Source: Astropecten irregularis
Lineage: Eukaryota; Echinodermata; Asteroidea; Paxillosida; Astropectinidae
DNA: 64,000 bases
Assembly: GCA_963971285.1 (NCBI GenBank)
Contig: OZ020254.1
Span: forward strand, 4,774,001-4,838,000
Direction: 5' to 3'
In this document: positions 1-64,000 of the stretch, piece after piece
Numbering within the stretch: position 1 is the first letter of the stretch
How the letters are laid out: every line of letters starts with the position of its first letter
Translations under genes and position numbers: made by a program
Notes under the pieces: model-generated
Told to the model about the DNA's origin: nothing
Databases searched by the model: none
Seen by the model: only the letters and a program-made list of their open reading frames with translations

Positions 1-332
1 ACATGAAGAATGGTTTACTTTATGTTTGTTCCAAAAATCGATCGAACGAACGATCTTTGGAAAAGACACTAAATCTTGATTTCCTTGAAAAACCCAGCAT
101 CTTATGAACCAAGATTTCCCATGGTGAATGTTTGCACTGTTTACGAACTGTTGAGTATTTTCTGTCTCAGTCAAACTCAATAATTTTTTTTGAGGCCTTG
201 CAAATCCTATATGCTCCCTTTAAGGGCCTGACATTTTGATCCAAGTAGGATCTTTCTCAAAGATTAGCCTGTGAGAAAGGTCCTGCCATTTGTAGGATTG
301 AAATGTACCTTTCTTCTTTTTTTTGCCAAAGT

Positions 333-459
333 TATTAATGCAGATTCATGGGCAAAAATATCAAAAAAGATCCAGTAACAGTCTTCTGTGAAATTTGTAG
401 TGCAATATGGTGGCCACTTTTTGAGAAAACTGAAAAATTATCACAGTATTTTCAAATGT
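333..459 (-). repeat. TTAA-family foldback, partial
   Basis: It has the inner part of the TTAA family (GCAGATTCATGGGC, a CAGTAACAGTC region, TTTTTGAGAAAA) without the terminal repeats. Orientation is opposite to the copy at 11085. Confidence 0.75.
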
Positions 460-2469
460 TTTTCAGAAGAGTTTTTTTCTCCCTTGATCAGATTGTTTTT
501 GGTCTTTGGTTTCACTAGGTATACACATGTAAGCCTAGTTATATGCCATTGCCAGATTGCCCTACATTCTTGTACAGTATTCACAAAGATTTCTGAACAG
601 TGGTATGCTAAAAATACCGAATTACAGTACATGTTACCTTTTACCCAAAATATGTTTTTCCGGTGGTTCTACGTGCTCATTCATGGACGCCTACAGTATA
701 TTGGCTCAGGGAAAAGTAATTAACACTCATATTTACAGACGACACAGTAAATATTGACAGGGAAAACAGTGGAGAGACTGTTTGATTTACCATTTGGATG
801 ATTAATTAAAGGAACGGGAAAGTCAGTGAGCGTACACATGTACTGTAGGCCTACATGTACTTGTTTTGTACAGTAAGTTGAACTTAACACTGTGTACCGG
901 TAAGTCTCCATAAGTATCCACATGAATTGTTTAATGGCACTGGGTAATGGCTTCAAATTGTGAATTTGCAGGTCATTAACTTAACAGTATATTAACCTGT
1001 AAAGTTCTCCAAGTCGTTGACTGCTGACATTTTGCATTTGAAGTCAAGGCAGTTAACTGTGTATATCTTGTTGTACACATTTTAATGTATGTAATCAGGA
1101 AAACCTTCCTAAATAAATGATTGAGACCTGAATATGACTCCCCTGAGGGCCTAGAAGATTGGGAACCTTTCAGCCATCATCATCCTGAGAAAAGAATTTG
1201 AAATTGAAAAGGAAACACAGAAACTATCCGGATGCAAAGCTTCCGCTGCAAAACCCGATCACCGTGTAGACAACGGAACCCGTGTAACAACATCGGGCAA
1301 ATCGTTTTTCATTACAATCTCATCAATATTTTCTTTTTCTCTCAGTCCGACCAGAAAATTGGCTTTTCTGGGAGATGAGAGGCATTGTAAAGCTAAGATA
1401 TTCATGGGGGTTTTAGGGGAGAGATAGACCGTGGGATTAGGCTGAGGCCGCTGAGCGTATACTGGCACACACCCTCAGTGTTAATATTTATTGAACTGTG
1501 ATTGGACAATTCTTATGTGACTGTTGGTTAGGGTATCATGTTCTTACTCAATGTTGTGCTAACTGGTATTTGTGGGGATTTGCATTTTAATAGGAGGGGG
1601 GTGGGGTGAGAGGGCCCTTGGCCGGTTAATTTGAAGACAGTGACCTTTCCTTATAATGCACTTTTATCATATTGTATAAGAATAGATTCAGTCAGTTTCC
1701 CTTGTGGTTATTTGATGATTAATGTACATGTATGTTGTAAAAAGCTCAAGAAGTTTGAGGAAGTTTACATGTGGGTGGGGGCCTGGCTTTTTGATTCTAG
1801 CTGGATCTTTCTCAAAACTTTACCCTTTGACTCGAGGGAGATCTGCTTGGATCGTTACAATAGGCCTTCCTAACTCTGAGCATGATTTTAGGTCATTGTT
1901 GTGGTTGATGAGCAGTTTTCAGCAGTTTATTACTCGAGTCCGTTGTACAGTACAGTAGGGAATGATATTAATAAAAGGAAGCTACGTTGTATTGTACAAT
2001 GTAGGCCTACATGTATGTGGTTTATGTACATGTTTACGAAGGCCTATGGTGTAGGTCCTTCTGGGTTATAGGCCCGTTAATATTTGGATTTTATTCAGTC
2101 AATAAATAGTTGATATCTCAATTGATTTGTGCACGAAAGTGACCCAGATCTTTCCCTTAAGACATTTGTCCCCTATTCACCTACCTTTTCACTCCAACAA
2201 AAGTTTTTTGTTTGTTCTGTTTTCCTCTTTCCCAGACATCTGCTTCACTTTCAAGTTCAATCAATTTTTAATTTCTTTTAAATTGTGGCCTCCATCATTC
2301 TCCTGTAAACATGAATAGTTTCCCCGTTTTACAAAAATAAAGGCAAGCTCTCTCATAATACTTGAAACCCTAGAACAGAATATTCCAATTTGTAGTGATT
2401 TTCGGACCTTAAATTGATTGAGTTGAAAAATCTCTGGCAAATCACGGATGGGCCTCCACGTTCTTGCAC

Positions 2470-2867
2470 TAGTGCTGGGCAAAATCGGGTAATTTCATAT
2501 CCGGTTACTGTTTGCAAAAAAAAATCAGGTTAACGGTATGTAATCAGGTGCAACGTGTGCAATTTATGCGTCTTCTTCAATGTGATCGTCGCTTTCAGAA
2601 TGCTTTTTATGTTGTTATTCTTTAGATCAAGCATTTAAATCAAGTATGCCTACACAATGTTTCTTTTAGATCCAGTATTTGAAAAGCATGTTTCTGTTTG
2701 GCAAAATGGACAAAATAACTGATTGAAATTCTAAAGTTTTATACACTTTCTACACTTTTTGGGTTGTTGAGCATGAGCCAAAGGTTTGTCGCGGTTAGTG
2801 AAAATTTGTGACCGGATAATTAAATCTGCGTTGGTTAACCTTTAACCAGATAAAAATCCCAGCACTA
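2470..2867. mobile_element. hAT-type non-autonomous element with 8-bp TSD
   Basis: The ends are inverted: TAGTGCTGGG on the left and CCCAGCACTA on the right. Perfect direct repeats TCTTGCAC flank it (2462-2469 and 2868-2875). Eight-base target duplications are the mark of hAT transposases. The 398-bp interior has no transposase frame, so it would have been moved in trans. Confidence 0.85.
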
Positions 2868-4216
2868 TCTTGCACAGTGCATTTAATTAATTTAATACAA
2901 AGTCACCTCCACATTCCTACCGAACTATCAAATTTGGTTATGAACTTCTCAAGTCAAAGCAAGTACCGTAGGAGTAAAGGTACGATACATTCACTGCCGA
3001 AAACTGGAACTGGATCAAACATGCAAATTAAACACTGCTGAAGTCACCGGATCCAGTTTAATTGAAAGAAATCCAATTACAAATTGTAGAAATAACAAAC
3101 TGCTAATGGAATGAGCGGCAGAAGAAAAAAATCATTTAAGATAATACCTCCGCCGGGAACAGGCTCGGAAATCCAGGAAAATTGTCATTGAAATAAAACG
3201 CTGCCATTTTGCTCATCACTGATGGTGTATGACGTCCTAATGTACCAAATGGATGTACCAGAAAGCTATTTCCTCCATCGTAATTGGCAGATTAGCTGTG
3301 CACCATTGAACACTCCCCGGCAGAAATTTGAGCTGTTTTTCTCCTTGTTTTTATGACTTTTTGGCTGTTGTTGTGACACAGTTGCACAATAAAAATGATT
3401 CAAATTGTCTGAGAGAGATTGGATGGCTGGTCCAATGGGCTGAGTCGTCCATTAGGCATAATGGCAGGACATTCATTTTGGCAATTTGTGTAAATTTACC
3501 AAGTTTTGGTGACTACATGTAGCTTCATGTCTACACCTGTTTCCAGAAGCCACTGTGCAATATGCATTATTGTGGTGACATGAACAAAGTTCGGAGATTT
3601 TTATACAAATCTTATAGTTATAAATGCCAGTTTCTTTAGGGGTCTGGCAGCATTTCCAATCCTGCACATTGCTGTAAATAGTCATGCACAGCCTCTTTGC
3701 TGCGAGCAATATTAATCTGCCCTCATGGAAATCTGAAAATTGATACCAGTGCATTTGTGCTGTCTGCCTCTTCTTGAAAGCGTGCTTGGGTTCAGAATAC
3801 AGCAATTTTGTGACAGTGACTTGCGAAGAAATCTTAACTGACAGATACCGGGCATGCGTTTCGTGTCTTGACTTTTTGCTACAAAACGTAAATTATACAC
3901 TGTACGCCTTCCAGGGATTTACCTGGCTCAGCCTAAAATCTAGACAGTATGTCCAATACCAGCCATGATTCAGTATTTAAACTTTCTCAGCTGAAGAACA
4001 CTCAGGACCATGTACATGGTATACCTCTGCCGACTGCTGTAGGGTGTCTTGAATTATTTGTCTCCAATACATCCAGTACATTGGTTGGTTAGTGAATCGT
4101 TTGTACTGCTTGTCTATAAACTTGCATTTTCAGACAATGTTCAAGTTGTTGTTTTACTGGTTGTTTGGTATTAAACAAACTTTATTTCTTTTTTTGAAAA
4201 CTATACATTGTTTTAA

Positions 4217-4386
4217 AGGTGCTATCATAGTTTTGTAGCTTATCGGAACTGATTTTTTTTTTCAGATTTACCTATAACGTTCAAGGTATAAAGATGGTGA
4301 TGGTAGAAACATACTTTTCTGCTTGAAATGCTGTTTTTATCCAAACAAAAGTAAAACCATTAACCAAAAAACAATCTTTTAAAGAC
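4217..4386 (+). repeat. TTAA-family foldback, left half
   Basis: TTAA at 4213-4216 precedes AGGTGCTATCAT. The internal GATTTACCTATAAC and AAGATGGTGATGGTAGAAAC segments match other copies. The right half is missing after a TCTTTTAAAGA remnant of the central palindrome. Confidence 0.75.
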
Positions 4387-5165
4387 TATAGGCCTATAAC
4401 AAATAACAATAAAAAAAAATTTCCTGTTAACATCAAAGCAATCTTGTCCATTTCCATATATTATCCCTTTATATGAATAAAAAAATTGGTTTTGAATAGT
4501 TTGTGCACAGACTGTTGGTTAACATGTGTACTTCACTACCTGAAAAAACCTGCAAAAGGAACAAAATAATATCCCTGCCCGGTTTCCCCCCTTAGTAGGA
4601 ATGAAAACATTAATCCTGCCAATTGAAGCATCCTTACCCCTAACCCCCACCCTTTCTATGATCAGAAATAGCATCAGGGGCTCAGGGTTCACTTAAAGCA
4701 GAGTCCGTTTGTTTTAATAGCATTGCTCACTGCTCAGATCGGGAAGGTTACGAAAAGTTCACTTAATTGAAAACGCTTTAGACACATGTTGACATGGGTC
4801 CACAGGCTCAAGTCTGGCTGAGGTCTGTGTCAGAAATGGAAGCCTGCGATCTTAAAGTACTGTACGTACAAAATGTGTACGGTATACTCCTGCTGCCCCC
4901 GTGACCTTGTGGGGACAGTCAGTGGATTACACGGGAAGTCACCTTAAATTGGTTTTCCATATGACCTTGAAGGCTCATATCTTATTAAATCTGATTTTTT
5001 TCCCTTTTCGTGTTGGTGCCAAAAACCACAGACAGATGCTGCACCATTTGGACAAGTTGCATGCATAAATACTCAGAGCATACAGTATTACACTATGACA
5101 TGTTCACCGTATGCTCTCAGCCAAGTTATAGTACTCTTTGGTGACTATTGCAAAAATTCAGGTTG

Positions 5166-5390
5166 AGGGTAATATCATACTTTGGTTTTTGTCAAAGAAA
5201 TGCAGATTCGTGGGCAAAAATATCTTAAAGAAAGATACGTAACAGTCATCTGTGAAAATTTCAGTCCAATATGGTGCCCACTTTTTGAGAAAACGGTGAA
5301 AAATTACCACAATATTTCTTAAGTCTTTTCTCTTTTATTTTTGATCTTTTAAAAGATTCTTCTTACCAAAGTATGATACTACATGTATCT
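5166..5390 (-). repeat. TTAA-family foldback, internally deleted
   Basis: Both terminal repeats are present, but one arm between the central palindrome and the right end is gone. The right TIR carries a small insertion before CTTTAA. The left TTAA is lost. Confidence 0.75.
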
Positions 5391-6460
5391 TTAAATTGAA
5401 CAGTGTTCAACCAGTAACTCATAAAAATATACAGTGTAGTTCTTTTTAATATTTAAGGATTTTGTCGTTCTTACATACATGTACAGTACTCAATATCACA
5501 CAAAATATCACTTTAATAGCCAATTAACATTTTGAAAAAATAATGTGAAAATATTCAATTGACTTGTTTACACAATGTACATACATAGCAACCCTTTGAA
5601 AAATAAACACTGCATTAGTTGTCATGCATAGGCCCTACATATTTTTTTGTTTAGTTTCGGGCTTCGGCACTTCTCTTTGTAAAAAAAATGTTGATTTAAT
5701 TGTCTTGAAAAAATGTTATTGATTTAAATAAAGTGAATTATAGGCTAGTAGTGCTAGAATGGAAACATTGGATGTGACTAATGAGCACACATGTAATTTA
5801 TCCGACTGGTGTGCATGTCAGTTTATTGCATTGGTCTGTGTCGTTGGTATATTTGAATTGGTTGATTTATTACTACATATGATTTTTCTCTCCATTGCTT
5901 TGGTTACCGTAGACACCCTCGTCCATCTAAATCACTCATATCTCAATTGTCATACATGTAACATCCTTGTTATTGATGCCGCAGCCTGAGTGTTTGTTAA
6001 GTTTGCCTGCTGCCCAGTGCAGAGAAATGTACAACTGACATACTGACAAACCCCTTGAACAGGCTCACCGGGGAGGTAAGGGTTGTAACGAGCTGTTCAA
6101 AGGAGAATGCTAGCCCGTCTCACCATGAATCAAAGCGGCCGTATTTCACTAGGAAACCGAGCTCACGTTGACATGACATCAATTTGGTTGAATTCACGTG
6201 CAATTGATGACCAGGCTTAAACTAATAAACAAGTCGCTTTGTCTTTATTTCGTTCCTTCCTCTTCTACTCCCTCTCAGTAATGAATACCCACATAGTTTG
6301 ATTGTTAACCAAGTAGAGCAAGAACATACATTTACATTTGCAGTTCGAGTGTTGACTCAGTCAGTAGCCTTGTGCAGTGTTGCTAGGCTACCTGAGCACA
6401 AGCTGCTTACACTTACAGGAACCAGCTCACAGTACCAATGGATTAAAATATCTAGACTAA

Positions 6461-6574
6461 GGGCTTGTTTGAAGATCACGGATTCTGCGGATCCGGATCC
6501 CATTTTAGCGTACCCTGCATAGGATGTGGATCCCTAAATATGGGATCCTTTGCATTTAATAAACAAACAGGCCC
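6461..6574. mobile_element. Tourist-like MITE flanked by TAA
   Basis: GGGCTTGTTTG and CAAACAGGCCC form the inverted ends. TAA flanks both sides (6458-6460, 6575-6577). It shares the core GATCCGGATCCCATTTTAG with the copy at 40284-40403. A 3-bp TWA target and GGGCCTGTTTG-like ends fit PIF/Harbinger. Confidence 0.8.
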
Positions 6575-6830
6575 TAAGTCTTGAGTCCTCTGTCTGAGCA
6601 AATATGATGAAGAAATTGAATCCATGAAAATCCTTGTCTAGTTTGTAGTATTACTGGTGAAGGATTTTAGTAGTAAGCACCTCGTATTAAAAGCCATATG
6701 TCTTACTGTCCATCAAATTCCTGGCCAAAGTTTGGTCGGGTTATTTTGATGGATTCAAAACTATGCACTGCTGCAAGATATCAGTGGTGTGTAAGTGGAC
6801 ACAGACCACCGATCCCATGTGCCCTGTCGT

Positions 6831-7066
6831 CTAACAAATCCACTGGCTAATTTTGAAGGATTTAGGATTCTTGTACAAATAGCTTAATGCACACTGGAGG
6901 TTTGAGAAAGTGTTAGTGAATTCACTTCTGCAGAACTTCGTTTTTTTGGTCTAACAAATCCACTGGCTAATTTTGAAGGATTCAGGACTCGTGTACATAT
7001 AACTACTAGTGCACACTGGAGGTTTGAGAAAGTGTCAGTAAATTCACTTCTGCAGTTCGTTTTTTT
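6831..7066 (+). repeat. 120-bp tandem duplication
   Basis: Two diverged copies start with CTAACAAATCCACTGGC at 6831 and 6951. They end near a T run after TTCACTTCTGCAG. Confidence 0.9.
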
Positions 7067-7394
7067 GTTGTAAGAAATTGAACAGTTTTGTGAACATTAC
7101 AAGGATGTCCAGGGAGCAGGGGTTAAGGGAAAGGGGGAAGTTGATGGGAGTGGCTAAAGGAAGTGTACTTGTGAGTAGGAGGAGGCAAGTTAGCAGGTGT
7201 GTCACCTGTAATAAAATATTCCCTAGGGTTGGAGGTTGTTCCGGTACATACTGTACAAACTATAGGCCCGGTTGAAGGGCTTGAAGACAAGTATAACTGG
7301 TGGAAATTTACTAGAAATTGAAACTGGACTTTGTAGCAGTTGTTTGGATATTGATTTTCTTTCTGTCATTTTCTTTCTCTGTCATTTTCTCCAG

Positions 7395-7469
7395 GTATGG
7401 AGGCTGGTGCACCCTGGATCCTCCACCTCAGATTGAAATTGCCAACTACCTATGGACCACCATCGGAAG
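7395..7469 (+). CDS. XYLT-like: XYLT-like exon 1 (first visible)
   Basis: A pyrimidine-rich tract and CCAG precede the exon, and GTATGT follows it. It enters and leaves in phase 2. It reads YGGWCTLDPPPQIEIANYLW and onward. WC matches Cys257 of human XYLT1, the first cysteine of the segment just before the catalytic domain. The N-terminal membrane anchor and stem would be encoded further upstream. Confidence 0.82.
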
Positions 7470-10400
7470 GTATGTATCAGTACAAAATGAAACTCATTAA
7501 TCATATACTGAGTACCCTGGCTCATGGGTCTGTTGCTTCTAATGTAACTCAAGATCTTTGGATACTGCACAATGTATGTTGTACAACTTGAGGGATGAAA
7601 ATGATCTCTCATGCTTCAAACTGACAAACTCCATCTGAAGACATATCTTTTCAATCTTGCTTTCCATCTTTAACCTTCCCAGACTTGCGCCTTTGAATGG
7701 TATTATCCAGATACTGTGCGCATTATAAATGCTCTATTATTATTATTATTATGTACAGTAGAATGCTGATAATGAACACCGCTATACATTACATGTACCA
7801 AATATTTTGGCTAAACCGAACATCATCCTTGGTACCCAATTTTAGTGTACAATAGGCCTGCTGAACGTTGTTCACTTTAAATAATGAATGACCACTATAA
7901 AGTTTTTTTCTGTCCAATTGTGGTGCGAAATACTTAATATTTAAGGAAAAAAGGCGATCAAAGTCACGCAATGTCGTGTTGCTGGTAGGGATGTTTTCGG
8001 CTGCTGGTACTGCTAGCACTGCCTAGCCTTCATCAGGCAACTGAAGAACTGGATTACTGCGGTTCACTGCGGACACCCCCTAAAACGAAACGTCGCTACC
8101 AGCAACATGACATCGGGTGACTTTGATCAGTTTCATCACCTTTTTTCCTTATCCGTATTCACCGCGATGAATAACCCTTTCCTTTCTAATGTACATGTAC
8201 ATGTAGGCCTACATTCCTGCTATATTGCAGGTGAAGTGTTGCACATTTAACTTTGAATTCAGTTGCATTAATTAGCAGGCTGAATCATTTTGTAGAGGCT
8301 GTATTTAAATCATGGACATCACTGAGAGGTGCCATTCGACACTTTTCTTTGGAGCAGAGCTTGACTCAAAGTAGGAGGAGTGATCTCAGCATGGAGTGCT
8401 CAGTCCTGCTTCATAATAATGACATACTTTGGTCTAGAATCAGTATGTAGGCCTATAGCTCACATACTGAAGAGACCCTCTCGCCTGGCCATGTTTGCAT
8501 TTAGTGATACTCTCCAGAATTTCAAGTGCCACTCAGTCACCAAAATAAAGAGAGAGAGAGAGAACGGAACAGGACTCGACTTCGGCACTAGACAACCCGC
8601 CTAAGGCTGGTCAGTTGTCCATTTTGTAGTATAGGCAGTAACTGCGATCTAGCCGAGCAGTTGTGTACGTATGCACTGGGCCGGCACGTACCCATTTTGG
8701 TGCGTGTATAATGCACTTCAGATTGACATGAACAATTTGAGCACCTCTATGTTTTTTCGTCAAATCTGTTTGCTTTTCTTTCCCAGATTAGCTTTGAAGG
8801 AGCTCTTCGTTCTTTGTTGTTCTGAAGTAGTAATGTGGTCACATGTTGAGTCGCTTTGCCTTTTAGTCATTCACTATATATTTTGTTTGTTTGTTTTTTG
8901 TTTCATCAAGCTTTGTGTGTTATGGTATTAGTCGAAGGTCACTATTGACTGCTCTCGGAGCACTAATGCCGGAAACACTGACAAAAATAGTCCATTTTTG
9001 ACCTCCATTTGCTTTCCAGCTTCTCAAAGTGAACTTTCCATACGTACATTTACATGTACATCGCATAATATGCCTATGTACAATTCATCTGGGCAGATTT
9101 TGTATTTTGGGGTCTGACTGTCTGGTCTGGGTTTTGTCATAGATGAAGAATCATAAACACTGGTAATTTTTCTGAGGGTTTCATACAGAGCCTGTGCATT
9201 CTAACCATCTTGCATTAATAAATAAAAATGTATTCTTATACCTGTATATCAATAAAAAAAACAACTCAATAAGCATAATCATAAATCATAATAGTACATT
9301 AAAGGTCATTTAAAATATTTTTTAACATGGATCAGAAAATAATGATTACCAGTAATAATACTACACATTAGGCTCAGACTCATTGGAAAAACATTTAGAA
9401 TAATCACAAAGTTCAAGGTGAATCAGAAATATTGATTAAAACACACAAACCCTATCCCCCTGGGGGCATTATACTGTGACCATCCTGAATCCTCCACAAT
9501 CCTCCAATGGTCATACTTTAAAAACTGCATTCATCCTGAATCCTCCACAGTCCTCCAATGATTTCAGAATATATATTGCTCAGCCGACTGGATATACGAT
9601 TTTCCCTAAAAACACCCTGAAGCCCCCTTCCCCTATTCCTCCACACCCCTCCCTGAAACGGAAGAAATGTCTGTGAATTACTTCAGCAATCCCTGAGAGA
9701 CAAGATTTTCCTGTCTGACACAGGAATAGAACCTCAGTATATGCACCTGCCCCTCCAATAATGTGTACTGTACATGTCAGTCTGTCAGTAGAGCAAGCTT
9801 GTCTTGAGGCCCTGGGTATCCAAAATTGGCTTACACCCTGTCCGCACTGGACTTTTTTGTCTGGGGGTTTCACCGAGCCGATGGGTAAATGAAAAATGGA
9901 CAAATACTACCTGTGTCTGCACTTGGTAACTTAATCGTGCAGACACGGAAGAATTACCGAGCTGTCAATACTAGGGTCATGAGGGTACCCGACTCGCACT
10001 GTCCGCACTGGACTTTTCGTCTTGGGTAAAGTGTCTCGGGAATTCTTCCTGGGCAGAAGTTGGCCGGTAGAAATGCCCGCGCAGATAGGGGAAAATAACT
10101 GAGAGAAAGATGTCCCGAGACATCCGCACTGGATTTAAAATGGGTAAAGTACCCAGCGTCTTGGTATCTTTGCCCCAAAAAAGTCCAGTGTGAACAGGGG
10201 CCAATTTCATAAGACTGTTAAGCACAAAAGTTTGCTTAGCACAAAAATGTCTCGCCCAATAAAACAAACCACCATTGAAAATTCCATTTGATATTCATGG
10301 TCAGCGAACAACAGCCAAAGAGCAATCACAAGCGATACACAACGCATAGAAATTTGGTTGTTAACCCTGTTTTTATTAAGACAGAAATGTCATGTTTTAA

Positions 10401-13400
10401 TAGCAAATTTTTGTGCTTAACAGTTTTATGAAATAGAGCTGTTTAAGCACCAAAATTTGCTTAAGCACCGGAAACCTTGATAAATAAAATCAGTGTACCA
10501 GCCAAAACTCCTTGTGAATGTTATAAATGCTCAGCAAACAATGGCTGAATACACATTAAATTCAGTTGGAAATACTGTTTGATCAAGGAAGACTTTCAAG
10601 TTTTCAAGTTTTATGTAAGCAAATTTTGTGCTTGAACAGTTCTATGAAATTGGCCCCTGGTTGCTGAAATACGTACAATATTTAACTTTCAAAGTTTCAA
10701 CATCAGTATGCTGGTTTGTGAATTGCAGATGAAACAGCTGTACCAGGTTTGTGTACTTGGGGTTTCTATTTATCAAAGTTTTTATGATGAAAATAATAAC
10801 ATTAGACTGATTGCCAGCCTATCTCAGTCTTTTTTTGTTAAGCTACCAATCCATTCCAACTGGCCCAGGAAATCTCTGATTGCTCTCGTGGTCGTTCACA
10901 ATCAGGAAATTTCCTGGTTTTCGTTGCACTTGTACGAGAGCCTCTCAGGTGTCATCCAAATTACGCCTGACAGTAGGGCTTCCATGCAGAAATGAAGACG
11001 GCACTGGCATTTTGCTGTGTCATGAGCAAGTTCGGGGCAGGTGTAGTGAACAAGTGCAGGGGCCAATTTCATAGAGCTGCTTAAAGGTAGTATCATACTT
11101 TGGTAAGAAGCCAAAACAGAAACGTTCAGAGATTTACGTATAAGATGGTGGTGATAGAAACATACCGTTAAAATGTTTCCGTCTGAAATGGTGCATTTAT
11201 CCAGAAAAGAGTAAAACAACGACCGAAAATCTTTTTGATCTTTTAAAAGATCAAAATTAAAAGAGAAAAGACTTAAGGAATATTGTGGCTGTTTTTCACT
11301 GTTTTCTCAAAAAGTGGGCACCGTATGGGACTGAAATATTCAAAGATGACTGTTACTGTATCTTCCTTTATATTTTTGAATCTGCATTTCTTTGACAAAA
11401 AACAAAGTATGGTACTACCTTTAAGCACCAAAATTTGCTTAAGCACCAAAAACCTTGGTAAATAAAATCAGTATGCCAGCCAAAACTTCTTGTGAATGTT
11501 ATATGCTCAGCAAACAATGGCCGAATTCAAGTCAAGAGCAGTAAACATTGACATGGAAATTTGGTTGGTAATCCTGTTTGATCAAGGAAGACTTGTCTGC
11601 TTTTACAGCAAATTCTGTGCTTAAACAGCTCTATGAAAGGTCTGAAAGGCCTGGTCTGGTCTTCACCCTGATCCGGTTTAGTCAAATCTCTGACACAAAG
11701 CATATTTGTGTGTCTGTAATGTGTTCAGTTGGGGCATGATTTGTGATGGTGTCATTTAATGTTATGTCTGCACACTTGCACTTGTAGGCCTATCAATTAA
11801 TTAGTGGACATAATTTGCACATTTGGAGCTGATTGTCAAATTCGATTGAAATCAGTCGGTGTATTGAATGCCGTTTCTGAGTCATAGTAAAGGATAATTG
11901 ATTCAAACAAGTGTGCAGATCAGCAGATGTTAACATTTGGCACCGTCTCAAATCGTGTCCTACCCATCAGAAGGAGATGGAGTCACTCATGTAGGGTAGG
12001 GAACCACATGCTACCTACCGATCAATGGGACATTAATGTTACCATGATTTAACCATAGAGCTCTATGATTGAACACTCCATTGTGCATGTACATGTATAG
12101 TATATGGTACTAATGATCCATTCTCTGAACTTCCTTCCAGGCCTTGAATTTGGTTCTGAAAAGGGCAAAACCACTTTTCAATTGCAAGGGGCACTTTCAT
12201 TGGAAAATCATAATGTCTATGGAAACATTTGAAGGGGGCACCAAGGCCAAGAACCAGGGCAACGAAGGCCAAAGCCTCTGTGGCCTCCGTTGAATTCTAG
12301 GCTCCTTCCTCCCTGCTTTAAGATAGGCCAACATGTACCATCAATATTTCTTCCCAAGTTCCCATTTTATATCAAGGCACTGTCTAACACAGTTTGGTTA
12401 ATAATATTACAAGAATGCGTACTGCGCCCTGCCAATTGGTTTAGGCCTTCTGGTTAGTATGTATCACACACTGAACATGAGTCTAGACACGGATTAGGGA
12501 ATACGATACTTCAGCTTCGGACTTTGAAATCCATCGGCTCTTCCCTTTACTGTCATCCACTTGTTTTGAATATATATTGATCATTTATCATACTGTTATA
12601 CAAGCCTCTTGCTCTAAGTACATGCGATTCATCTTTGGGGACTGAGCAGCGGCTTGTTCATGAGGATGTACTTTTAATGTATGTAAATAATGTACTTGTA
12701 CTTGTCCTGTTTAATAATCATGAGTTGTGCAGTATCGGAAATTGAAACTAACCCAACCACCGCCATTTTGTTTTAGTTAACTTGATTGAAAAGCACTTCA
12801 CATTAAACAAATTCAAGGCTCTGACCAAGATTGTGTTTTTTTGCCCCTCGGTGATGGGAGCACTCACATGTGCAAGAGGCCTTATCTCGGGCAATTCAGG
12901 CGCGATATTCACTCCCTACACGGGCCAGTTTCGGACAGTCATTTGCATGTTAAGCAGCCACTCGGCATACTACGTACAGGTGCCTTGGGAAATGTTCACA
13001 TCGAACTTGTGTTCAGGCCTAGATGGATCTCCAGTTACATGAGCGAGGGTGCATCAGGGGTGTCTTTTCAACGCCCCATTTACTGTTACTGATACCCTGT
13101 GTTTAGTTTTGAATTTATACATTATCTTCTTTGTTGTTTGGATGTCCGAACTATAGATGCTGTTTTGGACTTCTTGTACACCTTACATGTACATGTATGG
13201 CCATGATGTAATTTCATATCCAAAGTCATGTAATTTTCTGAGGTTTGAAAAAATATACACGCATACAGTGTAGGCCCATTCCTTGGTTTATCATTTTAAG
13301 GGGCCTCTAATCAGGAACAAAGAAAGACTCAATGCCTCGGATCACACGAAACTCATTCTGAAATGTGTCTGCAAATGTAGTTAAATTATGGGTACCATAC

Positions 13401-16400
13401 AAAAAGAGAGAAAAAATTTCCCAAAAGAGTTAAATCAAATAACACGCGGCTGTTAACATACATGTACAGCCAAAGTGTATTTGGCCGATAAGAAGCATTA
13501 TAAGAAGAAAAACAAGAATCCAATTGTTTTATTTGTGTTGAAATATACGTATTATATGTATTATTTTTCTATACAACTACGGAATTCTGTAAGTTCAGGG
13601 TTGTGATATTATACTGCTGAGGTTTTTCATTTTATGTGATTTATTTTGCAGGTATATAGTCCCATGCAGCCAACAAACCATTGCTTTATAAGGGAGCCCT
13701 CATAAATTAGATATTAACAAAATATTTTATGTAAAATTATTTTATATTTTTTTTTTTTTGTGATTTGCAGGTAGTCCCATTCAGCCAACAAATATTTGGT
13801 TTATAAGGGAGCCCTCATGAATTATACATACAAAAAAACCCACAAAAACATCCTGTTTATAGGCGTGTTGTTTGCTGTTTGTTGCACGATTCTTAGTGGG
13901 CTTTTCCATCAGTCCATCCAAATGTTGATCAATGCAAATATATTTTGGCAGAAAGAAGCTCCCTATTAAATGTTACATGTATCTTCTGCTCCATTTTAAA
14001 AATCCAGATTGTGGACTGCTTTTTCGGTCAAATAATCCGAAAATACAAATAATAATGATAATAAAACTAATCCAGACTTTCTAAGGCCTTGTCCCAATTC
14101 TCTGGCTGCGGCTGCAAATTACACATACACCTATGGCAGCCACTAGCCAGTGACTGCAGCCATTTCCATAGACTTGTGTGTTATTTGTGGTTGCAGCCAG
14201 AGAATTGGAACACTGCCTAAGTTGCAAACCTGCAGGACATTCACTGTATGCCTTTGAGGCATTCTAGGATAAAAAGTTCAAATTGTGTACGTTAAAGTCA
14301 TAGAAACATGGACATGTTTGAAGAGGTACACATTCTTGTAGGTGATTTTTTTCCAGAGGGATCAGTCAGATTTCCCTTTTCTTATACACCGATCCGTCGG
14401 CGTAACATTATAAACATACCATCCGCCATTACTGCAGTGTCCCCGCCCGCCTTTTGTCCGACAACAGAAGAATTTACGTCCGCCACACTCTATATACTGC
14501 AGGGTGTAGGCCCTAAGTGCCCTGATTAGGGGGATGTACAGTGTACACCCTGCAGCACATAGTGCGACGGATGTAAATTCTTTTGTTGCCGGACAAAAGG
14601 TGGGCGGGGACACTGCAGTAATGGCGGGTGTTTCCTACCTTCATAATCGTGCCGTCGGATCGGTGTTATGTAAATGTGACTACTTGATTGTAATACATAC
14701 ATATATTCACTGATTTTGGAGTAATTCAAGTACTACATGTATGTATGGTGCAAAGTTTCACACTCAAAGTTTCTTTAATATTTTTTGTCCCCTTCACGTA
14801 TTTCTCAGGGTGCCAGGAAATACATGCAGGAAGGAACTGGTTGATGCTTACTGCGCCTACCATTACAACACCAGCGGGGGATGCATACCACCCTCATTTA
14901 TCGACAAGCCAAAGGTGAGGCAAACAACTCCTTTCATTCCTGCGAGGAGCGTATATCCTGGGGCCAATTTCACAGAGCTGCTTAGCACAAACATTTGCTA
15001 AGCATGACATTTCTGTCTTAATAAAAACAGGATTAACAACCAAATTCCCATGTGTTGTGTATCACTTGCAATTGTTCTTTGGCTGTTGTTCGATAACCAC
15101 GAATATCAAATCGAATTTTCAATGGTGGTATGTTTCGATGGACAAGCAATTTTTGTGCTAAGCAGCTCTATGAAATTGGCCCCTGGTTTCAAGATGACGT
15201 ACCGTTCTCCTACTCGTTCTCTTTACACTGTAGTTCTCTCTTGCTTTATGTTAGTTTTCGTGAGGGTCTGTTGGTTGTTTGTCATTTTTTTGTTGGTTGG
15301 TAATTTGTTTACTTGCTTTTGTTGTTGTTTACAAAAAGCATTTTCTTTTAGCTACTAACTTTGGAGGGCATTTTGATATTTGATACACATATTCACAAGA
15401 AAACCAACAGGCAAAACAATGCCCCAACAAATAATCAAGCAATCCAGAAAACAAAATCCTAAATTAAACAGACTGATTTCTGAAGGGGAACAGACAATCT
15501 CACATATTGTCTCCCTTCTCCCCTTCCTCTGTTCCTGCTATAAGTTCCTTCTCTCCCTTTCACAAATTGTTTAAAGGTGCTATCATACTTTTGTAGCATA
15601 ATATGAAACAGAAATCTCCACAGATTTACCTATAACCATGATAACTTAAAGGGTATAAAGATGGTGATGGTAGAAACATACAAAGTACCAATGATATTAA
15701 CATTTTTCTGCCTGAAATGCTGTATTTATCCAGAAAAGAGTAAAACCAATTACCAAAAACATTTTTGACCAGCATGGGACTGAAAATTTCACAGTTACTG
15801 TATCTTCCTTGATATTTTTGCCCATGAATTTGCATTTCTTTGATAAAAAACTAAAGTATGATATCGCCTTTAAGCTAAAGAATTAAAGATAGGAAGGAAA
15901 AGTAATGCATTGATCTGACGAATGGAGTTCACAAAATATGGAATATGAATTACCGGTACTGTTGAGAAGACTGTAACATCAGATGGGCAGAATGTACTGT
16001 ACATGTAACTTCAGATGGCCATTTAATGGCAAATTCATGTGCTCCATATTTCAAAGCATGACATTTAGCCTGCAAATTTAAGGTTGAAGATTAAAATTTC
16101 AAAAATATGGAAATGATAACATGGGATGACTAGAGATGACCTTTTCAGCCGAGTTGACTCTGGGGAAACGACAAATTGCAGCTCAGGAGCCAGCCTGTGG
16201 GACATTGCCTTTTTTTTTTTGACTGAGATGCAAAACTTTGGATACTTATCTTGCACTCGCTGGACGAACTTGTCCTGTAACCGCCATTGACGATACTGAT
16301 AGGACAACAGATACCAATTGAAGCATTATCGGCTGCATGGAAGCTAAATTGGAACTTGTGAAGCTTCTTGTAGTTGCCTGTATGAGGCAGTGTTGAGTGA

Positions 16401-19400
16401 TTCATCCTTAGACCCTTCAGCACGCCCCCCCCCCCCCCCCCCACCCGTATGTTTCAAAGCAATCATCCTAAAGCTAGTACAATGGAAGACTTTTGAGAAA
16501 CGGTCTTCAAGTCAACAGCGCACACGCATGCAATAGTGAGCATGCGCGTTGTTTTGCGCCTCCGCTGTTGTGCGTGCGCTGTTGACTTGAAGACCGGTTC
16601 TCAAATGTCTCCCATTCAATACTTCTCTGGCTTTCCGCCCTCCTTCCAATCATAGTTTGAAGATCCCGAAGTGTGACATTTTTGTGTTTCTTTTGAAACC
16701 TAAACCTGTAATTTGACATTGAAATATTGCTTACCGTAAATCGAACTTCATATTTGTATGGCTAAAACAATTTCCAGGACTTAGCCACCCTTTGCCACAC
16801 TTGGCTTGCTTTGAAATCGAAGAATGTGTTTGGAAGGTGGAAATCAAAGAACGTGTTTGGAAGATGGAAATCGAAGAATGTGTTTGGAAGGTGGAGAATC
16901 TAATGCCAGGGTGACAAGTACCGTATGTGAGAGAAATTAGATCCCAAGACTTATAAAATGACACCATTTCCGCAATATTACCTATATTACATGAACATGC
17001 AGAGTGTTTGTGGCTGTGTTTTGTTCCCGTTGGTTGGCTCTGATCACGGTCCACAGCTCGGCACGGAAGTAGCTGAATAATATATGAATGTAAACTAATT
17101 ATAGCATACATGCACAAATTACTTGCAGCCAAATTGCAGCTGGTAACTGAAAACCCTTATGTGTGATATGAATGCGCACCAAAGGTGACAAGGCATGAGC
17201 ACCGGTCATTATTGCTATTAACGTGTAGACTTACACTACATTGTCGGCAATGAACTGGGTGTGTTCTTTTACATAATTTACACACAAACGGTACCGTCAT
17301 AAGTACCGATACTCACATTCAGGTCAAAGAAATGCTTTTTACATCAGCAAAGGCATATTTTATACATACAGTATACCCCGCTAGCTAGCAGTACATGTAG
17401 GCCCTATTTGGAAATGATCCAATTTTTGTATGAAATTTTGTGAAAGTTGTCTGGGTACCGTATTTCATCGACCTTGGTGAACCCAGTTGAATAACCAACT
17501 TTGACCTTTTCTTTCCTTTTTTTCTTCCTGTTTTTGTGTTTGTTGATGAAATTGTTCATTTTTTTTGCTTCATACGAGATTATTATGAGACTCAGCTCAT
17601 TCCATCTTGTCCCAGACCAAAGTCACCAATCATACATGTAGGTTCAGAAGTCAAGGCCAGCCATTGAGTTTTGCTGTTGCTGTTTTTTTCTAGTCCATTT
17701 GGTAGTGGTGGAGAGTAGGGGATGTTTAGTGAGTGCTAGATCCGGTATAATGGCAGACAGTATAAGCACCAGCTGGTTTACTCATTTTATGTCTCCTTCC
17801 CTAATGAACGGTGTGTGCCTGTGTGAGCTAAATAGGGAGTTATGCCATCATTTGATATGTTCCATCTTTCAAATCAATGCCTGGTCTAGTACAACGTATC
17901 AGATCTCTCTTCAACCATGTATTATGCCTGTTTTTTGATGGATATTCCTGATCCTTCTGCCAAGTTCATGGAGTTGAGGGATTATGAAATGCATGCTGGT
18001 TTATAATTTGTGACAGCCTCCATGCTGTGACATTTAGACAGCAGTGCCTTATGGTGCGGTGGAGTTCCGTCTCATTGGAATGAGATAAACGATCCGTAAT
18101 ATCAGAGTTACAGATTTTGATCGATAGCGAGAATAGTGAGCGCGGGTCTTGTTTCTAGCCTTGGGTGTGAGAAAATGGGTGTAGAGTGGTGAACATAACT
18201 GTAGATGCTACTTCCTGATAGCAGAGTTAAGATTTGGGCTTTTTTGGAGGCAGTTGATGTGGTGGTCTTGGTCATTGCCTTCATGTCAGTGTTCAGTCTG
18301 TGGACATTGTTGTCAGCCTTGCTGCTGCTGGTCATACACAGCTTAGTCACCTGGTGGTCATTGCCTTGGTGCCGAGTGCTTGAACCTTGCACAGGAAAAT
18401 TGACTTGGTGTGTCCAGTCACATTGCCTTGGTGCTTCTGGTCATTGCCTTGGTATATCTGGCCATTGCCTGGGTGCAACCTTGGTGCAACTGGTCATTAC
18501 CTTTCAGGTGCCTCTAGTCATTGCCTTGGTGCTTCTGGTCATTGCCTTGGTGCAACTCGTCATTCCCTTGGTGTAACCAACTGGTCATTACCTTGGTCCA
18601 ACTGGTCATTCCCTTGGTGCTTCTGGTCATTGCCTTGGGGCTTCTGGTCATTACCATGGTGCAACTAGCCATTGCCTTGGTGCAACTGGTAATATTTAGC
18701 ACTCCGCACTTGCTTTAAAAATAGCACCGAACCTCAGACAAACATTGCAACCGGCCATGCAAACGTGTGGTGAGTGGGGTGATATGTGCACATGCATGCA
18801 TGGTGTGACGTCATTAGTGCGGAACGCTATTGCCTTTGTACCCCATCAATTGTTTTTTAGCAGCACCACTTTCTCTAACAGCACACTGAAGCCTCCTTTT
18901 ACTTTGATTCTCCAAGAAGTTGCAGAAGAGAGAGAGAGGGAAAAGAAACGGGAAGTGGAATTTAACACATTAACTGATGTCTTTACAGAAACAGGTGTAG
19001 CTATTACTGGAGAGGGCAGGATGCAGAATTAATGGCTGCCTTGTTGCTAGGGGAAACCATAATGTTACCAGGGCAACCCATTAATGTGACTGAAACCTAC
19101 ATGTAGGTGACCTACATGTACAAAGTGTCAGTCTTGTAATGTATTTTGTAACTTTTGTCCGACTTTTTACTTGACAATTGTCTGAAAGCATGTTTTGGGA
19201 TTAATTTGAAGGTTATACTAAGGTCTGCATCCTGATACAGTGAGGACAATTTATATTTTGACAATCATCGTACAACAAACACCTTTTGGTCTAAATTCAG
19301 CTTGGGCAATTTCATAAATTTATGTAGGTAACTTTATGTGCTTCAACTTCAAGTAAACCCATATAAGAATTGCCTCAGAATTCTTTGCAAATTTCCAGAC

Positions 19401-22400
19401 CTGAATAAACTTACTGGGAGATGGTATGCAAACCCTAAAAAGAAAAACAAAAAACCAGCAACCTTTCCCTTGGGAGCCTTGCTGTTTTCTTTAATCTTTT
19501 GAAGATTTTGTGAATTAAACATAATTAACATATATACAAGAGATCGGTTTGGAATTAAAATGAGGGAAAATGGGTTCAAGTAAACATTAGCAGGCGGAAG
19601 TACGAGGACGAAGTGTGGGTTTGCCTGCTCAATCTACTTGGTACACCATGTCCCTGGTGAGACTTAATGGAGATGTCTATCATACCTCTCAGAGGAGGAA
19701 GCCGGCCGATCATTTTCTAAATGTCAGGTTTCAACCCTTCTTGGCATTTTCTTTACTGATAGCTTTAAAGATGGAGTGCCCGTGCCTATTTGGTGAAATT
19801 CTGGGTGTCACCGAAAGGGTCTTTGTAATCCGCGGAAGGCAATTGAGGGAAATTGCTTCAGCACTGTCGATGCTAAGGGCTTGATGAACCTCCCGGAGTG
19901 AAACTGCTTAGGTTTGGATTCTTGGTTTGATGCCCTGAGGGACAGTCCCTCGGTCATCCCACTCATTGCTCTGATGCTGTAAAGAGCTGGAGGTTTGCAG
20001 AGGCCATATAGCAGCAAATTATCTTGATTGATGCCTACAACTTGAACGGTATGGAAGGATTGAAGACAAATTGCCTAGGTGACCCTAACTCATTGTCGAG
20101 GTGCTCCCAGAGCTTCGACATCAGAAATGCAATATCGGCAAATTAACACATTTGTATTACAATCTTGCCGCTGGCACATGTACAATATCAAGAGTAGATC
20201 CATTTGCAGTTATTTTTCAGCCTATGGTCAGAAAGAGCAGGCTCAATCATTCCTTGCTCCTTCATTTTATATTAAAAACCTACTTAAGTTACACATTTTG
20301 GGAACAAATTGCAATGTGCCTCAACTGAATGGAATGCCTTAGAGTGGAAGGACACATGGCACAAGGATTGATTCAAATACTGAACACCACTGAAGGCTAC
20401 TTGAGGTAACCTCACAGAGGAAGGAACAAATATCAAAAACCTCAGAAAAATAAAATGAAAACACTTTTATTGTAACAAAAAAATGGATTGTAAATGTGGA
20501 AAGCAATTAACAAAACTGGAAAAATAACAAAGAAAGACCATCAATGCACAAAATGTGGAGAGTAAAATAAATGTAGCCGTACGTACATGTACATGAAGAT
20601 ATGTGGGGGCTATCTTTCTTGTCTTTTTTTTAAGATATGCAGCTCCGAGGGAATTTGATCAAGTGGACAGAGAGGATCGATGGTAGAGAAGATGCTAATA
20701 GGGAGCAGCGCACTCCAAAACATTTCAAGATGAATTTATGATTTGCGGCGGTGTGATAGCAATTGGAAATTAGCTTCTGCCCCTGCGGATGCGTGCGTCG
20801 CAACACCGCATCCGCGGCACTTTGTACGACCGAGTGGGCGTGGGAGGAATGCGCCACAGCTTTCTCAGGCCATAAACCCAACTCCATGACGGACGGCTGT
20901 GGGCAGGTTTCATCTATTAGCTCAGACTTATGAGATTCTTGGTGGCACTTAATTTTATTCTTAATTTCAGGAATAACTGCTTTCAGTCTACGGGGTGGTA
21001 AATGGTGCATGTCGGTTTGTACTTGTCAAGCTTCTCTTTCCCCTACCGTGGGGGAATGTTATCCCAATTTTCATATGTTGCGCAAAAAATGTGTGCCTAT
21101 AAAGTCGAGCGTCTTCACTCTTCATGACGAGAACCCTTCAAATTAACATTTCGTACCTCTACCATCCCCCTTCCTCCCCCCCTAGACATGACACGTTATA
21201 AAATATGATCCTGTGTAATCTTACTACCATCTGCAAAATAAGGACGAAAAAAAAATGAGAGGACAAAATGTTGCCGCAGGTACCGGGTATATGCTGTTCA
21301 GACAGCATCTTGATAACGTTGAAATCGCACCGTCACTCTGTGCTTCGTCTTAAGATCTAGAGTGGAGCTTAAAGCTGACAATTCATACTTTATGCAAATT
21401 TGTGAGGTAGAGGCAATTTTCCTGTGTCATAATGGGAAAAAAACGTGCATTATGTATTGATTGCCATATGCTTCATCAAAATTGGCTGCCCGCCGCAATT
21501 TGCAGCATGTCTAATCAGGGATTACATGTATGTCTCCTGGGATGCAAGAAGATGAAACTCTCCTGGCATTTTCTTGATCCAACCTCCCTGACTCCACCTC
21601 AATCCAACACATTGTTACAGTTTCCTCTTCTCATGTGCATGATTTCCTTGGACCTGGACCAAGTTTTAGAGTCATGCATGGAGTCACATTGCCCCTGTCA
21701 ACTGGGGTGGACTTGAGATGATAAATGGGTGACATTGCTGTATCATAGTACATGTACACCTTCAAGTCATGACCTTTTGATGTTTTGTCCCCCAGACGCT
21801 AATAAATCAACACATACTGCTCACATAGTACATGTAATTTAACCCTAAGCTCCTGGTGCCTGTTCTTTTAGGAGCTGCCTTCCACTGCAGTCTAACATTG
21901 TGGAGTTATCCCCCTGTCTTCATTTTGTTGACTCAAGCACAAGTTACTTGTTACATCCAGTTGTTGAAAAGTTACAATGTCTGACCTCTGAGTCTTGTAT
22001 CCTTCAATCTTCACACTTTAAGGGAGACGAACTTCAATACTGGTTGGGCTCAGCTGCTGAAAAGCCTTGTCAGGGCCTTGGCTTTGCGCTGGGGTCTTGG
22101 GCTTCTATAATCTATAGGCCTAATCCCAAGTCTTGAACTACATGTATCAACTCAAAGCACCTGCTTTGTCCTGGATCATTGTTGGCACTGAACCTGATTG
22201 ACTGATAGAGTCCACACTGATCATGGACAGTATCAAGAAGCTCGCCATGCTTGGTTGATTTCAATCAGTGCTAATATATTGAAGTCTGAGGGTCAACCCA
22301 AGAATCAAGGATTTCAGGCCCAATGGCCTGGACCTGGCCAGTATTCTCACTCTAAACATATTCGCTCTTGAAGCAGAGTCAGTGCATAAGATAGCAGGCT

Positions 22401-25400
22401 GTGCTGTCTACAGGGGGCAATTTTCTACTTCCTTGACGGGAAGGGGGAGTTGTCAGCAGGCCTGAATGCAGCCTGATGCATCTTGGGTCATCGTACTTGC
22501 CCGTCTGCAGTGTACATGTCATATGATTGATGAATCATCATTACCTACCAGTGGCCTGTCACATCCCTGCTTAGCATGCACATTTTTTGCTTAGCAAATA
22601 CGTTTGTGAGTTTATACCAACCATGCTTTTCACTTGTTCTCAGCTAATATTTGCTTAGCCCCCAATTGAGTCCTTTAGACAAATCTGACCAGACCTTCAT
22701 GGAGGCTGCGTTCCCACCTGTTTTGGGGACAAGGCGAATCAATATCCAGCATTATTGTCTAACCGCAAGAAAATATGTTCCCATTTAGTAGTGGGAACGG
22801 GGTCATAGACACCAAGCTTGTGTATACCTATTGTATTCAGTCTCCTAAATGGGTAGAAAATAAGTTGGTGTTGAATTGTGAGTTGGTGACGGTCCTTGAG
22901 AGTCCTTGTCAGATTGTCAGTTCTGTATTTGATTGTTTGTGTCTAAAATTGCTGAATTTGTGTCGGTTGTTTTTCTTCAGAATGGTCGGACTTTGAAACA
23001 GGGTGAGATGCCTTTCAGCTTCCGAGCGATTCCCAAGACTGGTAACCGGCCGGACATGAGCCAACACGAAAAAGGTAAAATTGATTCTTTTTTGTTTTAG
23101 GAATTGATTAAAGCCACGATAACATATTAGAGAGTTGTCCTTGTCTCACTGAGCATTCATGTAGTAAAAAGCGGGTGATGCCTTAATACCTTATAAATTG
23201 GTTTTAAATTAAAATGAGGCCTGTGATAAATTTGGTTGCTGTTCAGATCTTCATATGTATATTGATGTCGGGATTGAACATGATTTTAAAAAATGCAGTG
23301 CAGGAAATCTTTGAAGATGAACTTTCTATGTCTACTTTGATGCTTGTGTGACATTGACACTCTAATTGTTTGCAATGAATATTTTGGAGTGTGATTCGAA
23401 CCAGCAATCTCCTGAATACCGCACAGGTGCTCTACCAACTGAGCTATCCAGCCCTACATTGGTTGTGTCCCTAATAGTCAATAATCTTTGTACGTTTGCC
23501 AGTCACCGTCAGTCAGAAGTCATGAAACCACGCACACATCTTAGTATAGTTAGACTTTCTCCAAATAAATAGTCTGGCCTTCATTGATGTAGGAACATCA
23601 ACAAAATAACGATTATGTGACTGATGCCACTCAAACCCATCAATTGCTTCACGACGACACATACACTTGAGATGGTTGGAATAACTCCAGGATTGATGAT
23701 GCCCGCATCATGTTATCAGACTTATCACCATAGCAACAGGCTTTGTAACCTAAGACTTATAGCTCCTTGAAACATTCCGTCAGCTCATCTGCCGTATCAA
23801 AATTTTCATGAAACAGTTATTGTCAGATATCAAATCATAATATGAAACCACTGATAGGAATTGGGATCATTAAATGTATTTCCTTATTTCCTTTATTGGA
23901 AGTTTCAAATGAATGTTTTATACATTTCTATATATACAGTATCCGAATACTTAAAAAATATAAATATTTGTGATAAGGAGAAGACGTCTGATTAGATGAA
24001 ACTTCATGTTATTGTGTCCACATCCTTTGAAATGTTAGCATAATATTTAAGAAGTACCTTACTACCTTGTTTGTTTTCCTTCTCTTACCCTCCCCCCATC
24101 TCTCTCTCTCTCTCTCTTTAAACAAACAGTTCTTGCAAAATGACTCATGTTTTCTGCGCAGTGCAGCGCACGGTGGCATGACCTCGGCTCAGCTCGTGGG
24201 ATTCTGATTAAAGAAAAAAATGTCAGACGTTATCGATATTATACAAAAAAAGAAAATTGGGACTGCGTAATCCCAGTTTTAATAACAGCCTTCCTGCTAC
24301 CAGGCTAGGCCTGTCTTCCAAAAGCACCATGTCGTTTAATTTATGGCACACTCTCAGGTCGTACACTGCCCCCAAACAAGAATTGATTACTTGGTGAGAG
24401 TTCACTTGCTTTGACATCATGGAGCACATGTTATGTCCTGTCTGAAGCAAAACCTGTTTTGTTCATTGTATAAAACTAAAAGTCGCGTAGTGTGGCACTC
24501 AGCAGGTCTATGAAGTTGACCCCAGTGCCCCCAATATTTTCAAGAGCTTGGGACCGTGAGTAAACATTCACCACTGGCTGTGTAGAGATGCTGTAAGCTG
24601 TGAGAAGGCGGATTTATCCAAAGTAATCACTGTGAAGGTCTGACCACTGCAACAGATGCTGGCCTTGCTATTGATAGACTGATGACAGGAACTTGCTGTC
24701 ATATAGGGCACTTGTTGTCATGAGGGCCCTTTGTCACAATAGGCTAGCTGTCACACCTAACTAACTGTCACACAGGGCTAACTGTCACACAGGAATAACT
24801 GTCACACAGGACTTACTGCAACACATGGCTAACTGCAACACATGGCTAACTGTCACAAAGGACTAACTGTCACACAGGACTAACTGTCACACAGGACTAA
24901 CTGCAACACAGGACTAACTGCAACACATGGCTAACTGTCACACAGGACTAACTGTCACACAGGACTAACTGTCACACAGGACTAACTGTCACACAGGACT
25001 AACTGTCACACAGGACTAACTGCAACACAGGACTAACTGCAACACATGGCTAACTGTCACACAGGACTAACTGTCACACATGACTAACTGTCACACAGGA
25101 CTAACTGTCACACAGGACTAACTGCAACACGGAGCTAACTGCAACACATGGCTAACTGTCACACAGGACTAACTGTCACAAAGGACTAACTGTCACACAG
25201 GACTAACTGCAACACGGAGCTAACTGCAACACATGGCTAACTGTCACACAGGACTAACTGTCACAAAGGACTAACTGTCACACAGGACTAACTGCAACAC
25301 GGAGCTAACTGCAACACATGGCTAACTGTCACACAGGACTAACTGTCACAAAGGACTAACTGTCACAAAGGACTAACTGTCACACAGGGCTAACTGCAAC

Positions 25401-28400
25401 ACAGGACTAACTGCAACACATGGCTAACTGTCACACAGGACTAACTGTCACACAGGACTAACTGTCACACAGGACTAACTGTCACACAGGACTAACTGTC
25501 ACACAGGGCTAACTGCAACACAGGGCTAACTGTCACACATGACTAACTGTCACACAGAACCAACTGTCACTTTAATAGGGCTATCTCTCACACAGGTCTA
25601 ACTGTCACATAAGGCTAGCTGTCGTACTCTGATCACACAGGGCTAATTCTCACACCGGACTATCGGTCGCACATGGCTCATTGTCTTTCCTAGTGGTAGG
25701 CTGAGTGGCTGTCTGGCTGACAGTCACAGCACTTCTGCTGATCTGAAACAGATTCCATCATTCGAATCAACCATCATTAAAATGCAAAATCCAGTAACAT
25801 ATGGTTGATACAATTTTTGGTATAACAATGTATGTGACAGCTGTCTAACTTGTCACATTTGCTTATTCATTCATTATTTGTTTTTCCATCATCAATATCA
25901 TATCATATCAATGGTAATACAATTCATCAACAGATGGTTTTGCTTACTAAGTTAATATTTAGGCAGTGTATACAGTGTATCAAACATGACAGACATACAT
26001 TGAATGACTATGGATGCAGCTGCTGCTATTCCCATAGGCTTGTGTGTTGTTCCAAGCTGTAGCCACAGGCAATGTTCCTGAAATAATTATCACAGTATAA
26101 TTCTAATAAGAGTGGAACGCCACTATAACGAACGTGGTGGGATGCACAGAAATTGTTTGTTATAGTGGTCGTTCGTTATAGTGAACAATTTTCAGCATGC
26201 CTATACATTGTACATAAAAATTGGGAGCCAGGGATGATGTTCGGTATAGCCAAATGTTTGGTATAGCGGTGTTCGTTATAGTGGCGTTCCACTGTACTGC
26301 TATAATACTGTACATATATGCATCGCCTGTCAGTATTTCTTATATCATTTGGGGCAGTTTCTTTTAAAAATGAATTGCAAAAACATGAAAACCTTGTTGA
26401 TTAATAACATCAGGTGGCTTGCCAAACAACAAATCGATGTTGTGCGGAACAAACACTGGCATAACAGAAACCACGAGCAGTAGATATTGCATGAAATATG
26501 GATTGGAAATCAAGGAAGACATTTCACAATTCACTTCAGTAATGGGCAGGACTTTTTATGAGGAGGCAGCTTTGCAAAATCTGCACATAAGAGTCAGTGG
26601 CATCGGAGAGCAGATAATCAATACATCACGGCAATTGATGTTTGGTCGTGAAGTGTTATGAAAAAAAGCACGGGAAAAGCATCTTGGTTCAGAAGGGATT
26701 CCTTGAAAGGTTTTCATTGCATGGGGTGTGGAGGAGCCTGGTAGTTGCGGGTTAATAGTGATGTGACATCTCAACGTGAGCACCGGCCTATCAAACCTGT
26801 TCAGAAGCCAACATGTCGTCTCTTGAACTTGTCTGAAGGTTTCATAAGACCATAACTGAACACAGAGTGAGTGCCTCTCACCAGCTAGTGTCAGTGTTGA
26901 TGATATCTTTTTTTGGATTTGTCCAAGACTTTCTCGCTTCTTGAATTTGCCTCGAAACGGAAATCTGTAAAATCCCACACAAGCATCAAGTGTACGTCTT
27001 TATGTCGTTAAAATGTCCCCAATGCCGTCTTCATGTCTCCGCTGGAGCAGACTCTTGTTTTCTTTAATTCATTCAAAGTGCACCTGTGCTACTTTATTAT
27101 GCACCATCCTTAAAAATGCAAAGCTGTTAGGTAAGATTACAAGCTTAGATATTCGTGCCAGGGAAGGTTTTATTTATAAGCTTAAAGTGTCCATGAAGCG
27201 TCTCTCGGAGACTGTTTGTGGCTTCTGTGCCAATGCATACATATGTTGAATTGTAGATTGTGACTTTTCAGTTTAAGACTTTAAGATGGCAGAACTGTGA
27301 TTTTGCATGCAGGGAAAAAAAACTTTAAGTATGCCACAAAACAGCTGTGAAAATGGGTGAAATATGAGACAAGTTCCTGGGTCCTGACATCTAGACAAGC
27401 TGTTAAAGGTAATATATTTGGTATTTGTCAAAGAAATGCAGATTCATGGGCAAAAATATCAAGGAAGATACATGTACAGTAAAAGTCATCTGTGAAATTT
27501 TCAGTCCCATACTGTGCCCACTTTTTGAAAAAACAGTGAAAAACGCCCACAGTATTTCTAAAATCTTTTCACCATTATTTTATCTTTAAAAGATTAAAAA
27601 AATGTTTGGTTATTGGTCATTTTATGTGGATAAATTATACAGCATTTCAGGCAGAAAAATTGGCGTCTTACATACAATGTAGACATTTTTCAAAGATTTG
27701 ATCATTTCAGTTCCTGCACGAATATTTGACTGAAGTAACAACAGTAAGGTACCTCTTTAATAAGTGTGTACAAGATTTCTTTTGCACATATGTGTACCAT
27801 AATCTTCAAACACACAGACACCTACTAGTGTACATGTAGGCATACATAGATCTATACCCTTTTTGGGAGAAGGAAAAAGCATCAAGCCTACAAATCAAAT
27901 CGCTCATCGCTGAATATTTGGCCCTTTTTCTTTTACAGGCTGCTCAGTAAATTGGTGAATTTAGTTTGTCTTACATTTCAAGAATCCTTTCAATCTTGTC
28001 TAGTGACATCCTGTACACTACACATAGTGCAGTTTCTCTGTATCGTGCAGCAAATAAAGAGTAGGGCATGGACCTTATGGAGGTGAATGTCTTTGTTCAT
28101 TTGGTCATTGTCTAGAAATGCTCCGATAGTCAGTTTCCTTCCCTTACCAAAGTGCCTCTCAGGTATGGAAATTTGCCTCGTCCCTTTGACAGCGAAGAAC
28201 AGATCTTGTAGTAGAGGTGACATTTTGTTAATGTGAAATACATTTACAATCCATATTGAACGGATGTCATCTGTATAATGAAAGATCTGTGATAAGGAGG
28301 GGTGGGTGGGTTGGAGGGAGTGGAGAAATGATTTACAAGTTCTGTCTTGATGCAAAGGTGCCTCAGGGCACTCTGGATCATTCTCAGTGCCCCCACCCTC

Positions 28401-31400
28401 CGCTCCCTAAAGGGAAACACTTCACCCAGGGGGACAAATTAAGGTTCTGTGAAAAGATCAAAGGAGACTCTGCCTTGGGACAATCACGGTGGACTATTTT
28501 TTGGGTCAATCTAAAGTGGGCACAGATCAATCGATAATTTTACAAGTTGCATATTTTGTACGACTGGGGGAAGGATGATTTTAGGCCTCATTGGCATCGA
28601 TTCCAACACGGGTCATTTCATGACCCATTGGCGGTTAGGGAGAGAGGGAGGGGCATTGATATATCCCCAGCCTGGCTTGGTGTGCCCCTTGTAAACTGGC
28701 ACGTTCATGCAGTTTATCAGAGGTTGTGGGTTCAAGTCACACTGCTGTGGAGATTCCCAATGCTGTTCTTCAAAATATCATCATCTGAAATATTAATTAC
28801 AGTGTAGTCCACAGCTTGAGGCAATGACTAACCATCAAACACATTTTGTAAACTTTGTTTTTCTCCATTGTTTCATTGAAGTTTTGGTATAATTTCTTAA
28901 GGACTAAGAGGGAATTATGATGACAAGGCGAGAGAGTTTGTGCAAAAACCCTCAAAATCAATAGATGGCAGTGTACTTTTTACCTCATGAATTTTCATTA
29001 GGGGTTATTATGAAATTAACGACAGCTCAATAACACAGCCTGGAATCCTTTTTGCCAACCACCTAATCACGTTTGGTAATTGCCTTGATCCCCTCAGTGG
29101 GATCTCATTAGCGTCTCACAAATATTGCCGCCAGAATTAATTGTCGGCCATACCTCTGAGGGTCCGACAAATAGATATAATCCATCCAATTTTGCTTATT
29201 GTTGACAGTTTATTGCTTTAATGTGATACGCTCTTGTGAAATATAATGACCTTTCTATTATCTACTCTGGGTGTGTACTTAACAATGAGTGGAGGAAATT
29301 GGTTTCCGTTGTGCTCATTCAGACTTAGCTTTCTGTTGCAGAGCATTTTGATTTACAAGGGTAAAATCTTCCCCTTGTGTATTAAAATTGAGGATTGTCC
29401 TTTTGTGAAAACCTTGAATTTTGCTTCAGTCACTCATTCATCTAACGGTATTCATGTTTTTCCCAACATTTGTAGTAATAATTTGCCGTGAAATTAACTT
29501 CTTCAAACAAACAGAAAATTATGAAAGATTAAATAATAACAAAACTCAAATTACTACTAGAGTTGGTACTGTAAATTTTATGTTTTTCCCACATTTGTAA
29601 TAATTTGCTTCTTAATACTTCTTAAAAAAACACACCAGGATTAATTTTTGTTGAACATCTATTACTACTTGAATTTGTACTGTAACTTTAATGAAAGATT
29701 CTCCATGAAATGTGTCATTGAATATTCATGTGCCGTTTCACTAGGGGGCAGATTTACACATCTTCTTGGGGCACAAATCTGTTGTGCATAATGCTAAACA
29801 TTAAAACTGAATTGGCTCATTGAATTACTGAGCATGGATATTTGGCTTAGCAGATTATTTCCTAGTAAGCAAACCTTGCCTGCATTAGACATTCATGTAC
29901 TTGTCATTTATTTCTCTTCAGTTTTCATTCACTCATATATTTCTTTACTTTTCTTCTCTCGTATGATTGTTTTCAGCATCCTGTCCACTTCTACAATGTT
30001 TGAGTAATCTTTTTTTTTTCAGTCAAACTCAAATGACTGACGTTCTTCGGTTTCTGACAGTCAAATATTTGTTTTTTGTTGATGAAAAGTCCACATTGCC
30101 ATTTTTATTAATATCGTTTTGTGTTTACCAATTATCCTTTTTGTGTTTGGTCAAACATCTGTTCAAACAAGCGGCTTTGTGTATTTTTCTGCTGGTTGAA
30201 GGCTGGGCACGAGTTTAACTTTTTTTTAAACAAATATCTTTTTTGGGGTTTCATGTTGGTTCCATCATAGCTGACAGGAACTAGTTGCATGCGTTTTCTG
30301 CCGGAAATGTTTGATTGTTCGGGCAGCTCAGCAATTTCATCAAACTGATGGCCCTGGGGGAAAATGTTCGGGTGCCAAATAAATTCACAAATATTTTTCC
30401 ATACATGTAGCAAGTGTTGAATTTATTTTCTGAATTTGTGTCCGGGCGGTTTGTCACATTTTGTTTTTCTGTTTCCAGCAAAAAATCATCAATCTTGTCG
30501 CTGGGGGCTTGTGAATTTATTTGCATTGGCAGTAGGGCATGAAAAAGTCCATTCAGGTTCACACACATGTGGGTGGAGTCAGTATTTGCAAGCTGTACAG
30601 GGGGCTTGGTTTGCCCGCCCCCTCCCTCACACACAGACCCACACTTTTGGCAGTTTTGGTTGTCCCCCTCAACAGTTATGTGTATGTGTTTTGTGCAGTC
30701 TATTGCGAACTTGTGACATAACCCTCATTCTGCCAATTCAATAGGATGTGTGTTTGTGAAATATTTTCAAATTGACTTGAGCTTGTAATAACATGACAGT
30801 AACATGTTCAGCCATGCGGGCAGTGCCAAAGAGCCGTGTGCATTTTAGCATGAACCTCAGGTGAAGTGAATCAGATTAGGCAATGTGTAACGCCCCAGTA
30901 AAGCTTCTCACAAGTACCCAGGATAAAATTCATGTTAATATTATCACATTTGTTGTGAAGTTTGTCTGGTGCAAACACATGTAGACACAAACCATGAAGG
31001 AAATTTATTGGGTATTAAAATACTTGCTAAACATTATCTTTTTGGAGAATTCTTGTTTGTTTTGAAGCAATTCATGTTATAATTGAAACACAGGTAAAAT
31101 TTACCACACATTGTACAAGTTTGCTTTATTGTATATCTGTATTTTGGTAACCTAAACCAGCTTGTACCAGTAGCATGTAATTCATATTCTCATTCAGGAG
31201 AAAGCACTGCAACTGATATCATTTCAGTTGTTCATTCTTTATTTTAACCATTTGAGTTAATGTTGATATTTTTATATCATACCATAATACCACTATATCA
31301 TTGGACCTTATACACTATGCCTTTATTCAGGCATATCCACAAGAGGATTTACAGTGGAACGCCACTATAAGAAACATTTGTCTAGATACCGAACATCATG

Positions 31401-34400
31401 CTTGGCTCCCAATTTTTGTGTACAGTGTATAGGCTTGTTGAACATTTTTTACTTTATCGAACAACCACTATAATATTTGACCCCCTTGAAATATTGGTTT
31501 CATGCCTTTCAGATGGTCCTACATTAGTTTTGCAATGTTTATACAAAACAAGAACATCAGTTGACCATGGAGGAAGGTTGAGACAGAGACTGATTAAAAA
31601 AAAAAGACCCATCGCTTGAACCAACCTTTGAATGAGTACAGGGCCCAATTTCATGGAATCCGTTACGGCCTATTTTTGTGCTTACGGGCACTGCTACGCG
31701 TGAAATCTATTTCATGGAATACGTAAGCAAGACTCTCGGTTAGCGAAGAATTTCTAGGGTAACCGTGATCATTTCCTGCTAACGGGGCTGCCGTATGCAT
31801 TCTGCACAAATTCCTTGCTTACCGTTACCAAAAAGGAAACTCTTCCGTGAAATACGCTAACCATAACCAAAAAAATTCTGCTACCGTTAAGTGAAGAATT
31901 TGTGCTAACGGTAACGGATTCCATGAAATTGGGCCCAGGTCTACTTGGATGGGATGGGGCGAGCCTATGGGAGACTCTGTCCCTCTCCCAGGCCTCTTTC
32001 TCCGGCGCTCAGCCCTCCCGTTCATTTGGGCGTAAAACATGCCATCAACCCGGAACCCTCTCAGAGACTCGGCATAGAAAGAGAAAGAAAATTGCTTCAT
32101 GGCTTGTGTCAATATTTGCTCAGTGCCATCAGGCCGTATGACCTGATGGATGCAAGCTCCCTCTGCTCGGTCGATAAGTTTGCTTAAAAATCAGTCCCCC
32201 TCCCTTCCTCCCTCCCCTCCTCTCCCATCACATCATGCTGACAGGACTGTTTGGTGGCCAAATAATGGATTGATTCTCTCTTGCATTTAATGATTTCCTC
32301 CATTCAAGTTACTGGCGATGTCGATAGAATAATATTTTATGAAAGGTTGAGTTTCTGATAAATTGTAGCCAGACCAAAAGGGCCATTTTAAATAATTGCA
32401 GCAGAGACATACAACTAAGACTGAATCACCCAACCTCAAAAACCAATTTTCATCTTTCTTTCAATACACATTATGTGTGTATTGACCACTTTTTCTGGAA
32501 TACTGCAAATTTGTTTTAAAGAATACTCTTTCAATTGGTCTTATTTTCACCAATTTCAGCCCGATTTTGCTTAATTTCTACATGGTGATAGCTAAGACAT
32601 GGCTGTATCACATATCTGAATCTTGAAGTGATAAACAGTTTAATTTTAACATAATGGTTCCTGACAAAGTGTTGTGTTTTTTGGGACACACTGTATATGA
32701 TACATGTGATAAGCCCCGTATGCATGAAATGAGACACATGAGCAAAATTGCATTCTGTAACACAGGAATTGGATTTCCCATTTCACAGAATTAGGCTCAT
32801 AGATAACATTTCACCAGTCACAGCACAGACAATGCAAACCGAAAAGTATAATGTGTCATGCGTGTGTATGATCTGTCAACTGTCATCAATGGCTTTAGAT
32901 TTCCCTACTACTACTTCTGTATGTCAGCAAGACATTAGTCATGATGTAGTCAATGTCTACTTGGTCATTATGTGAACATATCCCCTCCAGGCCATTCTAT
33001 CCAGCATGGCAGTCCGTAGTTTAAAACAGCGGCTTACCATAGACTTGTGCATAACTGTAAGCCTCAGCCAAGTAATTTGGACAGCAATGGGCTCGATTTC
33101 ACCAAACCCTAAGATTAATCTTAAAATGAGTTGTCTGTTCTGTATCTTCTTTGTATTGTGACATCATGCTTAGCAATGGGAGACTTTGGAGAACCGGTCT
33201 TCAAGTCAACAGCACATGCACACACAATTGTGAGCATGTGCGCGTTGTTTTGCGCCTGCGCTGTTGTTTGTGCGCGTGCGCTGTTGACTTGAAGACCGGT
33301 TCTCCAAAGTATCCCATTAGGATTAATTTACACTTAAAATCAATCTTTATATGTGCTTTGTGAAATCGGTCCCATTGGTCTTTTCTTACAGCTTATTTAA
33401 TTTCTCTTCGACTTGTCATTCTGCCAATTTGTGTTTTCTGAAGGGCATTGTTAACATCACTTATCCGTTTTGGAAGTGAAAGTGGTATTAAAATTTATTT
33501 TTCACTTTTTGTCTCAATCTATTTTTTCCTTTAGCATTGTCTGATCCCAAAATCAGCCTGGTCCCAGTCAAGATTGGCTTCCTGATCCTCGCCCACAACA
33601 ATCCCGATGCAGTGGTAAGTATCACCTATCCATCTCTCGTAAACCTTAAAGATGTACGGGTACGATGTAACTGATCTGATACAATGAGAATTTGCAGACA
33701 TTTCTCATGGATTGAGCTGTGATTTTGCTCACAAAACAGCTTTTTTCTCCAAACAAAATGCTGTATCTTTGTGTAGTGTAAGATTCCATGCGCTCATATT
33801 TTTCCTGCCTTGCCATCATCATTAGTTCGTCATCTCCTTGGACTTCTCTTTGCATTTTCGTCCACCACAAAACTCTGTTAGCATCGATCTGTCTACCTTG
33901 AGTCATTCCCCATCTCTCTGCCAACAGAATAAGAGGAGACAGAAGAAAAAAAAGAAGAAATTATAAGCGCGGGACTTAAATGAATTAGCAAAGTTGATTC
34001 GTTGGAAGATATGCAAGCGCAAAGATTAGATTGAAGTAAAAAATGCAGATTTTCCGACGAGAGCTGAAAGTGCATCAGACAACAGTAGCATAGGCCATCT
34101 CCCACCCACCTCCCCTCTTCCCCTACAGCAAGGACTACTCCGTTTGAAATCATTAAAAATGAATTAGAGAGTGTATGTAATCTCGGGAAGGGTTTTTGGC
34201 ACGCCGTCTTGCTGCACGCTGAATTACACTGATTGGGTTTGATATGATTACGAAGAAGGAGCGGGCGGGTTGGACACAACTGACTAGACGCTAGCACTAC
34301 ATGAAGGTTATGGCTGTCTGCATATTGTAAATAAATTCAAAGTGAAATTGTGTAATCTGTTTATAACCAAGCTTGTTAAATATCTAATCGTCTGCTACTT

Positions 34401-37400
34401 TCATTATTTTTTATGGAGTGTGAATTGCAATTGGGCCAATTATTTATTGGTGCTTAGCGAAAGAAATATGCTAAGCTTACAAATTCAGGCGAGCAATATT
34501 TGCTGTCAATGAATTTTGTGATATTGAAAAAAGGTGGACCAAATCAACCCGAAATATTGGGTTTTTTTCTCTGAGTTTTTGTCTTCAGGAAAAACAACAG
34601 TTCCTGGAAATCCTGGTTCCTGTTTACAGTCACTTCCCGACCTATAAGCCTTTACCTACTTACCAATCCATATACCTGCATAATATGTATGATCCACTGT
34701 GATTTTATGAACACATAAAGATTATCACAAATAATGGGGGCTTATCAGGAAAGTCTTTGAATAGTAATTCAGAATTTATAGGAAATCCTCATAATCTTTC
34801 TGAACCATTGAATATCAGAGTTCATTGTCTTTTTTTCCCAATGTTTTGCTTTAGGAATAAACATGTTTTGTTTGTTTTTAATAGAACTTTTGTTGAATAA
34901 AACATTATTTAGTGCAGTTTTTAGGGTTTGCGGCAAAACTGAATTAAATTAGGGCCATGAGTGTTTTAATTTGTCTTCTTCAGTCCTCAAGAGGTGAGAA
35001 AGCACACCCAACAGGGAATTGTTTTGATCGTGTTTTCATAAAGTGACTTCATCAGGATCTGTTAGATCTTTTAGTCATTATTCTCCATCCGTGTAGAAAT
35101 GCAATCTAACAAAAATATTGCACAAAAATAAAGTTGACTTATGACTCATTTCGTGAGATTTATTCTTACTTATACAATCATGTATCAAGGAGATTTTTTT
35201 CCCCTCCTAGAAACAGGAACATGAAATTGGGAGGGAATTGTTTATGGTACTTGACATTCCCTTGTAATACATGGGTAAAATTCAGCACGACTTGTGACTC
35301 CTTACAGGCCCCTTATCAATGAGTAATGAACAAGCTCTAAAAACAAAAAGATGATAGATGGTGCATCTTCAGGGCCCTACATTACCAGAGATATGACAAA
35401 TTAATCTCGTTCCAACTTGGTTTAATGACCCGCATGACATGTACGGTTCTACAGTCTCTTTCGATGTCCGTTGAAGCTGTAAGATTGTCTGGTACAGTTT
35501 GATGGATCAAGTCGTAATAAATGGTCTTCTCGGGTAATTTCACCGGATAATGATTCAATGTCTACGTATCCTATCCATGTCCTGAGGTTGTCCTTCTATC
35601 AGGGGAAACAAATCTAATTCATTTTCATCGTAAATTTTGCCAAATCAGCACGTTTAATTTTTTTTTAATAACAGGCCTAATATGTAGCTTTTCAGCATGG
35701 GAAATGTTAAACATCCAACAGCTTGTTCCCAACCACCTTAAAAAAAATCATTTTACCTTAGGATTTATGAAAAACGAAACAGAAATTGGCAGAAAATCCT
35801 GTAATCATTAACGCAGTGTCCTGTCATAGTACGTGCGTCACTGTAACAAAACCCGAAAACAAAATTGAAAGTAATCAATGCTGACTAGAAACGTTGCTAT
35901 ATTTTTATTGATTTGTAAACTGAGCAAATAGTGAAACTGTGTTAAACTCAGAGCTCGGAAGTGGAGTTGTCTAGGCCTACACGTGTGCAGACTGAATACA
36001 CCAAGTCTCGTTTCGATATCAGGGACTGTTTCTCTTTCATCACATACACCATGATGTAAAAGGGCAGCAAGTTCATTTATTTTCCACATTCAAGTTAGAT
36101 AATGTGACGTTAAATTAAAGAATAGAATATCACAAACCTGGAATAGCTTGCTGTGTAAAATTTCCACAGTGCCTGTTACAAACCCGTGAAATATCACTAA
36201 ATTACCAGACTAGTTGGAATCAAGTTAAAATATAATAATAATGATAATGGTTACTTATATAGCACAATATCAAAGTGCTTGAAAATTGAAAATATTCAAA
36301 ATAGGGTAAAAATATTTATCAAACAATGTACAACAGAACAACTTAAGCCCACCGCACACTATACGATCCGACATTCCGACTAGGACCCGACTGGTTTTTG
36401 GAAGGTTCGCAAAGCATTCTGGGAGTCTTAACCGTGATTGTTCCTAGTCGCAGACCCACTCTGATGGCCAGTCGGCAGGATTCGACTGTCGAATCAAGGT
36501 TAAGACTCCCAGAATGCTTTGCGATCCTTCCAAAACAGTCGGGCCGTAGTCGGATCGTATAGTGTGCGGTGGGCTTTACTTGACTGTATGCAAAATGAAA
36601 AAGATGTGACTTTTAGTTTTCAACTTTTGATGAGGTATCAGTATTATGAGTTTCCCGAATGTCTAATGGCAATTTATTCCAATACAGTTGACCCACATGA
36701 ACAAAAGTTGAAAATGGTTTTAAGTTTTGTGACTTGTTCAGACGGTCCATTGGTTATCCTCAGTCTGTTAAGTACGGCCATCTCTTGTATCGTTCATTAT
36801 TTATTTATTTATTTATCAAAAACAAGTCTGTGTAATTTATTAAACAAAAAAATTGTCTTCAAAAATACTTTGCACTTTATGGAGAAATGTCTGTATATTG
36901 CTTATCACACATGGATGCTTTAAAAAAAAAACTCATCCAGTTTCCCCAATCCACTTAAGCATTTTGCCTTTGATGTCACCGAGGTATTCATAACTTCTTT
37001 CCAGACAATCAGTCCGAGAATGCCGGCATTTGACGACGGTCCGATAGATTCTGGCTCGTTATTGTGGCATCGGACAACCAGGAATTCCATGCACTGACGA
37101 GGATTGTGACGATAATGCTGATTCTGTTTTTACATGCATTTATTCAATTCTGGCCGAAAAATTTACATTTTGTTTGATTTTTTTTACGTCTTGCTTGTGT
37201 AATCTCACATGAATGAAATACCTTCCGCACATTTTCTGTTTTTAACACCAAAGATTGAAATTTATGCATTAACAAATTTACTGTCCTTCTAAAAATTACA
37301 ATAATAAGTCCTTTTTACCACAAGTAATAAAATGCGGCGAACCACTCATCAGCCAAAATAATGACATGGAATTTATAAAATGCTTGGAGTAAGGAGGGCC

Positions 37401-40400
37401 TGGCGCGTTTCGATCCTTGCAGAATCTTTATCAAAGATCTATCTCTTTTAAGTCCTTTGAGAAAGATCCTGCTTGGATCAAAATGAGTAAGGCACATGTA
37501 TAAACTCTGAGCAAAAAATCGTTTTTAATAATACACTGTGTATTTCACACTGACATTGATGGACAATACAACTGAAAGGTTAGGGGTTTTGAAAACATAT
37601 TGACTGTTTTCACTTGAGATACAGGAACATGCACTGGGTGCTGTAGATTTAATTTCCCCAAGGGGCCCTTATGTTTGCCCATGCCCGCAAGTCAATATTG
37701 TGATATTGACTGTAGATTGTGCAGCTCATGGAAACCAGTGTGATGAACTTGTCATGTATTGCATGCATGGAAGTCTACTGCCCTCTGTGAAGAGTGCACG
37801 GAGCTAACAAAATCAATACTGTGTCACCTTTCTACGTCATGAGGAGTCTTGACGCAGACTCTGCACCAATATTGGGTGTTTCCAAGCCTGCATGCGTCTG
37901 TGGAACCTCTCAAACACAGACAGATGTGACTGCGGTGAGGCCCAGACAGCCGATCACCTGGTTGAGCACTGCACCTTCCATCGCCTGGAAGGTGGTTGGA
38001 CTGCTCTCTATAGCCTCACACCATGCGCCAGGTCCTGGCTGAGAGATGCTACCTTCCCTTCATAGGAGGACATGATCAGATCAGAAGAGGAGTCTTGAAA
38101 GTCTCCTCCCCATTGAAGATTGCATCATGTGTATGTAATTGAAACTGACTAGAGCAGACTAGTCGAAACGTAAAGACCTAATTGCGAAAAGTGCGAACAA
38201 TATAGAAGTGCGAACGATATAGAAGTGCAAAAGTACGAACGATTATTACATGGTGTTTCCGCAAGCCGATCCACATACCAATGGAAGACTATTGGAGAAC
38301 CGGTCTTGAGTCAACAGTGTACGCGCAAACCATGCTTGCACAATTGTGAGCATGTGCGCGTTGTTTTGCGCGTGCGTGCACTTGCGCTGTTGACTTTAGA
38401 CCGGTTCTCCAAAAGTCTCCCATTCTCACCATGCAAAGCCTCAAATTTTTCTTAATTGAAACTTGTTGTGACATGTGCGAGGGTGATGGTAACGCAGACT
38501 TTCCGTCCCTACATCCCTGATCCTAATTGTATTAATAAAGCTTGTGGAAGACAAAGGACATTTGAAATCTGCAAAGGTTCATTGCCAACATATCTTTAGT
38601 TTTTGGTGGTCTTTTTGGTGCAATCCTTGAGCATGTTTGAGAAAACTTTTCCTTGTGTAGAATGAAGACCTTGAGTTTATAGCTTCAGGGGTCGATTTCA
38701 CCAAACTCATCGTAACTTACTATCAATCGTAGGACGTACATGTAGGATGCAATGCAGCCCTATGTAAGCTACGGATGGTTATCCTTCGTAACTCGAGTGA
38801 CGATAGATCGTAAGCGCCATCATTATGATACTGCCAACAATGCAATACTCTTTGTGAATGGAAGTGGCACCATGCATGCTACGTTGAAAGTACCGTCAAG
38901 GGACTTGGGACCCAGAGCAAGTTGTAATCCTTGACCAGATTTTATCTGTGAAATTTTCAGTCCATACGGTGCCCACTTTATTGAGAAAACAGTGAAAAAT
39001 GCCCACAGCATTTCTAAAGTCTTTTCACCATTAGTTTTGATCTTTAAAAGATATGAAACTATCTTTAAATATGTAATGTACATCCTTTGTAGTCAACGCA
39101 CATGTGCCATGCCCATGTATTACACTGAAATGGTTTTGTTTGTACATGAGCGTAACGGGAGAAACCAAATTCAGGACTTGCACAATGGAAAAATTGCCTT
39201 TTTTTAACGGCACATTACCGGTGCCTTCATCCCTGCAGAATCTGTGCATTCATACATTTATAGTGAGAATAACATTGGCTTATTTTGAGAGCGTTCCATC
39301 CATTAAAGTCAGCAATAATTTGTAAGATTGGCATTTGCCGACTCCCTGATAAATTTCTTTTCCGAAAATCGTCGCAAGGATTTTGCTCAATTCAATTATC
39401 TTTGTTTGTTTTGAGTGCGGGAATTTTCTCTGCGCGTAATTTTTTTTTTTTACATGTAGGTCGATCCCTGAGACGACAGAAATCTGTGGACTATGATAAT
39501 TGAATAATCATTTCTAGGTCAAGCCTGTTTGAAAACAAAACTGAGAGGGAAAAAAGAAAGAAGGAAAATGAAAGCGGCACATGTGTAGTTATTTATGGTT
39601 GGACAGAAAATGTTAGCCGGATATTTGGGTTTTCAGAATTAAAGTTGAATTTGGTCGTATTCCTCCCCCCCCCCCATTATTTATTTTTCCAATTTATTTA
39701 TTTATTTATTTTTTAGAGGGAGGAAGAGTCAGTTCTAATTGCAATAATCTGATTATTTTGTTTTAAGATTTCCAAGGTGATTAGTTTGTTTAATCATTAC
39801 TGAAACCATCCAATAACCGAGCCTTTAGCTAAGGGAGAAGGGGGGGGGGGATTGGTCCAAGTTGCCATGAACAGCAGCTGCCCCCCCCCCCCCCCCCTAT
39901 TTGCGAAAATCATTATCCTCAGAATGAAGTGCATGTATTCTTGAGTGTTTTCTTAGCAGGATATGAACTTAGGGGCGTTTATGAAACGGAGGCTCGTGCT
40001 CCGTCTCAGGCTCAGGCTCCATTTTGTGAATCCATTCTGAATTAAAGGGTCTCAAAATAGAGACTTTTGGCTGCGGTTCAGAAGTAGATTCCCTGGTTTG
40101 AAAAGGAAAACACAGCTTCAATGTAATACCACATCTTATTTTTTCAGCACATGGATGACAGAGCTGGAGCCTGAGCCTGAGCTTCGCCCCTATGGCTGGT
40201 ACTGCAGTTTAGTCCACTTCCCTAATGCCAAAAGCAGATGACAGAGCTATGTATCATTGAAGCTTTTTACACATTGAGTTTAAGTGCCTGTTTGTTTCAA
40301 GGCACAAGATCACAGATCTTGCTGATCCGGATCCCATTTTAGTATATCCTGCATAGGGAGTGGATCTGCAGATCACGGATCCCGTGCGAGAAACAAACAG

Positions 40401-43400
40401 ACCTAAAATAAACCTCGGCACGTGTACTCAGGTGATGGCAGACTTAGTACTCTGTTGTTCGTTTCACAATTCGAAGGCAGGTGCATAAAACTGCATAAAA
40501 GTGAAGACTAAATCAGTTGGAAGCCGGAGGTTATACACTGTTCAAGCGCAAATCATGTGATTTACATGCACATGTAGCTGGGGGTATTCAATTTCTTTAA
40601 GTCAGTGGACTGGAAATACTGAGTGTGCATTTGCAATGAAATCAGGTCAGTACTAGATGCACTGTTATCAAAATCCATCTGCAAAATGCTTATTCTGTAC
40701 ATTTTCTGATAATGCATTACAATAACAGGAGACACTGGTTTTAACATGGTTGATGACTGCTCAAAATTCATGTGGTAATTTGATTGGAAATGCAATATGC
40801 TGGTGACCAATTACCCACCTGATAGATTCAAGAACAGATACATATTGACAATTACAGTGTATGAGTAAATACTTGAGTGTACTTGATTCTGCAGATAAGT
40901 ACACATTTTTTATTTTACAGGTACTTGTATATCAGATGCTATTTCTGCTGGCAGTGTCGGTATAATAGCACCAATGCATAATTCACTGGCAATAACAGTT
41001 AAACAAAAAACAGAAAATGATATGGATGTTACTGGATGTACCTGAAAGGTTTGCTGTAATCAAAGCTCATATTAAGTTAAATCCATTCATATTGTCAACC
41101 TGTCAACCTGTCTATCATTGTTGGTGCAAAAAAATATTGTATATAGAAAAAGGAGGTATATTTTAGAACCATAATTTAACACCCCTCTTTTTGCGACAAA
41201 AAACCTTACTTACGTCACATGCAGAACGCCACGCAGAGTATACTGTGTGGCGAGCTTATACTAGTTCCGTAGGTGACGTCACTCGCTATTGTTGTGTGGA
41301 TCGGTTCCAAGGGGGACTTTTTGGGGGGGCTGGGCGTACATGTAGTGATTTTGTAACTTTTTGGTCAAAATTAAGCACTTACATAAACATACAAATTTAT
41401 AAAGTCATCAATTATGTACAATGTATTTAAGCAATAATTTTAATGCACTTTCATCCCTTTCACAATTTTGATTACAGTAAACCTTTAAAATGGCTACAAG
41501 GTACAATTGAATTATGTGCGCAATGCGTACATGTACATGCAAAAATGCTGTCTAGGAACTTGAGGGCACTCTGTACCAGCAGTCTACGCATAATAATAAG
41601 AGAATAAAAGTACAATAACCCCCACCTTACATTGTGCCAACATTGTTAGCATATGATAGTGATACATTTTTCATTTGTTAAAGAACAAGATGTGGAAATG
41701 TTGCTGTCAAAGTATTTTCCATTGGAATTTTTGCCAAGTTGTTGCACTTAAAGGTAGTATCATACTTTGGCTTTTATCAAAGAAATACAGATTCATGGGC
41801 AAATTTGTTTAAGACAGATAGAATAAGTTGTCTGTGAAAATTTCAGTCCCATACGGTGCCCACTTTTTGAGAAAACAGTGAAAAACAGCCAAGTCTTTTC
41901 TCTTCTATTTTTGATTAAAAAAAAAATCAAAAAGATTTTCGGTTGTTGTTTGACTAATTTCTGGATTAATACACCATTTCAGGCGGAACAATTTTAATGG
42001 CAGGTTTCTACTATCATCATCTTCATACCTTGAAAGTTATATGTAAATCTGTAAACATTTCTGTTTTGATCTCTTACCAAAGTATGATACTACCTTTAAG
42101 GGCAATAACAAGGGGCACCAAAATAGATTATATACTTATTACTGGTGGTGTGAAGTTCACACCCAGTTTTTAGAAGCTACAAACTTGCCAATAAGGCCAG
42201 CAATTGTCACGCACGTTTGAGCGTGAACTGTTTGACCTACATGATTAGGATACAAATTTGGTCAACCTTGAAATTGGGTGAAAATGCAGGGGACTTATTC
42301 ATCTATCAATATCCGTCCCTAGATAGTTGACGAGGGCATATATTTGCCTGTATCTTCAGACACCAGACATTCTGAGTATTGCTGCTGTCAAGCCAGCTGA
42401 TCAGATAAATGATATATTACGTGGTAAATGACACATATTTCAATGTGCCCCCATGTGATACTGATATACCCTGCCTGGTTGGATAACCCTGCAGGAATTC
42501 ACTGACTGCTAAACATGACTTCTTGACATACTAGAACTGCGCTGCCGACAATAAACCCAACATTAACTTCCCCCCGTCAGGCCAATTGTGTACGCCGCTG
42601 CTGCTGCTGCGCTGGTAATGAAAAAGAAAATTTGTGGGGCACAGAGGAAAAGGATGTGGCTTATAAACAGGAAGATGCTGCTTAGTGCTGTTTGATGTAT
42701 TAAAGTGCAGAAAGCTCAAAAATAGTCCTGGATCAAATTCATGAGCTTAAAGGTCATTTCATACTTTGGTTTTTTGTCAAAGGAATAGGCAAATATATCA
42801 AGAAAGATACAGTAACAGTCATCTGTGAAATTCCCATCCCATACGATGCAAACTTTTTGAGAAAACAGAGAAAAAGTCCATGGTATTTTAAATATCTTTT
42901 CACCATTTGTTTTTGGTCTTTTGGGTTAAACGCTCGAGCTACATGTATTTATAGAATACGCCCTTTGTATCGACAGCTATAGTTATCCGGATGTTCGGAC
43001 AAATTTCACAATGTTTACGTGTAAGTTAATGGGGCAACGTGCGACTTGTTTGTCCGAACATCTGCATGTGAAATCACGAGCGCGGAGCCCTATTAGTAAC
43101 AGTCGCACAGATCTTTCAAGTTGGCTGGAAACCGTTTTTGCCAAGCAATACAACTCTATATAATTTGCCACTTTTGAAAATCTAACAGAAGCCGAGTACT
43201 ATGCAGGCTGCATTAGATGATGGGGTTTGGCCTGGTTATGGAGTTGCTGTTCAGCACAGCTTTTCCTGTGCTAAGCAATTTTTTGTGCTAAGCAGCTCTA
43301 TGAAATTGGTCCCTGGTGTTTTGTTCTTAAGCACAGCTTTTCCTGTGCTAAGCAGATTGTGTGCACAAGGAATGCACCCCTCGTTGAGTTACAGTAGTAG

Positions 43401-46400
43401 TTGATTAGGCCTTCTGGTGGGCATTTGACTTGATGGATCCCATGTGCCAAGAAGATATATAACATCCTGATTGTTCCTGAATCCTGGGGTCGATTCCACC
43501 AAACTCATGGTAACTTCAATCAATCCTAGGGCTTATGACGCATTGCAGCCCGACATTCATGTAGGATACGATGGGTTATCATTCCTAACTCATGTTACGA
43601 TTGATTGTAGGGCTTGGTGAAATCAACCCCTGCTCTGCATAGGGTCCTCTCTAATGCACCAAAGCCTTTTTCTCTTCTAAATATCAAAACTAATGAATTG
43701 ATGTATAATTTTCATTCCCCAAAATGACAGAATTTTGAGATTGGCACAAATTTGACTTCACATTCCTTGAATTTGATGCTCCAATTTGTAACAATGCGAA
43801 GATTTTGCCTCTTTTTTGAGAATTTTTTTTTCATGGTGAATCACAACATAGGCTAGTCCACTAATGGTCCCATTAGGGTTCATATTGTGAATAGGTGAAC
43901 ATCTTCCATTATTTGCATCCACACAGTATACTCCCACAATTCAATTGTATTACCAGGTATTAAATGCCTAAAGGTCCTGGGGTTGATTTTACCAAACTCA
44001 ACGTAACTTCGTATCAAATGTAGGACTTATGATGCATTGCAGCCCTACGTACATGTAGAATATGATGGGTTATCCCTTCTTAACTCATTACGATTGATCA
44101 TAGGGCTTCTTGAATTCAACCCCAGACTATAGATTGCAAGTATGAAGTCTTGACCGCTTACTGAAGCTTTGCTTGACCCTGGTGTCCTCAGTATCCAAAC
44201 TTAAATCAGCTGAACCTATTATTAAACAGCAGTTGATATCTTTTCATCAGTGCCCCACCAGTTTCTTAATTAAACCCTATCCAACACACACATAATGCCC
44301 AAATCCATTTTTGGTGGTGCATGGTTATGACGGACTCTCAACAACGGACGTCAAGCTTGTCCGTTTGGGGCTTAACGGCCGGACTCCACCTACCTGAAGG
44401 CCAAAGAAATATCTCACAGGGATATATCAAAGTACTTTTTATTTGTACAATTTGCCACGGAGCTGGTGTTTTGAAAGTTGGATCAAAATGTCATATGATT
44501 TATCATTATTATTGTTACAAATATTTTATCTTTTCTGTGTCTTGTTTTTTCTATTTTCAGGAGCAATTGTTAAAGGCCGTCTACAGACCGTACTTTTATT
44601 ATGTTATTCACGTGGATTACAGAGCCGATGGAGTCAGACAGGTAATTTTTATAGACTGAACCATAGTTTGTCTTAGAATATTAGAACGTTAGCGTATTTC
44701 ATGAAAACATTTTAGGAAAGAAAGTCTATTTTAGTTTGTTGTGCCCATTTATTTCATTTTTCTGGTGTTCTCTGCGCACATGTAGTATTAATTTCTTTTC
44801 TACTTGCAAGAAATGGTTATTCAATGTGACTAACAAATACCGCTGTGGTAGCACTATTCTATACAAGATGTCTTTAACTTTAAGGAGATCAAGCAGTTCT
44901 CACACGGAACTGGGGCACAGAGTCGGTGCTTTATACCGGGATTTAAATATAGGGCGTTCAAATTTGAATTGCAAGTGACAAAAGGGGCCATGCAAATATT
45001 TGATTTTCAGTCAATTTACATGTAAATTACATCTGGGCCTGGATCAGTTAGTGTAAGATCAGTGTGCGTGTGTGATTTGAGAGCTAATGCAGGAACAACT
45101 GCAGCCTCTCAGTACTGAACCGAAAACTGACTCGTCATGGTATAAAAATAGGACTTGTGAGGTACCTTGTTCACAGCAAGAAAATCATTGCCTCTGGTCC
45201 TATGACGTCGAGAAACCAGTCCATGATCCACTGAATCAAGACTAAATCTGGATCGGTCGGTCGGAAGGAGTGCCTTGACCACAGCAAGGCAATTAAAATA
45301 TATCGCTCTTTAGTGTCCCCTTTTTATGTAATTGTTGATTCTATTTGTTTCATTGCTCCTAATTATTGTCATTAAGTAATTGCCAGTTGTACTTGTTTTA
45401 TCGATTGAAGTTGTTTTTATTCAATTGTCAATGGGGGACTTTGGAGAACCGGTTTTCTAGTCAACAGCGCACGCATGCACGCGCAAAAGAATGTGTGCAT
45501 GCTCACATTTGCGTTTGCGTGCGCTGATGACTTGAAGACCAGTTCTCTATTTGTCTCCTATTGTATCTATTTTTACCCCCAAATTGCCATTTTTGTATGT
45601 ATTTGCCATTTTCACATTTGGATTATGCCCCCAGTTTAGCTGATTGGCTACAGAGTCATTGTTTTTGATAAACCAGCAGTAATAAAACTTTCGCACCTAT
45701 TTGTATGGTCATGATGGTGTGGAGACACCAGGTGTGGTTGTCTAGAACAAGACTGATAGTCTTCCATCAGGTCACACAAAGGAGTAGAAAGGTCTCCTGA
45801 CATGTAGGTCACAGCGAGGCAGCAACGATTTTATACAACCACTTCTTTTCTAAAAAAAAAAATGTCAGAATTGGGAAATATCTATTTTCCACTGGAAAAT
45901 TCTAAGGAACAAAATGAATGATAATAAAATTTTTCTTTTGACGTTCAAAACCTTTGACATTTTCTGGGAGAATTGAAAATGGACGTTGAAGTTTTCTGTT
46001 TGTTTGATATTGACTGTGTCTGTAGGCCATCTCAGAGCGAGCGGGCAGAATTGGGCTTCCAAGCAAAAACGTTCGAGTACTTCCCAAGGAGCGATCGTTT
46101 GTGGCATCATGGGGATCTTATGACATCGTCCGAGCTGAGCTAGAGGTACGTGTTTTGTTTGTTTGTCCGTCATTGATGTTCTTGCATCGCTAGAAATAGG
46201 TGAAAGCTCCCTGTGGGCCGTTTGCTTGTTTTGAAATGTCATTGAAAGATTTATTCAGAAGACAAACATCCCATCAAAATGTCAAAAATGTTTCCATTTA
46301 CTTTTATTTCAAGATATCACATGAATTAAACAAGAAATCCAATAGCATGTTGACTACGAATAATTATATACAAATCCACATGTCGGTAAAAAATAAGTTG

Positions 46401-49400
46401 CTGCCACAGTTAAAATGTATTACTTCTGGTAATTATGAAAAGTCATTGAAAAGTAAACAGAAGTGAGCGTCGGTACGGTATTCCGGATGTCACCGGTTCG
46501 AATCCTGCTCCAATCAATTTTTCTTTGTTCAATTTTCAATGACTTAAAATTCAGTCTGTATTACCGGGTAATTATTATAGTTACGTCTGATTTCAACTGC
46601 TAGAACTGCTGGAATTGTTTCCAATTGTATAAAAAAGCAAACATTGAATCTTTAAAAGTCAACATGTTTTTTGGGGGGTCATCTATTCAGGTCAATTCAT
46701 TTGTAATCGTCTTTATGAAACAACATCTTGACACTTTCCAAAGAGACCCTCTACACTTGACAATTGCCATTATATCAAACTCGATTAGGCATCTCCTTCC
46801 CACGCACGCAAACACACATGGTGGAAATGTCTCTGTTCTACAGTATGTTTACCCCCTCTGTCTCCATGGCGACCGTTTCCATCGCTCCAAATCACTCTCC
46901 AATTTGACGTCTTTTCCGGCCCCTGGTTCCCCTTTAGCTATGTCCCGTCAAATTTGCATGGACGTCAGTGAAGTCGTCTTCTTCTTTTTTTGCCGTGATA
47001 ATTCAATTGATTCAGCGGGGGTGTACTTTGTAGATGGAGAGGACGAAAGAATATAAACCGGTATTTGTGATCCCGCTCACCCATGAAGACAAGAAGACAA
47101 AATTGTATGTCTGTCTTGATTATTGATGGCATGTCTCATTGAGTGAAGATACTCAAGAAATATTCTGTGGTATGTACTAGTAGCAACAAGGTGGGGGAGG
47201 GGATTGTCCTGTGGTCTCTCAGTCCAGTGATTCTCAGATAATTCACGCCGACGTCTCACACTCCCCATGGAGTTAAAAAAAATCAACTAGCGCAAGTCAG
47301 CGGACCGTGAGCTATCTGGATTAAACACCATTATTTTTACGAGAATGCCCCCTCCACCTTTCCCCCAGCTCCACCCACCCACCTTGTAGACACGGCTGTG
47401 CACATCATGTTCCTCTTCTTATGACCTGCAGTGCATTTAGGTTTCGTTCTCTTTTCTTTGGGGGCGGAGGTGGGGGGGGGGGGGGGGTTACCCTGACACT
47501 TTTCCATCCATCTCTGTACAAAGATTTATACGTTATTGATTGGTTCCACGGGACCGAGAGGGTCACATTTCCTCTTTCCGAGTGGAGTGCTTGGGAGGAT
47601 ATAGGTATATAGAGACCGTCGTTTGTAAGAGGGCTTTTTTTATCCTGCGAGAAAGACATTGTTCTGGTTTTTAGTATTTTCAGAAGAACATAGCTGGGGT
47701 TCGAGTTGTATATATTTCCCCGGGGATTTTGTCAACTCGGGGCAAGAACGACTCATTTCCTCTTTTCCTGAATAATCTGAGAGTGATTCGCTCATCGATG
47801 AGGACGCAGAGACCAGGCTAGATATATGGAAGCTATACTTAGAACGCTCTGTTAGTTAGTGGAAGGGCTGGAAGGAAAATGATTACCGAAGTATGGCAGA
47901 ACCTATCGTGAAATTGCAGGATTTGTCCTGAATACTGCCATACCGTATACTGGCTACAACCTCACTGGTTGTTTTGGAAATGCCTAATTTCAAGTAGAGT
48001 TGTTAAAATCTGATTCATACTTCTTGCAAATTGTGATGTTAAGCAGATTATACTGCTGCAGACAGACAAACAATCAGGCAAATGATTGTGATTTTGTTCC
48101 CAACGGTTTACTATGACAAATTAGGAAATCATGGTCAGCGTAATGAAACCTGTCTTCTTTTCCTTCGTCAAAGTGGAAGAGAAAACACAATTTCAGACAC
48201 TCTGTATCTGTGACTATAAAAGCTTCTTTGTCTGCAGTGGGAGACGTGATTATTCTGAGGTAAAATGAGTTTTATTAAAATGAGGGAGAAATATCACAAT
48301 GTGCCTAAATCTGGTAGCTCATTCTTGTGTGCTAGACTCTGCTTTGTCTGTTTTTCGTCAATTTTTACTCCTCTTTGGCTCATGTTGGCTATATTTATGG
48401 ATATTTTTTTCTCGTTTGGAGCTGCATGCATTAAACGTTGCAGGGCCGAAATGTCACACGTGTAATCGTGGCATTGTCAAATTAGCCACTCGTACTCAGA
48501 TAACACACCCAAATTTATGTGTGTGTGAGTCTTTATAGAGCAGCCAGTGCTTCTGTAGCGTGTCCTTAATTGTCATGCGAGAACACCTGCGCTAGCCCCG
48601 GGGCTTACTGCCGTGGAGAGGAACGTGCTGGTGAGGTAGCGAAGTAGGTTGGTTACAGAGAGGGAGTTAAAACACTGGAGGCTCACGTAGGAGAGTGCAG
48701 AAGGCCGTGTGTAATCAGTGGGGCTGTAAGTTGGCCAACCTCCCTGGAGGAGGAAAGCGATACAGAAGCTGTGCTGGACCATGATCCTATTTGTAGAGAG
48801 AAAAGAGTCTTGACTGGATTCAGTGGGTTGTTTGTTGCCCAATATTTAACCTGCCCTTGCTTGCAGTCCCTCTAAACTGACAATGGAGCCCGGGAATGTG
48901 ATCTATATCATGTCCACCTGCACAAGTCTTGGTGTTTGGTTTCTGGCCGATAGTTAAAATCTATCTATCTGCGTGAAGTGTCTTTTTATGAGCAGAACAT
49001 GTCTTCAAACATGTTCCAGAGGCTTTATGGCCTAGTAGTGGTCCGTGGTCGTATTGATTTACCCTGATCAGGGATCGAGGGGGGAAATTTGGAGAAGCTT
49101 TTGAAGCTGTAATCAATTCCACTCTGGAATGAAACACCGGTTGTATGCTGGAGTCATGTTACTCCAGGAATGATACTTCGGGTGTTGGTGGCAGTCTGAG
49201 GATTGTGTAGAATCCAAGCAGCCAACTGGACTGCAGGCTTCGTATGGTGAAATCTTTCTCTGGTTGATTTGCTCAGGGTGTGTTTGAGAAGAAGACCTTT
49301 ATGAATATGTATGAGGCGGGCCCCTCAAGCTCAAGTGCAGCTGAGCAGGGTGTATATATCTAGAGTCTATTAAGATAGAGTGTATTTGTTGCAGGGCATA

Positions 49401-52400
49401 TGGCATCTGCCACTTGTGACCACCCTGGAGAAGTCATCTTACCCTCGTGAAAACAAGACTCTGTTAACGGTCAGTTGGAGAGACTTCTTTCACTGTCTCC
49501 TAGTTTCTTGAGACGGTTAAGCAAACTATTTTGAATGCATGCATCTGAGTCTGGGAGGAAGACTATGCTTGCCTCGCCCTTCTGAACTTACCATCTACAG
49601 TATAAGAATCTAGGCCTACTGACTTATGTTTGAAATTCTTTATAGTAAAGATTTTTCTGAGATTTATATCAGACAGAGTTGGTGCTTCAATGTCGTTTTT
49701 TCGTTCACTCCAGTTTTTAATTAAATATTCATTCAAGCTTGAAAAGTAGCAAGCGCCCATAAATGGATTGTTCCACAAGCTTTCTCGTTTTGAAATGCCA
49801 TTAGTTCTGTAATGTTATACATGTAGGTAGCGTGTGATCTACCACCCCCACACTTCAAAATTGTCAAGAGCACGATCCAAACATCTAATATCGCCGGTTT
49901 GTCACTTAAGCATTCAGCCTCCTTCGCTGGACGTCCCTACATCCGGCTACTTCACAACGTGGCTAAAACATCGTGGTCAACTCAAGCGTGTCTTTACTGC
50001 TCTGTCAAGCGCAAGACAGCCGACATCCCTATCACTTAGAAAGCATAACACAAGAGAAGTCCTTGCGATGCACGCCATCAACAAGGATATATTCTCCGAG
50101 GGACTAGAGCCTGGTTGCTGATATCGTAGATCAGTTCCGACAATTCCTGGGTTGTCCTGATTACTAAGAAGGTTTTATTCTATAGGAAGATCACATATGT
50201 TGTCACTTGGCCTACATATACTTCAGTGTGCACACAAAGACATCACTCTTAAAAGCGAAATAATTTTGGGCAGGGGAAATTTTGGATTTATTTTTTCATT
50301 TTCCATGAATAATTACATGGTCACTTTGTCACATGATTGTAAAGGGCATGTTCTTGCCTAGCAACCTCCAGCTTTGGAAATCTCTGGTGCCTTTATGCCA
50401 TCCTCATCCATTATGAAAGTGCTCAGTGCTCAGGGGTCGATTTCATGAAGACTTATGATCGATAATTTCTCGAATTACAAATGATAACCCGTATCCTACG
50501 TAGAGCTGCATCATTAATCCTACGGTTGATAGTATGCTATGATGAGTTTGGTGAAATCAACCCCTGGGGCCAATTTCATGAAGCTGCTAAGCTCAGAAAA
50601 ATTTGCTTAGCACAAAAATGTCTTACCCAATAAAATAAACTACCATTAAAAATTCCATTTGATATTCATGGTCAGCAAACAACAGCCAAAGAACAATCAC
50701 AAGCGATACACAACACCTGGAAATGTGGTTGTTAAACCTGTTTTTTTATTAATACAAGTAATAAACTGCTGCAAACTGCTTATCAGCCAAAATAATGACC
50801 TGATGATAATTATCCTAGCAGGATGCTAGCTGTTTTTATTAAGACAGAAATTTCATGGTTAGCAAATTTTTGCGCTAAGCAGGGCTGTGAAATTGGCCAC
50901 TGGTCGTCCTTTGCTTGAATGGGAGACTTTGGAGAACCAGTCTTCTAGTCAACAGCGCACGCACACGCAAAACAACGCGCCCATGCTCACAATTGCGTGC
51001 GCGTGCGCTGTTGACTTGAAGACCGGTTCTCAAAAGTCTCCCATTGTGTTGCTATACCATACATGTAGCTTGCCCTATTATGTGATATAGTGTAATGTAG
51101 GTAGACAAGAGAATTCATCTTGTCAGTGCACATCTATAATCAGTGATGTCAGTACATTGGCTGATTGAACTCTCAACGCCTGACACATTCGATCCCATCT
51201 TGCAGTTGTTCATCAGTTGATAGACATCAGTCAGTCAGTCACTTCAGTCACATGAAGTGCAAGTGTTTAATTAGCTCAGCAACAGCCACCTATTACATGC
51301 AAGATTGCAAAACCGATTGATCGGTCCTTGTTCATTGCAAAACACTGTATGAGGACTAATGAGAACATTATTAGATTCCCCTTCCTACAATAAAACAAAT
51401 ATTTCAATTTTGCTATTTACTTGGCTCTCAAGGTTTTTGTATTCGAAGTTTTAGATTGATATATCATAAGTGTATATCTTATTCATTTACAATTTAATGT
51501 GTTGATTATAGGCACTGCACACAGATTGATGTTATTTTCATTTTTGCTGCCCAGTCTAATCTCAGATGAAGCTACGTACATCATGTAGAACCGTTTCCTT
51601 TAATATTCCTAATACTGTAATTATAATAATATATATCATTATTGTTATTATGTTATTTTTTCAAATTACCAGGTAGAGCCAAAACAGCAGAGAACCAGTT
51701 ACAAGCAATGCATATTGTATACAAATTTAGTTGGTAACCCGAGTTCTCTAACAGGACGTGTGTTTGCTGAGCAGCTGAATAGATGTAGTAATCCAGTCGT
51801 ATTCCAATGCCATTGATGGTTTTTCTATTTGATCTCTTGCCCTAGGGCTTCGAGGAGCTTCTCCGGATGGGAGCGTGGGACTTTGTCATCAATCTGAGCG
51901 GATCCGATCTCCCAATCCGTAATGTGGATGATGTGGCGGCCATGTTGGCATCTGCCAGAGGTTAGTGAATGACAGGTGCACTGCGGGATTAGGGCCTCGT
52001 GCATTGTGCGATCTGAGCCAGATGCATTGTGGGATTGGAGCCTGCTGCAGTGGGATCAGTGGCCGATTTCACAAAGGCTTTTCGATCATTGCTAAAGCCC
52101 AAATCCATTGCTTAATGGAAAATTGCCATGCAAAGTAGCGATTGATTTTCCGTTAAGCTATGGATTTGAGCTTAGCGATGGATTTGAGCTTAGCGATAAT
52201 TGCAAAACATTAGTGAAATCGGCCCCTGGGCCCAGTATTTCATTATTCTGGTAAATTCCAATTGATGCGAATGTTGAGCCTCGTGGGCAAATTTACTGAA
52301 AGCAGCATGGAATCCTCATAATGCCATACAAGTTAGAAATCCTATGTCACATTCTGTGGACTTGACACGCTTCAAAATACACTTTGCTTGGGCCTTTTTC

Positions 52401-55400
52401 TACCGGTAAACTTTGACCTCCAAAATCTTGCAGTTCTGGGAGATAGATTTTAAAAATGGATAAGTTTAGAGAAAGGGCAGTCCAAGAGTTTGCGGTATTT
52501 GGATTTCAATCGTCAAATAACCACAAGGAAAACTGACTGAATTTCAGTTTGGGATTGACGGTTTCTTTCCTTCTTGTCACAAGGTTTCAACTTCATGCGG
52601 CAGAATGGGAATTGGAATGACCGGTCAGACAAGCCGACTGATTTCACCGTCTGGTACGGATGCGGTGGTCACGTCTACAATGTGTCCACTCGAGGCAGAA
52701 GGCCAACTTGGACCGATATGCACAGCGCATCACAGTGGGCAGTGTTCTCAAGGTGAGGGAAATTGTGGGATGGTTACTGGTTTGGTTTTCATTTTTTCAG
52801 TAGAGATTTCTTGAAACAATGCTGAAAGGCTAATGTATGGACAGGTAGATGGTGCACTTTTCTAGGGCAATATTACAAGGCAATATTGACTTATTTGGTG
52901 ACAGTTGGATGACTATTTCATGATTAAATCTTGCCAATACCTTTTAAGGTACCATCATACTTTGGTAGCATACTGAAACAGAAATCTTCACAGATTTATA
53001 TGGTTTAAAGATGGTGATGGTATAAACATATCGTTCAGGTGTTTCTGCCTGAAATGCTGTATTATCAAGAAAAAAGTAAAACCAATGACCAAAAACATCT
53101 GTGATCTTTAAAAGATAAAAAATAACGGTGAAAAAATATCAAATAAATGCCATGGGCATTTTTCACTGCTTTGGCAAAAACAGAGGGCACCGTATTGGAC
53201 TGGAGATTTCACAGATGACTGTTACTGTATCTTCCTTGATATTTTAGCTCATAAATCTGTATTTCTTTGACAAAAACCAAAGCATGATATTACCTTTAAT
53301 ATCCTTGATGCTGTGTTTTTGTTTGTGTCTTACAGGGACTTAATTGACTTGGTGGTCGGCCACAACCGAGGTCCTAAGATGGACAGCATTCAGTTCTTCA
53401 GTATGACCAGTATTATTCCCGATGAATCCTTCATGGCTTCCATGCTTAAGATATCACAATACAGGTAAGCTGTGCTATTAGTACACAAGTCTTTCTCATC
53501 ATCATTGTGGGTTGCTAGTGTCCTAGTGGTCTGGCATGTTGTACTCAAGGTCTTGCCGTCAATCTTTAGATTGTGGGTTCGAATCCAGCCATGTGCTAAT
53601 GGTGCTTGAGTCCTTGAGCAAGACACTCTGTCACATATTGCTCCTCTTCACCCAGGTGTAAATGGGTACCTGCGAGGGTAGAGATGGCTTTGTGCTTGAT
53701 TAGCCCTTGTGCGCTTAACAGTAAGCTGGGGCTGTATACTCCCCAGGAGTTGAGATTGTTTCAGGAATGTATGTGGGGCCTGATGACCAGGAATAATAAT
53801 GGATATAAAAACCTGCTATTATTATTATCATCGCAAATGCCTTGACTGTGTACAAATGCCGGGCAGACGAAAGCCTGTTTCATACTTCATGCATGCTTGC
53901 AAAATGAAGCGAATTGTCCTGTGTCACAATAAAAACAACACATATTTGCTTTGCTATTTACAGGAAGTTATGAAGCTGGCTTAAATATATTGATTTGCTT
54001 TCTCTTTTTTGCTTTAATTCTGAAATAAAAACGTGATTTTTATTACTCCTTTTCTTCTGATCAGGGAGACTTACATCCACTACAACCTCCATCACTTGAA
54101 GTCATTTGCTCGGAAAGATGATCGCGGTTTCTGTCGACACACGGAGGATATTGATTTTTGTGGTCAGGTACGTTTTTATGCAAATGCCCCGTAAACGTTC
54201 GGCATCTCCTCCTGAATTCAGCGACATTATATATCGGTGTATCTTAGAGCCACGTCTCCCGAGCCGTCTCAGGTTTCGACGGACACAGGGAGGTAGCACC
54301 TCAAGTTTCATGTGCCATATGCATGCCCATTACTAAAGGGGGCCATGATGGGTTTCTTATTATCGTGAGGACATAAAAGCATGCAGATGCACGTTTTCAA
54401 ATGGTTAATAATGACTCAAGTTGTCGCATAGGACACTTTCAGTAGACCAAGCTGAAGACGAGGCTTGAGATTTAATAACGAGGTTAGCACAATTAATGCG
54501 CGAGTGTCTTTAACGAGGAATGATCTTGGTCAGCAAAGAATTCATTGGTCAGAAAATTTGACTACTTAAACCTCCAGTCCCATTCTTTGTCATAGAATTT
54601 GGACAGATATTGTTTTAAAGGTAGTACCATACTTTGGTAAGAAACCAAAACAGAAATGTTCACAGATTTAAGTATAACTTACAGGGTATGAAGATGGTGG
54701 TGATAGAAATATTTCTGCCTGAAATGGTGTATTTGTCCAGAAACTAGTAAAACAACGACCGAAAATCTTGTTGATCTTTTAAAAGATCAAAAATAAAAAA
54801 TAAAAGACTTAAGAAATACAGTAGCCGTTTTCACTGTTTTCTCAAAAGGTGGGCAAAGTACGGGACTGAAATTTTCACAGATGACTGTTACTGTATATTC
54901 CTTGATATTTTTGCCCATGAATCTGTATTTCTTTGACAAAAACCAAAGTATGATATTACCTTTAAGTCAGCACGACCAATATTGATCCATATAATATTAC
55001 CATCTTCCTGAAAAAACGTTCGGAACTTGCTGAGAATGATGAATACCTGAAAAATATTGTCCCTCTTGAAGAGGTGAAAGCATACAGTGTTTTCTTTTTC
55101 ATTGTACAGGGTCCGGGGACATTTGAGACTCAGGATATTGACTCTATAGGCAATCTGGCTCATAGCCTCTTTTTTGCGAGGAAATTTGACGGTGCTGTGA
55201 ACAATCCAGTTCGCATGTTTGCCCTGGAGCTGAGCTCTGGAAAGTACTACGTCGATCTGCTCAAGAATCGGATTACGGAGGAATTTGTGAGGTATGTGAT
55301 GAATTTTGTAGCCGTTTTTTGTGGTTGTTCGTGGAAATCAGTGCATGGCCAATGTCCACACCTATATGTGAGCTAACGGCGGTAAAATTCTGAGAAACCA

Positions 55401-58400
55401 GGGGTCGATTTCACAAAAATCATTGTAACCTACTATCAAGTGTAGGACTTTTGATGCGCCGCATCCCCCTACGTAGGATAGGCCCCATACGATGGGTTAT
55501 CCTTGGTTGCTCAAGTTACAATCGGTTGTTGGGCTTCTTGAAATTGACCCCAGGCCCTTACAGTGAATCAAATCATCAATTTTTTGTGGCATATATTGGA
55601 CTGGAAGAGGGTATCAAGTCCACATCAATTAATGCCTGTTGTAAGGAGAAACCAGTCCTTCACACTGAAAGAAGATGGATGGTTTCTTCGCAGTTTAAAT
55701 CAGATTCGGGTGCCTAGTCCATAGCAAGGTGGCAAATTTCCCAAACCAAAAACGCCCATGCAGCCACTTTCACAGAAATGCTTAGGATGTGAGTTTGCTT
55801 TAGGGCTGTGCATTCACGGGTAATTTTGGACCCGAGTACCCTTTGCCCAAACGGGCGGGTACCCGGGTACCCGCGATATAATATAAAACATAAGAAATTA
55901 AGAACCCGGAAGTATGTTGCGTAATGGCCGTTGGTGAGTACCGTATCGGGGCTCCGAGCCAGGCGTGCTAAAAAATTACCAGACCTTCCCCAAAACACCC
56001 CGACCTTTAGCGGATTTCGGCTTTTTTTAGGGGTGCCGAATTTTAGTTTACGCTATTTCTACCGACATGACAGGCCAAGCAAAAGTTAGCGTGATCTTTT
56101 TTCCGACATCGAACACCGACATCAAACACGATTGTCAGGGTTGTTATTTCGTTGCGTGTTCCCCGTAAAATATTCTGACCACCCCGTAAATCGCATTTTC
56201 CTGATCAGCTAAATCTTACTTGAATTTCAGTCGGTAATTTTGTCCAGTTGGCCAATTAGAAGAAACACACTTTTCACGTACATGTGCTAGATCTTAAGAA
56301 ATAACGTGAGAAAAATTACTAGGGCGACAAACGCATTATTAATACGTAATCACGATGCATTGTGCACATGGTCAGCATGGTAATCCCGAATGTTCCATGA
56401 CTGGTATCCGCCCCACACACGGCCACGCGTAATAGCCACGATGTCAAAACAACGTGCACCAGTCTCGACCACGTGTGGGCAGGAAGACTACATACGACTG
56501 TGTGTGTGCACGGTGTAGGCTCGGTCGGTTCCGATGGTCTGCCGTACGCGGTAGGATTTTTGGTCGGTACATGTAGGCCTATATCGCGGCCGGGGTGCGT
56601 CGCGTTGTCGGGTACCGTAGATCGCGGCCGGACTGCGTCGATAATTGTGGCTCGCGCGCTGCCGGCTTCGGTACAGATTTGCGGGAAATAATCTGCTTTT
56701 GACATTGCAAAAAACTACCAATTTTGAAGGTCAGTGATGTATTATATGAAAAAGGGCATGGTTGTTATTTTTTTACGGGTAATAGAATCGAAAAAATGGA
56801 GCCGGGTACTCGATGGTTTCGGTCGGGTTTCGAGTACCCGGGTAGAACGCACAGCCCTAGTTTGCTTATTAAGAATCATTCTTCTGCTTAGCAAAAACAC
56901 AGATAATGAGCTACAATGCCATGTCACAGACAACATTACCTGTGTCAGGAATTCAGCTAAGCACAAAAGTGCATGAAACTTGAAACAAACATTCCTTTTT
57001 CCGGCCTGCTAAACAGCTGCTGCAAGATCTGGCATCAAAATCATACTGCTCTCACATAATGCCCAGGGGCTGGGCAGAGATATATTGATCACGCCAATGT
57101 CAATAATTGCGCTGGTGTCATTTTTCCGGGGGTAGTAAATCGTGGCCGTGTTAACACACATCATATGCATGTTGGAGGCTCGTGCAAAGAGGCTTAAGGA
57201 CCGGTGTGTCCGTACCCCTTGGGATCTGATCAAGTAACGGATCCATCATGAAGCGTCATCGTTGAGATGACCAGAGGCTATGCAGGTGAAGGGGGGTTGG
57301 GAGTAAGGGCCAGGGTTTGTCCATAATCTGTAAAAGTGTCCGGATAAGCTGCTTAGAATTTAATTAAAATCACCGGGAGAGTTCAGGGAGCAGTTTTCTT
57401 TGTATTCAACCATAAAAATATTCTAAACTATAGGAAAGTAGTTGTTGATGGCTTGTACATGATTGCTCTCAAAATGGATGGCCCCGTCTTTCATTCTTTG
57501 CACATGTATGCACTTGGGACACATCGATCCCTGCTAATGGTGGACTGCATCTAGCAGGGCCTCTGTCTTCTCAAAGCTGCAGCAGAGTACTCCGGGGAAC
57601 TGCTGTCAAACAATAAAATTTGCAGAGTTTTCTAGACTAAGAGGCCTTTGAGTGAATGCCAGACATACAAATCCAAATCAGGCACCTGACATCCACGCTC
57701 TTATCCAATTTTGTTGTTTTTTAAATTCTGATCCGTCCTCCCGAGGAACGAATTGAGGAAGATGAATCTGTTTTGTTTGATTTGGTACAGGCAACTTGTG
57801 AACCTTGCCCTACAGTCTGAGTACGGCGCCCTCTATACCAAGGAGGTTGAACTGGAAGAGATACGTAAGCTACGTATCTTCCCTCAGGTCCTACCCCTTG
57901 ATCCTTGCTGCCAGCCCATCTACAGCACCAAGAACCGTGTCATCAGGGACCTACGATATTGGATCGACTTCTCTGTGGTCAGTTTTCTTTTTTAGTCATT
58001 TGACCGGCTTCCTTCAAAATGGGGTCCAAAAGTTGCACAACTTAATAAATAATATCATCTGGATTCATAGAGCGCCAAATTGTTTAAGGATAGTTAGCGC
58101 TGAAGAAAGAAAGAAGAACAACCAGAAAAAGTACAAGAGAAGACAACTAGGACGTACGACCAGCTACCATGTCTTGAAAAAGATGAGTCTTAAGAGCCCT
58201 CTTGGACACAGCTGAAATGAGCTGGAAAAAAGAGCTGGCAATAGCTTATGATACTTGAAACACTATCCTTCTCTGTCCTCAGGAACTTTGGCCATTTCAG
58301 AGATTCCTAATTGGATTAGCAAATGTGGAACACTGATACATTATTTCATAGGTCTTGGGTTCAATTCCTGGTTCTTTTCAGTGGGTTCTGTATGTGTATA

Positions 58401-61400
58401 AATTTCATTTGGTTACTACATGTATTTTGATTGGATTGTAGTTTTCCCCAATGCTTCATTTCTTAAAACAGCTGAGTTTCATCACAAATTTTCTTTGCCT
58501 TCCCTTGATTTCATGATTTTTTTTCAGATTGAAGTTAAGACTGGAGAATCAAGAGTCCTCCGAGCTTCCTTTGTGAGTGAATCAGATATCTTTATTTGCC
58601 TCCTAACTTTATCTTATTGAGAGAAGAGAGATTTTAATTCCCCGTCGAAGGACGATAATTTGCTTTTCATAAATCATAATTGTGACATTTACCCCTAGTT
58701 TCTGTCAACAAATCACAAACTGACAAATGGCTTAATATTAAAAACCAAATTTAGACGTTGTATTTTTATCATTCTTGCATCATAACTTTCACTACCCGAA
58801 AATGAAGATGGAAGAGTAATTTACAGTGATGAGATTTCTCAGATTACAATCTGATATCAGATTTTTTTTGTTTTGGATTTCAGATTTTTTTCCTCACAGG
58901 CTGTGTACAAAAGTATAGGAGATTTTCAGATTTCAGACTTTTTATGCTCCCTGTCAGCAGTTTTCAGACATTTTTATCTTTGGTGAATCTCATCCCTGAA
59001 TTTATGACAGGGGACTTTTCATTTTGCTTGTAGAAAATCGCATCATAGGATTTTCTTTGCTGTAGGTACTGACAATGTCCGTGTGATTGATTTGCCTTCA
59101 AAAGATCTTTTAAAAGGTTACTTTTTTACTGTAGGTGTAAGTGAAGACTGAGCACGCAGGCAAATATATCAAAGTGACAAATTACTGCTTGGATGCCCAG
59201 ACAGTTTGTAATCATTGATGGGAATTTACCAGCAATTTTTGTAATCATTGCCAGGAATGGACAAGCTTTCTTCGTAATCGCTGTTTGGAGTGAAGAGCCA
59301 GTTTTTGTAATAAATGTTGAAATGGGATTTGGAGTTTAGTAGTGAATGACGAGTAGATTTTTTGTCGTTTTGTTTTTTAATCAGTGCTCAGCTTAAACAT
59401 GGATTTATTGGTTCCTTGTTGATTCTGCCCTTTTTAATTGATATTGTTTTGTATATTGAAACCGTAAGAGGTTAATAATTTGGGAAAACAAGTATTTGTT
59501 TCATGTATGTACATCTCATATGAATGTTTGCAGAAAATTGTGGGTAGCCGTGTCATTCTATCTAAATGACAAGGGAAATTAGGGACAGCACTTAAAACTA
59601 GGAGAGTAACTGTATAAGCTTTTGTAGTAACAGCTACTTCATCAGAATTGTGGGTAGCCGTGTCATTCTATCTAAATGACAATGAAAATTAGGGTAGCAC
59701 TTAAAGACTAACTAGGAGAATAAATACATAAGCTTTTGTAGTAACAGCTACTTCATCAGATGTTTGCCTCTCCATTACATTATACTTGCATTATTTATTT
59801 ATTTAGCAAATGCAAAGTCCTTCAGCCAAGCAGTTGCCTCCTGGTTTGCTGCATGGAGGGCAACTTGAATGAATATTGGTATATAATGTTTTGAAGAATT
59901 AATCTCATTGAACCAGATGCTTTTTTTTTATCAGAGTGTTTTGTGATGAGATGATGATTCTTTTGATGACATTTTCACTATAGGTACCACAAAGTCGAAC
60001 GCAGTGTTTCAGCCGGGGTCACATCAAGGGATTGTATCTGACCACCAAGCCAGCTGATTCAGGGTAGGCCTCTCCTGAAACTTGGATCTCTCTCAGTCTG
60101 TTTAGAAAATAACCCTGCTTGATTATATGTGCTACTGCCAGATTGCTTGGTGCTTGCAAGTGGACACATGTAGTACCCCCTCATCTTTGGGAAAAAAAAG
60201 CTTGCTTGCAAATTGAAAAAAGAAAGAAATTCAATAGAAAATTCAGGTGTAGGACTTCCATAGTTGATATACTTTTTGTTTCTTTCTTGTTAAACACTTT
60301 TTTCTTATATCATGTTTTTCTATCTCTTTTTCAATTTGGGTTTATGTTTTTATTTCTTTGTCTCCTGCATTGTTCTTTTTCCTACTCCCTCAACCCCACA
60401 CCCTGATTCCTTAATTTCCCCTCTTTGGGGGTTTTCTTTTTCTCTTTTTCGTGGTGTTTCTGGGGTTTATTTATGATGCCTTTATAATTCTGTGCGTTGC
60501 TAGGAAAACTCAAGTGAAAGGCGGACTGCCACTTCCCACTGAAGAAGCCGGAGGTGCGACGCTATATATGGCTTCCTTCATTAATATTAATGAGAAGATT
60601 CAGAAGGCACCAACCTGCAATGAGGTGGAGGGACTTCCTGGTAAGCTGTTGTGGTTTGTATGGTGTGGGTTTAAAGGTAGTATCATACTTTGGTAAGAGA
60701 CCAAAACAGAAATGTTCACAGATTTACCTTTAACTTAGAGGGTATAAAGATGGTGCTGGTAGAAACATACAGTTATAATGTTTCCCCCTGAAATGGTGTA
60801 TTTATCCAGAAATTAGTCAAACAACGACCACAAATCTTTTAAAAGATCAAAAATAAAAGAGAAAAGACTTGAAAGATATTGTGGGCACCGTATGGGACTG
60901 AAATTTTCACAGATGACTGTTACTGTATCTGTCTTGATATTTTTGCCCATGAATCTGTATTTCTTTGATAAAAACCAAAGTATGATATTACCTTTAATAA
61001 GTACCGGTAGGCTTGTTGGCTTTACATGGCAGAGCCAGCCTGGGGCAGTTCTCATAAAGCTATATTAAGCATATTTCCGTGCTGCATGTACAAAAGATTT
61101 TGCTGATAAAGCTTGAGGTTATTCCAAGGTCATGGTCGTTGCACATGTTGTTAGCAGTTGGTGGCCATGTTGTATAAAGCATGTCTCTTCCAGTGCTGAG
61201 GGTTTGCAGTGCTGTTCTGGTTCTGTATCCCTAGTTAAGTGAATGGTAGGTCAGGATACCCCTTGTCTGCTTCAAATGTATCTAGGTGGCTCATGGTCAG
61301 CCTTTTATCTCTCTCTCTCTCTCTCTCTTTGTCATTCCTTCCCGATTCCTGATGTGCAGATGACAGCTTTGAAGGCCGCTCTCCGGACAGCTTCTCATAC

Positions 61401-64000
61401 GCTTCTTTCGCCAGCAATCCAGACGGCAAGAAGATGCACTTTAATGCCAGCCTGGTGGACCCCCAGGGAGAGATCAAATGCCTGGTGGAGGTCATCATCA
61501 CCTGGAAGACGCCACACGCTGCCGTACAAAAGGTCAGATACATCATGCCGGAACCTCAGAGCTTGCAGGGCCTCAGTTTTATGCCGGAACCTCAGAGCTT
61601 GCGGGCCTCAGTTTTATGCCGGAACCTCAGAGCTTGCGGGGCCTCAGTTTTATGCCGGAACCTCAGAGCTTGCGGGGCCTCAGTTTTATGCCGCAACCTC
61701 AGAGCTTGCAGGGCCTCAGTTTTATGCCGCAACCTCAGAGCTTGCAGGGCCTCAATTTTATGCCGGAATCACAGAGCTTGCGGGCCTCAATTTTATGTCG
61801 GAATCACAGAGCTTGCGGGCCTCAATTTTATGCCGGAATCACAGAGCTTGCGGGCCTCAATTTTATGCCGGAATCACAGAGCTTGCAGGGCCTCAATTTT
61901 ATGCCGGAATCACAGAGCTTGCGGGCCTCAATTTTATGCCGGAATCACAGAGCTTGCAGGGCCTCAATTTTATGCCGCAACCTCAGAGCTTGCAGGGCCT
62001 CAATTTTATGCCGGAATCACAGAGCTTGCGGGCCTCAATTTTATGCCGGAATCACAGAGCTTGCGGGCCTCAATTTTATGCCAGAATCACAGAGCTTGCG
62101 GGCCTCAATTTTATGCCGGAATCACAGAGCTTGCGGGCCTCAATTTTATGCCGGAATCACAGAGCTTGCAGGGCCTCAATTTTATGCCGGAATCACAGAG
62201 CTTGCGGGCCTCAATTTTATGCCGGAATCACAGAGCTTGCAGGGCCTCAATTTTATGCCGGAATCACAGAGCTTGCGGGCCTCAATTTTATGCCGGAATC
62301 ACAGAGCTTGCGGGGCCTTAGTCTTATGCTGGAACCTCAGAGCTTGCGGGGCCGTAGTCTTTATGATGCAACCTCAGAGCTTGCGGTCCTCAATTTTATG
62401 CCACAACCTCCGAGGTTGCGGGCCTCAATTTTATGCCGGAATCACAGAGCTTGCAGGGCCTCAATTTTATGCCGGAATCACAGAGCTTGCGGGCCTCAAT
62501 TTTATGCCGGAATCACAGAGCTTGCGGGCCTCAATTTTATGCCAGAATCACAGAGCTTGCGGGCCTCAATTTTATGCCGGAATCACAGAGCTTGCGGGCC
62601 TCAATTTTATGCCGGAATCACAGAGCTTGCAGGGCCTCAATTTTATGCCGGAATCACAGAGCTTGCGGGCCTCAATTTTATGCCGGAATCACAGAGCTTG
62701 CAGGGCCTCAATTTTATGCCGGAATCACAGAGCTTGCGGGCCTCAATTTTATGCCGGAATCACAGAGCTTGCGGGGCCTTAGTCTTATGCTGGAACCTCA
62801 GAGCTTGCGGGGCCGTAGTCTTTATGATGCAACCTCAGAGCTTGCGGTCCTCAATTTTATGCCACAACCTCCGAGGTTGCGGGCCTCAATTTTATGCCGG
62901 AATCACAGAGCTTGCAGGGCCTGACCCTAAAATTGTTGAATAGTTAGCTTGATACCAAAGTATGATCTACACTTAGATCTGTATAGATCAGGAATGAAAT
63001 AGAGTGTCAAAAAGAAACTGAGGAGAGCTTTTGTTGACCTTCTCTTCTCTTTCTTCCGCTCAATCATTATTTAGTCTGACACTGTGAGATACATGAATAC
63101 GTTAAACTGCGGTCCAATGGAGCCAGGACTGTGGACACTGGTGCTGTTCCAGAGGGGAGTCAAGGAACCATTCCCATATACTGTGCAGATATTCCTGACG
63201 GAGCCTAGGACGCAGGGATGGATGGACTTCAAGAAGAAAGGCAGCAATGCAGGTAAAGCTTTTACATCAATCTACGATGGAGTTATCAACAACTGCAGCT
63301 GTAGCAACTGCAGCATTTGAAGCTACAAGCAAGCAGCAGAAACCAGTGGCGTATCTAGGGGAAATGGCTCCCGGGGCAAGCGCTAAAATTTCACCCCCTA
63401 ATTCCGGCTTCCGATGCCAGTGACAAGAAAATCAGACAATTCAATATTGAAATTTGTCTTTCTTTGTTCAAACTTCATCGGATTCTTCAACATAACTGCT
63501 CCCCTTTTTTGCCTTTGTGTTTTTTGCGCCCCCTGGAAAGTGGCGCCCGGGGCACGTGCCCCTGTTGCCCCACCCTAGTTATGCCACCGACAGACACAGT
63601 AGTAGTAGTAGAAGCACAGCAACAAGAAGAGGTTGGCTGCTGGAGGGATTAGTGCTGAGGAGTCTCTTATCCCTTCCAGGAGGATTATCTTCTTTGATAC
63701 CAGATACTTCAGCTTGTCCAGGAATAGATAATCCTACAAGGGCTCTAGTTATGCCTTGGTATTTAAACTCTCAATCAACTCTCCCTTAAACAATCATGAT
63801 ATGAAGAAATAGCATTTTCTAAGTTCAATATTTTGCAGATGATCAGATTTTTCTTGGGGGGATTTTTGCCATGGTTGTTTATTTCCTGTCTTTCTTTCTT
63901 TTTGAAGATGAGCTTCAGGGAATCTGGATGACGGAGGAGATTAAAGAATTGAGTGAGTCAGAGATCACTGAGGGTAACTACCACGTACAGAAGGTCCTGG
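7395..64000 (+). CDS. XYLT-like: XYLT-like GT14 glycosyltransferase, partial, 18 exons
   Basis: Join of 7395-7469, 14809-14914, 22981-23074, 33535-33614, 44561-44641, 46026-46145, 51846-51960, 52584-52752, 53336-53464, 54065-54167, 55110-55291, 57791-57977, 58528-58572, 59984-60063, 60504-60640, 61360-61532, 63075-63252 and 63908 to the edge. All introns are GT-AG and all phases agree. The product has 715 readable residues (residue 1 = Tyr at 7396). Human XYLT1, recalled from memory, aligns in order. Matches are the four-Cys block (C5, C31, C40, C50), the PVKIGF strand, HVD (D137), WGS (W174), DLPIR (D206), SQW (274-275), PDESF (E310), FARKF, and a C-terminal EPGLWTL segment. Known XYLTs transfer xylose from UDP-xylose to Ser of proteoglycan cores in the Golgi. 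Inference: this is a divergent paralogue, because Asp of GSDW is Gln274, the DWD site reads NPD, and Cys pair 561/574 is missing. The start codon, anchor and stop codon are not in the window. Confidence 0.9.
7615..7752 (+). repeat. Non-LTR retrotransposon 3' end
   Basis: The segment ends GCGCATTATAAATGCTCT followed by (ATT)n. A 3' tail of short repeats after this kind of sequence is usual for truncated LINE or SINE ends in marine invertebrates. Family unknown. Confidence 0.55.
7756..7908. repeat. Mariner-like MITE, truncated
   Basis: TA then CAGTAGAATGCTGATAATGA starts the copy. The inner CCGAACATCATCCTTGG matches copies at 26110 and 31352. The right end is lost. Confidence 0.65.
7918..8180. 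repeat. Long-TIR foldback element
   Basis: About 75 bp at the left (core GATCAAAGTCACGCAATG, then GTTGCTGGTAG) is inverted at the right (CTACCAGCAACATGACATC, then GTGACTTTGATC). The spacer is about 90 bp. No clean target duplication was found. Confidence 0.75.
9480..9559 (+). repeat. Short direct duplication
   Basis: CATCCTGAATCCTCCACA occurs twice 53 bp apart, each followed by TCCTCCAATG. Confidence 0.85.
9836..10198. mobile_element. Foldback element, CCCTGTCCGCACTGG ends
   Basis: The left end CCCTGTCCGCACTGGACTTT is inverted at the right as AAAGTCCAGTGTGAACAGGG. The interior repeats the TCCGCACTGGA motif. Its right end directly abuts the GGGGCC element at 10197. Confidence 0.75.
10197..10659. 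repeat. GGGGCCAATTTCAT-family foldback, composite
   Basis: Outer ends GGGGCCAATTTCAT and ATGAAATTGGCCCC are inverted. Inside, GCTTAGCACAAAAATGTC and ATTAAGACAGAAATG blocks are followed by a second unit starting AGCTGTTTAAGCACC at 10438. That second unit is the uninterrupted counterpart of the site at 11058. Confidence 0.8.
11058..11640. repeat. GGGGCCAATTTCAT-family copy split by a TTAA element
   Basis: The left end is at 11058-11080 and the rest at 11425-11640, with a TTAA element between. The continuation (GCACCAAAATTTGCTTAAGC) matches 10447 onward. Confidence 0.85.
11085..11420 (+). mobile_element. TTAA-flanked foldback MITE, full length
   Basis: The 336-bp element starts AGGTAGTATCATACTTTGG and ends with its near inverse, and TTAA flanks both sides (11081-11084, 11421-11424). 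A palindrome GATCTTTTAAAAGATC sits in the middle (11237-11252). The site without insertion is visible at 10443-10446 with a single TTAA, so TTAA was duplicated on insertion. This points to a piggyBac-type transposase acting in trans. There is no coding capacity. Confidence 0.88.
13644..13828 (+). repeat. Diverged tandem duplication
   Basis: GTCCCAT(G/T)CAGCCAACAAA, then TTTATAAGGGAGCCCTCAT, occurs twice about 115 bp apart, each after TTTGCAGGTA. Confidence 0.85.
14085..14217. mobile_element. Foldback MITE flanked by TAA
   Basis: Ends GGCCTTGTCCCAATTCTC and GAGAATTGGAACACTGCC are inverted, with TAA on both sides (14082-14084, 14218-14220). It is 133 bp with PIF/Harbinger-type flanks. A related inner part is seen near 26005-26075. 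Confidence 0.75.
14386..14666. mobile_element. 281-bp foldback element
   Basis: ACACCGATCCGTCGGC is inverted at the right as GCCGTCGGATCGGTGT. Homology of the two arms continues through CTGCAGTGTCCCCGCCCGCC and its inverse. TAT flanks both ends (14383-14385, 14667-14669). Confidence 0.85.
14809..14914 (+). CDS. XYLT-like: XYLT-like exon 2, cysteine block
   Basis: The acceptor is TTTCTCAG and the donor GTGAGG. The phase runs from 2 to 0, and the first base completes an Arg codon with exon 1. Residues 26-60 hold NTCRKELVDAYC and then GGC. These match the human segment HCRQEIGETYC followed by FC, so C31, C40 and C50 correspond to human C276, C285 and C301. This block separates XYLTs from other GT14 enzymes and is the best reason to call the gene XYLT-like. 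Confidence 0.9.
14960..15183. mobile_element. GGGGCCAATTTCAT-family foldback, intact
   Basis: Ends GGGGCCAATTTCACAGAGCT and AGCTCTATGAAATTGGCCCC are inverted over a 224-bp element. It carries GTCTTAATAAAAACAGG and TTGTTCTTTGGCTGTTGTTC as at 10197 and 50566. No clear target duplication. Confidence 0.85.
15575..15869 (+). mobile_element. TTAA-flanked foldback MITE
   Basis: TTAA at 15571-15574 and 15870-15873. Ends AGGTGCTATCATACTTTTG and CTAAAGTATGATATCGCCT. It is 295 bp and has lost the central palindrome. Confidence 0.85.
16425..16442 (+). repeat. C homopolymer run
   Basis: Eighteen C in a row. Confidence 0.95.
16481..16616. mobile_element. GC-rich foldback, AATGGGAGAC ends
   Basis: The two arms AGAAACGGTCTTCAAGTCAA and TTGACTTGAAGACCGGTTCT are inverted around alternating purine-pyrimidine sequence rich in GC and GCAC. 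It is one of five copies and has no clear target duplication. Confidence 0.85.
16816..16896 (+). repeat. 27-bp tandem triplicate
   Basis: Three units of ATCGAAGAATGTGTTTGGAA plus seven bases, starting at 16816, 16843 and 16870. Confidence 0.9.
18354..18692 (+). repeat. 21-bp minisatellite
   Basis: The unit CATTGCCTTGGTGCTTCTGG (variant GCAACTGG) recurs about a dozen times with small indels. Because the unit is seven codons, it stays open in several frames and gives false proteins with LVI repeats. Confidence 0.9.
22981..23074 (+). CDS. XYLT-like: XYLT-like exon 3, linker
   Basis: The acceptor is TTTTTCTTCAG and the donor GTAAAA. The phase runs from 0 to 1. Residues 61-91 (NGRTLKQGEMPFSFRA and on) are rich in basic and polar residues and have no clear human counterpart. 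The segment is longer than the human linker, and the DED acidic triplet (314-316) of human XYLT1 is not seen. The call rests on splice sites, open frame and phase fit, with little homology. Confidence 0.75.
23384..23454 (-). repeat. tRNA-like fragment (SINE head or pseudogene)
   Basis: The minus strand reads GGATAGCTCAGTTGGTAGAG (A-box region) and, 30 bases on, TGGTTCGAATCACACTCC (B-box). The D-arm is good. The T-stem and acceptor do not pair, and base 33 of the anticodon loop is C instead of U, so it is not an intact tRNA gene. Confidence 0.6.
24755..25575 (+). repeat. 17-bp minisatellite with 85-bp higher-order unit
   Basis: About 48 units of GACTAACTGTCACACAG occur with variants GCAACACAT, GCAACACGG and CACAAAG. 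Units starting GCAACACGGAG lie at 25124, 25209 and 25294, exactly 85 bp (five units) apart. Degenerate copies extend on both sides (24715-25670). Confidence 0.95.
26110..26294. mobile_element. Mariner-like MITE
   Basis: AGTGGAACGCCACTATAACG at the left is inverted as CGTTATAGTGGCGTTCCACT at the right, which ends CACTG followed by TA. The 185-bp foldback has no coding capacity. The left end has lost its TACAG. Confidence 0.75.
27407..27756 (-). mobile_element. TTAA-flanked foldback MITE
   Basis: TTAA at 27403-27406 and 27757-27760. The inner GCAGATTCATGGGCAAAAAT and CCCACTTTTTGAAAAAACAG fit the family. The ends are diverged. 350 bp. Confidence 0.8.
31352..31475. repeat. Mariner-like MITE, truncated
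   Basis: TA then CAGTGGAACGCCACTATAAG starts the copy. The inner CCGAACATCATGCTTGGCTC matches the other copies. It lacks the right end. Confidence 0.75.
31641..31936. mobile_element. Foldback element, GGGCCCAATTTCATGG ends
   Basis: The left end GGGCCCAATTTCATGGAATC is inverted as GATTCCATGAAATTGGGCCC. TAACGGTA-like words recur inside in both directions. 296 bp. The interior is unrelated to the GGGGCC family although the terminal 14 bases are nearly the same. Confidence 0.85.
33093..33373. repeat. GGGCTCGATTTCACC-type foldback split by a GC-rich foldback
   Basis: GGGCTCGATTTCACCAAACC and the right end TGAAATCGGTCCC are inverted. A complete AATGGGAGAC element lies between the halves (33175-33318). 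Confidence 0.7.
33175..33318. mobile_element. GC-rich foldback, AATGGGAGAC ends
   Basis: Arms AATGGGAGACTTTGGAGAAC and its inverse flank alternating GCGC/GCAC sequence. It is among the best preserved of five copies. Confidence 0.88.
33535..33614 (+). CDS. XYLT-like: XYLT-like exon 4, start of GT14 domain
   Basis: The acceptor is TTTCCTTTAG and the donor GTAAGT. The phase runs from 1 to 0. Residues 93-118 include SLVPVKIGFLILAHNNPDAV, which matches the first beta strand of the human GT14 domain (PVRIAFVLVVHG). The Rossmann-type donor-binding half begins here. Confidence 0.92.
36231..36300 (-). repeat. Possible non-LTR 3' end remnant
   Basis: (AAT)n-like sequence followed by GGTTACTTATATAGCACA looks like the inverse of a LINE or SINE tail. 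Weak. Confidence 0.35.
36346..36575. mobile_element. 230-bp foldback flanked by TTA
   Basis: AGCCCACCGCACACTATACG is inverted at the right end. TTA lies on both sides (36343-36345, 36576-36578). GACTCCCAGAATGCTTTGCG and its inverse form a second matching pair inside. TTA is a PIF/Harbinger-like target. Confidence 0.82.
37853..38065 (+). pseudogene. Non-LTR retrotransposon reverse-transcriptase end
   Basis: The open frame reads CMRLWNLSNTDRCDCGEAQT, then ADHLVEHC and a Trp-rich stretch. The C-x-C-G...H...C pattern follows the thumb domain in many Jockey/RTE-like LINE polymerases. A stop (37850) lies before it and another (38063) after. It is a short dead 3' fragment, and the exact clade is uncertain. 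Confidence 0.72.
38280..38424. mobile_element. GC-rich foldback, AATGGGAGAC ends
   Basis: Arms with GGAGAACCGGTCTTGAGTCA and its inverse around GTGCGCG-rich sequence. One arm has lost an AC. Confidence 0.85.
38688..38818. repeat. GGGGTCGATTTCA-family copy, right end lost
   Basis: GGGGTCGATTTCACCAAACT, then ATGCAATGCAGCCCTA and GGTTATCCTTCGTAACT as in the copies at 43486 and 55401. The right terminus is missing. Confidence 0.75.
38936..39051 (-). repeat. TTAA-family foldback, fragment
   Basis: Inner segment CTGTGAAATTTTCAGTCC to TTGATCTTTAAAAGAT. Neither end is present. Confidence 0.75.
39840..39897 (+). repeat. Inverted pair of G and C runs
   Basis: Eleven G (39840-39850) and seventeen C (39881-39897) are separated by 30 bases and could pair as a hairpin. 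Confidence 0.85.
39972..40194. repeat. Foldback with GGCTCAGGCTCCA arms
   Basis: GTCTCAGGCTCAGGCTCCA is inverted as TGGAGCCTGAGCCTGAG. The outer AGGGGCG pairs with CGCCCCT. The interior is AT-rich. Confidence 0.75.
40284..40403. mobile_element. Tourist-like MITE flanked by TAA
   Basis: GTGCCTGTTTGTTTC and GAAACAAACAGACC are inverted. TAA lies on both sides (40281-40283, 40404-40406). The core GATCCGGATCCCATTTTAG matches 6461-6574. Confidence 0.82.
41752..42095 (-). mobile_element. TTAA-flanked foldback MITE, full length
   Basis: TTAA at 41748-41751 and 42096-42099. Ends AGGTAGTATCATACTTTGG and its inverse are near perfect. 344 bp. Confidence 0.9.
42751..42920 (-). repeat. TTAA-family foldback, left half
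   Basis: TTAA at 42747-42750, then AGGTCATTTCATACTTTGG. The copy stops near TTTTGGTCTTTTGG. Confidence 0.75.
43283..43316. repeat. GGGGCCAATTTCAT-family end fragment
   Basis: TTGTGCTAAGCAGCTCTATG, then AAATTGGTCCC, is the right end of the family. The CTTTTCCTGTGCTAAGCA motif is repeated before and after it. Confidence 0.7.
43486..43630. mobile_element. GGGGTCGATTTCA-family foldback
   Basis: GGGGTCGATTCCACCAAACT and GGTGAAATCAACCCC are inverted. TAGGGCTTATGACGCATTGC lies inside. 145 bp. Confidence 0.85.
43979..44123. mobile_element. GGGGTCGATTTCA-family foldback
   Basis: Ends GGGGTTGATTTTACCAAACT and TTGAATTCAACCCC. It shares GACTTATGATGCATTGCAGC with the copy at 43486. 145 bp. Confidence 0.82.
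44561..44641 (+). CDS. XYLT-like: XYLT-like exon 5, HVD motif
   Basis: The acceptor is TCTATTTTCAG and the donor GTAATT. It is 27 whole codons. Residues 119-145 include FYYVIHVDYRADGVRQ, matching human HFYYIHVDKRS. D137 corresponds to Asp361 of human XYLT1, which lies in the sugar-nucleotide site. Confidence 0.95.
44642..46025. other. Intron 5
   Basis: It is 1.4 kb with one GC-rich foldback at 45430-45562. The rest shows no feature. Confidence 0.7.
45430..45562. mobile_element. GC-rich foldback, AATGGGAGAC ends
   Basis: Arms AATGGGGGACTTTGGAGAAC and its diverged inverse ending CTCCTATT. The core GCACGCATGCACGCGC alternates purine and pyrimidine. Confidence 0.85.
46026..46145 (+). CDS. XYLT-like: XYLT-like exon 6
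   Basis: The acceptor is CTGTGTCTGTAG and the donor GTACGT. It is 40 whole codons (146-185). NVRVLP matches human NVRVTP, and W174 in SWGS fits human Trp392. Two residues before the Trp are extra and two after are missing compared with human, so the loop differs while its length is kept. Confidence 0.93.
46463..46515 (+). repeat. tRNA-like B-box fragment
   Basis: CCGGTTCGAATCCTGCTCC matches a B-box. No good A-box precedes it, so it may be a SINE scrap or chance. Confidence 0.35.
47472..47487 (+). repeat. G homopolymer run
   Basis: Sixteen G in a row after a G-rich lead-in. Confidence 0.95.
50433..50564. mobile_element. GGGGTCGATTTCA-family foldback, inverted interior
   Basis: GGGGTCGATTTCATGAAG at the left and TTGGTGAAATCAACCCC at the right. 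The interior reads opposite to the copy at 43486. Its right end is one base from the next element. Confidence 0.8.
50566..50898. mobile_element. GGGGCCAATTTCAT-family foldback with inner insertion
   Basis: GGGGCCAATTTCATGAAGCT to TGTGAAATTGGCC. About 100 bp (50753-50832) interrupts the family sequence and contains ATCAGCCAAAATAATGAC, also seen at 37347-37364. This suggests another small dispersed repeat. Confidence 0.78.
50918..51045. mobile_element. GC-rich foldback, AATGGGAGAC ends
   Basis: Arms AATGGGAGACTTTGGAGAAC and its inverse. Core of GCACGCACACGC and GCGTGCGCGTGC. 128 bp. Confidence 0.88.
51846..51960 (+). CDS. XYLT-like: XYLT-like exon 7, INLSGSDLPIR motif
   Basis: The acceptor is TTGCCCTAG and the donor GTTAGT. 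The phase runs from 0 to 1. Residues 186-223 contain WDFVINLSGSDLPIRNVDD, matching human WDFFINLSAADYPIRTNDQ. This is the most conserved GT14 motif, and its Asp (D206) is kept. Confidence 0.96.
51961..52583. other. Intron 7
   Basis: It is 623 bp and contains one foldback at 52061-52226. The rest is plain AT-rich intron. Confidence 0.75.
52061..52226. mobile_element. Foldback, GGCCGATTTCAC ends
   Basis: GGCCGATTTCAC and GTGAAATCGGCC are inverted. The inner TGGATTTGAGCTTAGCGA is duplicated in tandem. Confidence 0.8.
52584..52752 (+). CDS. XYLT-like: XYLT-like exon 8, altered GSDW motif
   Basis: The acceptor is GTCACAAG and the donor GTGAGG. The phase runs from 1 to 2. Residues 225-279 begin FNFMRQNG, matching human MNFLKSHG. 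C250 in YGCGGH fits Cys471. SASQW (271-275) falls exactly on human GGSDW, so Asp494 of the human enzyme is Gln274 here while the flanking Ser and Trp are kept. Confidence 0.93.
52753..53335. other. Intron 8
   Basis: It is 583 bp and mostly filled by one TTAA-flanked element (52948-53295), which ends 40 bp before the exon 9 acceptor. Confidence 0.8.
52948..53295 (+). mobile_element. TTAA-flanked foldback MITE
   Basis: TTAA at 52944-52947 and 53296-53299. Ends GGTACCATCATACTTTGG and CCAAAGCATGATATTACCT. 348 bp. Confidence 0.87.
53336..53464 (+). CDS. XYLT-like: XYLT-like exon 9, PDESF motif
   Basis: The acceptor is TGTCTTACAG and the donor GTAAGC. It enters and leaves in phase 2. Residues 281-322 include SIIPDESFMASML, matching human TLLPAESFFHTVL. 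E310 fits Glu529, the position equivalent to the catalytic Glu of core-2 GlcNAc transferase, another GT14 enzyme. The codon split with exon 10 is Arg323, where human has Cys542. Confidence 0.93.
53465..54064. other. Intron 9
   Basis: It is 600 bp. A tRNA-derived SINE occupies 53510-53828, and the rest is AT-rich. Confidence 0.75.
53510..53828 (+). mobile_element. tRNA-derived SINE
   Basis: The A-box-like CTAGTGGTCTGG (53523) and B-box GGGTTCGAATCC (53575) are spaced as in a tRNA head. A body with GAGCAAGACACTCTGTCACA and AGGTGTAAATGGGTACCTG follows, then a (TTA)n tail (53817-53828). This layout recurs in SINEs of echinoderms and other invertebrates. It is in sense with the host gene and would be transcribed by Pol III. 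Confidence 0.85.
54065..54167 (+). CDS. XYLT-like: XYLT-like exon 10, reduced cysteine hairpin
   Basis: The acceptor is CTGATCAG and the donor GTACGT. The phase runs from 2 to 0. Residues 324-357 end RGFCRHTEDIDFCGQ, matching the human hairpin GCKCQYKHIVDWCGC. The inner cysteines C346 and C355 (human 563 and 572) are kept. The outer two (human 561 and 574) are Gly344 and Gln357. Confidence 0.92.
54168..55109. other. Intron 10
   Basis: It is 942 bp. A full-length TTAA element lies at 54619-54961, and nothing else is recognised. Confidence 0.8.
54619..54961 (+). mobile_element. TTAA-flanked foldback MITE, full length
   Basis: TTAA at 54615-54618 and 54962-54965. The central GATCTTTTAAAAGATC at 54773-54788 is intact. 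343 bp. Confidence 0.9.
55110..55291 (+). CDS. XYLT-like: XYLT-like exon 11, FARKF segment
   Basis: The acceptor is TTCATTGTACAG and the donor GTATGT. The phase runs from 0 to 2. Residues 358-417 include LFFARKFDGAVNNPV, matching human TFFARKFEAVVNQEI, the end of the catalytic domain. The last part (SSGKYYVDLLKNRITEEFV) diverges from the human sequence. Confidence 0.94.
55401..55551. mobile_element. GGGGTCGATTTCA-family foldback
   Basis: GGGGTCGATTTCACAAAAAT and TTCTTGAAATTGACCCC are inverted. The inner GATGGGTTATCCTTGGTTGC fits the family. Confidence 0.82.
55801..56859. mobile_element. hAT-type element, 1,059 bp, perfect 8-bp TSD
   Basis: The ends TAGGGCTGTGCATTC (left) and GAACGCACAGCCCTA (right) are inverted with one mismatch. 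GTTTGCTT flanks both sides (55793-55800, 56860-56867). Subterminal GGGTACCCG-like motifs occur near both ends in both orientations, as in hAT transposase binding regions. No transposase frame is seen. The right half (about 56390-56680) is unusually rich in CpG. It sits inside an older repeat with AGCTAAGCACAAAAGTG and TTTCACAGAAATGCTTAG. Confidence 0.9.
57791..57977 (+). CDS. XYLT-like: XYLT-like exon 12
   Basis: The acceptor is TTGGTACAG and the donor GTCAGT. The phase runs from 2 to 0. Residues 419-480 are charged and leucine-rich (EVELEEIRKLRIFPQVLPLD), then CCQPIY and RDLRYWIDFSV. Human similarity is weak, so the call rests on splice sites, phase and position between two recognisable parts of the protein. 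Confidence 0.82.
57978..58527. other. Intron 12
   Basis: It is 550 bp. The stretch 58042-58215 resembles a dispersed repeat with a central AGAGCGCCAAAT motif, perhaps a non-LTR 3' end. The call is weak. Confidence 0.4.
58528..58572 (+). CDS. XYLT-like: XYLT-like exon 13, 45-bp exon
   Basis: A long T-rich tract with TTTTTTCAG precedes it and GTGAGT follows. It is fifteen whole codons, IEVKTGESRVLRASF (481-495). It could be skipped without changing frame. The beta-strand-like composition fits the C-terminal XYLT domain. Confidence 0.78.
58573..59983. other. Intron 13
   Basis: It is 1.4 kb. Apart from a 110-bp tandem duplication (59536-59760), nothing is recognised. Confidence 0.7.
59536..59760 (+). 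repeat. 110-bp tandem duplication
   Basis: AATTGTGGGTAGCCGTGTCA starts both copies (59536, 59646), each ending AACAGCTACTTCATCAG. Confidence 0.92.
59984..60063 (+). CDS. XYLT-like: XYLT-like exon 14
   Basis: The acceptor is TTCACTATAG and the donor GTAGGC. The phase runs from 0 to 2. Residues 496-521 read VPQSRTQCFSRGHIKGLYLT and on. The TQC-GH-Y pattern resembles human NSCRYYPMGHPASVHLY, where the Cys forms a long-range disulfide with the C-terminal region. Confidence 0.85.
60064..60503. other. Intron 14
   Basis: It is 440 bp and T-rich. No feature beyond the splice signals was seen. Confidence 0.75.
60504..60640 (+). CDS. XYLT-like: XYLT-like exon 15
   Basis: The acceptor is GTTGCTAG and the donor GTAAGC. 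The phase runs from 2 to 1. Residues 523-567 include ATLYMASFININEKIQKAPT and one Cys, and the segment is probably part of the C-terminal beta domain. I see no motif I can align confidently, so splice sites and phase carry the call. Confidence 0.83.
60641..61359. other. Intron 15
   Basis: It is 719 bp. It holds a TTAA element (60675-60993), whose left TTAA starts 30 bp after the donor, and a (TC)n tract (61310-61328) before the exon 16 acceptor. Confidence 0.8.
60675..60993 (+). mobile_element. TTAA-flanked foldback MITE
   Basis: TTAA at 60671-60674 and 60994-60997. Ends AGGTAGTATCATACTTTGG and CCAAAGTATGATATTACCT. 319 bp. Confidence 0.9.
61360..61532 (+). CDS. XYLT-like: XYLT-like exon 16
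   Basis: The acceptor is GATGTGCAG after a (TC)n-rich tract, and the donor is GTCAGA. The phase runs from 1 to 0. Residues 569-625 include SNPDGKKMHFNASLVDPQGE and VEVIITWKTP, aligning with the human region around DWDAKERLF and VTVIWVDP. The human DWD motif reads NPD here. A minisatellite starts about 12 bp after the exon. Confidence 0.9.
61545..62927 (+). repeat. 35/36-bp minisatellite filling intron 16
   Basis: About 39 units of ATGCCGGAATCACAGAGCTT followed by GCGGGCCTCAATTTT (35 bp) or GCAGGGCCTCAATTTT (36 bp). The first units carry GGAACCTCAGAG. A 461-bp block is duplicated inside it, since CGGGGCCTTAGTCTTATGCT occurs at 62311 and 62772. No unit has a stop in any + frame. The array starts about 12 bp after the exon 16 donor. 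Confidence 0.96.
63075..63252 (+). CDS. XYLT-like: XYLT-like exon 17
   Basis: The acceptor is ATTATTTAG and the donor GTAAAG. The phase runs from 0 to 1. Residues 626-684 include MEPGLWTLVLF, matching human LRPGVWTVKIL, and YTVQIFLTEP, matching human TKFLVAPLTF. This is the last part with clear similarity to the human C-terminal domain. Confidence 0.93.
63253..63907. other. Intron 17
   Basis: It is 655 bp. An hAT-like element (63344-63589) lies in its first half, followed by a short (AGT)n run. Confidence 0.75.
63344..63589. mobile_element. hAT-like MITE, CAGTGGCGTA ends
   Basis: CAGTGGCGTATCTAGGG and CCCTAGTTATGCCACCG are inverted with three mismatches. Flanks GCAGAAAC and ACAGACAC agree at six of eight bases, as an aged 8-bp duplication would. 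The inner GCGCCCGGGGCACGTGCCCC is itself palindromic. Confidence 0.72.
63908..64000 (+). CDS. XYLT-like: XYLT-like exon 18, runs off the window
   Basis: A strong pyrimidine tract and TTTTTGAAG precede the exon. It enters in phase 1. Residues 686-715 read ELQGIWMTEEIKELSESEIT and on, an acidic helix-like stretch. The frame is open to the edge. AAG-GTCCTGG at 63991-64000 could be a weak donor, so the exon end is unknown. Confidence 0.8.

Follow-up and report, generated by a model that had tools for sequence, protein, structure and literature searches.

In animals, xylosyltransferases (XYLT) initiate the chains of heparan sulfate and chondroitin sulfate, and a handful of residues sets their choice of donor and acceptor. 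Their topology is type II, with a single membrane helix at the N-terminus. Transfer of GlcNAc, xylose and GlcA are the activities reported for GT14, the family to which they belong (PMC7185993, PMC7866395, PMC7359372); the available text of these three papers holds nothing on the protein described below, and nothing on point about echinoderm XYLT paralogues was found in the accessible portions of the wider literature that we searched.

The active site of human XYLT1 is described by Briggs and Hohenester (2018; PMC5992326, in the sections available). Asp494 and Glu529 make polar contacts and Trp392 and Trp495 apolar contacts to the xylose of UDP-xylose, Arg598-Lys599 hold the diphosphate, and Glu529 is the presumed base acting on the acceptor serine. 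Mutation of Asp494 causes a dramatic drop in activity, and deletion of the hairpin spanning residues 563–572 abolishes it. Since Asp494 touches the donor xylose, it is a residue of the donor site and not, as in the proposal cited by the original prediction for the present locus, one that acts at the acceptor serine. The accessible part of an engineering study of XYLT1 names Trp392, Leu525 and Leu526 as gatekeepers, with Leu526Gly or Leu526Ala letting larger sugars in (PMC13038410).

Gene model and active site of the window protein

The window, the whole 64,000-nucleotide stretch of Astropecten irregularis DNA analysed here, lies on contig C18 of the 475.7 Mb genome that was searched. The mitochondrial COI of this genome, on contig C168, reads AAA as Asn at 4/4 aligned sites and AGA as Ser at 2/3, as in the echinoderm code, which marks the genome as most likely that of an echinoderm. 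It contains a GT14 gene that we modelled as 17 in-frame exons with 859 open codons and a stop after a hydrophobic tail. The model spans 33535 to 64000 and then continues for ~2.6 kb past the window end on the contig. Its features are as follows.

From 33535, first modelled exon: top-scoring phase-0 donor when compared with N-terminal segments of GT14 proteins (33, against 24 for the best hit elsewhere); bordered by AG/GT sites and joined to exon A in frame
44561..44641, + strand, exon A: EQLLKAVYRPYFYYVIHVD..., aligned to the XYLT1 IHVD strand
46026..46145, + strand, exon B: the Trp equivalent to XYLT1 Trp392 (SWGS)
51846..51960, + strand, exon C: WDFVINLSGSDLPIR; Pfam Branch match from this exon alone
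52584..52752, + strand, exon D: SASQW motif; fifth exon of the model
52733..52735, + strand, within exon D: Gln codon CAG at the XYLT1 Asp494 position of the alignments
53336..53464, + strand, exon E: SIIPDES, with the equivalent of catalytic Glu529, Ile at 525 and 526 and Asp at 528; coding score weak (1.5)
54065..54167, + strand, exon F: active-site flap CRHTEDIDFC, with the Cys563-Cys572 equivalents kept and Cys561 and Cys574 replaced
55110..55291, + strand, exon G: FFARKFDGAVN, with the equivalents of diphosphate-binding Arg598-Lys599
57791..57977, + strand, exon H: follows the GT-A domain
58528..58572, + strand, exon I: spliced in frame; coding score weak (0.7)
59984..60063, + strand, exon J
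60504..60640, + strand, exon K
61360..61532, + strand, exon L: lies where XYLT has Xylo_C, with no homology to that domain established
63075..63252, + strand, exon M: holds PMEPGLWTLVLF, like the Xylo_C PLRPGxWxVKxL by eye only
63908..64000 in the window and on to C18:4838508, + strand, exon N: acidic linker
C18:4839796-4839867 and 4840495-4840624, beyond the window, exons O and P: a pair of predicted membrane helices, followed by the stop; coding scores weak (-3.6 and 2.1)

Exon D has AG and GT splice borders and is in frame with the neighbouring exons, and exons O and P were included on account of their splice signals, their phase and their being unique in the genome. The search for exons upstream of 33535 did not find the 5' end of the gene. 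Two kinds of repeat occupy the introns. That between exons L and M holds a 35-base minisatellite (61545–62922; ~39 copies, with a higher-order unit of 461 bases), which is open over long stretches in all three forward frames and so appears as long false open reading frames. A dispersed repeat recurs in several introns, at about 41755–42100, 52950–53300, 54620–54965 and 60670–61000; its copies have similar ends, by eye, near ACTTTGGTAAGAAACCAAAACAGAAAT and AAAGTATGATATTACCTTTAA, and it resembles a short inverted-repeat element.

The spliced protein matches Pfam PF02485 (Branch) with 79.4 bits, the curated cut-off being 23.4. Its best solved relative, by phmmer against PDB sequences, is human XYLT1 (6ej7, E 2e-30), followed by mouse C2GnT (E 1.5e-10). 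An open frame through 17 exons, together with a match to XYLT1 so far ahead of that to C2GnT, leads us to dismiss a chance match.

Opposite Asp494 of XYLT1 the window protein has Gln, in the sequence SASQW, so that the Asp of the XYLT motif GGSDW is replaced. The MAFFT alignments agree with phmmer on this, and in the phmmer alignment the motif is free of gaps, the nearest lying ~10 residues upstream. The equivalents of Trp392, which limits the donor to xylose, and of Trp495, Glu529, Arg598 and Lys599 are kept, as are the Asp of HVD and the Asp of INLSxxD. The protein has the basic diphosphate pair and catalytic Glu that stand in place of DxD in GT14. Judged from these residues, Trp at 392 and Ile at both 525 and 526 should keep the pocket tight. 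The original prediction had placed Gln opposite Asp494 in a gap-free motif and had listed D137 (HVD), W174, D206 and E310 as retained, in a numbering offset by 92 from that of the model; the alignments and the CAG codon bear out both statements. Its description of the donor site as intact holds for most of the site.

The flap keeps a 10-residue hairpin between the equivalents of Cys563 and Cys572, along with Asp570. The outer flap disulfide 561–574 is lost, Cys561 being replaced by Gly and Cys574 by Gln. These flap residues were taken from pairwise and small alignments; in the larger alignment with 80 sequences, described below, the window flap is for the most part unaligned, and the flap was not read from it. 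The ~300 residues that follow the catalytic domain gave no Pfam or PDB match, and Pfam showed no Xylo_C even with E allowed to rise to 10. A short collinear Xylo_C-like stretch (VDP ... PxxPGxW) can be seen by eye, and the pairwise score of the window protein against Xylo_C is equalled or bettered by 167 of 2000 shuffles. After the acidic linker, hydropathy alone predicts two stretches of membrane-helix length, at residues 795–827 and 831–859 of the model.

The window protein thus resembles XYLT1 and XYLT2 in its GT-A domain, Trp392, Trp495, Glu529, Arg598-Lys599, the Cys563-Cys572 hairpin and Asp570. It differs from them in having Gln for Asp494, in the loss of Cys561 and Cys574, in the absence of a detectable Xylo_C and in its two predicted C-terminal membrane helices.

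The Asp494 site in prokaryotic GT14

A single scan of bacterial and archaeal genomes with a bacterial query gave 199 relatives, and the closest 80 of these were aligned. Position 494 is Gln in 77 of the closest 80, Arg in one and a gap in two, in a set that is biased toward the query, which itself bears Gln. The same 80 sequences have Ile at 526 in 74, Asp at 528 in 76, Glu at 529 in 73, Arg at 598 in 76 and Lys at 599 in 73. Pfam searches of three phyla, those of Caulobacter (Pseudomonadota; 299 genomes, 17 with a match) and Sphingobacterium (Bacteroidota; 198 genomes, 18 with a match) and the Gracilibacteria phylum (192 genomes, two with a match), yielded 55 further loci, each translated in its best-matching frame. 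Gln stands at 494 in 39/55 of these (Pseudomonadota 27/29, Bacteroidota 11/25, Gracilibacteria 1/1) and Asp in none, while Glu529 is kept in 54 with one gap. In the Bacteroidota sample, Gln therefore accounts for under half, and Ile526 is found in 1/25. Pooled, prokaryotic GT14 sequences have Gln in 116/135, Asp in 0/135 and a gap in two, counts that include at least one pair identical in sequence (L089 and L170) and three loci (L177, L187 and L188) in which position 494 lies beside an insertion and its letter depends on the alignment.

Prokaryotic GT14 proteins (Pfam Branch; motifs G-S/G-Q-W and I-x-D-E-S) are thus mostly like the window protein in having Gln at the Asp494 site, Glu529 and Arg598-Lys599. 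The likeness extends to Ile526 (74/80) and Asp528 (76/80), where XYLT has Leu and Ala. The flap hairpin, by contrast, is present in the window protein and absent in both prokaryotic GT14 sequences that were aligned with the window flap in register; columns 570–575 are gapped in 80/80 prokaryotic sequences of the larger alignment, where the window flap is itself mostly gapped. An AlphaFold model of a Gln-type bacterial GT14 protein (22 rows, Gln in 22/22; pLDDT 84) has XYLT1 chains at ranks 1–9 among the solved folds closest to it, with C2GnT close behind. NCBIfam, scanned with one of the bacterial relatives, gave no useful name, and in the accessible parts of the literature searched we found nothing on point about characterised bacterial GT14 enzymes.

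Within this sample, Gln is the common state and Asp a speciality of XYLT. The original prediction was correct that other GT14 enzymes differ at the Asp494 site, which is mostly Gln in the prokaryotes sampled and Ala in the three core-2/I-branching GlcNAc transferases (GCNTs) examined. Its view of Gln as unusual, or as hinting at weak catalysis, is not supported, since among the prokaryotic GT14 proteins examined Gln is the most frequent residue at this site and Asp is absent. We likewise reject Gln as a loss-of-function oddity on the ground that it is the majority residue of this set. The explanation should be reversed, from an essential Asp that was lost to a common family residue that was kept or regained.

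Two features of the bacterial loci stand apart from these counts. Two Bacteroidota loci (L171 and L172) have Lys at the Asp494 site (GGKW) together with the XYLT-like LLPAES, a mixture showing that the two active-site motifs vary independently. Among the further Pseudomonadota genomes with a match, 14/16 have two GT14 matches (L141–L169), and the open frames of these loci are mostly about 530 to 770 codons, far exceeding the glycosyltransferase domain.

Placement relative to XYLT and GCNT

The same genome has a canonical XYLT at another place, on the minus strand of contig C11, as six exon matches that are 48 to 73% identical to human XYLT1. It carries the motifs GGSDW, LLPAES and ARKF together with the full set of four flap cysteines, and matches Xylo_C with E 5.6e-54. 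The existence of this separate gene, for which the original prediction had proposed to look, makes the window gene a paralogue, as had been suggested, and we reject the idea that it is the sole XYLT of the genome. In the catalytic domain the window protein is 29% identical to human XYLT and equally so to the echinoderm XYLT, and 19–21% identical to three GCNT-like proteins of the genome. A whole-genome search gave the window gene's own exons as its sole strong matches, with the canonical XYLT and the GCNTs at E 0.005 or worse.

GCNTs have the family fold and catalytic Glu in common with the window protein. They differ from it at the donor site, where all three examined in this genome have Ala for Asp494, Tyr for both Trp392 and Trp495, and Asn for Arg598. 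The window gene has none of this Ala/Tyr/Asn set, and the GCNTs form a separate clade in the tree (support 100/100); membership of the GCNTs is rejected on both grounds. The genome also holds ten long single-frame GCNT-like GT14 genes (L001–L008, L025 and L026; contigs C12 and C17), with six on contig C12 at 3.02–3.41 Mb and a further two at 11.54 Mb; here core-2-type enzymes have expanded in tandem.

We built a tree of 58 rows, which included 15 of the closest 80 prokaryotic relatives (16 were chosen and one was too short), 23 of the 25 Bacteroidota loci, L195 and 12 of the 24 Pseudomonadota loci framed correctly in the first reading. The window gene falls beside human and echinoderm XYLT with support 99/85, and the human and canonical echinoderm XYLT join each other at 100/99 with the window gene outside. 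With motif and flap columns removed (57 rows), support for the window gene with XYLT is 93/77. Its branch is long, 1.74 in the 58-row tree and 2.5 in the 57-row tree, a length that agrees with relaxed constraint and lowers confidence in where the gene is placed. In XYLT1 numbering, the introns of the window gene lie at about 366, 403, 444, 500, 542 and 564–574, and those of the canonical gene at about 362, 430, 457, 529 and 584. None of these mapped introns coincides between the two genes, the nearest pair being ~4 residues apart and the last canonical border imprecise. Together, the tree and the intron positions favour, and do not prove, a duplication older than the split between echinoderms and vertebrates. 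Horizontal transfer of a bacterial gene is not favoured, given the 17 exons, the flap hairpin in common with XYLT and the position of the gene with XYLT in the tree.

A probable old sister lineage of XYLT and its alternatives

We consider that the window gene probably represents an old, intact sister lineage of XYLT within GT14, with an ordinary Gln-type pocket, and that its product is probably active with another acceptor or donor preference; on the sequence evidence we put the probability of this reading at about 0.6. Because Gln is the residue of most sampled bacterial relatives, the protein is probably a working enzyme of other specificity and not a broken copy. Gln at this site permits a different donor or acceptor preference, in line with the suggestion in the original prediction. 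What we infer of its activity, donor, acceptor and topology is as follows. The protein would work in the secretory pathway as an inverting glycosyltransferase that needs no metal, with the equivalent of Glu529 acting as base and Arg598-Lys599 gripping the UDP diphosphate. A donor pocket narrowed by Trp392, Ile525 and Ile526 would prefer a small sugar, for example xylose, with Gln representing the family's common pocket, retained or regained. The acceptor hairpin has its full length and a single pair of cysteines, the lobe corresponding to Xylo_C would have diverged or been replaced, and the protein apparently ends in a membrane hairpin. Given this combination of hairpin, altered lobe and membrane hairpin, the standard GAG attachment site is unlikely to be the acceptor.

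A sister enzyme with the prokaryotic residue in an otherwise kept pocket would be a natural test of the role of Asp494 and of the path that led from older GT14 enzymes to GAG initiation. Such genes should moreover not be named xylosyltransferases automatically. More tentatively, and on balance doubtfully, animals may have had a second old lineage of the XYLT fold, with the bacterial Gln-type pocket and a C-terminal membrane hairpin, that echinoderms kept and vertebrates lost, and that starts a non-GAG protein O-glycan or uses a donor other than UDP-xylose. In that case, it would be the Asp of GGSDW that marks the point of origin of the GAG-starting enzyme.

Loss of most activity in XYLT1 mutated at Asp494 (PMC5992326, in the sections available) means that Gln could inactivate the protein in a XYLT background. 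With one flap cysteine pair lost and a long branch, the window gene might then encode a dead or weak paralogue whose retained role is that of a regulator or chaperone, for which COSMC, an inactive GT-A paralogue that serves T-synthase (PMC7185993), is a precedent. We regard this as rather unlikely: COSMC lost its motifs, according to the available text of the same source, whereas the window protein keeps the base, the diphosphate pair and both donor-site tryptophans, and the Gln of the window protein is usual in the prokaryotic GT14 sequences sampled (116/135), nearly all of which have the same base and diphosphate pair.

That the window gene is instead a recent, fast-evolving echinoderm duplicate of XYLT, with Gln acquired by chance, is unlikely. 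A forced clade of the two echinoderm genes is 28.9 log units worse, although it just escapes rejection by the AU test (p 0.061), and the long window branch would suit rapid evolution. Against it stand the 100/99 union of human and canonical echinoderm XYLT to the exclusion of the window gene and the lack of any coinciding mapped intron, even if the nearest pair is separated by only ~4 residues and one canonical border is imprecise.

It is improbable that the window protein is an ordinary peptide O-xylosyltransferase in which Gln for Asp is of no functional consequence and which is redundant with the canonical enzyme. Trp392, Ile525/526 and the hairpin would hold the pocket xylose-sized, and the gene groups with XYLT in the tree, but XYLT1 needs Asp494 (PMC5992326, as far as its accessible text goes), the C-terminus differs in its two predicted membrane helices and its want of a Xylo_C match, and the genome already has a canonical XYLT.

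An artefact of assembly or gene modelling, whether a sequencing error in the codon or the joining of exons from different genes, is very improbable despite the weak coding scores of exons E, I, O and P and the missing 5' end, as a change from Asp to Gln requires at least two base changes, exon D is open with good flanking splice sites, and exons A to G are collinear along XYLT1.
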